DNA from: Nitrospirota bacterium
GTDB lineage: Bacteria > Nitrospirota > Thermodesulfovibrionia > SZUA-242
DNA length: 58,817 nucleotides
Assembly: GCA_016212095.1 (NCBI GenBank)
Contig: JACRHH010000008.1
Coordinates: forward strand, 1 to 58,817
Direction: 5' to 3'
Made by a program: the position numbers and the translations under genes. Below, in pieces: positions 1 through 58,817 of the stretch (positions within the stretch are counted from its first letter, which is position 1; each line of letters starts with the position of its first letter). A model generated the notes under the pieces. The model was not told the origin of the DNA. It ran no database searches and was given only the letters and a program-made list of their open reading frames with translations.

Positions 1-234
1 GGTGGCTATTGATGGAAACAGCGCCGATATTTCGCGGCAGAGGCAAAAACCGTCAACATCAGGCATCTTGAGGTCGGTTAACAAAAGATCGTAGCCCCCC
101 CTGCGAGCCATTGCGATAGCCTCAACGCCATACGATGGGGTGATTACGTTATAGCCGAGTTTGCCGAGAATCTTGCCGCAGAGCGCGCTTATCTTCGACT
201 CGTCGTCCAGTATGAGTATTCGTTCCATTGACAT
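1..234 (-). CDS. Response regulator receiver domain protein (3' part cut by window edge)
   Basis: The minus strand encodes a CheY-like receiver domain that runs off the left edge. The first residues after the chosen ATG (232-234) include ILILDDE, the acidic pocket of a receiver, and LLLTDLKMPDVDGF carries the phospho-acceptor Asp. Output domain and end are outside the window, so the regulated process is unknown. The start at 234 has AGGA seven bases upstream. The frame stays open further upstream to an ATG at 369, so an N-terminal extension of about 45 residues cannot be excluded. It lies downstream of hslU on the same strand, about 257 bp away. Family identity is clear; specific function is not. 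Confidence 0.85.
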   Translation of the reverse strand, partial: MSMERILILDDESKISALCGKILGKLGYNVITPSYGVEAIAMARRGGYDLLLTDLKMPDVDGFCLCREISALFPSIAT

Positions 235-490
235 GCGGCAATCCTGGCCCATTCTCCTGAAGACAGCATGTACGGACTTTTTCATTGATTTAGCATGCGC
301 GCGCTTCCAGCGCCGCAAGTTCATCCCATTTTGCCCTGCAATTATCACACCATGGCAAATACAAGCCATTGAATCTGGCAATGGGTAGACCTGTCTTAAG
401 CGACGTGACAGTTCTGCAATATTATTCAGCCGTTCGTTGCGGGAATTGGCGCAGCCATGTGAGATTTAGCGTATGGTTGCGCGGCGCTTT

Positions 491-1849
491 TCAGAGGATG
501 TAGCGGCTCAGATCCCTGTTGCGCGCGGTTTCTCCAAGGGCGCGTTCGACATACTGCGCATCGATGCTGACCGAGTCGCCGGACATATCGGGCGCATTGA
601 ACGAAATATCCTCCAAAAGACGCTCCAGAACCGTGTGCAGTCTGCGCGCGCCGATGTTTTCGGTCTGCTCGTTCACGGTCTCCGAGATCGCGGCCACGGA
701 TTCTATGGCGTCGTCGGTGAAGGAAAGCGTGACCGATTCCGTTGCCAGAAGCGCGATGTATTGGCGAATGAGAGCGTTCTGAGGCTCTGTAAGAATCCGC
801 ACGAATTCCGCCTTGCCCAGCGAGCCAAGCTCAACCCTGATGGGAAAACGTCCCTGAAGCTCCGGAATCAGATCGGACGGCTTGGCAACATGAAAAGCAC
901 CGGCGGCAACGAAGAGAACATGATCGGTCTTCACAGGGCCGTGCTTGGTTGAAACTGTCGAACCTTCCACTATCGGCAACAGATCGCGCTGCACGCCCTC
1001 GCGCGACACGTCCGGGCCGTGCGCCGATCCGCGCGCGGCAACCTTGTCGATCTCGTCGATGAACACAATGCCGCTCTGCTCGGTGCGCCGCACAGCCTCC
1101 TGCGTCACTTTTTCCATGTCGATCATCTGCGAGGCCTCGTCTTCGGTTATCAGGCGAAGCGCGTCCGGAACCTTCACCTTCCGGTGGGTCTTTTTGTCCG
1201 GAAGCATGCTTCCAAGCATGTCTTTCAGGTTCTTCTCGATCTCCTCCATGCCCATGTTCGAGACAAACCCGAACGGAACGGCCTTTTCCTTAACCTCGAT
1301 CTCGACGTATCGCTCGTCAAGCTTTCCGGCGCGGAGGCGCGCGCGAAGTTTTTCCCGCGTGTCCGAGTTGTCGGCAATCGGCTCCGCCTGTTCGCCGTCG
1401 GTTTTCGGCTGGCCATAGCGGGGCTTGGGAAGCAGAAGGTCGAGCAGGCGCTCCTCGGCTGAGGCCGCGGCCTTTTCGCGAATCGCGTCAACATGCTCGG
1501 CCTTCACCATCGAAATCGCAAGCTCCACAAGGTCGCGAATCATAGATTCCACATCGCGGCCAACATAGCCCACCTCGGTGAACTTCGACGCCTCAACCTT
1601 GATGAACGGCGCGTTTGCAAGCCGCGCAAGCCTGCGGGCTATTTCGGTCTTCCCCACGCCCGTGGGGCCGATCATGAGGATGTTTTTAGGCATCACCTCG
1701 TCGCGCAGATCGTCCGATAGGCGTTGTCTTCGCCAACGGTTCCGCAGCGCAACAGCCACGGCGCGCTTGGCGTTTTTCTGTCCGATTATATATTTGTCGA
1801 GCTCCTCGACCACTTTTTTTGGTGTAAGTTCATCCATATATATAGGCAT
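491..1849 (-). CDS. hslU: HslU, ATPase subunit of the HslUV protease
   Basis: This is the AAA+ unfoldase that recognises substrates and threads them into the HslV peptidase in the cytoplasm. The 452-residue protein has the family's usual length. Visible features are the Walker A motif GPTGVGKT at residues 61-68, the pore motif GYVG at 94-97, the Walker B stretch IVFIDEID near 263, the I domain between them and the conserved C-terminal end SRYIL, which docks into HslV. It starts 9 bp downstream of the hslV stop and is evidently co-transcribed with hslV and xerC. An alternative start at Met5 would only shorten the N-terminus. Confidence 0.97.
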
Positions 1850-1858
1850 CCGATTCCG

Positions 1859-2398
1859 TCAGGAGCGGATCTCCTCCAGTGTGATTTCGGTGTTTGTGTA
1901 GATGCATATTCGCGAGGCGATCAAAAGCGACTCGCGGACAATCGATGAGGCGTCGAGCGCCGAATGCGTGAACAGGGCCTTCGACGCGGCCTGCGCGTAT
2001 GGCCCGCCTGAGCCTATGGCGGCGATTCCGTCTTCCGGTTCCAGCACATCGCCGGTTCCGGACAGAATAAGCGTGTGCTCGCGGTCGGCCACGATCAGCA
2101 TCGCCTCAAGGCGGCGAAGCATCCTGTCTGTTCGCCAGTCCTTGGCAAGCTCCACGGCGGCGCGCGCGAGGTTGCCGTGATAGCTTTCGAGCTTGCCCTC
2201 GAACCGCTCAAACAGCGTGAAGGCGTCGGCTGTCGCGCCGGCAAAACCGGCGATGACCTTGTCTTCGTACATCCGCCTGATCTTGCGGGCGTTATGCTTG
2301 AGCACCGTGTTGCCGAGCGTCACCTGCCCGTCGGCTCCAATCGCCACGTTGCCGTCGCGCCTTACGCATAGAACCGTTGTTCCGTGCAAAGCCTCCAT
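1859..2398 (-). CDS. hslV: HslV, peptidase subunit of the HslUV protease
   Basis: This is the proteasome beta-like threonine peptidase that forms the proteolytic core with HslU. The 179-residue product begins [16 protein letters not shown]; removal of the short propeptide would expose the catalytic Thr at residue 7. The GADGQVTLG motif typical of the family follows. The start is supported by a GAAGGAG ribosome binding site. It sits 3 bp downstream of xerC and 9 bp upstream of hslU, the classic xerC-hslV-hslU arrangement. Confidence 0.97.
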
Positions 2399-2401
2399 AA
2401 T

Positions 2402-3286
2402 TTATACTCCTTCAAGCGCGCGCGGATGGGCGCGATCATACACGTCCATCAGATGCGCGATGTCGAGATGCGTGTATTTTTGCGTGGTTGAAAGCGAGGC
2501 ATGGCCAAGCATCTCCTGAATCACGCGAAGATCGGCTCCGGATTGCAGCATGTGCGACGCGAATGTGTGGCGCAGCGAATGGGGGCCAATCGAGCTTTTT
2601 AGCAGAATGTTTTCTCCGTGCTTCACCACCACCCGCCTGATGCTCCTGTCCGTAAGGCGTCCGCCCCGGCTGTTCAGAAATATCGCCCGGCTTTTGGGGC
2701 GTTTTTCCGCCCTTGCAAGCATGTAATCGGAAAGCGCTGTCGCCGCCTTGCTTCCGACGGGCAGAATCCGCTCCTTCCTGCCCTTGCCCTTCACCTTCAC
2801 CATGCAATCCTTCGAATCCCAGTCATCCATGTCGAGAGCGGCCATTTCGGCAACGCGAAGGCCGGATGAATAAAAAAGCTCAAGAATCGCCTTGTCGCGA
2901 AGCGAGAAGAAATCGAAGCCGTCCGGCGATTCCATGAGGCTTGCAGCCTCGTCGGGCGTAAGCGAAGCAGGAATGGGCTTCGGCAGCTTCGGCGATGAGG
3001 TCAGTCGCGCGGGGTTCTTGCTTACAATTCCCTCGCGGTGCAGGAAACGGTAGAACGATCGCACAGCCGAAAGTTTCCTTGCGATGGTGGTCTTCCCGGC
3101 GCCTTTTCGGTTCAAGTGCGCCAGATAGCCCCTGATGTCCAGATTGTCGCACTCGTCGGGCGAGCGTTTGCATACGCTGAAAAATTCGTCAAGATCGGCG
3201 GAATACGCACGAAGCGTATGACCGGACACATTCCGCTCGGATTTAAGATAACGAATATAAAGTTGAAAGGCATCTTCGCCGGGCAT
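2402..3286 (-). CDS. xerC: Tyrosine recombinase XerC
   Basis: This site-specific recombinase probably resolves chromosome dimers at dif together with XerD. The 294-residue protein has the N-terminal SAM-like core-binding domain and a C-terminal catalytic domain. The catalytic residues are all visible: Arg in SSGLRVAEM, Lys in KGKGRKER, His and Arg in HSLRHTFAS, His in LGHASL and the Tyr nucleophile in QKYTHLD. It is the first gene of a compact xerC-hslV-hslU operon. I call it XerC rather than XerD from this neighbourhood and from overall length; the sequence alone does not fully exclude another Xer paralogue. No good ribosome binding site precedes the ATG. Confidence 0.9.
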   Translation of the reverse strand: MPGEDAFQLYIRYLKSERNVSGHTLRAYSADLDEFFSVCKRSPDECDNLDIRGYLAHLNRKGAGKTTIARKLSAVRSFYRFLHREGIVSKNPARLTSSPKLPKPIPASLTPDEAASLMESPDGFDFFSLRDKAILELFYSSGLRVAEMAALDMDDWDSKDCMVKVKGKGRKERILPVGSKAATALSDYMLARAEKRPKSRAIFLNSRGGRLTDRSIRRVVVKHGENILLKSSIGPHSLRHTFASHMLQSGADLRVIQEMLGHASLSTTQKYTHLDIAHLMDVYDRAHPRALEGV

Positions 3287-3406
3287 AATTTTTATGGGTT
3301 ATTTTAACACAAACGCCATATGCCGTTTCGACGCGGTTTTTTCTCCGGACGAGTTTCATGTATTCTATGAAGCAACATTTCTAGCGCTGCAATTGAAAGG
3401 AAACAA

Positions 3407-3553
3407 GTGAAGAAACCGAACTACCAGTTTGAGAAGCGTCAAAGAGAGCTGGAAAAAAAGAAGAAAAAAGAAGAAAAGGCGCAGAAGAAGGCCTCCTCAG
3501 CCGAACAGCCGCAGGATGCGGAAGTTGCCGCATCCGCTGAGGAAAGCAAGTAA
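3407..3553 (+). CDS. Small, highly charged conserved protein (48 aa)
   Basis: A 48-codon ORF starting with GTG encodes a protein beginning MKKPNYQFEKRQRELEKKKK and ending in an Ala/Glu-rich tail. I recognise the MKKPNYxFEKRQREL start as that of a small widespread proteobacterial protein of unknown function, which makes it likely to be real despite its size. GAAAGG lies seven bases upstream of the GTG. It is probably helical and nucleic-acid or ribosome associated, but that is inferred only from its Lys/Arg/Glu composition. It is divergent from xerC and convergent with trmFO. Confidence 0.7.
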   Translation: MKKPNYQFEKRQRELEKKKKKEEKAQKKASSAEQPQDAEVAASAEESK

Positions 3554-3564
3554 TCAGGTAGGCC

Positions 3565-3618
3565 ACCGGCATTGGTTCACGAATGCGGCTGGCCCTCGGC
3601 ATTCATTAATGAATGCCG
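3565..3618. repeat. Two tandem palindromic units between convergent genes
   Basis: Positions 3597-3618 form a perfect 22-bp palindrome (CGGCATTCATTAATGAATGCCG would fold on itself; only its halves are needed: CGGCATTCATT and its complement). Immediately before it, 3566-3589 is a related imperfect unit with GGCATT and AATGC arms. The pair lies between the convergent small ORF and trmFO and could act as a bidirectional stop signal, though neither side has a long T-run. Confidence 0.5.
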
Positions 3619-3635
3619 TTGGCACCCCAAACGCG

Positions 3636-4967
3636 TCAAACCGTTTTCAGAAACGCATCCCACGCCTCAAGCGCCCGCGCCGAAATGCGTTCATAGCGAT
3701 CTTTTTTGGCGCGTATGCGCTCAGAAAGCGGCGGAAGAAGGCCGAAGTTAATGTTTGACGGCTGAAACCGTGCCGGTTCCGATGTGGTGACATGCGCCAC
3801 CAATCCGCCGTGGGCAGTCACATCCGGAACGGACAGCGGCTCGCCGCCGGCCAGAATGCGCGATGCGTTAACTCCGGCAAGCCAGCCCATGGCGGTCGAT
3901 TCCACATAGCCCTCAACGCCGGTAATCTGACCGGCAAGGATAATGGCGGGCCGCGTTTTGAATCGAAGAGCGCCATCAAGCAACACCGGGGAGCAAAGAT
4001 ACGTGTTTCGGTGAAGGCTGCCGAATCGCAGGAATTCGGCATTCTCCAGCCCCGGAATCATACGGAAAACGCGCGCCTGCTCCGGCCATTTGAGCTTTGT
4101 CTGAAAACCGACCATGTTCCATGCGGTTTCGTGGCGGTTTTCGGCCCGAAGCTGGATCACCGCCCAAGGCTCATGCCCGGTGCGCGGATCGACAAGCCCA
4201 ACCGGCTTCATCGGCCCGAACCGGAGCGTGTCGCGCCCGCGCGCGGCAAGCACTTCCACCGGCATACAGCCCTCGAAAACCTTTTCCACCTCGAACGGAC
4301 GGGCCTCGGCCTTCTCGGCAGCCATCAGGGCATCGTAAAAACCGTCGTATTCTTCGCGCGTCATTGGGCAGTTTATGTAGTCGTCGCCGCCCTTGCCGTA
4401 GCGCGATGCCTTATACACGCGGCTCCAGTCTATCGACTCGGCATCGATTATCGGCGCGATTGCGTCATAGAAATACAACTGCTCCGCTCCGGAGAGCCGC
4501 CGCAGGAAATCCGCCATCGGATCGGACGTGAGCGGGCCTGTGGCAAGAATCGTCAATCCGCCGCCCTCCGGAATATCGGATACCTCCTTGCGGATGACCT
4601 CGATCTTCGGATTCTCCCCGATCATGCGCGTGATGGTTTCGGCAAATACGGTTCTATCAACCGCGAGCGCGCCGCCCGCCGGAACGCGCGTCTCGTCGGC
4701 GGCGCGCATTATGAGGGAACCGGCGCGGCGCAGCTCTTCCTTCAGGAGGCCGACCGCGTTCTGGAGGCTGTCGCCCCGAAGCGAGTTGGAGCAGACAAGC
4801 TCGGCAAGCAGCTCGGTCTTGTGAGCCGGAGTCTGCCTTAGCGGACGCATCTCGAAAAGCCGCACGGAAACGCCGCGTTGCGCGGCCTGCCACGCAGCTT
4901 CGCAGCCCGCAAGTCCGCCGCCGATTATCGTGACCGTATTATCTGAACTGGTATTGGAATGCATCAT
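3636..4967 (-). CDS. trmFO: TrmFO, folate-dependent tRNA (m5U54) methyltransferase
   Basis: This flavoprotein makes 5-methyluridine at position 54 of tRNA using methylenetetrahydrofolate and FADH2. The 443-residue length is typical. The N-terminal dinucleotide-binding motif [12 protein letters not shown] is at about residues 16-27, and [11 protein letters not shown], a TrmFO signature with the conserved Cys, lies near residue 58. The C-terminal part carries [17 protein letters not shown], another family hallmark. The gene starts 17 bp from the divergent SurA-N-like gene, with a shared symmetric -10 element in between. Confidence 0.96.
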
Positions 4968-4973
4968 GAGGGG

Positions 4974-4980
4974 TATAATA
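4974..4980. promoter_or_regulatory. Symmetric -10 element shared by trmFO and the 4985 gene
   Basis: The only 17 bp between the two divergent start codons contain GTATAATAC. On the plus strand TATAAT (4974-4979) would place the start of transcription at about 4985, the ATG itself. On the minus strand TATTAT (4980-4975) would place it at about 4968, next to the trmFO ATG. Both transcripts would be leaderless or nearly so. This is prediction from sequence only. Confidence 0.5.
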
Positions 4981-4984
4981 CGAC

Positions 4985-5458
4985 ATGCGTCTCAAAATAT
5001 TCGCGTTAATGATCGCAATCATGTCGTTTCCGAGTGCAAATACCTGCGCTGAGATGATCGAGCGGGTAATCGCTTCGATCGATGATACGCCCGTGTTTCT
5101 GGGTGAATATATTGCTCTGAAAAAACAGTTGGCGGATGCCGGACAGGATATCCCGGATCGCGAGGTTATCGACATCCTTATTGACCGGAAACTCATGTAC
5201 CAGGAGGCAAGGCGTCTGCGTTTCGACAAAGGAGAGGAGGGAAAACCTGCCGACCAGGATGCGATAGTCGAACGATACCTCGACATGTTCGTGAGGGCGT
5301 TCGTGGGGAGCCACAGCAATTCGCAGAGCGAATTGCGACAGTTAACCGCCGGCGATAGTGTCGGTGACATGGCGGATGATGGCTTCAGGCGGCGGCTTAA
5401 AGAAAAAATAGCTGAACTTCGAAGGCGTTATGAAATACGAATTGATCCGGAGATGTAA
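4985..5458 (+). CDS. SurA-N-like periplasmic protein without a PPIase domain
   Basis: The 157-residue protein begins with a signal peptide ([18 protein letters not shown], cleavage probably after Ala in TCA). It continues with [24 protein letters not shown] and [16 protein letters not shown], the pattern of the SurA/PrsA N-terminal chaperone domain (repeated 'VN-d..I...El..' and 'LI...L..qea'). The C-terminal 60 residues are helical and charged. There is no rotamase domain, so it is either a small chaperone or a degenerate member. No ribosome binding site is possible between the -10 element and the ATG, which suggests leaderless translation. Confidence 0.7.
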
Positions 5459-5493
5459 CCTGTAAGAAGCCGAAATTCAGGGCATGAGCTTCT

Positions 5494-5955
5494 TCATGAC
5501 TGTTGCTTTGAGAACCGCGACGACAGGAACACCACGCAGTCTTCACAGATTTTACCGGACTCACGGTTGCAGATATTGCGGTTGAGCTCCCAGCATGGCT
5601 TGTTTCGCTCTATGAAGGATGAACAGCGCTTCCTGCGCTCGTCTGAGCATTCCATTATCTCCCAGCACGATGCGTAATTGAGCAGCTTCTTCACACCCTC
5701 GATACTGATCTTCTTCTCATGGATCAGATCACGAAGACAACGGAGCCATTTGATGTCGTTATCCGAGTAGTACCGGTTTTTGTTCCGCCGGGCCGGCCTG
5801 ACAAGCCCGTGTTTTTCGTAAAGGCGAAGTGTTTGATCCGTGGTTCCCACCAGCTCGGCGGCAACGCCGATCGGGTAAAGGGGCATACTGTTTTTTGTGT
5901 CGGCAGTCGGTTCGCCTTGTTTCATCTCGATAGCATATCCGGTATAATCTTCCAT
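5494..5955 (-). CDS. MerR-family regulator with CW-type cysteine-rich C-terminus
   Basis: Residues about 25-95 form a MerR helix-turn-helix domain (IGVAAELVGTTDQTLRLYEK, RYYSDNDIKWLRCLRDL). The last 55 residues have eight cysteines in the order CWEIMEC, RC, KPCWEL, ICN, KICEDC. This spacing resembles the two-CW domain known from deltaproteobacterial proteins. The tail probably senses a metal or redox signal; no ligand can be assigned. The gene is monocistronic, convergent with the SurA-N-like gene and about 200 bp upstream of, and divergent from, tRNA-Gly. Confidence 0.82.
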   Translation of the reverse strand: MEDYTGYAIEMKQGEPTADTKNSMPLYPIGVAAELVGTTDQTLRLYEKHGLVRPARRNKNRYYSDNDIKWLRCLRDLIHEKKISIEGVKKLLNYASCWEIMECSDERRKRCSSFIERNKPCWELNRNICNRESGKICEDCVVFLSSRFSKQQS

Positions 5956-6107
5956 AGCTTAACTGCTTATCGTGCGGCAGAGCGCAATAATTAAACCCAA
6001 AAAACGAGATGCACCCAAAAACTGGAGTTATTAAACTATATAACAATATAAAAACGCAACCTGCTGAGCAGGATATTTGCACGCCATCTCAAGAATCTGT
6101 GTTTTAT

Positions 6108-6136
6108 TTGAAATATTATGGCGTTACATGTAAGAT
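6108..6136 (+). promoter_or_regulatory. Predicted sigma70 promoter for tRNA-Gly and rplU
   Basis: TTGAAA at 6108-6113 and TAAGAT at 6131-6136 are separated by exactly 17 bp, about 20 bp upstream of the tRNA 5' end. The expected start point near 6143 gives a short 5' leader for RNase P removal. Confidence 0.6.
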
Positions 6137-6155
6137 ATTTTTTACCCCTGCGATG

Positions 6156-6230
<75 letters not shown>

Positions 6231-6280
6231 TTACAGGGATAATTATTGCGTATGTAGAGAAAATGGAGGTATGATTAACA

Positions 6281-6592
6281 ATGTATGCAGTTGTTGAGAC
6301 GGACGGCAAGCAGTATCGCGTTGAGCCGGGAACCGTTATTCAGGTTGATTCAATGGATGCCGAAATCGGCACGCTGGTAACCATCGAGAAGGTGCTCATG
6401 GTCTCCGGAAACGATAACCCTGTTATTGGGGCACCGCATGTGACATCGGCGAAGGTTGTGGCCGAGGTCACCGGACATGGCCGCGATCAGAAAGTGCTGA
6501 TCGTCAAGAAAAAGCGGCGTAAGAGCTATCGCCGCGTCAATGGCCATCGTCAAGGCTACACGGCGCTTGCCATCAAGGAGATTGTTGTTTAG
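6281..6592 (+). CDS. rplU: 50S ribosomal protein L21
   Basis: The 103-residue protein starts MYAVVETDGKQYRVEPG and ends with KKRRKSYRRVNGHRQGYT, the conserved rRNA-binding C-terminal part of L21. TGGAGG lies 11 bp upstream of the ATG. rpmA (L27) usually follows rplU directly but is absent; a non-coding stretch with two hairpins and then a TPR gene come next. Confidence 0.97.
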   Translation: MYAVVETDGKQYRVEPGTVIQVDSMDAEIGTLVTIEKVLMVSGNDNPVIGAPHVTSAKVVAEVTGHGRDQKVLIVKKKRRKSYRRVNGHRQGYTALAIKEIVV

Positions 6593-6618
6593 GGAATGAG
6601 GGATGGAGCGGCCCACGA

Positions 6619-6691
6619 CAAGGGTCGCTACCCTTGGCATAAACTGGAAGAACGCATTCGTACATGTTAGCGTACTCCCGTCAGCGACGGG
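6619..6691 (+). terminator. Two hairpins after rplU (possible weak terminator)
   Basis: A 7-bp stem CAAGGGT/ACCCTTG with a 4-nt loop lies at 6619-6636. A second stem, CCCGT/ACGGG, lies at 6677-6691 and is followed by TTAATT. Neither has a strong T-run, so they might attenuate rather than end transcription into the TPR gene. Confidence 0.35.
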
Positions 6692-6733
6692 TTAATTGTG
6701 TTAAAAACTGTAATAGGTCATAGGGTTCCGGCG

Positions 6734-9535
6734 ATGCCTCCAGCGCAGGACAAGGCTGCAATAATCAATCAGGCTCAACGTTTGGCTGCCAAGGGTCAAA
6801 TCGACAAGGCCATTCAGGAATGGGAGCGAGTTGCGGAGCTTTCACCCTCCGACGGTAACGTCCACAATACAATAGGCGATCTTCACCTTCGCAAGAAGGA
6901 TCAGAACATGGCCATCGAGTCTTTCTTCAAGGCAGCACACATTTTTCAGAATGAGGGGTTTTCGCTTAAGGCGATGGCCCTGTATAAAAAGGTCATCTAT
7001 CTCGATCCGATGAGCCTTCCGGCGCTTATTGCACTGGCCGAATTGAATGCCGAGCGCGGACTTATCGGAAACGCAAACGAAAATTACCTTTCGGCAGCAG
7101 AGATATACGTAAAGCAAGGCGAATTCAACGAGGCTGTTGACATCTATCGCAAGATGATGTACCTGTCACCGTCCAATCTGTTACTCCATATCCGCATCGC
7201 CAATCTATACTCCAAGCTCGGACTTCACGGAGAAGCCAAAAAAGTCTACATCGACAGCGCCATCGCGTTTCAGGAAAAAGGCGATTACATGCGGGCCGAG
7301 AACCTGTTCAACAAGGCTCTCGAAAACGACGCGGACGATCCGATGGCATATGTGGGTCTTGGCAAGATTTACATCGACAAGGGACAGTATGCCGACGCGC
7401 TTGGGGTTCTCGACCGGGCAATGGCAAAGTTTCCGGATCATGCGGAGATACTCATTGAGAAGGCAAATGCAGCTTTCTCCGCTGGGAGAATCGACGAGGC
7501 GCTTGAAGCCGCATCGAAGGCGGCGGAGGCCGATCCTGCCAATGCGCAGGCTCAGCGACTGTGCGGTGAAATCCTTATCGACGCCGGACGGCATGAAGAA
7601 GCCTGGGAGCGGCTTAGCGGAATAATTCAGGGAATGGTTGCCGAGGAACGATACGACGAATCTCTCGCCCTTCTTTCCCGCATGGAGACTATTACCAGCC
7701 ACCGCACCGAGGTTATGAGGCGTCAGGCGCTTATTTACCGGCAGCTTGGGAATCTCGACAAATCCGTAGAAATACTCAAGGCCCTCGGATTCCTGCTGCT
7801 TGGTGAAAAAGACAACGAGGCTGCGCTGAGACTGTTCCGCGAGGTGCAGTTCCTTGCACCGGACGACGAGGAAATCGAGGCAAAAATCAGGGAACTTTCC
7901 GGTGACGAACAGATGGAGGAGCAGCGCGGATTTTCGCTTCCGCTGTCCGGCTCCCGCTCCGTTTTCCGGGAAGAAAGCAGTTACGAACGTGAAGAGCCTG
8001 TTTCAGCGGCAAGCGGAAAACAAGATTACGGCCTTGGATTCAATTTCCAGGAACTGGATCTGTGGGTGGACGAGGACGAGCAGCAGGGCGGCGGCGAGAA
8101 GGTGCTGGAAATTTCCGACACCGATTTCGGCCTGGACGACATCGGTCTAAGCCTGCCAGACCTTGCCGGATTGAAGAAATCCGACGAACTGAGCGAATCA
8201 GACCGTTACGCACGAATGCCGTTTGATGAGCCTGGTGCCGACAAAATCGATAAAATTCACGAAATTCCAGAGGTGCTTGATCTCGATTCCGACTCAGGTT
8301 CCATTTTCGGAGATTCCGGACGCACCGGCGCGGATAACGGCGAGTTTTCCGGTTTTGGCGATTTCACATCATCCGACGAAGTTACGCAATCCGACACTGT
8401 TTTTGGCGAACAGACCGTTGGCGGCACAGGCGAGATATTCAAGTCGTTTGATGATGCCGGGGCGGTATTCGACTCGACAATATCTCCGGAAGATGCATTG
8501 CACACTGATGAGATGGCGCATGTATTGAAGGAAGGCAGACCGGCCTTTGAACCGTCTTTCGACAATGAGCCTTCAAACATGGAGTCGTTGTTCTCCGGGC
8601 CGGCCACGCCTGCCCCGGAAGAACATCTGCATGATGATCTGTCAGGTTCCGGTTTCGAGGAGATTTCGGCAACATATGAGTTGCCTTCGGACAAGACAGA
8701 CACCAAATCCGGCTCGGATTTCGATGAATTCATGCGCGAATTCGCAGCCTCATCCGGCCATGATGAGCAAATCAAGGATGACCAGATAACCGTTGAGCGG
8801 CCCGCCGGGCCGTACTCGTATGCCGGCGAGGATACTTACGGCGAGGATATGGCCGAGGCGGATTTCTATCTGCAGCAGGGGCTTCGCGACGAAGCAGTCG
8901 AGATATACCGTAAACTGGCGCGTATCTATCCGGATCGCAACGAGGCACGTGACAGGCTTGCAGATCTCGGAGTTGCTGCTGAAGCGCCTGAGCCGTACTT
9001 GAACATGCCCCCCGCTGCCATAGGAAGCGATACCGATCGTTTTTTTGAAACATTGAGCCACATGCCAGAATCCGTCAAGCCCGGAGACAACGGAATGCTC
9101 GACGCGGACGTGGCCAGCATCTTCGATGCGTTCAAGCGCGGCGTGAAGGATGAAGTTCCGGAGAACGATTTCGAGACGCATTACAATCTCGGCATCGCCT
9201 ACAAGGAAATGGGATTGACCGACGACGCCATCCGCGAGTTTCAGATTGCATGTGAAACAAGCCCCGCATCGTTTCAATCGATCAGCATGCTTGCCCTCTG
9301 TTACAGCGAAAAAGGTGATTACGAGCAGGCCGTAAGCGAATACCGCAGGCTGCTGGAGATGCTCGACGATACGGATGAGCGGTTTCTGCCTGTAAAATAC
9401 GACCTTGCAATCGCGCTGGAAAATACCGGCGAAGGCGAGGAAGCTCTCGATCTGTTTACGGAGATTTATTACGCCGATACGTTTTTCCGCGATGTCGCAT
9501 CACGCATAGATTCGCTCAAGCTCAGACGGGCATAA
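6734..9535 (+). CDS. Large tetratricopeptide repeat protein with acidic central linker
   Basis: The predicted protein is 933 residues from the ATG at 6734; an in-frame GTG at 6698 would add 12 residues. The start MPPAQDKAAIINQAQRLAAK fits TPR proteins of deltaproteobacteria. Residues 1-390 are about ten consecutive TPRs. Residues about 400-700 are Ser/Asp/Glu/Gly-rich and probably disordered. Residues 710-930 return to TPRs (EADFYLQQGLRDEAVEIYRK and further). There is no signal peptide or membrane segment, so it is likely a cytoplasmic scaffold. Partners are not evident. It converges with comEC with only 24 bp between. Confidence 0.85.
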   Translation: MPPAQDKAAIINQAQRLAAKGQIDKAIQEWERVAELSPSDGNVHNTIGDLHLRKKDQNMAIESFFKAAHIFQNEGFSLKAMALYKKVIYLDPMSLPALIALAELNAERGLIGNANENYLSAAEIYVKQGEFNEAVDIYRKMMYLSPSNLLLHIRIANLYSKLGLHGEAKKVYIDSAIAFQEKGDYMRAENLFNKALENDADDPMAYVGLGKIYIDKGQYADALGVLDRAMAKFPDHAEILIEKANAAFSAGRIDEALEAASKAAEADPANAQAQRLCGEILIDAGRHEEAWERLSGIIQGMVAEERYDESLALLSRMETITSHRTEVMRRQALIYRQLGNLDKSVEILKALGFLLLGEKDNEAALRLFREVQFLAPDDEEIEAKIRELSGDEQMEEQRGFSLPLSGSRSVFREESSYEREEPVSAASGKQDYGLGFNFQELDLWVDEDEQQGGGEKVLEISDTDFGLDDIGLSLPDLAGLKKSDELSESDRYARMPFDEPGADKIDKIHEIPEVLDLDSDSGSIFGDSGRTGADNGEFSGFGDFTSSDEVTQSDTVFGEQTVGGTGEIFKSFDDAGAVFDSTISPEDALHTDEMAHVLKEGRPAFEPSFDNEPSNMESLFSGPATPAPEEHLHDDLSGSGFEEISATYELPSDKTDTKSGSDFDEFMREFAASSGHDEQIKDDQITVERPAGPYSYAGEDTYGEDMAEADFYLQQGLRDEAVEIYRKLARIYPDRNEARDRLADLGVAAEAPEPYLNMPPAAIGSDTDRFFETLSHMPESVKPGDNGMLDADVASIFDAFKRGVKDEVPENDFETHYNLGIAYKEMGLTDDAIREFQIACETSPASFQSISMLALCYSEKGDYEQAVSEYRRLLEMLDDTDERFLPVKYDLAIALENTGEGEEALDLFTEIYYADTFFRDVASRIDSLKLRRA

Positions 9536-9559
9536 ACTCGTTTCTCAGCAAATCATTTC

Positions 9560-11953
9560 TCAGCCGAACCAAAGCATAATCCCCAAATTCCTCCACTCAT
9601 CCCGCAATCGCGCGGCGCGGTGCATCCGGAAATCGTCGCAGGTTCGCACGCGGAATATGCCGTCACTCTCGTCGATCACAATCGCGCCATCAATGTCTGT
9701 TCGATAAATTGCCGCGCCTGAGGCCTGAATCCGCGCAATCGTTTCATCGTGCGGATGATGAAAAGGGTTGTGCCGCCCGGCGCTTATCAGCGCAATCCGG
9801 GGTCTCACAACGTCCAGAAACTCCGGAAAAGATGAACGTTTCGAGCCGTGGTGCGCTATCTTCAGCACGTCGGCTCTGAGAGTCGCGCCATATTGTTCAA
9901 CAAGCAACCTTTCAGTTTCGGCGTCTATGTCGGATGCAAAGAGGATGGAATGCCTGCCGGTCGTGAGCTTGAGCACGAGCGACGAGACGTTTTTCCGGTC
10001 GTCAGCCTTGCGTCTTCCGAGCGCTGCCAGAAACTCGTGCGACGGATGAAGAACCTCAATGCTGTAACCGTCTCCGTCATGTCTGAATCCGGCGCCAACC
10101 ACGCGAATCGGAACATCGCCGAGTTCGCGATACAGCCTGTCCGGCTCGCTGTTGCGCCAAATCTCGTCAACCGGAACAGACCGGGCGATTGCCGCGATGC
10201 CTCCGGCATGATCCGGGTGCGCGTGGGTGAGAATAACGAAGTCGAGCTTGCCGATACTGTGCGCCGCCAGATATGGAACATCGATATTCTCGCCGATATC
10301 AAAGAAAGGAAGCCCGCCGGTGTCGATCATGATATGCCTGCCGCCAGGAAGCCTTATCACACTCGCCTCGCCCTGCCCCACATCCAGCATCGAAAGCTCG
10401 AAATTCCGCTCCGGAATGGCTGAAACCGCATAAAGCGCGGCAAGACATGCGATAGCGGCAAGCCTCGGTCTCAGGCACATTGCGGCGAATATCGCGGCGT
10501 AAAATAGAATCAGCCACCATGGCTGCGGCGTAAACGAAAACGACGCAAGCTGAAACGATCCGAAGAATCGCACCGACACAAGAAACCCGGAAGAGGCAAG
10601 AGCCAGAAGATGACCAAGCGGGCTTGCGCTCGCTACGATCTCGAAGAGGCAGTGCAGAAGCCCAAGCGGAACGATTATAAATCCGGCAAGCGGCACGATC
10701 ACGATGTTAGCAAGCGGCGCGATAACCGACGCCTGATGAAAATACATCGCGGCAAGCGGCGAGGTTCCGATGGCTGCGGCGATGGACACGATGAATATCT
10801 CGCGCATGTAATTGATAATCTTGAATTTTCCGCCATCTCCATCAGTGGCGGACCACATGCTGGAAAGACCGAGCCGCCGCGGCAGCATTATCAGCGAGAC
10901 GACCGCCAGAAACGTAAGCTGGAAGCTGATGCTGAACACCGCCCACGGATGCCATAAAAGCACCATCAGCGCCGCAAGCGAAAGCGCGGCAAGCGGCGCG
11001 CGCGTTCTTCCAAACAGCGATGCGGCGATGAAGGCGAGAATCATCACAAGCGAGCGAACGGCAGGAATCGACGCGCCGGAGATGAGCGTGTAGAAGACCA
11101 GCGCGGGAATCGCCAGCGCAAGCGCAGCCTGTGTGGCCGTAAATCGCTGGCTCATCCGCAGATACCATTTCGGCGGAAGTTTTTTTATTGCTGCGCGAAA
11201 TATGACAAACAGTGATCCGGCAAGAAACGCCAGATGCGAGCCTGAGACCGAAAGAATATGCGTTGTGCCTGAGCGGTTGAAGGCGGCTCGAAGTTCCGGC
11301 GTGGCGTCGCCATAGCCAAGGATTATCGCTTTTAAAAACAGCGCGTTGTCCGATGCGAAATCGCGCTCGATCCGTTCTGCCAGTTCGCCGCGCATACGAA
11401 AGAAGTATCCTACGGCTTTTCCGGCAAATGACGCGCTGCTGCCGGTCACCTCCACATCTTCTGCCCAGACCCGATAGAAAACGCCCTCGCGCTTCATCTC
11501 AGCGCCAAAATCCCGCAATCCAGGATTGCGGAATCCGCCGGTTTCGCGCAGCTTGCCGTCAAGTGTCACATCGTCGCCGTATTGCGCCGGACAATTACGG
11601 TCTGACGATACGCGAACGCACCCGAATGCGGGGGTGTCGATCAAAAATGATTCGCGGTCGGCCCGGATTTCCGGCGCTGAAACCACACTGCCGGTGATTG
11701 TGACCGCATCCGCGGGTGGGGCGACTGTTGGCGGCAACGGCGCGCGAACAAGGGCAAACAGAAAACCGGCGGCAAAAACCGCGGCAAAAGCAGCAACCGT
11801 CCCTGCAGGTTTATTGGAAACTTGGCGACGGACGGCAAAGACAAGGGCGGCAACGGCGGCGGAGATGAGAAGTATCGGAAAATACGGCGAAAGATAGAAA
11901 GCGATTATGCCGCAGGCAAATAACGTTGCAGCCTTGGGAAGTGGCCCGGACAT
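9560..11953 (-). CDS. comEC: ComEC/Rec2-family DNA uptake channel protein
   Basis: ComEC carries single-stranded DNA across the inner membrane in natural transformation. From the chosen start (MSGPLPKAATLF, preceded by GGAG at a good distance) the protein is about 797 residues. It has N-terminal membrane segments and a DUF4131-like soluble part. The competence domain has many hydrophobic helices with SGSHLAFLAG and SGASIPAVRS. The C-terminal metallo-beta-lactamase domain has the motif LTHAHPDHAGG and AHHGSKRSS. The frame extends upstream as far as 12019 (TTG) but through a GC-rich repeat. No other competence genes lie in the window. Confidence 0.93.
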   Translation of the reverse strand: MSGPLPKAATLFACGIIAFYLSPYFPILLISAAVAALVFAVRRQVSNKPAGTVAAFAAVFAAGFLFALVRAPLPPTVAPPADAVTITGSVVSAPEIRADRESFLIDTPAFGCVRVSSDRNCPAQYGDDVTLDGKLRETGGFRNPGLRDFGAEMKREGVFYRVWAEDVEVTGSSASFAGKAVGYFFRMRGELAERIERDFASDNALFLKAIILGYGDATPELRAAFNRSGTTHILSVSGSHLAFLAGSLFVIFRAAIKKLPPKWYLRMSQRFTATQAALALAIPALVFYTLISGASIPAVRSLVMILAFIAASLFGRTRAPLAALSLAALMVLLWHPWAVFSISFQLTFLAVVSLIMLPRRLGLSSMWSATDGDGGKFKIINYMREIFIVSIAAAIGTSPLAAMYFHQASVIAPLANIVIVPLAGFIIVPLGLLHCLFEIVASASPLGHLLALASSGFLVSVRFFGSFQLASFSFTPQPWWLILFYAAIFAAMCLRPRLAAIACLAALYAVSAIPERNFELSMLDVGQGEASVIRLPGGRHIMIDTGGLPFFDIGENIDVPYLAAHSIGKLDFVILTHAHPDHAGGIAAIARSVPVDEIWRNSEPDRLYRELGDVPIRVVGAGFRHDGDGYSIEVLHPSHEFLAALGRRKADDRKNVSSLVLKLTTGRHSILFASDIDAETERLLVEQYGATLRADVLKIAHHGSKRSSFPEFLDVVRPRIALISAGRHNPFHHPHDETIARIQASGAAIYRTDIDGAIVIDESDGIFRVRTCDDFRMHRAARLRDEWRNLGIMLWFG

Positions 11954-11995
11954 CCTGTCTCCGCTATCGCCATTCATGTGTTTTACGGGCAATAA

Positions 11996-12047
11996 ACTCC
12001 CCCGTGCCCCCCCCCTCAATGAGGGGGGTGGCTAAGCCGGGGGGAGT
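11996..12047. repeat. Nested GC-rich palindromic repeat (REP-like)
   Basis: An inner 9-bp inverted repeat (CCCCCCTCA / TGAGGGGGG, 12010-12028) is nested in an outer 8-bp one (ACTCCCCC 11996-12003 / GGGGGAGT 12040-12047). It lies in the gap between glmM and comEC. There is no T-run, so it is more like an interspersed palindromic element than a terminator. Confidence 0.55.
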
Positions 12048-12057
12048 GCAACATTTA

Positions 12058-13404
12058 TCAACCCATCGCCTTGCGTATCACGTCGGCAATATCGTTGGCA
12101 AGCGTCTTTATCTGAGCCTCGTTCTCGCCCTCCATCATCACCCGAACCTTCGGCTCGGTTCCGGACGGGCGGACAAGTATGCGGCCTTCCTTGAGCTTTC
12201 CCTGTGCATTGTCAATCGCGGCCTGAATCTCCGGGAAGTCCTCAAGCGGACGCTTGTGGGCAATTTTCACATTGACCATCACCTGCGGGAAAAGCTCGAT
12301 TGGCGAAACAAGCTCCCACAGCGGCATTCCGGTCATCTTCATGATGGCAAGAATTTTTAGCGCGGTAAGCGGGCCGTCGCCCGTGGTGTTGTCGTCGAGA
12401 AAAATAATATGTCCCGACTGTTCCCCGCCAAGGTTGTAGCCGCCCTTTATCATCTCCTCGGCCACATACCGGTCGCCCACCTGAGTGCGAATCAACCTTA
12501 TTCCGTTTCTTGAGAGAAAGCGCTCAAGTCCGATGTTGCTCATGACCGTGGACACCAGAGTGCTGCCCTTCAGCCGCCCGTCGGTCTTCATCCACCGGGC
12601 GCAGAGGCCCATTATCTGGTCGCCGTCAACCACGCGTCCGTAGCCGTCGCAGAAAAGCGTGCGGTCGGCGTCGCCGTCGTGCGCAATGCCGATATGCGCG
12701 CCATGATCGACGACAGCCTCAGACAGCTTGTCCATGTGAAGGCTGCCGCATCCGAGGTTGATGTTCGTGCCGTCGGGCTTGTCGTTGATGGTTATCACCT
12801 TGGCGCCAAGCTCGCGTAGCGTGGTTGGCGTAACGCGGTAGGCCGAGCCGTTGGCGCAGTCCACAACCACCTTCAGGCCCTCGAAGTCCATGCCCTTGGG
12901 GATGGTGGACTTGATCATCTCGATGTACCTGCCCGACGCCTCCTCGATTCGCTTGACCGAGCCGATCTGGTCGCCGGTTGGCCGAACCGTGTCGTGCAGG
13001 TCTTTAATAAGAACGTCCTCGATCTTGGCCTCGACATCGTCGGGCAGCTTGTAGCCGTCGTGCGAGAAGAATTTTATGCCGTTGTCGTCGAACGGATTGT
13101 GCGAGGCCGAGATCACGATTCCCGCGTCGCACCTCATGCTGCGGGTAAGAAACGCGATTCCGGGCGTCGGAACAGGGCCAACCAGCACAACGTTCATGCC
13201 CATCGAGCATATGCCCGACGTGAGCGCGCTTTCGAGCATGTAGCCGGAAAGCCGCGTGTCTTTCCCTATAAGTATGAGGTTTCGCCTGCCCTCCTTCCTG
13301 AGCACATACGCCGCCGAGCGGCCAAGGCGAAGCGCCACCTCAGCAGTTATGGGGTAATGGTTGACCTTGCCCCGGATTCCGTCGGTTCCAAACAGTTTTC
13401 TCAT
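12058..13404 (-). CDS. glmM: Phosphoglucosamine mutase GlmM
   Basis: GlmM interconverts glucosamine-6-phosphate and glucosamine-1-phosphate for UDP-GlcNAc and peptidoglycan synthesis. The 448-residue protein begins MRKLFGTDGIRGKVN, carries the active-site phosphoserine in VISASHNPFDDNG near residue 101, the metal-binding HDGDADRTLF near 240, and the sugar/phosphate loop RPSGTEPKVRVM near the end. It follows cdaA-cdaR on the same strand, as in many bacteria where c-di-AMP synthesis and cell wall supply are linked. Confidence 0.97.
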   Translation of the reverse strand: MRKLFGTDGIRGKVNHYPITAEVALRLGRSAAYVLRKEGRRNLILIGKDTRLSGYMLESALTSGICSMGMNVVLVGPVPTPGIAFLTRSMRCDAGIVISASHNPFDDNGIKFFSHDGYKLPDDVEAKIEDVLIKDLHDTVRPTGDQIGSVKRIEEASGRYIEMIKSTIPKGMDFEGLKVVVDCANGSAYRVTPTTLRELGAKVITINDKPDGTNINLGCGSLHMDKLSEAVVDHGAHIGIAHDGDADRTLFCDGYGRVVDGDQIMGLCARWMKTDGRLKGSTLVSTVMSNIGLERFLSRNGIRLIRTQVGDRYVAEEMIKGGYNLGGEQSGHIIFLDDNTTGDGPLTALKILAIMKMTGMPLWELVSPIELFPQVMVNVKIAHKRPLEDFPEIQAAIDNAQGKLKEGRILVRPSGTEPKVRVMMEGENEAQIKTLANDIADVIRKAMG

Positions 13405-13435
13405 GCCATGATCCTCCCGGTATATTTGTGTGAAC

Positions 13436-14146
13436 TCAGTATCTCTTTACGGCCTGACCCGCGCGAGGCTTGACGCGCACGGTCACCGATGCCTTGTCCG
13501 CCGTCAGTCGATAGCCTCCGCCGGCGGTGTCCAGCTTCACCGTGAATGTTGTGTCGCGCGAAATTCCGTCGATGTTTATCGGCTCGGTATGAATCTCGTG
13601 CTCACCCACGATAAAGCGCTTGACTCCCGACACAATAACGCTTTCGGGCGTCAAATCCACCCCGGCAACAGCCCAGCCCTTGCGTGGCTCGCCGACAATA
13701 TTCGGACGAACGGCAAGCTTGCGCGAGATGATCTCCTCCAGATGCACGCGAATGACATTGGGAGTTATCTTCAAGGTCTGGACATCGGGCGGAAGGATCA
13801 GGTTTCCAGTCGCCACCTGGTGAAAAGACTCGCCGGGCTTTGCGCGCGAAAGATCAACCGCAACGGAAACCGCATCGGGGGCAAGCGATTTTATAACGCG
13901 CTTCTGGCCGGAAAGCGTGATCGATACGGAGTTGGCGCTTTCCCAGAGCAAGTCGTAGTTTTCCGGTATTTTTTCGAACTTTACCGGTGCCGAAACAACA
14001 ACCTCAGCCGAGCCGGTGAAGTTGACCATGTACCAGAGCAGAACCGCGAACAGAACCGACAGCGCCTTGAATCCGATGTTTTCCGTAAGCCACGCCGTCT
14101 TCGGCGCGTTCCTGCGTTCCCTCGATGTTGCATCGCGCATGCTCAT
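13436..14146 (-). CDS. cdaR: YbbR-domain protein CdaR
   Basis: CdaR is the membrane-anchored regulator of the diadenylate cyclase CdaA. The start at 14146 overlaps the cdaA stop (ATGA), giving 236 residues. After a charged N-terminus there is one membrane helix (ALSVLFAVLLWYMVNF), then an extracytoplasmic part with YbbR-type repeats (APVKFEKIPENY, VDLTPESVIVSG). Translational coupling to cdaA supports the pairing. The open frame extends upstream inside cdaA, but that part looks non-coding. Confidence 0.9.
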   Translation of the reverse strand: MSMRDATSRERRNAPKTAWLTENIGFKALSVLFAVLLWYMVNFTGSAEVVVSAPVKFEKIPENYDLLWESANSVSITLSGQKRVIKSLAPDAVSVAVDLSRAKPGESFHQVATGNLILPPDVQTLKITPNVIRVHLEEIISRKLAVRPNIVGEPRKGWAVAGVDLTPESVIVSGVKRFIVGEHEIHTEPINIDGISRDTTFTVKLDTAGGGYRLTADKASVTVRVKPRAGQAVKRY

Positions 14147-14901
14147 TTTTTCGCCACGAATATTGTGTTTAGAAGCTCGCGCAGATCGTCCATGGCCAAA
14201 CCTTTCTGCAGGCCGCCATCCATAGCAACCGATATTTCGCCGCTCTCCTCCGATACCACAATGCATATCGCGTCGGTTTCTTCAGTGAGACCGACAGCCG
14301 CCCTGTGGCGGGTTCCCAGCGATTTGCTCAAGTTTGCGCTAATCGGAAGCGGCAGAAAACATCCGGCGGCGATTATCCTGTTCCCGCGCACTATCACGGC
14401 GCCGTCATGAATGGGTGAAGTGGTGTGGAAAATGCTGAGCAGAAGCTCCGGGCTCACCTTCGCGTCCATGGGGGTTCCGACCTCGATCAGATCGCTCAGG
14501 TTGACCTCGCGCTCGATCACCATCAGCGCGCCTATCTGCCTGTGCGAGAGCGCGACGGATGCCTTCACCAGTTCCTCAAGCGATTTGAATCCCTCCAGCC
14601 TTGTTACCGGCGAGAAGAATTTCGTGCCGCCAACTTGAGCCAGAGCGCGCCGTATTTCAGGCTGGAAAAGGATTATCACAGCCAGAACGATCTGCGTCCA
14701 GAAGCTCTGTATAAGCCAGTCGAGCGTGTAGAGGCTCAGCTTGCGGGAAAGCAGAAGCGCCGCAAGAAGAAGCCCAAGGCCAAGCAGCATCCGCGCCGCC
14801 CGCGTTCCCTTTATAAGAAGAAGCAGTCGGTAGAACACTATCGACACGAGAAGGATGTCGAGTATGTCTGTTATCCGGAACAGCCGGATGAACTCAGGCA
14901 A
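14143..14901 (-). CDS. cdaA: Diadenylate cyclase CdaA
   Basis: CdaA makes the second messenger c-di-AMP from two ATP. The 252-residue protein has three N-terminal hydrophobic helices and a DisA_N cyclase domain with both signature motifs: DGA in SPIHDGAVIV near residue 169 and RHR in GTRHRAAVGL near 201. It overlaps folP by 8 bp upstream and cdaR by 4 bp downstream, in an ftsH-folP-cdaA-cdaR-glmM block. Confidence 0.96.
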   Translation of the reverse strand: MPEFIRLFRITDILDILLVSIVFYRLLLLIKGTRAARMLLGLGLLLAALLLSRKLSLYTLDWLIQSFWTQIVLAVIILFQPEIRRALAQVGGTKFFSPVTRLEGFKSLEELVKASVALSHRQIGALMVIEREVNLSDLIEVGTPMDAKVSPELLLSIFHTTSPIHDGAVIVRGNRIIAAGCFLPLPISANLSKSLGTRHRAAVGLTEETDAICIVVSEESGEISVAMDGGLQKGLAMDDLRELLNTIFVAKK

Positions 14902-15745
14902 GAACTTCTCCTCTCTTTATCGAATCAGCCACCCGCGCCGCCCGCGCCGCTGCCCTCACATCATGCACGCGAACCATGTCGGCCCCGTTTGCCATCCCCA
15001 TGACAACAGCGGCCAATGTTCCCTCAAGCCGCTCCTGAACAGGCAGATCGAGAATCTTTCCTATGAACGCCTTCCGCGACGGGCCAAGCACAACCGGCCT
15101 GCCGAAACTGCGGAATTTTCCCAGTTCGCGGATTATTTCGAGGTTATGCTCCACCGTTTTCCCGAAACCGATACCCGGATCGATCATGATCAGATCCTCG
15201 CGAACCCCGGCGGCTACAGCCGCTTCAATGCGCTCCTGAAAAAAACGCTCGATCTCGCCCAAAAGATCGTCGTAATGCAGATCCTGCTGCATCGTCTTCG
15301 GGTTGCCGCGCATATGCATGATAATCACCGCAACACCGTATTGGGCTGCAACGCGCGGCATGTCCGCATCGAATGTCATGCCGCTTATGTCGTTTATTAT
15401 CGATGCTCCGGCACTGATCGCGGCGTCGGCAACCGATGCCTTTGTCGTGTCTATCGATACCGGAAGCCCCGGCCCGCCGCTTCCGGCAATGGCCCGGATC
15501 ACCGGAATGACACGCCGCATCTCCTCATCGGCGGCCACCGGATCGGAGCCTGGCCTTGAGGATTCGCCGCCCACATCGATAACATGCGCGCCGTCTTGCG
15601 CCATCTTCCACGCGCGGGCGATGGCGGCCTCCGGATCGAGATAATCGCCGCCGTCGGAGAATGAATCGGGGGTGACGTTGAGCACCCCCATGATCCGGGT
15701 TCCGGCGTCGAAGTCCAGTTCGTGATCGCGGAAGCGGAGTTTCAA
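14894..15745 (-). CDS. folP: Dihydropteroate synthase FolP
   Basis: FolP joins p-aminobenzoate to the pterin pyrophosphate in folate synthesis. In 283 residues it shows the TIM-barrel motifs MGVLNVTPDSFSDGGDY, VDVGGESSRPG, NDISG, DPGIGFGKT and LGPSRKAFIG. The product could supply the folate used by TrmFO and general one-carbon metabolism. It lies 7 bp downstream of ftsH and overlaps cdaA, so it is part of the same transcription unit. Confidence 0.97.
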   Translation of the reverse strand: MKLRFRDHELDFDAGTRIMGVLNVTPDSFSDGGDYLDPEAAIARAWKMAQDGAHVIDVGGESSRPGSDPVAADEEMRRVIPVIRAIAGSGGPGLPVSIDTTKASVADAAISAGASIINDISGMTFDADMPRVAAQYGVAVIIMHMRGNPKTMQQDLHYDDLLGEIERFFQERIEAAVAAGVREDLIMIDPGIGFGKTVEHNLEIIRELGKFRSFGRPVVLGPSRKAFIGKILDLPVQERLEGTLAAVVMGMANGADMVRVHDVRAAARAARVADSIKRGEVLA

Positions 15746-15752
15746 AAGCGGA

Positions 15753-17633
15753 TTACGTTGCCTGGGCCGTGTCGGCGGGCTCGGCAGATGGTTTCGCCTC
15801 CGCCACGGCTGCTGCGGCCTGAGCGGCAGTCGGCTTTACGGGTGCGGGCTCTCGTCCGAGCATCTTGTTGATGTCGTCGAGGTCGATTGTCTCTTTTTCA
15901 AGCAGAAGCCCTGCCAGATGCTCCAGATGCTCCTTGTGCGAGCTCAGAAGCGTCTTGCTCTTTTCATACGCCTCATTAACCATCCGCTTGATTTCACGGT
16001 CGATCTCGCGGGCGGTCTCCTCGCTGTAATCGGTATGCTGGCCGATTTCGCGTCCAAGGAAAATATGCTCCTCTTTCTTGCCGAACGTTACCGGCCCCAT
16101 CTCTTCGCTCATGCCCCACTCGCAGACCATCTTGCGGGCAAGCCCCGTGGCGCGCTCGATGTCGTTGCCCGCGCCCGTGGTCACATGGTGAAGGGCAAGT
16201 TCCTCGGCCACGCGCCCGCCCATCAGCACCATCAGCATCTTGCGAAGATACTCGCTGTTGTGCGTATAGCGGTCGTCCTCCGGAAGCTGCATGGTCACGC
16301 CAAGCGCCCTGCCGCGAGGGATGATGCTGACCTTGTGGATAGGATCGGTTCCGGGCGTAAGCGCCGCAACAAGCGCGTGCCCGGCTTCGTGATAGGCGGT
16401 GTTTTTCTTCTCGCTCTCGCTTATTATCATGCTTCTGCGCTCAGCGCCCATCATCACCTTGTCCTTGGCGAATTCAAAATCCGCGTGCTCCACTTTTTCC
16501 TTCGAGTTCCGGGCTGCCAGAAGCGCGGCCTCGTTGACCAGATTGGCGATGTCGGCGCCGGAGAATCCCGGCGTTCCGCGAGCTATCAGCTCCAGATCCA
16601 CCGATGGATCCATCTGTATCTTCAGGGTATGCACCTTCAATATCTCGTGCCTGCCCTTGACGTCCGGAAGCGGCACGACAACCTGCCGGTCGAAACGTCC
16701 GGGACGAAGCAGCGCCGGATCGAGAACATCGGGCCGGTTGGTTGCCGCCACGATTATCACGCCCTCGGTTCCCTCGAAGCCGTCCATTTCAACAAGAAGC
16801 TGGTTCAATGTCTGCTCGCGCTCGTCGTGTCCGCCGCCAAGCCCGGCGCCGCGATGACGCCCGACGGCGTCGATCTCGTCGATGAACATGATGCACGGGG
16901 CGTTCTTTTTTCCCTGCTCGAAAAGGTCGCGCACGCGGGACGCGCCAACGCCCACGAACATCTCAACGAAGTCGGAGCCGGAAATCGAGAAGAACGGCAC
17001 ACCGGCTTCTCCCGCAATAGCCTTGGCCAAAAGGGTTTTGCCGGTTCCGGGAGAGCCCACCAGCAACACGCCCTTTGGAATCTTCCCGCCCAGCTTCGAG
17101 AATTTCGTCGGGTCTTTCAGGAACTCTATGATCTCCTGAACGTCGGACTTCGCCTCCTCAACTCCGGCCACGTCGGCGAAGGTGATCTTCACCGCCTTCT
17201 CGGAGATCAGCTTGGCCTTGCTCTTGCCGAAAGCCATGGCCTTGTTGCCGCCTGTCTGCATCTGGCGCATGAAGAATATCCAGATTCCGGCAAGGAACAG
17301 TATCGGCCCCCATGTGAAGAAGAAATTGATGTACCACGGGCTCTGCTCCGGCGGCTTGGAATATATGCGGACATTCTTTTTCTTGAGCATGGCCGGCAAC
17401 TCCGCGTCCATCGTCCAGAGATATGTCTTGAACTTGGTTCCGTCGGTTGTGCGTCCGGAAAGATCGTTCTCCTTGATGGTGACCTCGGCCACCTCGCCGG
17501 ATTCAACCTTTGTGAGAAACTCGGTGTAGCCGATGTCTTTTTCGATCTTCTTGGGTGCGTTTACAACATTAAACATAAGAATCATCAGGACTCCGATGAG
17601 GAGCCAGACGACCAGATTCCTGTATGTGTTCAA
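15753..17633 (-). CDS. ftsH: ATP-dependent zinc metalloprotease FtsH
   Basis: FtsH is the membrane-bound AAA+ protease for quality control and regulatory proteolysis. The 626-residue protein has membrane helices at about residues 7-24 and 104-124 with a periplasmic segment between. Walker A GSPGTGKT is at 193-200, Walker B MFIDEIDA near 249, the FVGVG pore loop near 226, and the zinc site HEAGH at 415-419. The C-terminal tail is Ala/Pro-rich. It is the first gene of the ftsH-folP-cdaA-cdaR-glmM run. Confidence 0.97.
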
Positions 17634-17734
17634 AAAAATACCTCCGAATACCGTTTTGGCGGGAAAAACCTGCTAAAAAAATACCATATCGCAAGAGGTT
17701 TGACAATCTTGGGCGCTTTGCGATAGCTTTATTG

Positions 17735-18775
17735 GTGCTTATCCGGATATTGATTATATTGATGATGTTTTCGGCTGCGTCTTGCGCTTCCAGCGGCGGA
17801 ATGAACGGTACGGGAACTGCGGACGCAAAGCCTGAAGCATCAATGTCGGCGCCGATGAGCGAAACGGACGACCTTCCACCATACTCCTCCGCCATGATAA
17901 CCGACATGACGCTTGAGGAGCAGAACCGGCGCTCGTTCGAACTGTTCCAGCAGCTCGACGCCAACCGCGAGAAATTCACCGCTCAAGAGATGATCGGGGA
18001 ACGGATCAGAATCAACAAGCAGATAATCAAGGAATACCCGCAGGCCGGACTCGCGCCGGAAGCGCATGTAAAGCTCATCAAGATATACCTGAATGAGTTG
18101 AATCCTTCCAGCCCGGCCAAGGCCGAATCTGTTTATCACCGTCTGGCGGCATCGTATGCGGACTCTAAATCAACGGTTATGGACGCCCAGAACGAACTGG
18201 TGAAGCACTATGCCCGCAACCTGATGTGGAGCAAGATTCTGAGTTTTACCGGCCCGGTTGTGAGGGCAAACGTAAACGCTCCGCCCCCACTTACAATTTT
18301 CTATTACGGCGAGGCCAACTTCCAGCTTGGCCGCAAGGACGAGGCGGTGCTTGCCTTCAAGCTTGCCATGCGCACCATACCGTCCAACTCGTATCTGCAT
18401 ACCCAGGCTAAGGAACGGCTCGTGAAGATGGGGGCGCTTCCGCCCGAAGCCAAACCAGTAACTCCGCCTGCCTCGCAGCCTGCGGCAGCTCCGGCAGCGT
18501 CAATTCCGAAGGGAACCGTTCAGCCTGCGTCATCCGAGCCGCCGCTTACGGTCACGATTAAAGGAGCCGCGCCGCAGCAGCAGATCGACAAGCCGAAGGA
18601 CAACAACGGACGCCGCACAAATGCGCCGGCGCGTCCTGCCGGCCAGCAGCAACAGCAGCAGCCGAGACCCGCGCCCCCCGCACAGCAACCCAATACGGTC
18701 ATTCCGGCAACACCACCAGTGCCGCTTCCTTATTCCCAGGGCGACACCCTTTCGGAAACAACACCGCGCCGTTAA
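17735..18775 (+). CDS. Putative lipoprotein with TPR-like middle and Pro/Gln-rich tail
   Basis: The frame is open from an ATG at 17624, but that would overlap the divergent ftsH start and give an implausibly long signal n-region. A GTG at 17735 gives a compact signal ILIILMMFSAAS followed by Cys, an imperfect lipobox (AAS-C). The middle (LEEQNRRSFELFQQLDANRE to ARNLMWSKILSF and YYGEANFQLGRKDEAVLAFK) looks like two or three TPR-type helical hairpins. The last 120 residues are Pro/Ala/Gln low-complexity. It may work at the outer membrane; function unknown. The start codon is uncertain. Confidence 0.7.
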   Translation: MLIRILIILMMFSAASCASSGGMNGTGTADAKPEASMSAPMSETDDLPPYSSAMITDMTLEEQNRRSFELFQQLDANREKFTAQEMIGERIRINKQIIKEYPQAGLAPEAHVKLIKIYLNELNPSSPAKAESVYHRLAASYADSKSTVMDAQNELVKHYARNLMWSKILSFTGPVVRANVNAPPPLTIFYYGEANFQLGRKDEAVLAFKLAMRTIPSNSYLHTQAKERLVKMGALPPEAKPVTPPASQPAAAPAASIPKGTVQPASSEPPLTVTIKGAAPQQQIDKPKDNNGRRTNAPARPAGQQQQQQPRPAPPAQQPNTVIPATPPVPLPYSQGDTLSETTPRR

Positions 18776-18838
18776 CCGCCAGATAGTTTGTCAGGCGGTC
18801 AGGCGCTATAAATATCAGTCATATCGGAGGCAGCAACG

Positions 18839-19600
18839 ATGTCCGGACATTCAAAATGGGCTACGACCAAACACAAGAAGGCCGCAGCCGACGCCAAACG
18901 CGGCAAGATTTTTACAAAGCTCACCAAGGAACTGACCACGGCTGCCAGACTTGGCGGAGGCGATGCTTCCGGCAACCCGCGACTGCGGCTGGCGCTCGAC
19001 AAGGCGCGCGCGGTGAACATGCCTGCCGACAACATCAAGCGAGCCATCCAGAAGGGAACCGGCGAGCTTCCCGGCGTTTCCTACGAGGAAATATCGTACG
19101 AGGGCTACGGCCCCGGCGGCGTGGCGCTTCTGATTGACACGCTTACCGACAACAAGGTTCGCACCGTGGCCGAGATTCGCCATCTGCTCTCCAAAAACGG
19201 CGGAAACATGGGCGAATCGGGATGCGTGTCGTGGATGTTCGAGCAGAAGGGCTACATCCTTGTGGGCAAGGACAAGACCGATGAAGACACACTCATGACC
19301 GTTGCCCTCGACGCCGGAGCTGAAGACATGAAGAACTCAGAGGGCGAGGACAACTTCGAGGTGACAACAGATCCGTCAAACCTCGACGCCGTGAGGGCGG
19401 CGATAGAAAAGGCGGGCATCGCCATTGAGTCGGCGGAGATTACAAAACTCCCCCAAAACGAGGTGACGATAACCGAGGAAGCGGTTGCGGCGCAGATGCT
19501 CAGGCTGATGGAGGCGATCGAGGACAACGACGACGTGAACGAGGTCTACGCGAACTTCGACATCCCGGACGATCTGATGGCAAAGATTTCGGGAGACTGA
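18839..19600 (+). CDS. yebC: YebC/PmpR-family protein (TACO1-like)
   Basis: The 253-residue protein begins [20 protein letters not shown], the hallmark of the family, followed by [18 protein letters not shown] and [11 protein letters not shown]. Members are described as DNA-binding regulators or as translation factors that relieve ribosome stalling; the sequence does not decide. GGAGG lies eight bases upstream of the ATG. It precedes ruvC as in many Gram-negatives. Confidence 0.96.
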
Positions 19601-19622
19601 TGCCGGTTCTAATCACAGGTAA

Positions 19623-20129
19623 ATGATTGTCATCGGTATCGATCCCGGAAGCATTCACTGCGGCTGGGGACTTGTCGAAACATCCGGCGGCCGGACGAAA
19701 AAAATCGATTCCGGCCGCATAAACCTTCCGAAATCCGAACCGCTGTCTGTTAGATTGATGCAACTCCAGCAATCGCTCACAGAAATAATGTCGCAATGCT
19801 CGCCCGACGCGGCGGCGGTCGAGAAGATATTCTTCGCCAAAAGCATCCAGAGCGCGCTTGCGCTTGGCCATGCGCGCGGCGTGGTGCTCGCGTCGCTTGC
19901 GGCGCGCGGCGTGGCAATTCACGAGTATTCGCCGCTTGAGGTGAAGCAGTCGGTTGTCGGCTACGGCAAGGCCAGCAAAAAGCAGGTTCAGGAGATGGTG
20001 ACGGCAATACTGGGCCTTGCGGCCCTCCCGGAAGAGGACGAGGCCGACGCGCTGGCAATTGCTGTGTGCCATGCGCATGGGCAGGGGTTGAAGAGCAGGA
20101 TAGCGCAGGCGGAAGGAGCAAGGAGATGA
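19623..20129 (+). CDS. ruvC: Holliday junction resolvase RuvC
   Basis: RuvC cuts Holliday junctions bound by RuvAB. The 168-residue protein has its acidic active site intact: Asp in IGIDPGS, Glu in AAVEKIFF and the Asp pair in DEADALAIA. It starts 22 bp after yebC. Its stop codon overlaps the start of a DNA methyltransferase (ATGA at 20126), so the restriction-modification pair is coupled to it. The usual partner ruvA comes only after those two genes. Confidence 0.97.
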
Positions 20130-21574
20130 CACAGGCCGTACTCGATCCGGTCACATTTCCTGTGATTCCCCTCCTCACGCAGGATGATGAATTGGCCGGG
20201 ATTGTTCATCTGGACAAGCAGTTATTGCATCATTTCATTGCCATGCTCACAGTCGAACCGGCGCTAACCCGCCCATTGGTCAGTTTTCAGGCGAACAAAA
20301 CACGCCCGGTTTATCGCTGGTACAAATATAAAGAGGCTTTTTCGGCTTCACTGGTGGAATTCCTTTTTCACAAATACGGCGTTATGTCGGGCAAGGTACT
20401 GGATCCGTTTGCAGGCAGCGGAACAGCGTTGTTTGCCGCAAGCGTGGCCGGAATGGATGCGGATGGAATAGAGCTTCTGCCAATTGGCCGGGCAATCATT
20501 GACGCAAAGAAAATGCTTGAGTCTGAATTTACCCCCGAAGATTTCGAGCGTTTATTATTTTGGTCAACAGAACGAATTTGGGAGCAGTCGGAAGAACGCT
20601 TGACACTGCCTGAGTTGCGCATTACCAAAGGGGCGTACCCTGAGGACACCAAGGTTGCCATCGAAAAGTATTCAGCAGCCTGTTTCAAGGAAAACGCCAA
20701 GGTTCAGGCTGTGCTGCGCTTCGCACTCATCTGCATTCTGGAGTCTGTGAGCTATACGCGAAAGGATGGGCAATACCTCCGATGGGATTACCGCTCCGGG
20801 CGAAGACAGGGAGACACACTGTTTGATAAGGGCAAGATACTCGGTTTCGGGCAGGCAGTTTGCGCCAAAATCCGGGAGATTATTGAAGACATGTCGCCGT
20901 TATCCGGGAATGCAGGGCTTTTCCCGGTAGAGCGTTTTAACGGAAACATCAAAATACATGACGGATCATGCCTCGATATAATGCCGGTTCTGCCGGATAA
21001 CTCATACGATGCGATAATCACTTCGCCGCCCTATTGCAACCGATACGACTACACGCGAACATACGCGCTGGAGCTGGCGTTGATTGGAACGGATGAAGAC
21101 GATATAACCAACCTTAGACAGCGAATGCTCAGTTGCACAGTTGAAAACCGCGCGAAGGATCTGCTTTACATGAATCAGTCATGGGCCGCGCCGGTTGATG
21201 TAGCCAATGGACACAAACTGCTGCAAGCCATTCTGAAATATCTGGACGGCCAAAAAACGCTTGGCGCGTTGAATAATAACGGAATTCCCAGAATGGTGCG
21301 TGGCTATTTCTACGAAATGGCGTGCGTGATCGCGGAATGTTCGCGGGTTCTGAAGCCCGGAGCGCCGCTGTTCATGGTTAATGACAATGTTCGCTATGCC
21401 GGAGCAAGCGTTTCGGTGGACTTGATTCTCTCCAATATCGCCGAGGCATTTGGTTTTTCGGTCGAGAGTATCCTGGTTCTGCCAAACGGCAAGGGTAACA
21501 GCAGCCAGCAGATGGGTGAATTCGGGCGGGAACCTTTGCGGAAATGCGTTTATGTCTGGAGGAAGGCATTTTAA
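20126..21574 (+). CDS. Type II DNA methyltransferase, partner of AvaI/BsoBI-like endonuclease
   Basis: The 482-residue enzyme has the AdoMet-binding motif [10 protein letters not shown] at residues 91-100 and the catalytic SPPY at 300-303 within [13 protein letters not shown]. The SPPY form and the neighbour suggest an N4-cytosine methylase. The order, AdoMet motif first and catalytic motif well after it, leaves about 200 residues between for target recognition. The start overlaps the ruvC stop by 4 bp, and its stop overlaps the next ATG. GC content is visibly lower than in ruvC and ruvA, consistent with insertion by transfer. Confidence 0.9.
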
Positions 21575-22536
21575 TGTCGTACAAATGGCACATTGCCTCC
21601 ATTGACGATCTTGTTACCCCATATGAGGCGGTCAGGGCAGGTTTTGTTGCTCTTGCGCTGGAGAAAAACAGGCGCGCAACGCCATTCGTAGCAGAGGCGC
21701 GAGCGCTGAAAGTGGCGGCCATGCAGGCAAAAACGCCATCCGATCTTCTTGAAATCGAAGACATACAACGAGCATTGCTTACAGCGGCGGGAATATCCGA
21801 CAAGGCAAACGGTCATCTATCGCCGGAAAACAGATTTGAAGCCATTAATGAGCTTGTCCGTATTTATCTTGAACCGGCAGGAAAGAATTTCGCCGAGGAA
21901 CTGGTCTATCGCTTTCTTCTTACAAGGGGAGATACCCTTGGAGGCTCAATGCGCAATTGGGGCGGAGTCCTTGCCGAAAGAAAACTGACTAGAGCGATCA
22001 TAGCGGCTCTTGCCCTTTCAGGAAAAGAATATCAGTGGCTTAATCAGGACGACAGAAAATGGTCGCATCAGCCAAAGGATGACACTGGTATCGAATACAA
22101 CGTTAAGGGACTTGCATGGAAGCATGACGGGCAGTTCCGGACATTGCTCTACAACATCAGGGTTCCACTCGTTAATAAAAACGTCGATCTATGCTTGTTG
22201 CGTTGCTCCACCACCGACATTAGTTCTCCCGTGGAGGCAAAAAAGGTTTATCAATCCCATGAACTGTATATTGCTCTTGGAGAATTAAAAGGCGGCATCG
22301 ATCCTGCCGGAGCTGATGAGCATTGGAAAACGGCTGGATCAGCGCTTGAACGGATTAGAAGCGCCTTTCGGAATATTGGGCTGAGTCCCGATATTTTTTT
22401 CATTGGCGCGGCGATCGAGAAGGAAATGGCTGGGGAAATATGGCATTCTCTTGAAACCGGCGCTCTTGCAAACTCCGCCAATCTTACAAATGAAAACCAC
22501 ATCGCTTCCATATCTCGATGGCTGACTTCGCTATGA
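21574..22536 (+). CDS. AvaI/BsoBI-family type II restriction endonuclease
   Basis: The 320-residue protein shows the active-site arrangement I know from BsoBI (Asp212, Glu240, Lys242, His253). Here these are Asp205 in KNVDLCLL, Glu237 and Lys239 in ELKGG, and His250 in PAGADEHW, with the Glu-to-His spacing identical. The family cuts CYCGRG, so that is the predicted target; this is inference from the family. GGAGGAAGG precedes the ATG, which overlaps the methylase stop (TAATG). It lies 19 bp upstream of ruvA. Confidence 0.87.
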
Positions 22537-22555
22537 CACCGGTGGAGCTAGAATC

Positions 22556-23143
22556 ATGATCGCCCTTCTTCGCGGCGCGGTTTTTTCCAAATCTCCCGAT
22601 CGCGTGGTGATCGACGCGGGCGGCGTGGGCTATCTGGTGAATATTTCGCACTCCACGTTCGAGCATATCCCCGATGTCGGCGCTGAGGCGCTTCTTCACA
22701 CGCATCTTCACGTGCGGGAAGACGCGCTTCAGCTTTACGGTTTCGCCACGCCCGACGAGCGCGATTACTTTCTTACGCTAAACGGCGTCTCCGGCGTTGG
22801 GCCGAAACTGGCGCTGGCGATTCTTTCCGGCGCGAAAACGGCTGAGCTTCGGCGGGCCATAGAGTTCGAGGACGTCGCTTTTCTGTCGCGCTTGCCCGGC
22901 CTCGGCAAGAAGACTGCGTCGAAGATAATTCTGGAACTGAAGGGCAAGCTGCCGGAAACAATTGGCAATGTCGGCCCGGCAGCGCCGGTTTCGAGCGTTT
23001 TCGACGACGCCATGTCGGCTCTCCTCAATCTGGGCTACAAGCGGGCCGAGGCCGAGGCGGCGCTTCGCACGGTCGATCCGGACTCGCCGTTCGAGGCAGC
23101 CGTGACCGGAGCGCTCAAAAGACTTTCACGAGCAGTTCATTAA
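22556..23143 (+). CDS. ruvA: Holliday junction branch migration protein RuvA
   Basis: RuvA binds Holliday junctions and loads RuvB. In 195 residues it has the N-terminal OB-fold (MIALLRGAVFSKSPDRVVID), two helix-hairpin-helix motifs (LNGVSGVGPKLALAIL and LPGLGKKTASKII) and the short RuvB-binding C-terminal domain. The GGTGGAG ribosome binding site supports the start. No ruvB follows; mutS2 starts 3 bp downstream instead. Confidence 0.97.
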   Translation: MIALLRGAVFSKSPDRVVIDAGGVGYLVNISHSTFEHIPDVGAEALLHTHLHVREDALQLYGFATPDERDYFLTLNGVSGVGPKLALAILSGAKTAELRRAIEFEDVAFLSRLPGLGKKTASKIILELKGKLPETIGNVGPAAPVSSVFDDAMSALLNLGYKRAEAEAALRTVDPDSPFEAAVTGALKRLSRAVH

Positions 23144-23146
23144 ACA

Positions 23147-25573
23147 TTGATCGACGATCACTCCCTCGCAATTCTCGAATTCCCGAAGCTTCTCGCCGCC
23201 ATCGCCCGCTACGCCGCAAGCGAGCCGGGGCATGACGCGGTTCTTGCGTTCAAGCCGCTGGAAAAACCGGACAGCATACTCCAACGGGTTGAAACCATTA
23301 CCGAAATCAGGCGGCTTACGGATTTCGGCGAGCCGATCAGGCTTGACGGATTTGCCGATCCCGCGCCGGTTTTTACGCGGCTTCGCCCGCTGGAAGCTGT
23401 GCTGAAGCCGCTTGAGCTCCGCAGCCTGATTCCGCTTCTTGCAAACGCCGAGGCCGTGTCCCGCGCCCTCAAAGGACGAGCCGACAGCCCGCGCCTTTTC
23501 GAGCTTGCAGAAAATATTCCGTGTTATCCGGTAATTCGCAAATTGATCGAGCGTTCGATAGATCAGGACGGCAACATCCCGGATTCCGCATCCGGCGAGC
23601 TTTCCCGCATACGAACGCGCATACGAACCGCCGAAAACCGTATCGAACGAAAACTGCGCGAGATGACCGCGCGGCAGGATGTTGGAAAATTACTGCAGGA
23701 AAACTTCGTGACGCGGCGGGGCGGGCGCTGGGTGATTCCGGTGCGGCGCGACGCGCAGGGCCGCGTGCCGGGCATCGTTCACGATGTGTCGAACTCCGGC
23801 GAGACCGTGTTTCTTGAACCTCTCGAAATTCTTCCGCTGGGCAACGAGCTTGGAGCCTTGGCGGCTCAGGAACGGGTCGAGGAGGCCCGGATTCTTAAGG
23901 AAATATCGCGCGAATGCCGCGACGCGCTTCCGGGCCTGGAACTGGCCGCCGGAATTCTTATTGCGCTCGACGCGCTTATCGCCTCGGCTTCATACGCCGA
24001 CGCTTTCCGCATGACGCCGCCTGAGATTGAAGTCACCAACTCGCTTCGCATCACGCGCGGGCGGCATCCGATTCTCTGGGAAGTAATGCGGGCGAACGAT
24101 CCCAAAACCTCCGGCCCGGTTGCGCTCGACATTTCGCTTGATGAAACCGGCTTCCGGGCCATCGTAATCACCGGCCCGAACACCGGCGGCAAGACCGTCG
24201 CATTGAAGACCGTCGGCCTGCTCTGCCTGATGGCGATGTCCGGGCTTCATGTTCCGGCTGCCGAAGGCTCGCGCTTCCCGATGCTTCAGACCATCGCGGC
24301 GGACATCGGCGACGAACAGTCCATCGAACAGAGTCTGTCCACCTTCTCCGGCCACATGAAGCGGGCGTCGGAGCTGATCTCGCGCTCCGGGCCGGGCAGC
24401 CTTATCGTGCTCGACGAGCTTGGCTCCGGAACCGATCCGGACGAAGGCGGGCCGCTTGCCTGCGCCATTTTGAGCGCGATTGTGGAGCGCGGCGGGCTGG
24501 CAGCGGCCTCGTCGCATCTGGGCGCGCTTAAGGAGTTCGTTCACGGACGCGCGCATATGCTGAACGCCGCCATGCGTTTCGATCACGAAACCCTTCAGCC
24601 GACATACGCGCTGGACGTGGGCGTTCCCGGAAGATCGCACGCCTTCGACATCGCCGGGCGCTGCGGCATTCCGGCGGATGTGGTGAGCGCCGCCCGCTCG
24701 ATGGTTTCCGGCAGCAAGGGAAGCGTGGATGATCTGGCGCTGGAGCTTTCCCGCCTGAGGGACGCCGCCGAGCGGGAACAGAATCTGGCCGGTGCGGCGC
24801 GTAGCGAGGCGGAGAAACTTAAGGCGGAGTATCACGAAAAGGTTTCATCCATCCGCAACAAGCGCAGGGAGCTTCTCGAAGCGGCAACCGCCGAGGCATC
24901 CGGCGTTGTGAGAACCGCCAGAGCCGAGGTTGAGCGCATAACCGCGGCGGTGAGAAAATCGGCTGCGGGAAATCCGCCGGAGAAGGCGGTTGCGGATGTC
25001 GCCAGATCGGCCCGCGTTGAGCTTGAAGCTGTCGAATCCGAAATCGCGCGGATAAAGGAGAGCGTTGCGCCGTCGGAATTCAGGCGCGTTTCCGTAGACT
25101 TTTTGCGGGAAGGCGAGACATATTTCGTTAAATCGCTCGGAGTCGGGGCTGTATTGGCGAAGATCAACCGGAAGACCGGAAGATGCAGGGTGAGAACCGG
25201 CGCGATTGAGGTGGAGGTGAGCGCGGAAGACTTGGGCGCGGTTGCGGCGGCAGAGAAGCCAAAGCAGGACAAAACGCCGATTCCGCAAGCGCCGCCGATT
25301 CGCTTCGATCTGGAACAACACGCGCCGGTGTATGAGTTGAACCTGATCGGAATGCGCGCTGACCCGGCCATCGAGAAGCTTGAGCGTTTCATTGAACAAG
25401 CCGCGCGAAGCGGGGCCAGGGAGGTTCGAATCGTTCATGGCGTGGGGGCCGGAATTCTTTCACGCGCGGTGCGCGAATTTCTATCCGCGCATCCGATGCG
25501 TCCGTCGTTCCGCGCCGGAGCGCGCGAGGAAGGCGGCAACGGGGCAACAATCGTATCGTTCGAGACGCCGTAG
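23147..25573 (+). CDS. mutS2: MutS2 with C-terminal Smr nuclease domain
   Basis: MutS2 proteins limit recombination and, in some bacteria, rescue collided ribosomes. The 808-residue protein starts with TTG. It has the MutS-type lever and clamp, Walker A ITGPNTGGKT near residue 344, Walker B VLDELGSGTDP near 422, a long charged coiled coil around 525-620, and an Smr domain from about 725 with LNLIGMRADPA and IVHGVGAG. There is no mismatch-recognition domain. The 3-bp gap to ruvA implies co-translation. Confidence 0.95.
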   Translation: MIDDHSLAILEFPKLLAAIARYAASEPGHDAVLAFKPLEKPDSILQRVETITEIRRLTDFGEPIRLDGFADPAPVFTRLRPLEAVLKPLELRSLIPLLANAEAVSRALKGRADSPRLFELAENIPCYPVIRKLIERSIDQDGNIPDSASGELSRIRTRIRTAENRIERKLREMTARQDVGKLLQENFVTRRGGRWVIPVRRDAQGRVPGIVHDVSNSGETVFLEPLEILPLGNELGALAAQERVEEARILKEISRECRDALPGLELAAGILIALDALIASASYADAFRMTPPEIEVTNSLRITRGRHPILWEVMRANDPKTSGPVALDISLDETGFRAIVITGPNTGGKTVALKTVGLLCLMAMSGLHVPAAEGSRFPMLQTIAADIGDEQSIEQSLSTFSGHMKRASELISRSGPGSLIVLDELGSGTDPDEGGPLACAILSAIVERGGLAAASSHLGALKEFVHGRAHMLNAAMRFDHETLQPTYALDVGVPGRSHAFDIAGRCGIPADVVSAARSMVSGSKGSVDDLALELSRLRDAAEREQNLAGAARSEAEKLKAEYHEKVSSIRNKRRELLEAATAEASGVVRTARAEVERITAAVRKSAAGNPPEKAVADVARSARVELEAVESEIARIKESVAPSEFRRVSVDFLREGETYFVKSLGVGAVLAKINRKTGRCRVRTGAIEVEVSAEDLGAVAAAEKPKQDKTPIPQAPPIRFDLEQHAPVYELNLIGMRADPAIEKLERFIEQAARSGAREVRIVHGVGAGILSRAVREFLSAHPMRPSFRAGAREEGGNGATIVSFETP

Positions 25574-25588
25574 CGGCAGGCAAATTTC

Positions 25589-26143
25589 ATGTCGGCTTGT
25601 CAGGAATCTGATCGATCTGTTATCTTACTGAGCTTGGAAAACGTTCCAGACAACGGATTTTCCGCCAAAGTCCACGATGAATACTTTATGCGGCTTGCCA
25701 TCGAGGAAGCCCTGAAGGCGCGGGATGAAGGCGATGTTCCGGTCGGCGCGGTTCTGGTCGGTAAAAATGGCGAAGTTCTGGCCAAAACCTGCAACCGCCG
25801 CGAGGCAGGCAACGATCCTACGGCTCACGCCGAGGTTCTGGCGCTTCGCGAGGCGGCAGGAAAAACCGGCGGCTGGCGGCTTGAAGGCGCAACGCTCTAT
25901 GTGACCAAAGAGCCTTGCATCATGTGCGCCGGAGCGATGATTAACGCAAGAATATCCCGCGTGGTCTTCGGATGCGCCGATATAAAGGCGGGCGCGGTTG
26001 TAAGCCTGTACCGGTTGCTTTCCGATAACCGGCTGAACCACCGGGTTCAGGTTGACTACGGAGTGCTTGAGGATGAAAACCGCAGCATGCTTCAGGAGTT
26101 TTTCCGGGCGAAGCGGTTGGTTTTATCGCGGAGAGGTGGCTGA
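25589..26143 (+). CDS. tadA: tRNA adenosine(34) deaminase TadA
   Basis: TadA converts adenosine to inosine at the wobble position of tRNA-Arg(ACG). The zinc and catalytic motifs are present: HAE in PTAHAEVLALREA and PCxxC in KEPCIMCAGAM. The ORF starts with a poorly conserved stretch of about 30 residues before FMRLAIEEALKARDEGDVP, where the family usually begins, so the true start may be further in. The last 14 bp of the gene, including the stop, are also the first 14 bp of tRNA-Ser. Confidence 0.95.
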   Translation: MSACQESDRSVILLSLENVPDNGFSAKVHDEYFMRLAIEEALKARDEGDVPVGAVLVGKNGEVLAKTCNRREAGNDPTAHAEVLALREAAGKTGGWRLEGATLYVTKEPCIMCAGAMINARISRVVFGCADIKAGAVVSLYRLLSDNRLNHRVQVDYGVLEDENRSMLQEFFRAKRLVLSRRGG

Positions 26144-26219
26144 GCGGCTGAAGGCGGCGGTCTCGAAAACCGTTGTGCTCGCAAGGGTACCGTGGGTTCA
26201 AATCCCACCCTCTCCGCCA
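26130..26219 (+). tRNA. tRNA-Ser (anticodon CGA), island integration target
   Basis: A 90-nt class II tRNA with long variable arm. The acceptor stem is GGAGAGG/CCTCTCC, the anticodon loop CTCGAAA gives CGA, and the discriminator G is followed by an encoded CCA. The gene overlaps tadA by 14 bp at its 5' end. Its last 30 bp are repeated exactly at 52011-52040, so integration kept the tRNA intact. Confidence 0.96.
26190..26219 (+). repeat. attL (tRNA-Ser 3' end)
   Basis: This is the left copy of the 30-bp identity block, starting CCGTGGGTTCAAATC and ending CTCTCCGCCA. Bases on both sides differ from the right copy, so 30 bp is the full extent of the match. Confidence 0.92.
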
Positions 26220-26233
26220 CGTAACTCATTGAT
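26220..26233 (+). repeat. Island-terminal inverted repeat, left arm
   Basis: CGTAACTCATTGAT directly abuts attL. Its exact reverse complement occurs at 51989-52002, 8 bp before attR. It may be an arm-type integrase or excisionase site. The rest of the stretch from 26234 to 26596 has no convincing gene; apart from the promoter at 26523 I see nothing else in it. Confidence 0.6.
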
Positions 26234-26522
26234 TGCAAACGATATTTAGCCTTCAAGCCCTTCAAGACACCGTCCCCAAACTGTCCCCAGACATTAAATT
26301 CGCATACTATAATCCCAGTGTCGGAATCGCAGCGTTTAGGGACATAAATCATGCGCCAAATCGTTATTATATTCGCCAGTGATAGCCAAAAGGTGAATCG
26401 ACGGTTATTTCAAACCTGTCCGGCTCTACTGGATGTATGCCCGCCTTGATATAAAAGAAACGCCAGAGATCTGTTGTTACGCCCATGAGTAGACATATGC
26501 GGCCTTGTGCGGTCAAAATCGT

Positions 26523-26551
26523 TTGACAATTGGCCCATGCCTAAATATATT
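26523..26551 (+). promoter_or_regulatory. Near-consensus sigma70 promoter of the defence operon
   Basis: TTGACA (26523-26528) and TATATT (26546-26551) are spaced by exactly 17 bp. The predicted start point, near 26558, is about 40 bp upstream of the HTH gene. It is the strongest promoter-like sequence I see in the window and the only obvious one for the 18-kb operon. Confidence 0.7.
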
Positions 26552-26596
26552 AGAGGCTGTTTTAATTTTATTGGGCGACAATCAGGAGTTCAAGAA

Positions 26597-26806
26597 ATGG
26601 CAGCGATGGAAGACCGATGGCTATCCGTGGATGAAATAGGCAAGTACCTCGGCGTGAGCAGCGACACGGTGTACCGATGGATAGACAAGTACGCAATGCC
26701 CGCGCATCGCATGGGGCGTCTTTGGAAATTCAAGAAAGACGACGTGGACGCGTGGGTGAAAGCTGGCGGCGCGGCTGAGTCAAACAATATGGTTTCGAGC
26801 GCATGA
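26597..26806 (+). CDS. Excisionase-family helix-turn-helix protein
   Basis: From the ATG at 26597 (AGGAG nine bases upstream) the product is 69 residues. WLSVDEIGKYLGVSSDTVYR followed by WIDKYAMPAHRMGRLWKFKK and DDVDAW is the standard HTH_17/excisionase fold. It may control island excision, or regulate the operon whose first gene it is: its stop overlaps the helicase start (ATGA), and it shares the strong promoter. The frame is open upstream to 26507, but that start would lie before the promoter. Confidence 0.85.
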   Translation: MAAMEDRWLSVDEIGKYLGVSSDTVYRWIDKYAMPAHRMGRLWKFKKDDVDAWVKAGGAAESNNMVSSA

Positions 26807-29700
26807 TTACGGACTACCATGCAAAATATTACGCGCATGAACTGAGCCGGGGAGGCGGCAGCGGCGTTGATCGGATAGGGCGCGCGCTATTCGATGCATG
26901 CGTTGATCTGAATCCGTATCAAATTGAAGCGGCGCTTTTCGCGCTACGTTCGCCCATTTCAAAAGGTGTGCTGCTTGCCGATGAAGTAGGCCTTGGCAAA
27001 ACCATTGAAGCCGGTCTTGTGCTCTGCCAATGCTGGGCGGAGCGCAAACGAAACCTGTTGGTTATCTGTCCGGCGTCCCTTCGCAAGCAATGGGCGCTCG
27101 AACTCTCTGAAAAGTTCAACTTGCCTTCTATTGTGCTGGATGCAAAAACATTCAACTATCAGCAGAGGAATGGCGCTCCCAATCCGTTCAGTGACAACCA
27201 GATCATTATCTGTTCCATGCACTACGCCTCAGGCAAGGCTGAAGACATCAAAGAAATTGCGTGGGATCTTGTTGTCATTGATGAAGCCCACAAGCTCCGC
27301 AATGCATATCGGGAGAGCAACCGGCTGGGTCAACGAATTCGCTGGGCTACCGAGGATCGCAAAAAACTTCTTCTGACAGCGACGCCCCTGCAAAATTCCC
27401 TGCTCGAACTGTTTGGACTTTCGACGTTGATCGATGATCGGCTTTTCGGAGATCTGGCATCATTCCGAACCCAATTCGTCAATAATGGCGGGGATACTTC
27501 CGGGCTGAGGGATCGACTGAGCACTTTCTGCTGGCGATCATTGCGTAGCCAGGTAGTTGAATTTGTGCGTTATACGGAACGAAAACTCATCACCCGCCCC
27601 TTTAAGCCGACAGAGCAGGAACACAGGCTCTACGAAGCTGTTTCCACTTATCTGCAGCGAGATGAAACATATGCGCTGCCGTCCGGCCAAAAGCATCTGC
27701 TGATTCTTCTTGTCCGCAAAGTTCTGGCATCTTCTCCCTATGCTGTTGCCGGAACGCTCGAAATCATGCGGGAGCGCCTTCTGAAGTTAAGAGAGGAAGC
27801 CAGGCAGAACGCAAATGCGCTGGAATTGCTGATTTCGGGCGAAGACATCGACGACGATCTTCTGGATGAAATTCTTACTGATGAAGAGGACAGCCTGATC
27901 GACGAAGAGGCCGAAACGCCTGAACAGGCAAAGGCATCACAGCCAAAGCAAATTGATCTGAAAAAACTCGAAGCCGAGATCAGCGAGCTGACCGACTACA
28001 TTCGATGGGCCAGGAGCCTTGGCGTAGACACCAAGACCAGAGCGCTTCTGAAAGCCCTGGATATAGGTTTCAGCAACATGGAAGACATGGGCGCGGCAAA
28101 AAAAGTGGTTATCTTTACGGAATCGAGGCGCACCCAGAATTGGCTGAAAGACTATCTTGAAGGAAATGGTTATGCCGGACAGGTGCTGACCTTTAACGGC
28201 ACCAACAAGGATGACGCCTCAGGCCGGATATACCAGGAGTGGCTGGCGGCCAACAAGGAAACCGGCCGGGCCGCAGGTTCCCGACAAGTCGATCTCAGGG
28301 CGGCTATAATCGACAGATTCAGGGAACAGGCAAGCATCCTGATCGCCACGGAAGCGGGGGCGGAAGGTCTGAATCTGCAGTTCTGCTCGGCAATCATCAA
28401 CTTTGACCTGCCATGGAATCCTCAACGGATCGAACAGCGGATCGGACGTTGTCACCGTTACGGGCAGAAGCACGACGTAGTGGTCATTAACTTCCTGAAC
28501 GAAAGGAACGAGGCCGACCGACGCGTTTATGAATTGCTGGAGCAAAAATTCAATCTGTTTACGGGCGTTTTCGGCGCCAGCGATGATGTTCTTGGCTCCA
28601 TTGAAGCCGGCGTGGATTTTGAGCGGCGCGTTCTGGAGATCTATCAGGGGTGTCGTGGCGAAGAAGAGATTCAGGCCGCATTCGAGAATCTGCGAGCCGA
28701 GCTGGACGAACAGATTCAGACCAGGATGCGCTTTACCCGAAAAATGCTGCTGGAGCATTTTGACGAAGACGTACACGACCGCCTGAAAGTCAATCTGGCC
28801 GGGACTCAGGAGCGGCTGGATCGTATTGGCCGCTTGTTCTGGGCCGTTACGCGGCACACGCTTCAGGCCCATGCCGATTTCGATGATGAGGGTTTATCTT
28901 TCTCGCTGAACAATAGCCCTGTTCCTCATGTTTCGACCGGCCGGTATCACCTGATATCCAAAACTCAGGAGAACACGTCCGGTGAATATCTTTACCGGCT
29001 AAGCCATCCTTTGGGTGAGCATGTGTTGTCTGCGGCCAAGGCAAGGATCTGCCCTCCGGCGGAAGTCGTATTCAATATGTCCGGTCACTCTACCCGCATC
29101 GCTTTGGTCGAGCGTCTCAAGGGAAAGTCCGGCTGGCTTCTTTTGCAACACCTGAAGATCAATTCCTTCGATTCCGAAGAGTATTTGCTATTCTCCGCTG
29201 TGGATGATTCGGGCAACAACATTGATCAGGAAACCTGCGAAAAATTGTTTATTTGCTGTGGCCGGGTCAATGGACAATTGGCAATGGTCAATGAACAATT
29301 GGGGAAAAGGCTTGAGGCGGATAGCGATCGACATATTAAGGCCACTCTGGCCCGCAACCTAGAGGAGAACAACCGCCATTTTTCCGAAGCGCGCGATCAG
29401 CTCGACAAGTGGGCGGAAGACATGGAAATGGCCGCGCAAAAAGAGTTAGACGACATGAAGCGCCAAATCCGCGACCTGCAACGCCGCAGCCGCCAGTCTC
29501 CTACCATGGAGGAGCAGCGCAGCCTGCAGGAAGAGATCGTGAAGCTTGAACGCAAAAAGCGCACACTGCGCGAAAGAATTTTTGACATCGAAGATAAAAT
29601 TACCGAGAAACGTGACCGCCTTGTGGAATCACTTGAAAAGCGCATGCAACAGAAAACAACAGTCACTCCGGTGTTCACCATCCGGTGGAAAGTCATTTAG
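26803..29700 (+). CDS. SNF2/RapA-like helicase of the defence operon
   Basis: The 965-residue SF2 protein has motif I DEVGLGKTIEAG at about residues 60-71, DEAH in VVIDEAHKLRN near 160, motif III LTATPLQNS near 195, and motifs V-VI in ATEAGAEGLNLQFC and QRIEQRIGRCHRYGQ near 520-560. An acidic insert lies around 345-380 and a long Lys/Arg/Glu coiled coil near the C-terminus (855-945). Such enzymes translocate on double-stranded DNA without strand separation. The gene overlaps the HTH gene by 4 bp and is followed by the methyltransferase gene. Confidence 0.92.
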   Translation: MITDYHAKYYAHELSRGGGSGVDRIGRALFDACVDLNPYQIEAALFALRSPISKGVLLADEVGLGKTIEAGLVLCQCWAERKRNLLVICPASLRKQWALELSEKFNLPSIVLDAKTFNYQQRNGAPNPFSDNQIIICSMHYASGKAEDIKEIAWDLVVIDEAHKLRNAYRESNRLGQRIRWATEDRKKLLLTATPLQNSLLELFGLSTLIDDRLFGDLASFRTQFVNNGGDTSGLRDRLSTFCWRSLRSQVVEFVRYTERKLITRPFKPTEQEHRLYEAVSTYLQRDETYALPSGQKHLLILLVRKVLASSPYAVAGTLEIMRERLLKLREEARQNANALELLISGEDIDDDLLDEILTDEEDSLIDEEAETPEQAKASQPKQIDLKKLEAEISELTDYIRWARSLGVDTKTRALLKALDIGFSNMEDMGAAKKVVIFTESRRTQNWLKDYLEGNGYAGQVLTFNGTNKDDASGRIYQEWLAANKETGRAAGSRQVDLRAAIIDRFREQASILIATEAGAEGLNLQFCSAIINFDLPWNPQRIEQRIGRCHRYGQKHDVVVINFLNERNEADRRVYELLEQKFNLFTGVFGASDDVLGSIEAGVDFERRVLEIYQGCRGEEEIQAAFENLRAELDEQIQTRMRFTRKMLLEHFDEDVHDRLKVNLAGTQERLDRIGRLFWAVTRHTLQAHADFDDEGLSFSLNNSPVPHVSTGRYHLISKTQENTSGEYLYRLSHPLGEHVLSAAKARICPPAEVVFNMSGHSTRIALVERLKGKSGWLLLQHLKINSFDSEEYLLFSAVDDSGNNIDQETCEKLFICCGRVNGQLAMVNEQLGKRLEADSDRHIKATLARNLEENNRHFSEARDQLDKWAEDMEMAAQKELDDMKRQIRDLQRRSRQSPTMEEQRSLQEEIVKLERKKRTLRERIFDIEDKITEKRDRLVESLEKRMQQKTTVTPVFTIRWKVI

Positions 29701-29709
29701 GGGCCAAAG

Positions 29710-29817
29710 ATGGACGCCAATGAGCATTCCTGACAAACCGACCAGCAGCAGGCAAAATACCGCCTGACCGCCAAAGGTCACGATATTTTTAAGCGATTGA
29801 AGAAGGAGAACCAATAA
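29710..29817 (+). pseudogene. Mini-ORF interrupted by an in-frame TGA
   Basis: In the same frame as the helicase, and just after its TAG, an ATG at 29710 opens a 35-codon frame with a TGA at codon 8 (29731-29733). It continues as QTDQQQAKYRLTAKGHDIF and KRLKKENQ to a TAA at 29815. The stop lies one base before the methyltransferase ATG. The second half reads like the end of a real protein, so this may be a decayed small gene or helicase tail. I do not recognise it. Confidence 0.35.
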
Positions 29818-29818
29818 T

Positions 29819-32800
29819 ATGCCCAGCGCCGAACAACTTCGCAGCCGCCTTCTGAAAAAGCTCTCCGAGCTGTTTCAGCTTAATCAGCCGGATCTTGACT
29901 TCGGTTTTTACCGCATCATGCATGCCAAGGCGAATGAAGTGCAGGCATTCATCGAAACCGATCTGCTCAAAATCGTGGCCGATGCTTTCGGTCAGGTCGA
30001 TGACGCTCGAAAAGCTGAATTAAAGGCCAAAATCGACAGGGAATTTGCGGCTGCCAAAGAATACGGCGTCGCTGACCCCGAAAACTCTCCCAAGGTCAAA
30101 GAGGCTCAAGCCGCCTACGATGCCGCCAAGGATACCGCCGGCGCCGAGGCGGACGTGTATGACCACCTTTACCGCTTTTTCGAGCGCTACTACGACGATG
30201 GCGATTTCATCTCCCGCCGCTATTACACCCGCGAGACTTCCGGCAAGGCAGCGCCCTTCGCCGTGCCATACAACGGCGAGGAAGTTAAATTGCACTGGGC
30301 CAACGCCGATCAGTATTACATCAAGTCGGCGGAGTACTTCTCAAATTATACGTTTGATCTGCGGAACGCCAAAGAAGTGCAGGCGCTGAAGGGGAGCCTG
30401 GACTTTGGCGAAGACAAGCCACTCAAGGTTCATTTCCGGGTTGTAGATGCCAGCGAGGGCGAGCATGGCAACGTGAAAGCCTCTGAAGCCAATAAGCGTT
30501 TTTTCATTCTCCACGCCGACAAACCGTTGGATGTGAACGAGAATGGCGAGTTGGTCGTTAATTTCGAGTACCGGCCCGATCCGGAAAAATCAGGGCAGGA
30601 AAACACCTGGCGGGACAAACGCAATGCCGAGGCCGTGGAAACCATTCTGGAGCGGCTTCAGTCCATAACCCAAACAGATGACGAACAAGGCAAGGCGCTG
30701 GCCGAGTATCCGGGCCTGTTGAAAGTTCCCGCGCCCACCGAAAGCGACAAGAAGCGCCCCGTGCTGGCCAAGTACGTGAACCAGTACACCGCCCGCAATA
30801 CCATGGACTATTTCATCCACAAGGATCTGGGCGGCTTTCTGCGCCGGGAGCTGGACTTCTACATCAAGAACGAAGTCATGCGCCTCGATGACATCGAAAA
30901 CGCCGAAGCCCCTGCGGTTGAAAGCTACTTGGCCAAGATCAAGGTGCTGCGCAAGATCGCGGGCAAGCTGATCGACTTTCTGGCCCAGCTTGAGGATTTC
31001 CAGAAAAAGCTCTGGCTCAAGAAGAAGTTCATTATTGAAACCAACTACTGCGTCACCCTCGACCGTGTTCCGGAGGAGCTGTATCCGGAAATTGCGGCTA
31101 ATGGCGCGCAGATTGAGGACTGGATCAAGCTGTTTGCGATTGATGAGATTCAGGCCGATCTGCATAACCCCGGTTTCTCGCGGCCAATGACGACCGAGTT
31201 CCTCAAGGCCAACAACAAGCTGGTGCTGGATACCCGGTTTTTCGATGAAAGCTTCAAGGCACGGCTGGTGGCGTCGATTGAGAACTTCGATGAGCAGTGC
31301 GATGGCCTGCTGGTTCACTCGGAGAATTTTCAGGCGTTGAACCTGTTGCAGGAACGGTATCGAGAGCAGGTGAAGTGCGTGTATATCGATCCGCCATATA
31401 ACACTTCAGAAAACGCATTTATTTATAAAAACGCCTACAAACACTCTTCCTGGCTTTCCATGATGGCCAACGGACTGGGTATTGCCCCGGCTCTAATGCC
31501 TAAATCCGGTATTCTAATGGGCGCTATCGATGACACGGAACATTCGAATCTAAAGACACTGCTGTCTCATACCTTTGGCGATGATAATTATGTCGGCACA
31601 ATTGCAGCGGAAGTAAATCCAGCTGGGCAAAATATTAGACCTAATGTCCCTGCCAGAAGCCATGATTACTTTCATATTTTTGCCAAAGACATCGAAGCAA
31701 TCAGCATGGTTCTACGCGGACTTACACCTGAGGAGAGAAAGCAATATAAGGAAAAAGACAGTAAAGGCCATTTCTACTGGGACAACCTCCGTCGCAGAGG
31801 GGGCAACTCACGCCCAACAGACAGGCCAAAACAATGGTTCCCTCTATTTGTTAAAGGCAAGAAAGTCCGCGTGCCGGAAATGAAATGGAGTGATTCTGAT
31901 AAGAAATGGATAGTAAAGGAAGCACCGAATAATGATGAAACGGAAGTTTGGCCGATTGATCCCAAAGGAGAAGAAAGGATTTGGCGTGTCAATCCGGATG
32001 GTGCATGTAGCAGAATTGCCTATGATGAAATTTCGGTAATCGATAAGGCTGGAAGGCAAGAAGTCTCATTGAAGTCACGTGAACCAGAGGGCAAGAAACC
32101 CAAAACCCTTTGGTCGGAATCAAAATACTCAGCCACTTCCCATGGCACAAAGCTGCTACTGGACATTCTCGGAACTGGGTTGCATTTTAGTTATCCGAAA
32201 TCAATTCATCTTACTACTGATGCCATAAGGTATTGGGCAGATGAAACTGCTTTGGTTTTGGACTTTTTTGCTGGGTCGGGAACTACTGGCCATTCAGTAA
32301 TTAACCTTAATCGAGAGGATGAAGGTTGCAGGAAATACGTTCTAGTTGAAATGGGGAGCTATTTTGAAACCACCCTCAAACCGCGTATTGCAAAAATCAT
32401 ATATTCCGACAGCTGGAAGAACGGTAAACCCGTTGAACGTGGAGCAGGTATCTCCCACTGCTTCAAATACATCCGCCTCGAATCCTACGAAGACACGCTA
32501 AACAACCTGCGAATGGACGAAAACCCGGCTCGCCAGAAGGCGGTGACCGCGAACGCCGGATTAAAGGAAGACTACATGCTCCGCTACATGCTGAATGTGG
32601 AAACCCGTGGCAGCCAGTCGCTCTTGAACATCGACGCCTTTGCCGATCCGACAGCCTACACCCTCGAAGTCAAAAAGCCGGGAACTGACGAGTACGCCAC
32701 CCGTTCGGTGGATTTGATCGAGACATTCAACTACCTGATCGGCCTGCGCGTGCTGCACACGTCCGCGCCGCAGACCTTCGGCGCTGCCTTCAAACGCATC

Positions 32801-33175
32801 CACGACCCGGAATTGCCCGAAGATCAGCACACCAAGCTGGTGGTTGACGGCAAGATTCGGCAGGACGCCGACGGCCCGTGGTGGTTTCGGAAAGTCGAAG
32901 GCTGGGTTCCGCAAGACCCGGCCAACCCGAATAACGACCAGAGAGAGAACGCGCTGATCGTCTGGCGCAGGCTCACCGGCAACCTTGAGCAGGACAACCT
33001 GATGCTGGATGAATGGTTCCAGAAAAACCGCATCAGCACCCGCGACTTCGAGTTCGACACCATCTACGTCAACGGCAGCAACAATCTGCCCAACCTTAAA
33101 TTGGACGATGAAAACTGGAAAGTCCGCCTCATCGAAGAAGAATTCATGAAGCGCATGTGGGATGTGGAGGGATGA
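29819..33175 (+). CDS. Very large type III-like (Mod) DNA methyltransferase
   Basis: The 1118-residue protein has the beta-class order: catalytic DPPYNT at residue 524 and the AdoMet motif FFAGSGTTGHS at about 816. Type III Mod proteins have the same order but are usually 550-700 residues. The extra length is a 500-residue N-terminal region (starting MPSAEQLRSRLLKKLSELF) and a 250-residue C-terminal region. It is predicted to be an N6-adenine methylase. The segment between the two motifs is clearly AT-richer than both flanks, suggesting a swapped target-recognition domain. GGAG lies ten bases upstream of the ATG. The stop overlaps the next gene's ATG. Confidence 0.9.
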   Translation: MPSAEQLRSRLLKKLSELFQLNQPDLDFGFYRIMHAKANEVQAFIETDLLKIVADAFGQVDDARKAELKAKIDREFAAAKEYGVADPENSPKVKEAQAAYDAAKDTAGAEADVYDHLYRFFERYYDDGDFISRRYYTRETSGKAAPFAVPYNGEEVKLHWANADQYYIKSAEYFSNYTFDLRNAKEVQALKGSLDFGEDKPLKVHFRVVDASEGEHGNVKASEANKRFFILHADKPLDVNENGELVVNFEYRPDPEKSGQENTWRDKRNAEAVETILERLQSITQTDDEQGKALAEYPGLLKVPAPTESDKKRPVLAKYVNQYTARNTMDYFIHKDLGGFLRRELDFYIKNEVMRLDDIENAEAPAVESYLAKIKVLRKIAGKLIDFLAQLEDFQKKLWLKKKFIIETNYCVTLDRVPEELYPEIAANGAQIEDWIKLFAIDEIQADLHNPGFSRPMTTEFLKANNKLVLDTRFFDESFKARLVASIENFDEQCDGLLVHSENFQALNLLQERYREQVKCVYIDPPYNTSENAFIYKNAYKHSSWLSMMANGLGIAPALMPKSGILMGAIDDTEHSNLKTLLSHTFGDDNYVGTIAAEVNPAGQNIRPNVPARSHDYFHIFAKDIEAISMVLRGLTPEERKQYKEKDSKGHFYWDNLRRRGGNSRPTDRPKQWFPLFVKGKKVRVPEMKWSDSDKKWIVKEAPNNDETEVWPIDPKGEERIWRVNPDGACSRIAYDEISVIDKAGRQEVSLKSREPEGKKPKTLWSESKYSATSHGTKLLLDILGTGLHFSYPKSIHLTTDAIRYWADETALVLDFFAGSGTTGHSVINLNREDEGCRKYVLVEMGSYFETTLKPRIAKIIYSDSWKNGKPVERGAGISHCFKYIRLESYEDTLNNLRMDENPARQKAVTANAGLKEDYMLRYMLNVETRGSQSLLNIDAFADPTAYTLEVKKPGTDEYATRSVDLIETFNYLIGLRVLHTSAPQTFGAAFKRIHDPELPEDQHTKLVVDGKIRQDADGPWWFRKVEGWVPQDPANPNNDQRENALIVWRRLTGNLEQDNLMLDEWFQKNRISTRDFEFDTIYVNGSNNLPNLKLDDENWKVRLIEEEFMKRMWDVEG

Positions 33176-34410
33176 GCAGCAACAAAAATCACGAAAAGAA
33201 GCCTTTGATATGGCCGGAAGGCGATTCGCTGTTTCATCGCGTCGCTTCCATCCTCGATCAGGCGCGGGGCAATGTCGTCCGGTCGGTCAACTCCAACATG
33301 GTGCTGGCCTACTGGCTGATCGGACGGGAGATTGTGCTTGAGCTGCAAGGCGGCGAAGATCGGGCCGAGTATGGCAGGAAAATCGTCGAAACTCTCTCCG
33401 CCAAGTTGACAAAACGGTATGGCAAAGGTTTTTCAACGACCAATTTGTGGGATTGCAGGCAGTTTTATCAAGCCTATGCCGGACGCCCGGCAATTCTCCA
33501 CCCGACGGGCGGAGAATTGGCCGACACTGTAATACTCTCCCAGACAGGAAGAGAATCGCAGGTTGTAGAGATTTGTCACCTGCCGGGTGACGAATCCACG
33601 GGCAAAGCAATTCAGTACCCAACGGGTAGCGAATTTCAGCATGGCTTCTCTCCACAACTCTCTTGGTCTCACTACCGCGCCCTGATGCGTGTGCAGGATG
33701 AGAACGCCCGTGCCTTTTACGAACAGGAAGCCATTGAATGCGGCTGGAGCAAGACTCAGCTTGAGCGGCAGATACAATCTTCCTGCTATAATCGCATTCT
33801 CGCCAACCGGGGCGAGGCCGGGTTGGTTGCAACCGATCGGGAGCGGCTGCAAGGCGAGCCGGTTCCGCCTGAACATATCCTGAAATCCCCCTATGTGCTG
33901 GAATTTCTCGATCTGCCGGACTCCACGGCGCTTCATGAAAGCGTCCTGGAGCAAGCGATTATCAATAATCTGCAAGCCTTTCTGCTGGAACTGGGCAAGG
34001 GCTTTTCTTTCGTCGCCCGCCAGAAGCATATCCGTTTCGACGATGACGACTTTTACGTTGACTTGGTCTTTTACAACTTCATCCTCAAGTGCTTTCTGCT
34101 CATCGACCTCAAGATCGGCAAGCTGACACACCGCGATGTCGGCCAGATGGACGGCTATGTCCGGCTGTTTGAAGATCGATTCAAGGTGGCTGGTGATAAT
34201 CCTACCATCGGGCTGATTCTCTGCTCCGGCAAAAGCGAAGCCGTGGCAAGATATTCGGTATTGAGCGAAGGACGCCAGATATTTGCCTCGAAATACCTGC
34301 AATTTCTTCCCAGTGAGCAGGATTTGCGTTTGGAAATAGAGAAAGAGCGACAACTCATTGAAACCGCAATCGAGGAGCGCAAGGAGGGCGGTGCATATGG
34401 CCAAGCGTAA
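33172..34410 (+). CDS. DUF1016/YhcG-type PD-(D/E)XK nuclease
   Basis: In 412 residues this shows the YhcG layout. The N-terminal domain has YWLIGREIVLELQGG, YGRKIVETLSAKL and GFSTTNLW, then FSPQLSWSHYRALMRV. The C-terminal nuclease domain has ILKSPYVLEFLDLP, FVDL-type YVDLVFYN and IDLKIGKLTH. The catalytic Asp and D-x-K are intact. The family acts as a nuclease, often next to restriction genes. The ATG overlaps the methyltransferase stop (ATGA), and the 3' end overlaps the Res gene by 14 bp, so it is part of the same translational unit. Confidence 0.9.
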   Translation: MSSNKNHEKKPLIWPEGDSLFHRVASILDQARGNVVRSVNSNMVLAYWLIGREIVLELQGGEDRAEYGRKIVETLSAKLTKRYGKGFSTTNLWDCRQFYQAYAGRPAILHPTGGELADTVILSQTGRESQVVEICHLPGDESTGKAIQYPTGSEFQHGFSPQLSWSHYRALMRVQDENARAFYEQEAIECGWSKTQLERQIQSSCYNRILANRGEAGLVATDRERLQGEPVPPEHILKSPYVLEFLDLPDSTALHESVLEQAIINNLQAFLLELGKGFSFVARQKHIRFDDDDFYVDLVFYNFILKCFLLIDLKIGKLTHRDVGQMDGYVRLFEDRFKVAGDNPTIGLILCSGKSEAVARYSVLSEGRQIFASKYLQFLPSEQDLRLEIEKERQLIETAIEERKEGGAYGQA

Positions 34411-37400
34411 ACCCGCGGGGCCAAAGCAACACGCCTTCCGGAACAAGCTGGTCTTGAACCAGTGGCTGGTCAGCCTGTTCGGCATTGATCCGCTGATTGA
34501 GCATAAAGTGAATGGCACGGTGGTTCGCCCCTTTCACAAATTGGCCGAACCGATCCGTGATCCGCGTCTGGAGGGTTTGGACAAGGACAATCTGCATTTC
34601 TTCTACCATCATCTTGGCGATAGCCCGCTGTTCAGCTATGCCGATCCGACAGCGGAAATGCCGGGTTTTCGAATCAATCGGGATATGCTTCTGACCTACG
34701 AGCAGAGCATCGTTCGCCATACCCAAACCATCAACGAAAAGCGCCGCCGCCCGGTTGTCTGGAAATACTACCAGTGGCTGACCCTGCTTTTCGTCGAGAT
34801 ATACCTTGACCGCTTCTTCAGCAACCGCGACGGAATGCTTGCCGATCTCAATGACTTTGTTGAGCGCTTTAACCGCCACCGGGCTGATTACGCTGAGGTT
34901 CCGGCCTATAACGAGGACGATCTCAACAAGCTCTGCCTTCAGAACGCCACCGGCAGCGGCAAGACGCTGCTTATGCATGTCAACCTGCTGCAATACCGCC
35001 ACTATGCCGTTAAACACGGCAAAGACAAGGAACTGTCCCGTGTCATCCTGCTTACGCCCAACGAGCGGCTAAGCGAGCAGCACATTGCCGAGTTCAGGGA
35101 AAGCGACATCTCCGCCGACAGCTACCTGCAATCCCGTGGCGGCTTGTTCGCCGTTGCCAAAGGGCTTGAACGGGTGGATGTGCTGGAAATCACCAAGCTG
35201 GCCGACAAGGAAGGCCCCCAACAGATAGCCACCCGCAGCCTTGGCGATCAGAATCTCCTTCTGGTGGATGAAGGCCATCGCGGAATGAGCGGCAAGGAGG
35301 AAGGCGTCTGGTTCACCCGGCGATCCGATCTTTGCGCCAAGGGATTTACCTTCGAGTATTCGGCGACCTTCGAGCAGGCCGTAAAGGCGTCGGGCAACTC
35401 CGACTTCGAGAACAGTTACGCAAAAACCATTGTCTTCGATTATTCCTACCGATGGTTTTATGAGGACGGGTTCGGCAAGGATTATCAAATACTGAACCTT
35501 CCGGGGGCATTTAAAGAGACCCAATCCATCTACATGACCGCGTGCCTGCTCAAGTTTTACCAACAGCTTCGGATTTACGAAGAACAAACCAAAGATTTTG
35601 AGCCGTTCAACTTGGAGAAACCGCTGTGGGTATTTGTCGGCAGCACGGTTGTCAAAGAAAAAACTGACAAAAAAACCGGGAAAAAGACTTCAACGTTCGA
35701 TCCCGAATCATCTGCGGTATCCGATGTGGCGCTTATTATCCAGTTTGTTGCCGACTTTCTGGACAATCAGCAAGCGGCAGTTCGCCGGATTAACGAGATT
35801 CTGACCGGCAAAGGGCAGGATACGGGCCTGCTGGACAAGGACGGCAACGACATCTTTGCCGGGGCCTTTGCCTATCTTGCCCGATCAATGAATGCCGGTG
35901 AAACCATTGAGGCCCTCTATCGGGACATTCTTGCCCGGCTGTTCAACAACGCGGCGGGCGGCCATCTCTCACTGGATCGGGTCAAAGGGGAATCCGGCGA
36001 AGTGGCGCTGCGAGTGGGGACATCCGAAACGCCGTTTGGACTGATCAATGTGGGCGATGCCAAAAGCCTATGCGACCATGTGGCCGAAGTGGCTGCCCAG
36101 AACGGCACGCTCCTGACGGTGGACGACAGCGACTTTTCGGAAGCCATGTTTGCTTCTGTGAAGGATTCCACATCTCCGGTCAATCTGCTGATCGGCTCCA
36201 AGAAGTTTGTTGAAGGCTGGGATTGCTGGCGGGTCAGCACCTTGGGGTTGATGCACGTGGGACGCTCGGAAGGCTCCCAGATTATCCAGTTGTTCGGACG
36301 CGGCGTCCGTTTGAAGGGTTACGAGTGGAGCCTTAAACGAAGCGGTCATTCCCATGCCCCGGTTCGGCCTCCGACATTTATTGAAGAGTTGGAAACCCTG
36401 AACGTCTTTGGCATCGAAGCGGACTTTATGGAAAAATTCCGCGAGTTCCTGAAAGAAGAAGGACTTTCCGGCAACGAGCGGCGCAAGATCATTCATATTC
36501 CGCTTAACGTCACCTACGACTTCGGCAAGAAACTCCAGATTCTGCGGCCAAAGCACAAGGCCTCCGACGGTAAGGAATATGACTTCAAGAAGGATGCGCC
36601 AGTTCCTGCCGTTGGCGAGATACCGGATTATATGACACAAAACAGAGTGGTGGCCGACTGGTATCCACGGATTCAAGCCATACAGTCAAAGGGAACTGCC
36701 TTGGTTACCCAAAAGGACAGGGCAATTCTGCGTGAACACCATCTTGCCTTGCTGGATTACGACACGCTCTTTTTTGAGCTGGAGCGGTTCAGGCGTGAGC
36801 GAAGCTGGCACAACCTCAACGTATCCAAAGACGGTATCTACCGACTGCTCAAAGATCCAAGCTGGTACACGCTTTATCTGCCGGAAACCAGGCTGAATCC
36901 AACGAGCTTTGACGGCGTACTCCTTTTGCAGCAGGTGGCGTCTGAGCTTCTGAAGCGGTACTGCGATCACTACTACAACTATCGCAAACGCGAGTACATC
37001 GAGCCGCGTCTTGAACTGCGCGACCTGACTCCGGATGATGACAACATCCCGCGGGAGGAATGCTACCAGCTCATCGTTGATGGCGATGAAGAACAGGTCA
37101 TCCAGGGAATTCAGCAGATCAAGAAGGATCTGGAACAGAAGAAGGATGATCTGCTGACGGTTGGCGATCTGAACGCCTGCAATTTCGGCAAGCACCTGTT
37201 CCAGCCGCTCTTTCACGTCCGGCGCGGAGGGAAAATCACAATTCTTCCCGTGGCCATCAATGAAAGCGAGTACCAGTTTGTCACCGACCTGAAAACTTGG
37301 TCCAACGACCACAAGTCCACTCTAGAAGAAAACGGAATTGAACTTTTCCTGCTCAGGAACATGAGCCGTGGCAAAGGCGTGGGCTTCTTCGAGGCGGGCA

Positions 37401-37720
37401 ACTTCCACCCCGATTTCATTCTGTGGACGCTTATTGGCGGGAAACAGTACGTCACCTTCATCGAGCCGCACGGCCTTTTGCACGAAGGCCCCGCCAGCGA
37501 GAAGGTTCTGTTCCACAAACGGATCAAGGATGTCGAGCAACGGTTGAAAGACCAAACCGTAATCCTCAACAGTTTCATTCTTTCCTGGACTCGGCATCCG
37601 CAACTGAAATGGGACAACACACAGGATGAGCTTGAGGACATGCATGTTCTGTTCATGACCGATGATCGTGACAGATACATCGATAAGCTGTTTGCCCGGC
37701 TGAGGGGGATGGTGAAATGA
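34397..37720 (+). CDS. Type III restriction (Res)-like helicase with altered nuclease site
   Basis: The 1107-residue protein starts at the ATG following AAGGAGG. Walker A ATGSGKT is near residue 183, and the DEAH-like box reads VDEGHRGM near 290. Motif VI is IIQLFGRGVRLKG near 630. Near residue 1004 the C-terminal domain has HPDFILW and then TFIEPHG, the place of the PD-(D/E)XK nuclease. The final Lys is replaced by His, so nuclease activity is doubtful. In type III systems Res cuts DNA with Mod; here the YhcG-type nuclease lies between the two genes. Confidence 0.88.
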   Translation: MAKRKPAGPKQHAFRNKLVLNQWLVSLFGIDPLIEHKVNGTVVRPFHKLAEPIRDPRLEGLDKDNLHFFYHHLGDSPLFSYADPTAEMPGFRINRDMLLTYEQSIVRHTQTINEKRRRPVVWKYYQWLTLLFVEIYLDRFFSNRDGMLADLNDFVERFNRHRADYAEVPAYNEDDLNKLCLQNATGSGKTLLMHVNLLQYRHYAVKHGKDKELSRVILLTPNERLSEQHIAEFRESDISADSYLQSRGGLFAVAKGLERVDVLEITKLADKEGPQQIATRSLGDQNLLLVDEGHRGMSGKEEGVWFTRRSDLCAKGFTFEYSATFEQAVKASGNSDFENSYAKTIVFDYSYRWFYEDGFGKDYQILNLPGAFKETQSIYMTACLLKFYQQLRIYEEQTKDFEPFNLEKPLWVFVGSTVVKEKTDKKTGKKTSTFDPESSAVSDVALIIQFVADFLDNQQAAVRRINEILTGKGQDTGLLDKDGNDIFAGAFAYLARSMNAGETIEALYRDILARLFNNAAGGHLSLDRVKGESGEVALRVGTSETPFGLINVGDAKSLCDHVAEVAAQNGTLLTVDDSDFSEAMFASVKDSTSPVNLLIGSKKFVEGWDCWRVSTLGLMHVGRSEGSQIIQLFGRGVRLKGYEWSLKRSGHSHAPVRPPTFIEELETLNVFGIEADFMEKFREFLKEEGLSGNERRKIIHIPLNVTYDFGKKLQILRPKHKASDGKEYDFKKDAPVPAVGEIPDYMTQNRVVADWYPRIQAIQSKGTALVTQKDRAILREHHLALLDYDTLFFELERFRRERSWHNLNVSKDGIYRLLKDPSWYTLYLPETRLNPTSFDGVLLLQQVASELLKRYCDHYYNYRKREYIEPRLELRDLTPDDDNIPREECYQLIVDGDEEQVIQGIQQIKKDLEQKKDDLLTVGDLNACNFGKHLFQPLFHVRRGGKITILPVAINESEYQFVTDLKTWSNDHKSTLEENGIELFLLRNMSRGKGVGFFEAGNFHPDFILWTLIGGKQYVTFIEPHGLLHEGPASEKVLFHKRIKDVEQRLKDQTVILNSFILSWTRHPQLKWDNTQDELEDMHVLFMTDDRDRYIDKLFARLRGMVK

Positions 37721-39825
37721 ATATTGAAATTAAGAACTGCAACAACATTGATGCCGCCAAGATAACACTGGAAACAAATAAGCTGAACATCAAATTCGCT
37801 CCAAACGGTACAGGAAAAAGCACGATTGCAAGGGCTGTGCTGCTCGGCGCGAAAGGGGATCAAAACCTGCTGAACGAACTTATGCCGTTCAAACTCCGAA
37901 AAGAAAACCCAGATAGCTTGCAGCCGGAGATCACGGGGGCGGTAGCGCTGAAAAACATCATGTGCTTCAACGAGGAGTATGTCACTCAGTTTCTTTTTAA
38001 ACCGAATGAACTGCAGAGCAACAGTTTCGACATTTTTATCAGAACCGATACATACAAACAGAGAGAGCAGGAAATAGAGGAACTGGTCAGAAATATCAAG
38101 CAACTGTTTTCCGGGAATCAGGAATTGGAAGCGTTGATCAATACGCTCAAGGAAATGGGAAACGCCTTCAAATTGAGCAAAACGGGCTTATCCAAATCGT
38201 CCTCCGGCATGAAGGGGCTGTCTGCCGGGAATAAAATCAAGCATGTTCCTGCTGGGCTGGAATCCTACACACCGTTTATTCAGTGCCAAAACAGTGTGGG
38301 TTGGATTGAATGGCAAACCAAGGGCTGCGATTTTGCTGACCTGTCGGATAATTGCCCCTTCTGCACCTCACATGCAGCGGACAAAAAGGAGCAGATCAAA
38401 AAGGTAGGCCAAGAATACGACAAAATCAACATCAAGAACCTGATCGCCATCATTGGCGTCATCGAGAAATTAGGCGACTACTTTTCTGATGAAGCCAAAG
38501 GCAAGTTAACAACAATCACAACTTTGAAGGAAGGCCTTGGAAAAGAGCACGAGACATTTCTTGCCATGCTTAAGACTCAGATTGACAACTTCACTGAAAA
38601 GCTGGAAAAGCTCAGTACGCTTTCCGCGTTTCAGTTCAAGGACGGGGAAAAAGTCGCCGAAAAACTACCTGCATACAAACTGGATTTACAGTTTTTCTCG
38701 GAGCTCAAGTCAAACAGGATGCAGGACGCTATCGCTCCAATAAACGCTTCCATCGACAGTGTTATTGAGCAGGCCGGTCAACTGCAAGGGAAGATTAACC
38801 AGCAGCGAAGCGAGATGAAGAAAACCATTGAGCGTCACCAGAAGGACATCAATGAATTTCTCTCCTATGCTGGATACCGCTATGCGGTTGAGATTGCTGG
38901 TGATGCCGAACAGGCTCAGCTGAAACTTCGCCATATCGATCACGAGGAGCACCTGAGCGGTGGCAATCAGCATCTCAGCTTTGGGGAAAGAAACGCATTC
39001 GCAATCGTTCTTTTCATGTATGAGTGCCTCTCCAAAAAGCCGGATCTGATCATTCTGGATGATCCGATTTCCTCGTTCGATAAAAACAAAAAGTACGCCA
39101 TCCTCGAAATGCTCTTTCGGCGGGACACCGAAGCATGCCTGAAAAACAAAACCGTTCTGATGCTGACTCATGATGTAGAACCCATCATCGACACGATCAA
39201 GTCACTATCTCACAAGTTCGGCAATCAGACGTCGGCATCGTTTCTAAGATTGTCATCGGGCGAAATAGGCGAAAGCGGCATAGTCAAGGATGATATACAG
39301 ACCTTTTCCCAAATCTGTAAGAATGCCCTCGCCTCTGACAAGGACGATATTGTCAAACTAATCTACCTGAGGCGACATTTTGAGATTGCGGATAATAAGG
39401 GGGATGCCTATCAGGTGCTGTCAAACCTTTTACACAAAGGAAACGGCAAAGAGCGCGGGGTTGATACCCGTGAGCCGAAAGACGCAGAAGGCAATCTCCC
39501 AGAAATGGAGCAAGGCAAGTTCGATAATGGATACACTGAAATATCAAGCCATCTGAATGGCTTTTTGTACTCGCAACTTTTGGATCGAGTCGGTGATCTG
39601 AACGCTCTGAGGGAGCTTTACAACGCATCAGTGAATGGGTATGAAAAGCTTCAGATATTTCGGCTGCTTGGGCTTGACGTTGAAAACTCTGTGATCCAGA
39701 AGTTCATAAATGAAACCTACCATATTGAGAATGAGTTTATCTGCCAGCTTGACCCTGCAAAGTTTGACACAATTCCTGAATATGTCGTGTCTGAATGTGA
39801 TCGGATTCTGCAGGGGAATCAATGA
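37717..39825 (+). CDS. RloC/PrrC-like ABC ATPase with zinc hook, candidate anticodon nuclease
   Basis: The 702-residue protein has an ABC head: Walker A APNGTGKST near residue 31, signature SFGERNA near 420 and Walker B IILDDPISSFDKNKK near 445, the form seen in PrrC and RloC (AAA_13). Between them is a coiled coil with CPFC at about 213, like the RloC zinc hook. After the ATPase, Arg552-Glu556 (RRHFE) and His573 could be the Arg/Glu/His triad of anticodon nucleases, although the spacing differs from that of E. coli PrrC. Lower GC than its neighbours suggests separate acquisition. Start and stop overlap the flanking genes by 4 bp. Confidence 0.75.
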   Translation: MNIEIKNCNNIDAAKITLETNKLNIKFAPNGTGKSTIARAVLLGAKGDQNLLNELMPFKLRKENPDSLQPEITGAVALKNIMCFNEEYVTQFLFKPNELQSNSFDIFIRTDTYKQREQEIEELVRNIKQLFSGNQELEALINTLKEMGNAFKLSKTGLSKSSSGMKGLSAGNKIKHVPAGLESYTPFIQCQNSVGWIEWQTKGCDFADLSDNCPFCTSHAADKKEQIKKVGQEYDKINIKNLIAIIGVIEKLGDYFSDEAKGKLTTITTLKEGLGKEHETFLAMLKTQIDNFTEKLEKLSTLSAFQFKDGEKVAEKLPAYKLDLQFFSELKSNRMQDAIAPINASIDSVIEQAGQLQGKINQQRSEMKKTIERHQKDINEFLSYAGYRYAVEIAGDAEQAQLKLRHIDHEEHLSGGNQHLSFGERNAFAIVLFMYECLSKKPDLIILDDPISSFDKNKKYAILEMLFRRDTEACLKNKTVLMLTHDVEPIIDTIKSLSHKFGNQTSASFLRLSSGEIGESGIVKDDIQTFSQICKNALASDKDDIVKLIYLRRHFEIADNKGDAYQVLSNLLHKGNGKERGVDTREPKDAEGNLPEMEQGKFDNGYTEISSHLNGFLYSQLLDRVGDLNALRELYNASVNGYEKLQIFRLLGLDVENSVIQKFINETYHIENEFICQLDPAKFDTIPEYVVSECDRILQGNQ

Positions 39826-41051
39826 AACTCCTCCACACCTCCGACTGGCACATCGGGCGCACCCTCTACGGCAGGAAGCGTTACGAGGAGTTCGAAGCGT
39901 TCCTGGCCTGGCTGGCGGAGACGATTCAACGGAATGAAGTCGATGCCCTGCTGGTAGCCGGCGATGTTTTCGACACCAGCGCCCCAAGCAACCGTGCTCA
40001 GGAGCTTTATTACCGCTTCCTGTGCCGGGTGGCGGCCTCATCCTGCCGCCATGTTGTTGTGGTCGCGGGCAACCACGACTCCCCGTCGTTTCTCAACGCG
40101 CCCAAAGAGCTGCTCAGAGCGCTCGATGTTCATGTGATCGGCGCTGCATCCGAGAACCGGGACGACGAGGTTCTTGTTCTCGGCAATGAAAATGGAGCGC
40201 CGGAACTGATTGTATGCGCTGTTCCATACCTGCGAGACCGCGATATTCGCGTGGCGGAAGCCGGCGAGAGCATTGCGGACAAGGAACGAAAGCTTATTGA
40301 AGGCATACGCAGTCATTATGCCGATGTTGCGGCCTTGGCCGAACAGAAGCGCGAAGCACTCGGCACAGCGATCCCGATCGTCGTCATGGGACACCTTTTT
40401 GTTGCTGGCGGGCAAACCGTGGAAGGCGACGGCGTGCGGGAACTGTACGTCGGTTCGCTGGCGCATGTGACTGCCGGAATATTTCCGGAGGGTCTGGACT
40501 ATCTGGCGCTTGGCCACCTGCACGTTCCGCAGAAGGTGAACGGTTCCGATGTCATACGCTACAGCGGTTCTCCTCTGCCCATGGGTTTTGGTGAGGCGAA
40601 GCAGCAAAAAAGTGTCTGTCTGGTCGAATTCGCCAGCGCCACAGCAGCAGTTCAGCTTATCGATGTCCCTGTCTTTCAGAAGCTTGAGCGCATCAAGGGA
40701 GATTGGGAAGAGCTTTCGGCCAGGATTCTTGAGTTATCGGCCACCGGCTCCCAAGCATGGATCGAGGTCATATATGAAGGCGACAAAGTGATTGGCGATT
40801 TGCGGGAGCGTCTGGATGCTGCCGTTTCCGGATCGGGAATGGAAATTCTGAGCGTGAAAAACAACCGGATCATCGTCCGGGCGCTTAGGCTGATTCATGC
40901 CGGGGAAACACTGGACGACCTGAACGTCAACGATGTGTTCGAGCGCTGCCTCGCGGCTCATGATGTGCCTGAAGACCAGCGGACGGAACTGCTTTGCGCC
41001 TACTATGAGACAGTGGCGTCTCTCCACGAAGACGACAACCGGGCCGAATAG
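39822..41051 (+). CDS. sbcD: SbcD/Mre11-type exonuclease
   Basis: The 409-residue metallophosphoesterase carries all Mre11 motifs: HTSDWHIGR at the start, AGDVFDTSAPS, AGNHDSPS, MGHLFVAGG and LGHLHVPQ. It forms the nuclease half of the SbcCD complex with the next gene, cutting hairpins, protein-blocked ends and other abnormal DNA ends. In the island it is fused by translational overlap (ATGA) to the RloC-like gene, so it probably belongs to the defence operon rather than being the housekeeping copy. Confidence 0.95.
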   Translation: MKLLHTSDWHIGRTLYGRKRYEEFEAFLAWLAETIQRNEVDALLVAGDVFDTSAPSNRAQELYYRFLCRVAASSCRHVVVVAGNHDSPSFLNAPKELLRALDVHVIGAASENRDDEVLVLGNENGAPELIVCAVPYLRDRDIRVAEAGESIADKERKLIEGIRSHYADVAALAEQKREALGTAIPIVVMGHLFVAGGQTVEGDGVRELYVGSLAHVTAGIFPEGLDYLALGHLHVPQKVNGSDVIRYSGSPLPMGFGEAKQQKSVCLVEFASATAAVQLIDVPVFQKLERIKGDWEELSARILELSATGSQAWIEVIYEGDKVIGDLRERLDAAVSGSGMEILSVKNNRIIVRALRLIHAGETLDDLNVNDVFERCLAAHDVPEDQRTELLCAYYETVASLHEDDNRAE

Positions 41052-41062
41052 AGAGGCTGTTG

Positions 41063-44000
41063 ATGCGAATACTGCATGTGCGATTCAAGAATCTGAACTC
41101 ACTTGTAGGCGAATGGGAGATCGCCCTTACGCATCCAGCTTTTGCGTCCGACGGGATTTTTGCCATTACCGGCCCGACCGGCGCGGGGAAAACGACCATT
41201 CTCGACGCCATCTGCCTTGCCCTCTATGGACGCACGCCGCGTCTCAGCAAGGTCACCAAAAGCGGAAATGAAATCATGTCCCGCCGGACTGGCGAGTGCT
41301 ATGCCGAGGTGACCTTCGAAACGCAGGCTGGCCGCTACCGCTGCCATTGGAGCCAACGCCGCGCGAGAAAAAGACCGGATGGCGAGTTGCAGGCCCCAAA
41401 GCATGAGATTGCCAATGCCGATTCAGGGGAAATTTACGAGGCAAAGATCCGTGGCGTGGCCGATCAGATTGAATTCGCCACCGGCATGGATTTTGACCGG
41501 TTTACCCGCTCCATGCTTTTGGCCCAAGGCGGCTTTGCGGCATTTCTGCAGGCCGCGCCCGACGAACGGGCTCCGATTCTGGAGCAGATAACAGGAACTG
41601 GAATATACAGCGAAATATCCATCCGCGTTCATGAGCGCCGCTCGGATGAGCGCAAAAAGCTGGACGCGTTGCAGGCGGAACTGGCGGGGCTGCAACTTTT
41701 AACCCCAGAGGATGAACAGCAGCTCAACGCCGGTCTGGAACAAAAGACCCGGCAGGACATGGAACTCAATCAGCAGATCACCCGAAAGAATCTGGCGATT
41801 GCCTGGCTCGGTGGCATCGCCCGGCTTGAAGAAGAATTGAAGCAACTCGGTCTGCAAAAGGATGATTTGCAGACCCGGATCGATGCCTTTGCTCCCGATC
41901 AGGAAAAACTTCGGCTGGCCATCCATGCGCTTGAACTGGCGGGCGAATATTCTGCGGTGACTTCAATTCGGCGCGAACAAGAGACTGACCGGCGCAATCT
42001 TGGTGAGAGCCGGGAATCGTTACCCTCACACGTAGAGACCACAAAGCTGGCGGAAGAAGCCATGAAAATGGCCGTTGGGCAGCTTGAGACAAGCAAGGCC
42101 GATCAGCAAAAGACGCTTCCTGTCATCCGCATGGTTCGAGATCTGACGCTGAAGATCAACGAAAAAGAAGCGCCCGTCAAGGCGGCCACCGATTCCATCG
42201 CAGAACTCTCAGCGTCTCTTGATGCGCTCCGCGCCAGGCAGAATGAAGATTGCGCCGATCTGGATAGCAAGCGCAAAGCCCTGGAATATTTGCTGCCGCA
42301 GTTGGAGGCAGCGAAAGCTGACGAAGGCTTGGTGGAAAACCTCACGGGGATTCTCGGACGATGCGAGGCTTTGCGGAATCTCCACGGGCAGTTGGCTGGC
42401 AAACTTGAAGAGATCAATCAAGCCGATGGCCAGTTCAAGGAGGCTTCACAGTTCTGGCAGGCATATTCGGCAAGCCTGAACACGGAAAAACGTGGCAGGG
42501 ATGACATTCAAGGCCAACTGGCGGACAAGCAATTGGAATTCAAAGGAATTCTGGAAGGCAAAGAACTGACCGTGTGGCGTGACAGCCTGTCATCGTTGGC
42601 AACGCAAAAAGACCTTATGGTCAAAGCCGCCGAAGCAGCCCTATCCATTTCGAAGTCGAAACAGACAATTGATGCGCTCGGCAGCCGAAAAGCATCTCTC
42701 AGCGCCGATGATTCTGCACTGGCGGAGCGGCTCAAGCGCCAAACCGGGAAGCGGGCCTCGCTTGAAACGGAAATGGGTCTGCTGGAAATCCAGCTTGCTT
42801 TGCTCAACAAGATAGAGGAGCTTTCGGAAGCCCGCCATCAGCTTCAGGATGGCGAGCCATGTCCGCTGTGCGGCGCCAAAGAACATCCCTTTGCTGAAGG
42901 GAATATTCCGGCTCCAGATGAAACCAGCCAACGCCTCGGCATGGTCAGAGTCGAGTTGAAGGCTGCGACTGACGCAGTTTCCGATCTGAAGGTCAAATTG
43001 GCGCAGGTGGGCAAAGACCTTGAGCATGTCGCATCCGGACAGAAAGAACATGCCGCGATAATCGAGGAAGCACAGCGGCTGATCGTTCAGTTTTGCGAAA
43101 ATCTCCCATTGGATGCTTCCGATTCCGACCTTGACGTGAGACTGGAGGGGCTTCAGAGCGAGAATCGCCAGGCTCTGGATCACGCCGCCAAGGTTACGCG
43201 GGCCGCCGAAACGGTGGAGAAGGAATTAAACAGGCTGCGCGAGTCGCTGGAAAAGGCCACTGAATCGGTTGTAACGGCTGAACGTGAGACACAGGCTGCC
43301 GAACACAAGAAGGATTCAGCATGGCAACTGCTCGAACGACTCAAGAAGGAGGCGGAGGGAATCCAAAGCCAACAGGAAGCATCCCACAGACTTTTACAGG
43401 AGGTTGTTCAGGCGTTTGGGGTCGAAACCCTGTCCATCGGCAATTTGGATCAGGTTCAAGCTCAACTGACAGAACGGCGCAAACAGTGGATAGCGCGCCA
43501 AAAGGAAAAGGCGGAACTCGACCAGAAGATTGCAGCTCTTGCAATGCAGACACGCCACCAGGCTGAGCAGATTCAGAAATCCGAAAACGAGCTTAAGAAG
43601 CAACGGGATCAGCTTGATGAAATCCTTCGAGAACGAGAGGCATTGGGGCGTGAGCGGCAATACATTTTCGGAGACAAGAATCCTGATGACGAAGAGTTAC
43701 GCCTTTCCACCGCTATTAATTCCGCTGAACAAGAGCTGGAAGCAGCCCGTCAAAGACTGAACACCGCGAGCCAGGAACACAACCATCTAAAATCAAGGAT
43801 TGAGGAGCTGGAAAAATCTATCGCGGCGCGAGACATCCATCTGAAATCGACGGAAGAGGCTTTTCTGGCACAGCTCAAGGGATCGGGTTTTTCCGGTGAA
43901 GACAATTACAATGCCGCATGCTTGCCGGAAGACGAACGCAGAACACTGGCGCAACAATCGCAGAAGCTTGCCGATGAGAAAACCGGGCTTGCCTCAAAGG

Positions 44001-44746
44001 AACGCGACAGAATAGAGATGCTGGAAACCGAGCGTCAGAAGCAGATCACGGATGAGTCGCTGGATGATCTCAATGATACCCTTCCGATCTTGGTCTCCAG
44101 CCAGAAGGAACTCCAGCAGGAGATCGGCGGCATTCGCCAGAAGCTTAACGACAACGAGAATCTGAAGCAGAAACAACAGGAACGGGCGCAGGACATGAAT
44201 GCGCAAAAACGTGAATGCTCTCGATGGGATCTGCTGCATGAATTAATCGGCTCTGCCGACGGAAAGAAATACCGCAACTTTGCCCAAGGGTTGACCTTTG
44301 AAATGATGGTTTGTCACGCCAACCGGCAGCTACAGAAAATGACAGACCGCTACCTGCTGATCCGCGACGATGGCCAGCCGCTGGAACTCAATGTGATCGA
44401 CAACTATCAGGCTGGCGAGATTCGATCAACCAAGAATCTCTCAGGCGGCGAGAGCTTCATCGTCAGTCTCTCTCTGGCGCTTGGTCTTTCCCATATGGCC
44501 AGCAAAAATGTCCGGGTCGATTCCCTTTTTCTGGACGAAGGCTTCGGAACCTTGGACGAGGAGGCTCTAGACACGGCACTGGAAACACTGGCGGGCTTGC
44601 AGCAGGACGGCAAGCTGATTGGCGTGATTTCGCACGTTCCGGCACTGAAAGAGCGCATCAGCACCCAGATTCAGGTAACCACTCAAACGGGGGGGCGAAG
44701 CGTCATATCCGGCCCCGGCTGCGGAAGGTCTACGGCTGCAGCGTAG
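41063..44746 (+). CDS. sbcC: SbcC/Rad50-type ATPase
   Basis: The protein of about 1227 residues has Walker A GPTGAGKTTILDAI near residue 35 and two long coiled-coil arms. The zinc hook CPLCGAKEHP lies near residue 602. The ABC signature LSGGESFIVSLSLALG is near 1130, Walker B SLFLDEGFGTLDEE near 1155. It pairs with SbcD. A TTG three bases upstream is in frame, but the ATG at 41063 fits better. The C-terminus (GGRSVISGPGCGRS) looks complete. It is the last gene of the plus-strand operon. Confidence 0.95.
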   Translation: MRILHVRFKNLNSLVGEWEIALTHPAFASDGIFAITGPTGAGKTTILDAICLALYGRTPRLSKVTKSGNEIMSRRTGECYAEVTFETQAGRYRCHWSQRRARKRPDGELQAPKHEIANADSGEIYEAKIRGVADQIEFATGMDFDRFTRSMLLAQGGFAAFLQAAPDERAPILEQITGTGIYSEISIRVHERRSDERKKLDALQAELAGLQLLTPEDEQQLNAGLEQKTRQDMELNQQITRKNLAIAWLGGIARLEEELKQLGLQKDDLQTRIDAFAPDQEKLRLAIHALELAGEYSAVTSIRREQETDRRNLGESRESLPSHVETTKLAEEAMKMAVGQLETSKADQQKTLPVIRMVRDLTLKINEKEAPVKAATDSIAELSASLDALRARQNEDCADLDSKRKALEYLLPQLEAAKADEGLVENLTGILGRCEALRNLHGQLAGKLEEINQADGQFKEASQFWQAYSASLNTEKRGRDDIQGQLADKQLEFKGILEGKELTVWRDSLSSLATQKDLMVKAAEAALSISKSKQTIDALGSRKASLSADDSALAERLKRQTGKRASLETEMGLLEIQLALLNKIEELSEARHQLQDGEPCPLCGAKEHPFAEGNIPAPDETSQRLGMVRVELKAATDAVSDLKVKLAQVGKDLEHVASGQKEHAAIIEEAQRLIVQFCENLPLDASDSDLDVRLEGLQSENRQALDHAAKVTRAAETVEKELNRLRESLEKATESVVTAERETQAAEHKKDSAWQLLERLKKEAEGIQSQQEASHRLLQEVVQAFGVETLSIGNLDQVQAQLTERRKQWIARQKEKAELDQKIAALAMQTRHQAEQIQKSENELKKQRDQLDEILREREALGRERQYIFGDKNPDDEELRLSTAINSAEQELEAARQRLNTASQEHNHLKSRIEELEKSIAARDIHLKSTEEAFLAQLKGSGFSGEDNYNAACLPEDERRTLAQQSQKLADEKTGLASKERDRIEMLETERQKQITDESLDDLNDTLPILVSSQKELQQEIGGIRQKLNDNENLKQKQQERAQDMNAQKRECSRWDLLHELIGSADGKKYRNFAQGLTFEMMVCHANRQLQKMTDRYLLIRDDGQPLELNVIDNYQAGEIRSTKNLSGGESFIVSLSLALGLSHMASKNVRVDSLFLDEGFGTLDEEALDTALETLAGLQQDGKLIGVISHVPALKERISTQIQVTTQTGGRSVISGPGCGRSTAAA

Positions 44747-44834
44747 CCAAAAAGTTCTTTCGCGACGAAAGGTGTTTTGGCCATATTTGCCGCCGAGTCC
44801 GGCCAGTTTTCCTGCTCCAGCCGATTGGCAGTGG

Positions 44835-45061
44835 CTATCCGCAAATACAAGCAGCAGGCTTCACCGTCAGGTTTTTTGCCTCGAACCAGTCGTCGAACCT
44901 TCGCCACGGCTGTCTTTCTTCAGAAGTCGCCTGATGTATTTCATCAGCTTGCGGCGGCGTTCAATGGGCAGGCTGTCCACCATTGCTTGCATCCTAATGA
45001 GCAATTCTTCTTTCGGAATCTGCGCCAGTTCCATGCCAAGTTCGATATTATTTCTTTTCAT
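44835..45061 (-). pseudogene. Frameshifted paralogue of the 46267-46629 gene
   Basis: The frame from 45061 reads MKRNNIELGMELAQIPKEEL and reaches a stop at 44867 after 64 codons. Shifting frame by one base near 44910 restores RWRRFDDWFEA, which lines up without gaps with KRWFAMDEWFEA of the intact gene when counted from the shared YIR. The reading then ends at 44835. One base has therefore been lost (or a sequencing error occurred). It starts 100 bp from, and divergent to, the 45161 gene; the stretch 44747-44834 holds nothing else I can see. Confidence 0.6.
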
Positions 45062-45160
45062 GTATTGGTATTACCCCGGAGCATAATGCGTCATCGCAAA
45101 AACGATCGAAATAATCGGCACTATTTGATATGGTAGAAAAAATGTGCAGGGAGGTTTTTT

Positions 45161-45484
45161 ATGAACGACCGTATCGATACCCGCAGACTTGAACAGTTTG
45201 CTTTCAACTTCACAAAAACCCGACGAACCGAGCTTGTTGCGGGCAGGCTATACCGTTTTGCGCCTTGGAACAAAGTGACTGTTGCGCCAATACTCGGCAA
45301 CGCGGTTCCGGGCGTAACGGTTGGCAAACTGCTCGGCTTTCGGGAATTTGACCCGAACACGCCGATCCCTGAAGACGATGACGCATTTCCGGAAAATCCG
45401 GTTGCCGTATTGATGCCGGTGGGATCGGACGATGAAGAAGACGAAATCGAGGTGGATACGTTAGACTTGCTGCCTGTTAAATAA
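45161..45484 (+). CDS. Hypothetical protein with acidic C-terminus
   Basis: The 107-residue product has a good ribosome binding site (GGGAGG eight bases upstream). It begins MNDRIDTRRLEQFAFNFTKT, has a central VAGRLYRFAPWNKVTVAPIL section likely to be beta-rich, and ends in a strongly acidic DDEEDEIEVD tail. I do not recognise a family. It is transcribed divergently from the broken paralogue and overlaps the 3' end of the resolvase gene by 24 bp. An acidic small protein in an accessory island could be a DNA mimic or an inhibitor, but nothing here demonstrates that. Confidence 0.55.
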   Translation: MNDRIDTRRLEQFAFNFTKTRRTELVAGRLYRFAPWNKVTVAPILGNAVPGVTVGKLLGFREFDPNTPIPEDDDAFPENPVAVLMPVGSDDEEDEIEVDTLDLLPVK

Positions 45485-46051
45485 CGGATTTTGCGGATAA
45501 CCTTCCCGCTTCAATGCTGAATCCAAGGTAACGCGTGAGATGCCAAAGTGCTTAGCCACCTCTGTCTTCGTCATAAGCGGATCGAGCAGCATGGCGGCTG
45601 CCTTGCGCACATCAGCTTTCGTCAGCTTCGCCTTGCGCCCGCCTTTCCGGCCTCTGGCGCGAGCGGCTGCCAAGCCGGCAACTGTGCGCTCCCGGATCAG
45701 GTTGCGCTCAAACTCGGCCAAAGCGGCGAAAATGTGAAAAACTAGGCGGCCTCCTGCGCTTGTGGTGTCGATGCTCTCGGTCAGCGATTTAAAGCCGATG
45801 CCTTGCTGCTCAAGGCCATGAACAATCTCAACGAGGTTATTGAGGGATCGGCCCAAACGATCAAGCCGCCATACCACAAGGGTGTCTCCCTTGCGAAGCA
45901 CTTTCAGGCAGGTTTCCAATTCCGGTCGATCCTTGCCTTGGCCGGAAACCTTCTCATGAAATACCTGTTCGCATGAAGCCGCAGCCAAAGCGTCAAGCTG
46001 AAGTTCTGGCCGCTGATCCTGCGTCGAAACCCGTGCATAACCGATGTTCAT
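45461..46051 (-). CDS. Serine recombinase (resolvase/invertase)
   Basis: The 196-residue protein has the small serine recombinase layout: the catalytic Ser9 in YARVSTQDQ, WRLDRLGRS with the active-site arginines near residues 63-70, FERNLIRERT leading to the long E helix, and a C-terminal HTH (KTEVAKHFGISRVTLDSALK). Such enzymes resolve plasmid multimers or cointegrates at a res site next to the gene. Direct repeats just upstream (46067-46146) are candidates for it. The gene fits the plasmid-like half of the island. Confidence 0.92.
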   Translation of the reverse strand: MNIGYARVSTQDQRPELQLDALAAASCEQVFHEKVSGQGKDRPELETCLKVLRKGDTLVVWRLDRLGRSLNNLVEIVHGLEQQGIGFKSLTESIDTTSAGGRLVFHIFAALAEFERNLIRERTVAGLAAARARGRKGGRKAKLTKADVRKAAAMLLDPLMTKTEVAKHFGISRVTLDSALKREGYPQNPLFNRQQV

Positions 46052-46066
46052 AAAACGCTCCTTTCA

Positions 46067-46146
46067 TTTACATAGATAATTATACGCGATTACTTTACAT
46101 GAACAAGGCATCTTTACATGAAATCGGCAACTTGCATGAAATGCAA
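46067..46146. promoter_or_regulatory. Repeats upstream of the resolvase (candidate res/operator)
   Basis: TTTACAT occurs at 46067, 46094 and 46113, the last two extended to TTTACATGAA and spaced by 19 bp. TTGCATGAAA follows another 19 bp on, at 46132, and is part of a TTGCAT-N3-ATGCAA palindrome (46132-46146). The position directly upstream of the resolvase start fits resolvase subsites. Confidence 0.5.
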
Positions 46147-46266
46147 AGAAAACGGTGGTTTGATTGGCATGGCTTCGCAGCATCAAAGCGGCTGGCTTAC
46201 GAATAGGGAATAAAGATGCAATGAAAAAAAGGCGGCTTAACCTGCGCCGGTTTCCGGCAATATGCC

Positions 46267-46629
46267 TCAGCTTCTTTCCAGCTTTTCCTTTGCCCGGATA
46301 CCACGAATCCGAAGGCGTGTCTTGACCCGCCGCGCTATTTCGGCCAGCTTCTTCGTCATGGCCTTATCTATTGTGTGGTAGTGACAACATAACTTTGCGG
46401 CTGTTTTGGGCCTAGCTGTCGGATTCTGGCGGAAATATGCCTCAAACCATTCGTCCATAGCAAACCAGCGCTTATCAGATGCCGTCGCTTGCCGGATATA
46501 TCGCTGCAAGTCTTTCCGCCGATCTTCGGTCAGGTGATACACCATCTCCCGAATCATCACGCGCCACTCGTCACGCGGGATGCCCAATGCCAGGTTGCGG
46601 CCCTTGTCCAGCAGTTCGTTTCTTTCCAT
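46267..46629 (-). CDS. Small island protein, intact member of a duplicated family
   Basis: The 120-residue protein is basic and mostly helical: MERNELLDKGRNLALGIPRD, then MVYHLTEDRRKDLQRYIRQA, then RWFAMDEWFEAYFRQNP and a Lys/Arg-rich end. It is homologous to the broken gene at 44835-45061. I do not recognise the family. GGTAATACC precedes the start by five bases, the same leader as in the broken copy. The Arg/Lys-rich tail suggests nucleic acid binding. It may be part of the plasmid backbone control functions. Confidence 0.6.
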   Translation of the reverse strand: MERNELLDKGRNLALGIPRDEWRVMIREMVYHLTEDRRKDLQRYIRQATASDKRWFAMDEWFEAYFRQNPTARPKTAAKLCCHYHTIDKAMTKKLAEIARRVKTRLRIRGIRAKEKLERS

Positions 46630-47220
46630 GTTTCGGTATTACCCTGGCGCACGATCGCCATAACGCTCACGGCTGGCCTGCGCCAGCAGTGAGCGGAAAA
46701 CCCGAAAAACAGATACCAACAGAACCGTTGCCGGCGGAATTTGTTTTGCAATATTAATTTCCGGTACAAGAGGGGGGGGAACTATGTAAATAGTTATATG
46801 TGTTGCCGTACATTTTTATTTTTCGATATATCGGACGCAAGTGTCCGTTCCGTTTCCGCCACGGAAAAAAATGATTGATGAGGTAATTAACCTCGGAGAG
46901 TGAGACCTTTAGGGCGGAGGGTTACGACGGAAAGCGAAAGGATACGTTCTAGATTGATCCAGTCGCAGCTTTCGTTGCCTACTAAAATGATTGTATGGAT
47001 ATATTACCCCACGGCGCTAAAGCTGTCCTTATCTGAGCGGTTCTGAGCGATCCGCATTACTTATTTGCGCTGTCTGTGTCGCAGTGTGCGCTATGTGACT
47101 TTTCGGATCTTTTCGCGCCGCAATTGCAGCGTATCGTCAAGCATTGCTGTGTATCGCCATTTTCACCTTCCGGCGTGATGGCATTGCATGACGTTTCGTG
47201 TTGCATATCGTTACCCATCG
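46630..47220. other. Non-coding stretch between small gene and parB-like gene
   Basis: These 590 bp lack a credible ORF. They contain a run of eight G (46771-46778), a hairpin CGGAC/GTCCG (46832-46847) and a hairpin GAGGT/ACCTC (46880-46894). Short ORFs across it have no ribosome binding sites. I see no parS-like repeat series. Confidence 0.4.
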
Positions 47221-48414
47221 TTATGCAAAGACACTTTCAATTTCAGCGGCGAATTCTCTGATTACCTTCAGGGATGCACGAATTGCCGCTACGTTATCTG
47301 TGGGGAATTCGTCTACGCCAACCTCCACGAGATTCACGTACATATTGTTCATCTCGTCAGCCAGTAAACCGAATTTCTTCACGAATCTCCATGGATTCAC
47401 CATGCTTAACAATTTCGCTTCCCGAACTCCCAAGACATCGCGGAGTTTGCTTTCCACTAATTCGGCATCCTTCCGCTGGCGTTCGGCAGCTTCCTTATCA
47501 TACCGAGCGGCATCAAGTTCTCCCTGAACTCGTTTGGTAGCCTGAGACATATCGCGCAATTGCCGCTCAAGCTCTTCGATCTCTGCGCGATATTCATCAC
47601 GTACTTTTTCGCGCTCTTCTTCGATCATGTCTTCATTGTCGGTAGAATTGGCATACTTCGCCTCAAGCTCCAATTCCTTTAGCCGAAGCTTTTCTTCAAC
47701 TTGCTTTTGAAACTTCGTTGTGATCGCCTTTAATTTTCCCTCGGTATCGGCGTATTTCCGTTCGATGCCAGTCAGCCGGTCAACTTCCCGGCCAAGCTCC
47801 ATCTCTTTTTTCCGCAATGCCTTGATCTCTTCGGTGGTTCTACGACCTTTCTCATCAGCATCTTCAGCTTCGACAAGAAAGGTCATTTCCCTCACCATCT
47901 CCGCCTGCTCCTCTTGGCTCAACTTCGCAATTGCGCGGATTGCATCGATATTTTTGCTGCGTTGCCAAAGCGTTTTCACAGCATTTCGAAGTTCGGGCCG
48001 TACATTTTCAAGAAAACCTGCAACGGCGGCTTGCATGGCGGACTCAAGCCTTTCGTTGCGGATAGCCATAAGTTTTATGCGTTCATCTTCTGGTATATGC
48101 CGCCGGTATAGTTCTACGTCGTAACTCAGCACCACGTCTTTTTTGGGATCGTCATCGTCGTCGTTGCTGTGAACTAAACACGGCACTTCGTCAATGCCAA
48201 GCTCTTGGGCTATGGCGTACCTAGTGCGGCCAGAAAGGATAACATAGCCGCTTCTGTCTTTACGCACATGAAGCGGATCAAGAATTCCGTTTTCGGAGAT
48301 GCTTTCTTTGAGTCCCTGCCGTTGCCACTCAGACATATCCGGCATTGGCTGATCATCGAATCTTAAGCTCTTTACCGGTAACGTCATTAAATCACCCACG
48401 CTGTTTTGACTCAT
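47221..48414 (-). CDS. ParB-like nuclease-fold protein with long coiled coil
   Basis: In 397 residues the N-terminal ParB/Srx domain has LPVKSLRFDDQPMPDM, LKESISENGILDPLHVR and GYVILSGRTRYAIAQEL. A helical middle part follows, and residues about 195-330 form an uninterrupted highly charged coiled coil (KKEMELGREVDRL to QLRDMSQATKRVQGEL). The C-terminal 60 residues are a separate helical domain. GGAGG lies six bases upstream of the ATG. No ParA ATPase is encoded. It may be a centromere-binding or gene-regulating protein of the element. It is 13 bp downstream of the double-HTH gene and probably co-transcribed. Confidence 0.8.
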   Translation of the reverse strand: MSQNSVGDLMTLPVKSLRFDDQPMPDMSEWQRQGLKESISENGILDPLHVRKDRSGYVILSGRTRYAIAQELGIDEVPCLVHSNDDDDDPKKDVVLSYDVELYRRHIPEDERIKLMAIRNERLESAMQAAVAGFLENVRPELRNAVKTLWQRSKNIDAIRAIAKLSQEEQAEMVREMTFLVEAEDADEKGRRTTEEIKALRKKEMELGREVDRLTGIERKYADTEGKLKAITTKFQKQVEEKLRLKELELEAKYANSTDNEDMIEEEREKVRDEYRAEIEELERQLRDMSQATKRVQGELDAARYDKEAAERQRKDAELVESKLRDVLGVREAKLLSMVNPWRFVKKFGLLADEMNNMYVNLVEVGVDEFPTDNVAAIRASLKVIREFAAEIESVFA

Positions 48415-48427
48415 GTTAACCTCCGAT

Positions 48428-48973
48428 TTATTCGGCCTTTAAACGCTCAAGTTCGTTGTTTATGCGCCTGAGATCTTCTTCTAGTTTTTGTTTTTGGGAT
48501 AAAAGGTGCATCCGCAATGATTGCCACATAATCCCACCATCTGTTCCATTAGACAGCTTGCCGTCACGTGCCATTCTGTTGACATATCGTGCAGAGCAGT
48601 TCAATATCTTCGCTGCCTTGGCGACGGACACGCCAGAGTGTTCCCAACGTTCCTGTTTTTTGAAAGAATGGGAACGCCATCCCAGAAAATCAATGTATTG
48701 ATCAGGATCCTTGAAAACATATATTGGAGAAGAAGGGAACTGCCGCTTTTTGTGCTTTGGTAACGATGAAGGCTTTTTGTGTCGCCAGACCTTGCGATAT
48801 ACGGTCATTTTGGCAACTCGCATGTATGCCGCAGCTTCTTCAAGGCTGACGTGATCGTGAATAAACAGGTACTCGTAATGTTTTGTCGAGTCGAGCCTTG
48901 CGGATTTTAGCGTATCCAGATCTACTTTGCCAGCCTTGATCAAGCGATTCATAATCTCGTTGTCTATGCTCAT
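48428..48973 (-). CDS. Protein with two HTH motifs and C-terminal coiled coil
   Basis: The 181-residue protein appears to hold two excisionase/MerR-like helix-turn-helix motifs: VSLEEAAAYMRVAKMTVYRK near residue 42 and VSVAKAAKILNCSARYVNRM near 115, the second followed by ARDGKLSN. The last 30 residues form a coiled coil (KLEEDLRRINNELERLK). It is probably a DNA-binding regulator of the plasmid-like module, perhaps autoregulating through the inverted repeats upstream. GAGGTAATAC precedes the start. No name can be assigned. Confidence 0.65.
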   Translation of the reverse strand: MSIDNEIMNRLIKAGKVDLDTLKSARLDSTKHYEYLFIHDHVSLEEAAAYMRVAKMTVYRKVWRHKKPSSLPKHKKRQFPSSPIYVFKDPDQYIDFLGWRSHSFKKQERWEHSGVSVAKAAKILNCSARYVNRMARDGKLSNGTDGGIMWQSLRMHLLSQKQKLEEDLRRINNELERLKAE

Positions 48974-49550
48974 ACTCTTGTATTACCTCGCAGCCTGTTA
49001 GTCATGTCGTGCCTAGATTCCGAATCCATCAACAGATTTGTTATATAGACGGAATCGCCGTTCCTCATTATATAACATAGCCGGTTAGATATGCGGAACT
49101 TTATTCTCGATTAATAACAGTAGAGTTATTATTCTAGGAATTCTGTTCCGAGTTTGACAACATGAATGTAATTTTTACAAGTTGGTTAAATTTCGTTACA
49201 TTGGAAAATCAACCAAAATCTCCAGCATCCCACTATGTGACAGTTTTGGGACATCATGTCCGGAATTTGTTGGATTACCATCAATTCCAATACTCCCGAT
49301 CCTCAAGCTCGCGCGGTTTCCGGTCATCGCTTGGCGATACCAATGCGTTTCCCTTCCCTTGCCACGATCCCTGCATTTCTTTTTCATTGCATCTTCATCT
49401 TAGGAACACGTCGCAAATGGCATCTCACTTGCATGGCTCTTTACCCGGCACATCTTTCTGGTATTCTTTTCTCTTCATATTTCCATTCCATATTATTTCA
49501 ATACTTTCCCCCTGCATTTCTGCTTTCTAATCATATAGTTACCCGCTCTA
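48974..49550. promoter_or_regulatory. Palindrome-rich control region upstream of the replication module
   Basis: This stretch has no credible gene. It holds inverted repeats GTTATATA/TATATAAC (49040-49076, with GGAA/TTCC inside), TAATAAC/GTTATTA (49112-49131), AATGTAA/TTACATT (49165-49202) and the perfect palindrome GGACATCATGTCC (49249-49261). From about 49340 to 49550 the plus strand is markedly pyrimidine-rich. Together with the iterons it looks like a plasmid origin and partition/operator region. Confidence 0.5.
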
Positions 49551-49612
49551 TCTGCGACCTTTATACAGGCATCTGCGACCTTTATACAGGTGAAGTGCGA
49601 CTTTTATACAGA
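49551..49612 (+). repeat. Iteron array (three 19-bp repeats)
   Basis: Three direct repeats, TCTGCGACCTTTATACAGG at 49551 and 49572 (identical) and AGTGCGACTTTTATACAGA at 49594, have starts 21 and 22 bp apart, about two helical turns. A fourth degenerate copy (15 of 19 matching) lies at 49757-49775, before the rep gene. This is the classic arrangement for Rep_3 initiators. Confidence 0.8.
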
Positions 49613-49756
49613 AATGATCGTAAAAACCGATGCAACGGATCGGTGGATAGACCGCGACTATCAGTGCTCTGCAATAAGCTCCGGCAATGCCGTTTTTGCA
49701 GCCAATTGCCTGTAAATCGAGTCCATTCCGTCTCACATGCGATAAAAAGAGCCAAA

Positions 49757-49775
49757 TCTGCGACCGCCATGCAGG
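49757..49775 (+). repeat. Degenerate iteron near the rep start
   Basis: TCTGCGACCGCCATGCAGG matches the iteron at both ends and differs in the middle. It sits 47 bp upstream of the rep ATG, where an initiator could repress its own gene. Confidence 0.5.
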
Positions 49776-49822
49776 CAGCGGGGCTAATACTCCATTGAGA
49801 AATATCGCAAAGGAGATCCCCG

Positions 49823-50512
49823 ATGGGAAAAGCAGAGGTTCTGCCGATTTCTCTTAAACAGCATAATTATTTCATAGAGGCGAAGTATCGGCTTACGCTT
49901 GTCGAGAAAAAGTTTCTGGTTGGTGTCGCATTTTTCTGGCAGCGACAATGCGAACAGGCGGGTCAATACTCCAACGAGGTTACATTAAGCGCATCAGAAC
50001 TGTGCAGGCTCACCGGATTGTCACTGGAAAGCACACGGCTGTTTCAGAGCGCTATCAAAAAGCTGATGTCCAAAGTGATTACGATGAAACACATCGGCAC
50101 CAAAGCGAGCTCTTTATTCCATTTCTTCTATCTGGGGCATTACAACAATGGCCTTCTTCAACTGTATTTTGTGGATGAAATGAGGCCGTTTTTTTTCGAT
50201 CTGAGCCGTGAATTCACTATTTACGGACTGGACTGCATTAAGCAACTGCACAGCGAATACTCAATCCGCATCTTCGAACTCCTGAAACAGTACCAGAACA
50301 CAAAAAGTCAGCGGCGCGTGTTCCGTGTAGAGGAATTAATGCAACTCCTTGGAATTGAGCAGGGGAAATATCATCGATACAGCGATTTCAAGCGAAAAGT
50401 GCTCAATGTGGCTTATAGGGAGTGCAACGCAAAAACCGATATTCGGTTTTCTATTGAGGAACGACGACAAGGGAAGCGAGTTACGGAAATTGTGTTCAAC
50501 ATTGAGACTTGA
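49823..50512 (+). CDS. Rep_3-family plasmid replication initiator
   Basis: The 229-residue protein has two winged-helix domains typical of RepB/RepE-like initiators: FIEAKYRLTLVEKKFLVG, LSASELCRLTGLSLESTRLF and FDLSREFTIYGLDCIKQL, with SEYSIRIFELLKQYQN and the second-domain start FRVEELMQLLGI, FKRKVLNVAYREC. AGGAG lies ten bases upstream of the ATG. The iteron array lies 211 bp upstream. In the integrated state its activity would have to be kept low, perhaps through the degenerate iteron. Confidence 0.88.
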   Translation: MGKAEVLPISLKQHNYFIEAKYRLTLVEKKFLVGVAFFWQRQCEQAGQYSNEVTLSASELCRLTGLSLESTRLFQSAIKKLMSKVITMKHIGTKASSLFHFFYLGHYNNGLLQLYFVDEMRPFFFDLSREFTIYGLDCIKQLHSEYSIRIFELLKQYQNTKSQRRVFRVEELMQLLGIEQGKYHRYSDFKRKVLNVAYRECNAKTDIRFSIEERRQGKRVTEIVFNIET

Positions 50513-50551
50513 GCAATCGACTGAACCAATTCATGTGGATACAATAAATCC

Positions 50552-50599
50552 ATGAAGATCGAGTTCGATCCAGCAAAGTCCGAGAACAAACAATCGTGA
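50552..50599 (+). pseudogene. N-terminal remnant of a BrnT-like toxin gene
   Basis: Sixteen codons read MKIEFDPAKSENKQS and stop. MKIEFDPAKSExN is the characteristic start of BrnT ribonuclease toxins; the remaining 75 or so residues and the BrnA antitoxin are missing. The short spacer 50600-50791 shows no other convincing gene, only a weak ORF without support. Confidence 0.5.
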
Positions 50600-50791
50600 A
50601 CGTGACTTGTCGCGAGATCATGGCAATGCTCGCCAACATTGATGCTATGATACAAAATAATCGGCGACAGGCAGGCTTCTTTTTGTTGTTTCCGCTTTGG
50701 TTGGAAGTAATACCTATGCGTGAACACGCAACTTTCAATCGAGACAGGAACATTATTATTGGTGTCGCTCTTAGAAGAGGAAAATAAGGGC

Positions 50792-51982
50792 ATGAAGGGA
50801 CGGGTACGCACAAAACAAACACAGTGCAACTGTGGACAAAAATTCGTCGAAATTCCCGGAACCGGTTACTTATGCCTTGCATGTCGTTGTGTCCCAACAA
50901 GGTTTTTCGTCGATTTCTTCTGGTCTGGACAACGTATCAAATTATACAGCGACCAGAGAGGATTGCCACTCGACACCTATTTGCGAGCCAAAAATCAGCT
51001 TGCGGTTGTGCAAAACGAAATCGCCAACCATATCTTCGATCCAAGCAGATACATTAAATCGGATATTAAGCAGTATCTTTTCGAAACCGTGGCACAGAAA
51101 TGGTTTGAAGGCAAAGAGCGCGATGTGGAAAAAGGAAAGATGTCGCCCGGAGGCTTGCACCCAATCAAAAGCCGATTTGCAAATTACATAATTCCGTATT
51201 TTACAGGCAGAGATATTCGGGATATTCGCACAATGCACCTGAAGGAATTTTATCGTCAACTTCCAGATCGTCTTTCCTCGCGAACTCATAAGCACATCCT
51301 TGAAGACGTGCGGAATTTCCTGAACGACTGCTATCGAGATGAAATCATTTCCAAATTGCCGCTGATTCCTGAGGTGACTGTTGAGGAACCGCCTATCAAA
51401 TGGTGTCGCCGTGATGTGCAAGACAAAATACTTGCAGCAATTCCAGATCAGGACAGAGCGATATTTTTCTTTCTGACGCGGCAAGGCGTTCGGCCAAGCG
51501 AAGGATGCCTTGTTCAATGGGGCGATATAGACTTTGAAAATCAGGTATTAAACATCAACCGCACTTATTCGCGGGATCAAATAATGGAACGCCCTAAAAG
51601 TAAAAAATCGCGGCCACGACTGATTCATCCGGAAATAATAGCGATGCTCAATAACGTTCCGAAAGGATTTCCGAAATCCTATATATTCTTCAATCCACGC
51701 ACCCAAAAACCATACCGACTAAGAACGATCGACATTATTTGGAAACAAGCGACTGAGAAAACAAATATTGACATTACCCTTTACCAAGCTACTCGCCACT
51801 CTGTTGCTTCAATGGCGGCATCGGCTGGCATTTCGCTGAAAATTATCCAGAAGTTTCTTGGTCATACCAGTATGAATAGCACCAACAGATATGCCGACCT
51901 GGATGTCAGTGCTCAACAGATTATGTTTAGCACTGACTGTCCGCAACCTGTCCGTAGCGTCCCATGCAATAAGAAAAGATGA
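50792..51982 (+). CDS. int: Tyrosine integrase of the island
   Basis: From the ATG at 50792 the protein is 396 residues; an in-frame ATG at 50720 would add 24. The N-terminus has a zinc-ribbon-like pattern (QCNCGQKF, then CLACRC). The catalytic domain shows Arg in GVRPSEG, QATRHSVAS in place of the usual HxxR box (Gln for His), LGHTSM and the Tyr in NRYADLD. It ends 28 bp before attR, pointing to it, the usual place for a tRNA-targeting integrase. It would catalyse recombination within the 30-bp tRNA-Ser repeat. Confidence 0.92.
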   Translation: MKGRVRTKQTQCNCGQKFVEIPGTGYLCLACRCVPTRFFVDFFWSGQRIKLYSDQRGLPLDTYLRAKNQLAVVQNEIANHIFDPSRYIKSDIKQYLFETVAQKWFEGKERDVEKGKMSPGGLHPIKSRFANYIIPYFTGRDIRDIRTMHLKEFYRQLPDRLSSRTHKHILEDVRNFLNDCYRDEIISKLPLIPEVTVEEPPIKWCRRDVQDKILAAIPDQDRAIFFFLTRQGVRPSEGCLVQWGDIDFENQVLNINRTYSRDQIMERPKSKKSRPRLIHPEIIAMLNNVPKGFPKSYIFFNPRTQKPYRLRTIDIIWKQATEKTNIDITLYQATRHSVASMAASAGISLKIIQKFLGHTSMNSTNRYADLDVSAQQIMFSTDCPQPVRSVPCNKKR

Positions 51983-51988
51983 CGCATT

Positions 51989-52002
51989 ATCAATGAGTTA
52001 CG
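51989..52002 (-). repeat. Island-terminal inverted repeat, right arm
   Basis: ATCAATGAGTTACG is the exact reverse complement of 26220-26233. It lies between the integrase stop and attR. Confidence 0.6.
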
Positions 52003-52010
52003 CTTCATGG

Positions 52011-52040
52011 CCGTGGGTTCAAATCCCACCCTCTCCGCCA
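52011..52040 (+). repeat. attR (copy of tRNA-Ser 3' end)
   Basis: This 30-bp block is identical to the 3' end of tRNA-Ser at 26190-26219, ending CTCTCCGCCA. No tRNA 5' part precedes it. It marks the chromosomal junction on the right. Confidence 0.92.
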
Positions 52041-52128
52041 TTTAAATGGCGGCGGTAAAGCGTAATTCATGAAGATCAACGCGCTTGCGCCAGCCATGAC
52101 CTGACGATCCAGCCGCACAGCCAGCCGC

Positions 52129-53019
52129 TCAGGTTTTTCTGTTCCGGCTCTTCTCCCTGGCATACTTCTGCGGCGGGGTTTCGAAAGGTATGACCGAGAT
52201 CAGGTGCCGGATGCCAAGCACATCGAAGAACTCCTGTATTTCGGTGCCGACCGAGCCCGACACAACTCCATGATTGTCGTCCACGACCGAAGTCAGCACC
52301 AGCTTGCCGTGCTGCTTGAAGCTTTCGCGCACGAGAAGCTTCGCCATGCGAACGATGGTGGTGATAGAAAACTCATGGGCTGAATCGAAGAAAATAAGCG
52401 ACTCCCGGAGGAACAGATCCCGCAGGAACTCCGGAAGGTTGAATTTTTCGATAATGCGCAGGCCGAACTTGCCGTGATGGATATTGATGTAGGTCTCGGT
52501 CATCGTCTCGACGACCGCGCGATCTGACGCATTATTTTGCTTATATAGAAAGAATGGAATCTTGCCGCATTCGCTAAGCATGGCGCAGAGCTGAACCTTC
52601 GGCGTCGAGGCGCGATCATAACCCAGAACATTGTGCATTATGGCCATGGATAACCCGGCGGTCGCCAAACACTTGTTCTTCAGCATCACGATGTCGGGGT
52701 TGGTGGCCCCAACGCCGTATAGGGCGCTGACCATGATGTACGACTTGATATTCTCCAGCCCCAGGATCGACGACACCTCCCAGAAGTCGGTGGCCATCCT
52801 TGCGCCGTCTTTCGTATAAAACGGAGAATTTGCTATCTGGAACAGCTCGTTTCGAACAGTCACCGGCAGATTGTCTTCCAGCTTCAGTATCTGGTGCTTG
52901 CTTGCCATATGGGGTTGGTCGAGAACCGCCCGGTCTTCCGGCCCCAGGCTGAATCCGATGTGCATGGAATCGAGCTGTTTTTCCACTCCCTGGAGGATTG
53001 ATTCGTCCGGCGCACTCAT
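52129..53019 (-). CDS. HDOD-domain signalling protein
   Basis: The 296-residue protein fits the HDOD family (catalytically inactive relatives of HD phosphohydrolases used in signalling): PVTVRNELFQIANSPFYTKD, ILGLENIKSYIMVSALYGVG, CAMLSECGKIPFF and YINIHHGKFGLRIIEKFNLP. There is no receiver or cyclase domain. It is the first chromosomal gene after the island and lies 27 bp downstream of the HD-domain gene on the same strand. Partners are unknown. Confidence 0.85.
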   Translation of the reverse strand: MSAPDESILQGVEKQLDSMHIGFSLGPEDRAVLDQPHMASKHQILKLEDNLPVTVRNELFQIANSPFYTKDGARMATDFWEVSSILGLENIKSYIMVSALYGVGATNPDIVMLKNKCLATAGLSMAIMHNVLGYDRASTPKVQLCAMLSECGKIPFFLYKQNNASDRAVVETMTETYINIHHGKFGLRIIEKFNLPEFLRDLFLRESLIFFDSAHEFSITTIVRMAKLLVRESFKQHGKLVLTSVVDDNHGVVSGSVGTEIQEFFDVLGIRHLISVIPFETPPQKYAREKSRNRKT

Positions 53020-53046
53020 GTTTTGCTCATTTAATCCTGTTCACCC

Positions 53047-53862
53047 TCAAGCTCGCACCCCGACGAAATCGTTTATACGCGCCAACATCCGCCTCGTCTT
53101 TTCGTTGCCCGGCAGATATGACGCTATCGAATCGATATATCCGCGCTCGCGGAGCATCGCAAAGCTCGGGCCGAAATTCAGGTCGAAAACCCAGCTCAAC
53201 TGTAGCACCTTGAAATCCTCCGTGGTCTTCAGGTCAAGATAGTTCGGAATCCGGCGCTCAAGCACGCAATCCATGATCCTGCCCGAAACATATCCGCTTT
53301 CGGTCAGTCCAAGCTCAACCACCGGATTTCTCTCGCCTGCACGGTAATATTCATCGAAAACGCGCCAGATGTCCAGCTTGTCGGCGTCGCGGATCAGGCG
53401 GCAGAACAGCAGCGAGCGTTCGCTCAGCCTTTCGGGCAGAAATCGCCTGTTGTGGTGAAATATCGCCTCGCAGACCTGGCGCCGGTCGGCGATGTCAAAC
53501 CGGTGGAGAATGCGCGCGGCGGCAAGTTCGCGAAGCCCAAGCGCCGCATGGTTCGTCGATTCCGGATCGCGGAACGTGCCATGGTCGCGATACTGGCGGA
53601 AGCGCCCAAGATCGTGGAAAAGCGCCGTGGCTTCGGCGATTGCCCGGTCATGCGCCGACAGGCCGATGCCTGCGGCAATGCGGCTCATGGCATCGACAAC
53701 CCTGTGCGTGTGTTCTTCCTTAAGCGCGATGTTGCGCTGACGCGCGGGATCGTCGAAATAAAAATCGCGCACATAGCCGTCAAACCACCGGCGCAGTTCT
53801 GCAAGGTCTTCGAGGGCAATACCGGGAGCAGGCGGAGAAACGCCGCGCCTACATCTCGACAC
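53047..53862 (-). CDS. HD-domain phosphohydrolase
   Basis: In 271 residues the HD motif is present: HTHRVVDAMSRIAAGIGL with the first His, then ATALFHDLGRFRQYRDHGTF with the HD pair, and FHHNRRFLPE and RDADKLDIWRVFDEYY downstream. These provide the full metal-binding set, so it should be active, but its substrate (nucleotide or cyclic dinucleotide) cannot be read from sequence. The start overlaps the 3' end of kup by 14 bp. Confidence 0.85.
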   Translation of the reverse strand: MSRCRRGVSPPAPGIALEDLAELRRWFDGYVRDFYFDDPARQRNIALKEEHTHRVVDAMSRIAAGIGLSAHDRAIAEATALFHDLGRFRQYRDHGTFRDPESTNHAALGLRELAAARILHRFDIADRRQVCEAIFHHNRRFLPERLSERSLLFCRLIRDADKLDIWRVFDEYYRAGERNPVVELGLTESGYVSGRIMDCVLERRIPNYLDLKTTEDFKVLQLSWVFDLNFGPSFAMLRERGYIDSIASYLPGNEKTRRMLARINDFVGVRA

Positions 53863-55663
53863 GCGTGATCACGCCGTGAAGTTTATGCGGCGGCAGCTTG
53901 TAGAACTGCACGTATGAAGGCGTCAGGCGCTTGAAGATCGAGAATAGCTTCCAGACGACATTCCGCGTGGAAATATCCTCAAGTCCGTAGAATATCGCCT
54001 TTTCATCTATTCCGGCCTCATTCAGTATCTCCTCGACGTCGATAACCTCCATATAGCCAAACTGTATCTCGAACGAACTGAGGCCCGGCACGAAGGTCTC
54101 CTTGAAGAATCCGGTCACGCCGAACGGATCGTCGCGCCTGATTATCGAAACGATGATGTTCTCGCTGTAAACAATCCCGTTATGGAACATCGTCTGAACC
54201 ACATAGGGAGGAATCCATTGCGGATCGCGCGCGAAGAAGAGCGCCGTGCCCCTGATTCTGTTGGAGGGCGGACACAACTCCGCGAATCCGGCAAGGAAAT
54301 CCGTCAGCGGCAGCGGCTTCAGCGAACGATAGAGCCGCTTCTGGCCTCTTGTGTATATGAGTATGATGCCAAGCGGAATCATCGCGATGATGATCGACCA
54401 ATAGCCGCCATGCGGGATTTTGTACATGTTCGACAGCAGATAGGCGATGTCGATGACCGTAACCAGCAGGGAAACCGCAGCCTTCCAGTTATGCCCGCGC
54501 TTGTGGAATATCATTGTCATCATGATGCCGGTCAGCGTCATCGTTCCTGTAACCGCAAGTCCGTATGCGGCGGCAAGCCTGCTAGACTCCCTGAACTCGA
54601 ACATGATGAACAGAACCGACACCAGAAGGAACCAGTTCACGAACCCGATGTAAATCTGCGACCGAAGCTCCCGCGATGTGTAATCGACCTTGAACAGCGG
54701 CATGACATGCGTGGTGATGCCCTGATAGAAGATAGAAAACATGCCGCTTATCATCGCCTGCGACGCGATGACGGTTGCGGCGATGCTCAGGAACAGAAAC
54801 GGCACATAAAGCGGCGCAGCCTGAGAGAAAATCATCTCGAACAGCACGTTTTTGGTTTCAGGATTGCGAATAAGAAACGCGCCCTGGCCAAGATAGTTGA
54901 GCGCAAGCGCAAAAAAAACGAAATACCACGCGCGCAAAATAGGCCGCCTGCCCAGATGTCCCATGTCGGCATAGAGCGCCTCGCCGCCGGTTGCGCAGAG
55001 GATCACCTCGGAGAGCACAAAAAAACCGGCGATGCCGTTGTCGAGCAGAAAGCGTATTCCCAGCCACGGATTCACGGCCATAACCACGGATGGCGTTTCA
55101 AGAAGCGAATTCACTCCTGAAACCGTAAGCACCAGAAACCAGACAACCATTATCGGGCCGAACGCGCCCGCAACCTTCTCGGTTCCCTTGCGCTGAATGG
55201 AGAACAGCATCACCGCGATTATCCCGGCAATGGCAATGAGTATGCCCTGACTCGTCTGCTCAAGGCCGGGAATAAGCAGAAGTCCCTCGACGGCGCTCAG
55301 GATGCTGATTGCGGGTGTGATCACGCCATCGCCAACAAGCAGGGATATGCCGATGAACGATAGCATCGAGATTACCGCAACCTGCCGCCCTGATTTCAGA
55401 AGCGGAACAAGCAGCTCCCGCAGCACGATAGTGCCGCCCTCGCCTTTCTTGCCCAGGCTCATGGCAAGCCAGGCGTATTCGATGGTGACCAGCACGATGA
55501 GCGTCCAGACGATGAGCGACAGCACGCCAGTAACGTTGTCGGCGGTCGGCTTCGTGAGCAGAAAAATTACGGTGAGCGTGTAGATCGGACTGGTTCCGAT
55601 ATCGCCGAAAACCAGACCGAGCGATTTGATTATGCCGCCGAGAGGGGATTTGCCTTCGTGCAT
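53849..55663 (-). CDS. kup: Kup-family potassium uptake protein
   Basis: The 604-residue membrane protein matches low-affinity proton-coupled K+ importers. It begins SPLGGIIKSLGLVFGDIGTSPIYTL-like (GDIGTSPIYT is the family signature), has about twelve membrane helices to residue 430 including GDGVITPAISILSAVEG, and a cytoplasmic C-terminal domain. c-di-AMP made by CdaA elsewhere in the window controls K+ transport in many bacteria; a direct link here is only a suggestion. It is divergent from the GH57 gene. Confidence 0.95.
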   Translation of the reverse strand: MHEGKSPLGGIIKSLGLVFGDIGTSPIYTLTVIFLLTKPTADNVTGVLSLIVWTLIVLVTIEYAWLAMSLGKKGEGGTIVLRELLVPLLKSGRQVAVISMLSFIGISLLVGDGVITPAISILSAVEGLLLIPGLEQTSQGILIAIAGIIAVMLFSIQRKGTEKVAGAFGPIMVVWFLVLTVSGVNSLLETPSVVMAVNPWLGIRFLLDNGIAGFFVLSEVILCATGGEALYADMGHLGRRPILRAWYFVFFALALNYLGQGAFLIRNPETKNVLFEMIFSQAAPLYVPFLFLSIAATVIASQAMISGMFSIFYQGITTHVMPLFKVDYTSRELRSQIYIGFVNWFLLVSVLFIMFEFRESSRLAAAYGLAVTGTMTLTGIMMTMIFHKRGHNWKAAVSLLVTVIDIAYLLSNMYKIPHGGYWSIIIAMIPLGIILIYTRGQKRLYRSLKPLPLTDFLAGFAELCPPSNRIRGTALFFARDPQWIPPYVVQTMFHNGIVYSENIIVSIIRRDDPFGVTGFFKETFVPGLSSFEIQFGYMEVIDVEEILNEAGIDEKAIFYGLEDISTRNVVWKLFSIFKRLTPSYVQFYKLPPHKLHGVITRVEM

Positions 55664-55736
55664 TTTTGCCGTCCCGATACATGGCGCCTTGCGGGGCCAG
55701 ACGCGTTTCTGCTTAACTGTAGCCGGAGTGATTCCA

Positions 55737-57416
55737 TTGCGAAGCGAACATTATACACCGAAACTCATGATCGTGCTTCATGCCCATCTGCCGTTCGTGC
55801 GCCATCCGGAGCATCCGTTTTTCTTCGAGGAAAACTGGCTGTTCGAGGCGGTAACCGGCTCATACATCCCGCTTCTGGACATGTTGGATCAACTCGCATC
55901 CGACGGCGTGCCGTCGCCTGTCACTCTGTCTCTGAGCCCGACGCTTATCGAGATGATGGGCGACAGGCTGCTTCGGAATCGTTGCGCCGCATACATTAGC
56001 GAACGCATCGAGCTGGCAGAACTCGAAATTGCTCGCACAAGGCGTAATGCGCCGCTTCGAAAGCTGGCCCGGTTTTACAGGAAACGCTTCGAATGGATTC
56101 GGCATCTGTACGAGGATGTTTACAGGCGAGACATAGCGGCTGCGTTCGGCAGACTGCACAAGGCGGGTGTTATCGAGCTTATAACCACTGCCGCAACACA
56201 CGGATACCTCCCGTATCTTGCCATGCAGCCGGAATCCATCAGGGCGCAGCTTGGCATCGGCGTCGATGTTTTCCGGCGGAAATTCAAACACAGGCCCGAT
56301 GGCATGTGGATTCCTGAATGCGGATATTTCACCGGAATCGACGCGCATCTTCGCCGGGCGGGAATCAACTATTTTTTCCTTGACGCTCACGGCCTCATGT
56401 TCGGTTCACCAGCGCCGCGTAACGGCTTTCTCGCACCCGTTGTCACACCGGCGGGCGTTGCAGCTTTCGGACGCGATCCGTTTTCATCGCGCCTTGTCTG
56501 GGACATGACAGGCTATCCCGGCGACGCCGACTATCGGGAATTTCACCGCGACATCGGCCATGACTTGCCGATTGAGGATGTTGAACGGTTTATCCGCGCC
56601 GGAGGCGGTCGCGGACATACCGGCATAAAGTATTACCGCATAACCGGCGGCGAGGTTAAAGAGCCGTACAATCCTGCCGCCGCGCTTGCAAAGGCAAAAC
56701 AACACGCCAGCCATTTCGTGGATGAACTTGGCAGGCGCATGGGCCAGCTTGAGTTCATGCACTCGCCTCCTCCGGTTTCTGTCTGCACCTACGACGCCGA
56801 GCTATTCGGCCACTGGTGGTTTGAGGGGCCGACATGGCTGGAACATGTTTTCCGCGAGATCAAGCGGCGCAAAGACCTGCGAGCTGTCACGGCATCAGAT
56901 TATCTGACAAAATATGGAGAGATGCTTGAAGCTGTAACTCCGGCACAGTCAAGCTGGGGAGACGGCGGATACGGTGCTGTCTGGCTGGACAAGTCTAACG
57001 ACTGGATTTATCCGATGATTCACCAGGCTGCCGAAACCATGATCCGCCTGGCAAACGCGCACCCACATCCGGATGGCTTGCTGCTACGCGCTCTCGATCA
57101 GGCGGCGCGGGAACTGCTGCTCGCCCAATCATCCGACTGGCCTTTTCTGCTAAGCAGAAACACGGCAGGCGAATATGCCGCATCGCGTGTGCGCTCGCAT
57201 ATTGACAGATTCGGACGAATCGCCGACATGATCGAGCGCGAAGCGGTAAACGAGCGGGAACTTCTACGCTATGAGCAAAGCGACAACATCTTCAGGCGCA
57301 TCCGATGCACTCATTTTTTCCAACCAGAAGATCCTCAAACGGATATTTCTTCAAGTACTCATAAAACGTCTCGAATGTGCGTGAGAAATAGCTGTTTTTG
57401 TTATAGACCAGGCTGA
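55737..57416 (+). CDS. GH57-family 1,4-alpha-glucan branching enzyme
   Basis: The catalytic core is a GH57 barrel: LMIVLHAHLPFVRHPEHPFF at the start, the nucleophile Glu in WIPECGYFTG and the acid/base Asp in TYDAELFGHWWFEGPTW. It is followed by the helical DUF1957-type C-terminal domain with SWGDGGYGAVWLDKSNDWIY. The TTG at 55737 has GGAG nine bases upstream and fits the family's usual start; the frame is open to 55626 inside the divergent kup. The natural end should be near DNIFRRIR; about 35 extra residues are encoded over the 3' end of the LysR gene. Confidence 0.88.
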   Translation: MRSEHYTPKLMIVLHAHLPFVRHPEHPFFFEENWLFEAVTGSYIPLLDMLDQLASDGVPSPVTLSLSPTLIEMMGDRLLRNRCAAYISERIELAELEIARTRRNAPLRKLARFYRKRFEWIRHLYEDVYRRDIAAAFGRLHKAGVIELITTAATHGYLPYLAMQPESIRAQLGIGVDVFRRKFKHRPDGMWIPECGYFTGIDAHLRRAGINYFFLDAHGLMFGSPAPRNGFLAPVVTPAGVAAFGRDPFSSRLVWDMTGYPGDADYREFHRDIGHDLPIEDVERFIRAGGGRGHTGIKYYRITGGEVKEPYNPAAALAKAKQHASHFVDELGRRMGQLEFMHSPPPVSVCTYDAELFGHWWFEGPTWLEHVFREIKRRKDLRAVTASDYLTKYGEMLEAVTPAQSSWGDGGYGAVWLDKSNDWIYPMIHQAAETMIRLANAHPHPDGLLLRALDQAARELLLAQSSDWPFLLSRNTAGEYAASRVRSHIDRFGRIADMIEREAVNERELLRYEQSDNIFRRIRCTHFFQPEDPQTDISSSTHKTSRMCVRNSCFCYRPG

Positions 57417-58227
57417 ACTCCCTGAGCATTCGCATGTCTCCAAAAGAACTCTGCACCAGCGAGCCGGCCTGAACTTCCTTCCTGACCGCCCATCGCGACA
57501 GCAGCGACACGCCAGACCCTTGTTCAACGGCGGATTTTATGGACTCGGTGGATCCAAGAATAAGGGAGATGTTCATCTGCGCGGGTGTTATGCCAAAACC
57601 GGCCAAGTGTTTTTCGATCATCTGACGTGTTCCCGATCCCTCCTCACGGATGATGAAAGGCTGATCCTGCAACTCGCGCACAGATATTGATCCACGCCCC
57701 GCCCACGGATGATCGGGTGACATCACAATAATCAGCTCATCAGGCACAAGACCCTCCATGACAACCTTCTGACGACTCACCTCGCCCTCCACAAGCCCCA
57801 GATCTATTGTGCCGGCGTTAAGCATCTCCACCACACGCCGTGAGTTGCCGACAAGCATGTTCACCTTCGTCTTGGGGTTGTTCCTGCGATAGTCGGCCAC
57901 AACAGATGGCAAAAGATAATTCGCAATGGTCGAACTGGCTCCTATCGTGACAGAACCCTTCACCAAGCCGGTAAGCCCGCCGATATCGCGCTCCACGGTA
58001 GCGTACAAGGCCAAAATCTCTTTGGCATACTTGTACAGAAGCTTACCAGTGGAAGTAAGCACAACGGTATTATTTGATCGGTCGAAAAGCTTTGTGCCGT
58101 ACACCTCTTCAAGCGCTTGAACCTGAAGGCTAACTGCCGGTTGAGTAAGGTGAATTATTGATGATGCCTTGGAAAAACTCTTGGTTTCCGCTACGGTACA
58201 AAAAACGCGTAGTTTGTGATCGTCCAC
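57292..58227 (-). CDS. LysR-family transcriptional regulator
   Basis: The 311-residue protein has the N-terminal winged HTH (LRVFCTVAETKSFSKASSII, LTQPAVSLQVQALEEVYG) and a full substrate-binding domain (GSVTIGASSTIANYLLP, NAGTIDLGLVEGEV, FIIREEGSGTRQMIEKHLAG). It resembles the CysB/CbbR-like subgroup, but the effector is unknown. The last 125 bp overlap the convergent GH57 gene. No divergent target gene adjoins its start; the neighbour there is the end of an rRNA operon. Confidence 0.92.
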   Translation of the reverse strand: MDDHKLRVFCTVAETKSFSKASSIIHLTQPAVSLQVQALEEVYGTKLFDRSNNTVVLTSTGKLLYKYAKEILALYATVERDIGGLTGLVKGSVTIGASSTIANYLLPSVVADYRRNNPKTKVNMLVGNSRRVVEMLNAGTIDLGLVEGEVSRQKVVMEGLVPDELIIVMSPDHPWAGRGSISVRELQDQPFIIREEGSGTRQMIEKHLAGFGITPAQMNISLILGSTESIKSAVEQGSGVSLLSRWAVRKEVQAGSLVQSSFGDMRMLREFSLVYNKNSYFSRTFETFYEYLKKYPFEDLLVGKNECIGCA

Positions 58228-58498
58228 AGGTCAGCCTCCATGGGAACGGATGATTATATCCGAGTGCTTCCGGACATACGTCCGAAATCTCGGAGTGATT
58301 GCGCCTTCATCCTCCCCAGGACTGCAACGCTTTGAACTCAGCTTCGCCCAGAATTCGAGCCTTGCTGATTAATTGGTGCCCTGCCCGGCAATAACATATT
58401 TTTATCAGGGCTATAAGCAGTCGCGAGACTATACAATATTTTGGTTGGCAATGTAAACAGGGTTTTTTAACGGCAAGAATGCAATAACGTAAAAATTA
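58228..58498. other. Intergenic stretch between LysR gene and 5S terminator
   Basis: No gene is visible. A hairpin CGGAC-N4-GTCCG lies at 58271-58284, 44 bp upstream of the LysR start, and a T-rich stretch at 58470-58478. The first could be an operator; nothing more can be said. Confidence 0.35.
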
Positions 58499-58530
58499 CA
58501 AAGGCCCGAAGCTTTCGCTTCGGGCCTTTG
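58499..58530 (-). terminator. Strong intrinsic terminator of the rRNA operon
   Basis: A perfect 14-bp stem (CAAAGGCCCGAAGC / GCTTCGGGCCTTTG) with a TTTC loop is followed on the minus strand by TAATTTTTAC. It lies five bases beyond the 5S 3' end and would end the rRNA transcript. Confidence 0.92.
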
Positions 58531-58535
58531 ATTAT

Positions 58536-58652
<117 letters not shown>

Positions 58653-58796
58653 GAAACTATTAAAACATAAATCGTATTGACAAGTCAAGTTAGTGGTTTA
58701 AGCGGGATGAGACAGTGATCGATTGTCTGCATTGCCTTTATGTTGCCAGTTTATATCGGCTGCTGCCGATACATATTGGCGGAACAGGCATTCAGT

Positions 58797-58817
58797 AAGG
58801 TCAAGGCACACGGTCGA
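58797..58817 (-). rRNA. rrl: 3' end of 23S ribosomal RNA (partial, at window edge)
   Basis: The minus strand at the right edge reads TCGACCGTGTGCCTTGACCTT, which matches the pattern of 23S 3' ends (CGACCGTGxGGCTTGACC). With the 5S gene 144 bp downstream this is the expected place, but only about 21 bases are visible. Confidence 0.6.

Follow-up and report, generated by a model that had tools for sequence, protein, structure and literature searches.

Integrative elements with a Rep_3/iteron replicon are known already. SGI1 combines a Rep_3 initiator, four iterons, an HTH_17 protein encoded beside rep and a resolvase (PMC7433901, PMC7826253). Its replication is detected only when excision is possible and requires rep and the iteron-containing oriV; producing Rep in cells whose chromosome contains an oriV is apparently harmful, and replication of SGI1 destabilises its helper plasmid (PMC7433901, PMC7826253). 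The island targets trmE, its iterons (GGGGGHRATTATGCGY) belong to an oriV downstream of rep, and it carries mobilization genes (PMC7826253); rep itself is expressed from an S004-rep operon that activators of the helper plasmid switch on. By our comparison, SGI1 is the strongest precedent for replication after excision.

A second close system, pPDL2 of Sphingobium fuliginis, is described as an integrative plasmid or IME with a Rep_3 initiator, upstream iterons and an A+T-rich region, and its attP, at the 3′ end of int, matches the 3′ end of a seryl-tRNA gene (PMC3516476). It was isolated as a plasmid and bears a partition protein, a mobilization module and opd cargo. More broadly, IMEs carry initiators of the Rep_3, replisome organizer/DnaC and RepA/RepC types, and integrated BcenGI2, Tn6104 and GIsul2 have theta-type initiators, whose presumed role is to keep the excised form in the cell (reviewed in PMC5704250).

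The window, the whole 58,817-nucleotide stretch of Nitrospirota DNA analysed here, contains an element of 25,821 bp (~25.8 kb) whose two boundaries are 30-bp direct copies of the tRNA-Ser(CGA) 3′ end. We assign a probability of about 0.7 to the reading that this is an integrative element whose iteron replicon is conditional, inactive in the chromosome and active on the circle that Int excises. Like SGI1, it is an integrated island with a Rep_3 initiator, a small iteron array, an HTH_17 gene beside rep and a resolvase, but its putative oriV is upstream of rep, the HTH gene is divergent, the integration site is tRNA-Ser rather than trmE and the repeats are TCTGCGACCTTTATACAGG, unrelated to GGGGGHRATTATGCGY, which places it outside the SGI1 family. 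Its anatomy is nearly that of pPDL2, which is a free plasmid, whereas the window element is known only in the integrated state, has no mobilization genes that we could find and carries defence cargo. The reviewed IMEs have a relaxase beside the initiator (PMC5704250), and none was found here. The first-pass annotation had proposed that the island, integrated at a tRNA, contains a Rep_3/iteron replicon, which the repeats, the Rep domains and the 30-bp att duplication bear out. Its remark that integrated elements with their own replicon are less common holds in a relative sense only, SGI1, BcenGI2 and pPDL2 being of the same kind. What is new is the host group and the occurrence of Int relatives beside different replication genes. 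In the cited literature, Rep_3/iteron integrative elements come mainly from Proteobacteria, and the present one extends them to a mostly uncultured Nitrospirota group. Two genomes of its class, G133 and G134, share their Rep entries with Candidatus Magnetominusculus xianensis (L122) and Nitrospirae bacterium nDJH6bin1 (L120), which identifies the phylum as Nitrospirota; the class is Thermodesulfovibrionia in GTDB.

The ends of the element are defined by the following features:

26190–26219, plus strand: attL core, the 3′ end of tRNA-Ser(CGA) (tRNA at 26130–26219); exact 30-bp repeat with 52011–52040
26220–26233, plus strand: CGTAACTCATTGAT, right arm of a 14-bp perfect inverted repeat, from comparison of the att ends
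26272–26288, plus strand: paired GTCCCC motifs with 11-bp spacing, candidate integrase arm sites common to the att regions of Int relatives
50720–51982, plus strand: tyrosine integrase of at most 420 aa (the start may lie further downstream), with N-terminal Cys pairs; PF00589, E=1e-20
51989–52002, plus strand: ATCAATGAGTTACG, left arm of the 14-bp inverted repeat, 8 bp before the attR core
52011–52040, plus strand: attR core, 28 bp past the int stop codon; exact 30-bp repeat with the attL core

An integrase gene together with an att core duplicated in a tRNA 3′ end is the signature of an integrative element. Joining the two ends would give an attP in which the core is flanked by the 14-bp perfect inverted repeat, with the predicted junction GAGTTACGCTTCATGG-core-CGTAACTCATTG. 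GTCCCC pairs with the same 11-bp spacing are found in the att region of one Int relative (L035, about 4913–4933 and 15712–15731) and at the int end of another (L036, 5485–5504), and this recurrence ties the left end of the element to the integrase at its right end. The adjacency of tadA and tRNA-Ser(CGA) is conserved in relatives. In two genomes of the same family (G001 and G002), the tRNA gene follows tadA without this island, but the genes downstream are unlike the right flank in the window, so that no empty site exact to the base was seen; the gene after attR (HDOD) has no match in two same-family genomes. Just outside attR, at 52041–52070, the element end at 51993–52013 reappears in imperfect inverted form (CGGCGGTAAAGCGTAATTCAT), which a previous insertion at this tRNA could have left behind.

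The iterons, rep and int cluster at one end of the element, and the putative origin occupies its largest non-coding stretch (48974–49822, 849 bp). Two ORFs of 180 and 122 aa that cross or precede the iterons were rejected as non-coding, having flat codon-position GC and no Pfam match above cut-off. The origin region and initiator gene comprise:

49400–49549, no strand assigned: A+T-rich, pyrimidine-skewed stretch adjoining the iterons, candidate DNA-unwinding region by composition
49551–49569, plus strand: iteron 1 (TCTGCGACCTTTATACAGG), from repeat comparison and weight matrix
49572–49590, plus strand: iteron 2, identical to iteron 1, same evidence
49594–49612, plus strand: iteron 3 (AGTGCGACTTTTATACAGA), diverged, same evidence
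49757–49775, plus strand: diverged iteron-like copy, candidate operator half-site (15/19 identity, fourth-best matrix match in the window)
49823–50512, plus strand: Rep_3 (RepE-like) replication initiator, 229 aa, from Pfam, phmmer and a structure model

The three 19-bp repeats with a 21–22-bp period that had been noted ahead of the initiator gene are real. Positions 49550–49569 and 49571–49590 agree at 20/20 positions, 49593–49612 is 80% identical, and the spacings are 21 and 22 bp. Among all periods of 15–40 bp, the longest exact repeat measures 20 nt, whereas 300 shuffled versions of the region averaged 7.5 and never exceeded 11. The three copies are the top three hits of their own weight matrix across the 58.8-kb window; together, the shuffles and the matrix ranking rule out chance repeats. 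The array thus consists of three direct repeats at about two helical turns, with the rep start 210 bp downstream, as in an iteron-type origin. The iteron-like copy at 49757–49775 ends 47 bp before rep. A+T content reaches 60–66% in the 100-bp windows starting at 49400 and 49450 and is 47–59% in those starting at 49500–49950. In the 1.95 kb scanned for DnaA boxes, there is no exact match, and five sites with one mismatch compare with an estimated ~2.6 by chance. No sigma-70 consensus promoter lies between the iterons and rep, and Rfam has no match at 44–53 kb. The tandem iteron motif recurs in none of the 230 genomes of the class that were scanned and does not occur in IMG/VR viral contigs.

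The arrangement of repeats and rep is conserved among homologues. We compared the upstream DNA at 16 Rep homologue loci, ten in class genomes and six on plasmids, and repeats of ~21-bp period fall within ~420 bp upstream of rep in 14 of them by either of two repeat scans. Strict chains of at least three copies occur at 11 of the 16 loci and in 4 of 360 control segments. The repeat sequences vary from one Rep to another, as expected of cognate iterons. With three clear copies, the window element is at the low end, most homologues having 4–11.

Rep matches PF01051 (E=2.7e-25) and PF21205 (E=8e-19) over nearly the full length of both, so the two winged-helix domains (WH1 and WH2) of Rep_3 initiators (RepE/RepA/pi) are present. 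The gene is preceded by a Shine-Dalgarno-like AAGGAG and has coding-type GC by codon position. Among solved structures, a phmmer search places complexes of plasmid F RepE with its iterons nearest (E=2e-15 to 6e-15). An AlphaFold model built on an alignment of 31 homologues has a mean pLDDT of 84.8 and predicts the same fold: its best PDB matches are RepE54-iteron complexes at TM ~0.73, including 8aan, which contains an iteron and DUE ssDNA. The likeness to mini-F RepE/ori2 thus lies in the modelled initiator fold (TM 0.73) and in direct repeats at about two helical turns, whereas Rep is only ~23% identical to RepE in the fold alignment, and the window element has three iterons and no parABS-type partition set. 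In a tree of 123 Reps, the window protein stands by itself on a long branch, apart from the other class Reps, and has no close relatives. Used alone as a query against viral contigs and genome contigs, Rep found no relatives; its YSIRIFELL misfits the pattern Y[SA]IR[ILM]YE[LI]L used for the alignment scan, so the nearest kin may be missed. Descent from resident plasmids of the class is unsupported, as the other class Reps, nearly all of family f12, form a group apart.

Upstream of the putative origin, on the opposite strand, lie the resolvase and ParB-like genes, which had been counted with the integrase as a plasmid backbone, and an HTH gene:

45461–46051, minus strand: serine resolvase/invertase, 196 aa (PF00239, E=7e-46; phrog_125)
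47221–48414, minus strand: ParB_N-domain protein, 397 aa (PF02195, E=1e-11), with a relative found in an ICE
48428–48973, minus strand: HTH_17, excisionase-like protein, 181 aa, divergent from rep; candidate regulator or RDF
49018–49098, no strand assigned: imperfect palindrome upstream of the HTH gene, candidate operator (fold z = -2.35)

The resolvase, the integrase and a ParB_N gene are indeed present, but the ParB-like protein does not stand up as part of a parABS system. In Pfam, it matches ParB_N alone and lacks the ParB HTH, the element encodes no ParA, and the pair that it forms with the HTH protein is shared with an ICE. G016, a relative from the same class, has the pair too, in an ICE located at tRNA-Leu that also encodes TraC, TrbI and TraE homologues (L168, G016:C57:45000-64900). 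The HTH and ParB-like proteins there are 27% and 30% identical to those of the window, but the ICE has F-type T4SS genes and another integrase, and no Rep_3 in the 19.9 kb examined. In G125, a homologue of the HTH protein adjoins a protein that matches only a later part of the ParB-like one and has a P22_AR_N domain at its N-terminus; that locus is beside an integrase and tRNA-Leu. PLSDB holds no relatives of either the ParB-like or the HTH protein. From the lone ParB_N domain, the missing ParA, the PLSDB result and the recurrence in G016 and G125, the pair more probably serves integrative elements as a regulatory or stability module, rather than acting in plasmid partition. The resolvase gene is flanked by two small ORFs with no significant family match (46267–46629, 120 aa, and 45161–45484, 107 aa).

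These features suggest how the element may operate. Int, aided by an RDF that is perhaps the HTH_17 protein, would recombine the two 30-bp att cores into a circle and a restored tRNA locus. On the circle, Rep monomers would bind the three iterons, open the adjoining A+T-rich stretch and recruit host replication proteins, with copy number limited by the diverged iteron-like site before rep and by handcuffing. The predicted outcome is a compact theta-type replicon at the int end of the element. Because extra origin firing in the chromosome would be harmful, rep must be largely silent in the integrated state, and the most likely switch would be the divergent HTH protein acting with its palindrome. 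The region is a compact (~1.5 kb) replicon candidate with exact att sites; it illustrates how an excised defence island could be kept in the cell, and a working mini-replicon could also be a cloning origin for Nitrospirota.

Many relatives of the integrase occur in the class, with 35–48% identity at best. Att repeats are detectable in three of them, all at tRNA 3′ ends (tRNA-Asp, -Asn and -Ala), in elements of 5.7–13.8 kb. The neighbouring replication genes differ: the integrase adjoins phage O (rep_O) and DnaB-like genes in L034, a DnaB gene in L036, an AAA_25 ATPase gene in L035, an IstB/DnaC-like loader gene in L040 and a primase-like gene, below its Pfam cut-off, in L031. No Rep_3 is found beside Int among the closest relatives within the stretches examined, so the Rep_3–Int pairing is seen once. 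The pattern would fit an integrase habitually paired with a replication module of any kind. A wider proposal has a low probability: a single tRNA-targeting integrase lineage in this Nitrospirota class may have interchangeable replication modules (phage O/DnaB, DnaC-like, AAA helicase, primase, and here Rep_3 with iterons), and the ICE-derived HTH and ParB-like pair may restrict replication to the time after excision. If so, the element would be a mosaic in which control genes from an ICE, the origin of a plasmid and an integrase of satellite type together spread a large restriction/SbcCD-type defence cargo. Separately, one Int relative adjoins a terminase gene.

Several observations count against the conditional replicon: no extrachromosomal copy was seen (the genome has a single rep match, in this contig), there are three clear iterons and no convincing DnaA box or promoter, Rep is a lone branch, and its pairing with Int is seen once. 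All but the last of these would suit a plasmid long captured in the chromosome, whose Rep or origin no longer fires. Such a relic is nevertheless unlikely, given that Rep is unbroken, keeps the RepE fold in the model and every residue invariant across a 17-sequence alignment, and that two iterons are 100% identical and the ribosome-binding site, int and both att sites are intact.

We give less credence still to a mainly plasmid life, with integration as one of two states. The layout of pPDL2 is the same, with Rep_3, iterons and an attP directly behind int that matches tRNA-Ser, and a resolvase is present, as on plasmids. However, the window element is found only integrated and has no parA, its Int gives only weak partial matches among PLSDB plasmids, its ParB-like and HTH proteins none, and Int relatives lie in chromosomal tRNA-bounded elements. 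The conditional-replicon reading is the better account.

The remainder of the element is cargo:

26507–45484, plus strand: mad1-like HTH, DrmD-like SNF2 helicase, type III Mod, YhcG/PDDEXK nuclease and type III Res, continuing with an AAA_13 protein (PDC-S06), SbcD- and SbcC-like proteins and orf107

The defence-like genes at 26507–44746 form one same-strand run, with the YhcG/DUF1016 nuclease between Mod and Res, and by PADLOC they fit no single named system. Iteron/Rep sets cause plasmid incompatibility, SGI1 replication destabilises its helper and the rest of the cargo is defence-like, so the integrated Rep and iterons might themselves exclude incoming plasmids with the same iterons by titration or handcuffing; this is very improbable, since searches of IMG/VR contigs and 230 class genomes turned up none bearing these iterons, and a simple replicon role requires no new assumption. 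No relaxase was found among the island genes, and PF03432, the relaxase family scanned for across the whole genome, has no match. The island likewise has no T4SS gene, VirB4/TraC-type PF19044 and VirD4 PF02534 being absent from the whole genome, and its genes include no capsid, terminase or tail gene. On the families scanned, the element is therefore not classed as an IME, which carries a relaxase and oriT, as an ICE, which carries a T4SS, or as a phage-plasmid or prophage. Under the conditional-replicon reading, the replicon could secure maintenance after excision and would not itself transfer DNA; the first-pass suggestion that such a replicon accounts for the spread of the defence genes is thus unsupported in that form.

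A locus in Candidatus Cryosericum septentrionale (L146, 1026–10750) has a large serine recombinase gene that runs at its 3′ end into tRNA-Ala, together with a methyltransferase-like gene and a Rep_3 gene preceded by two tandem repeats at 21 bp. Its Rep is nearest to the window Rep in the tree, but through a long-branch join. The locus may be an integrated replicon that parallels this one in a different phylum.
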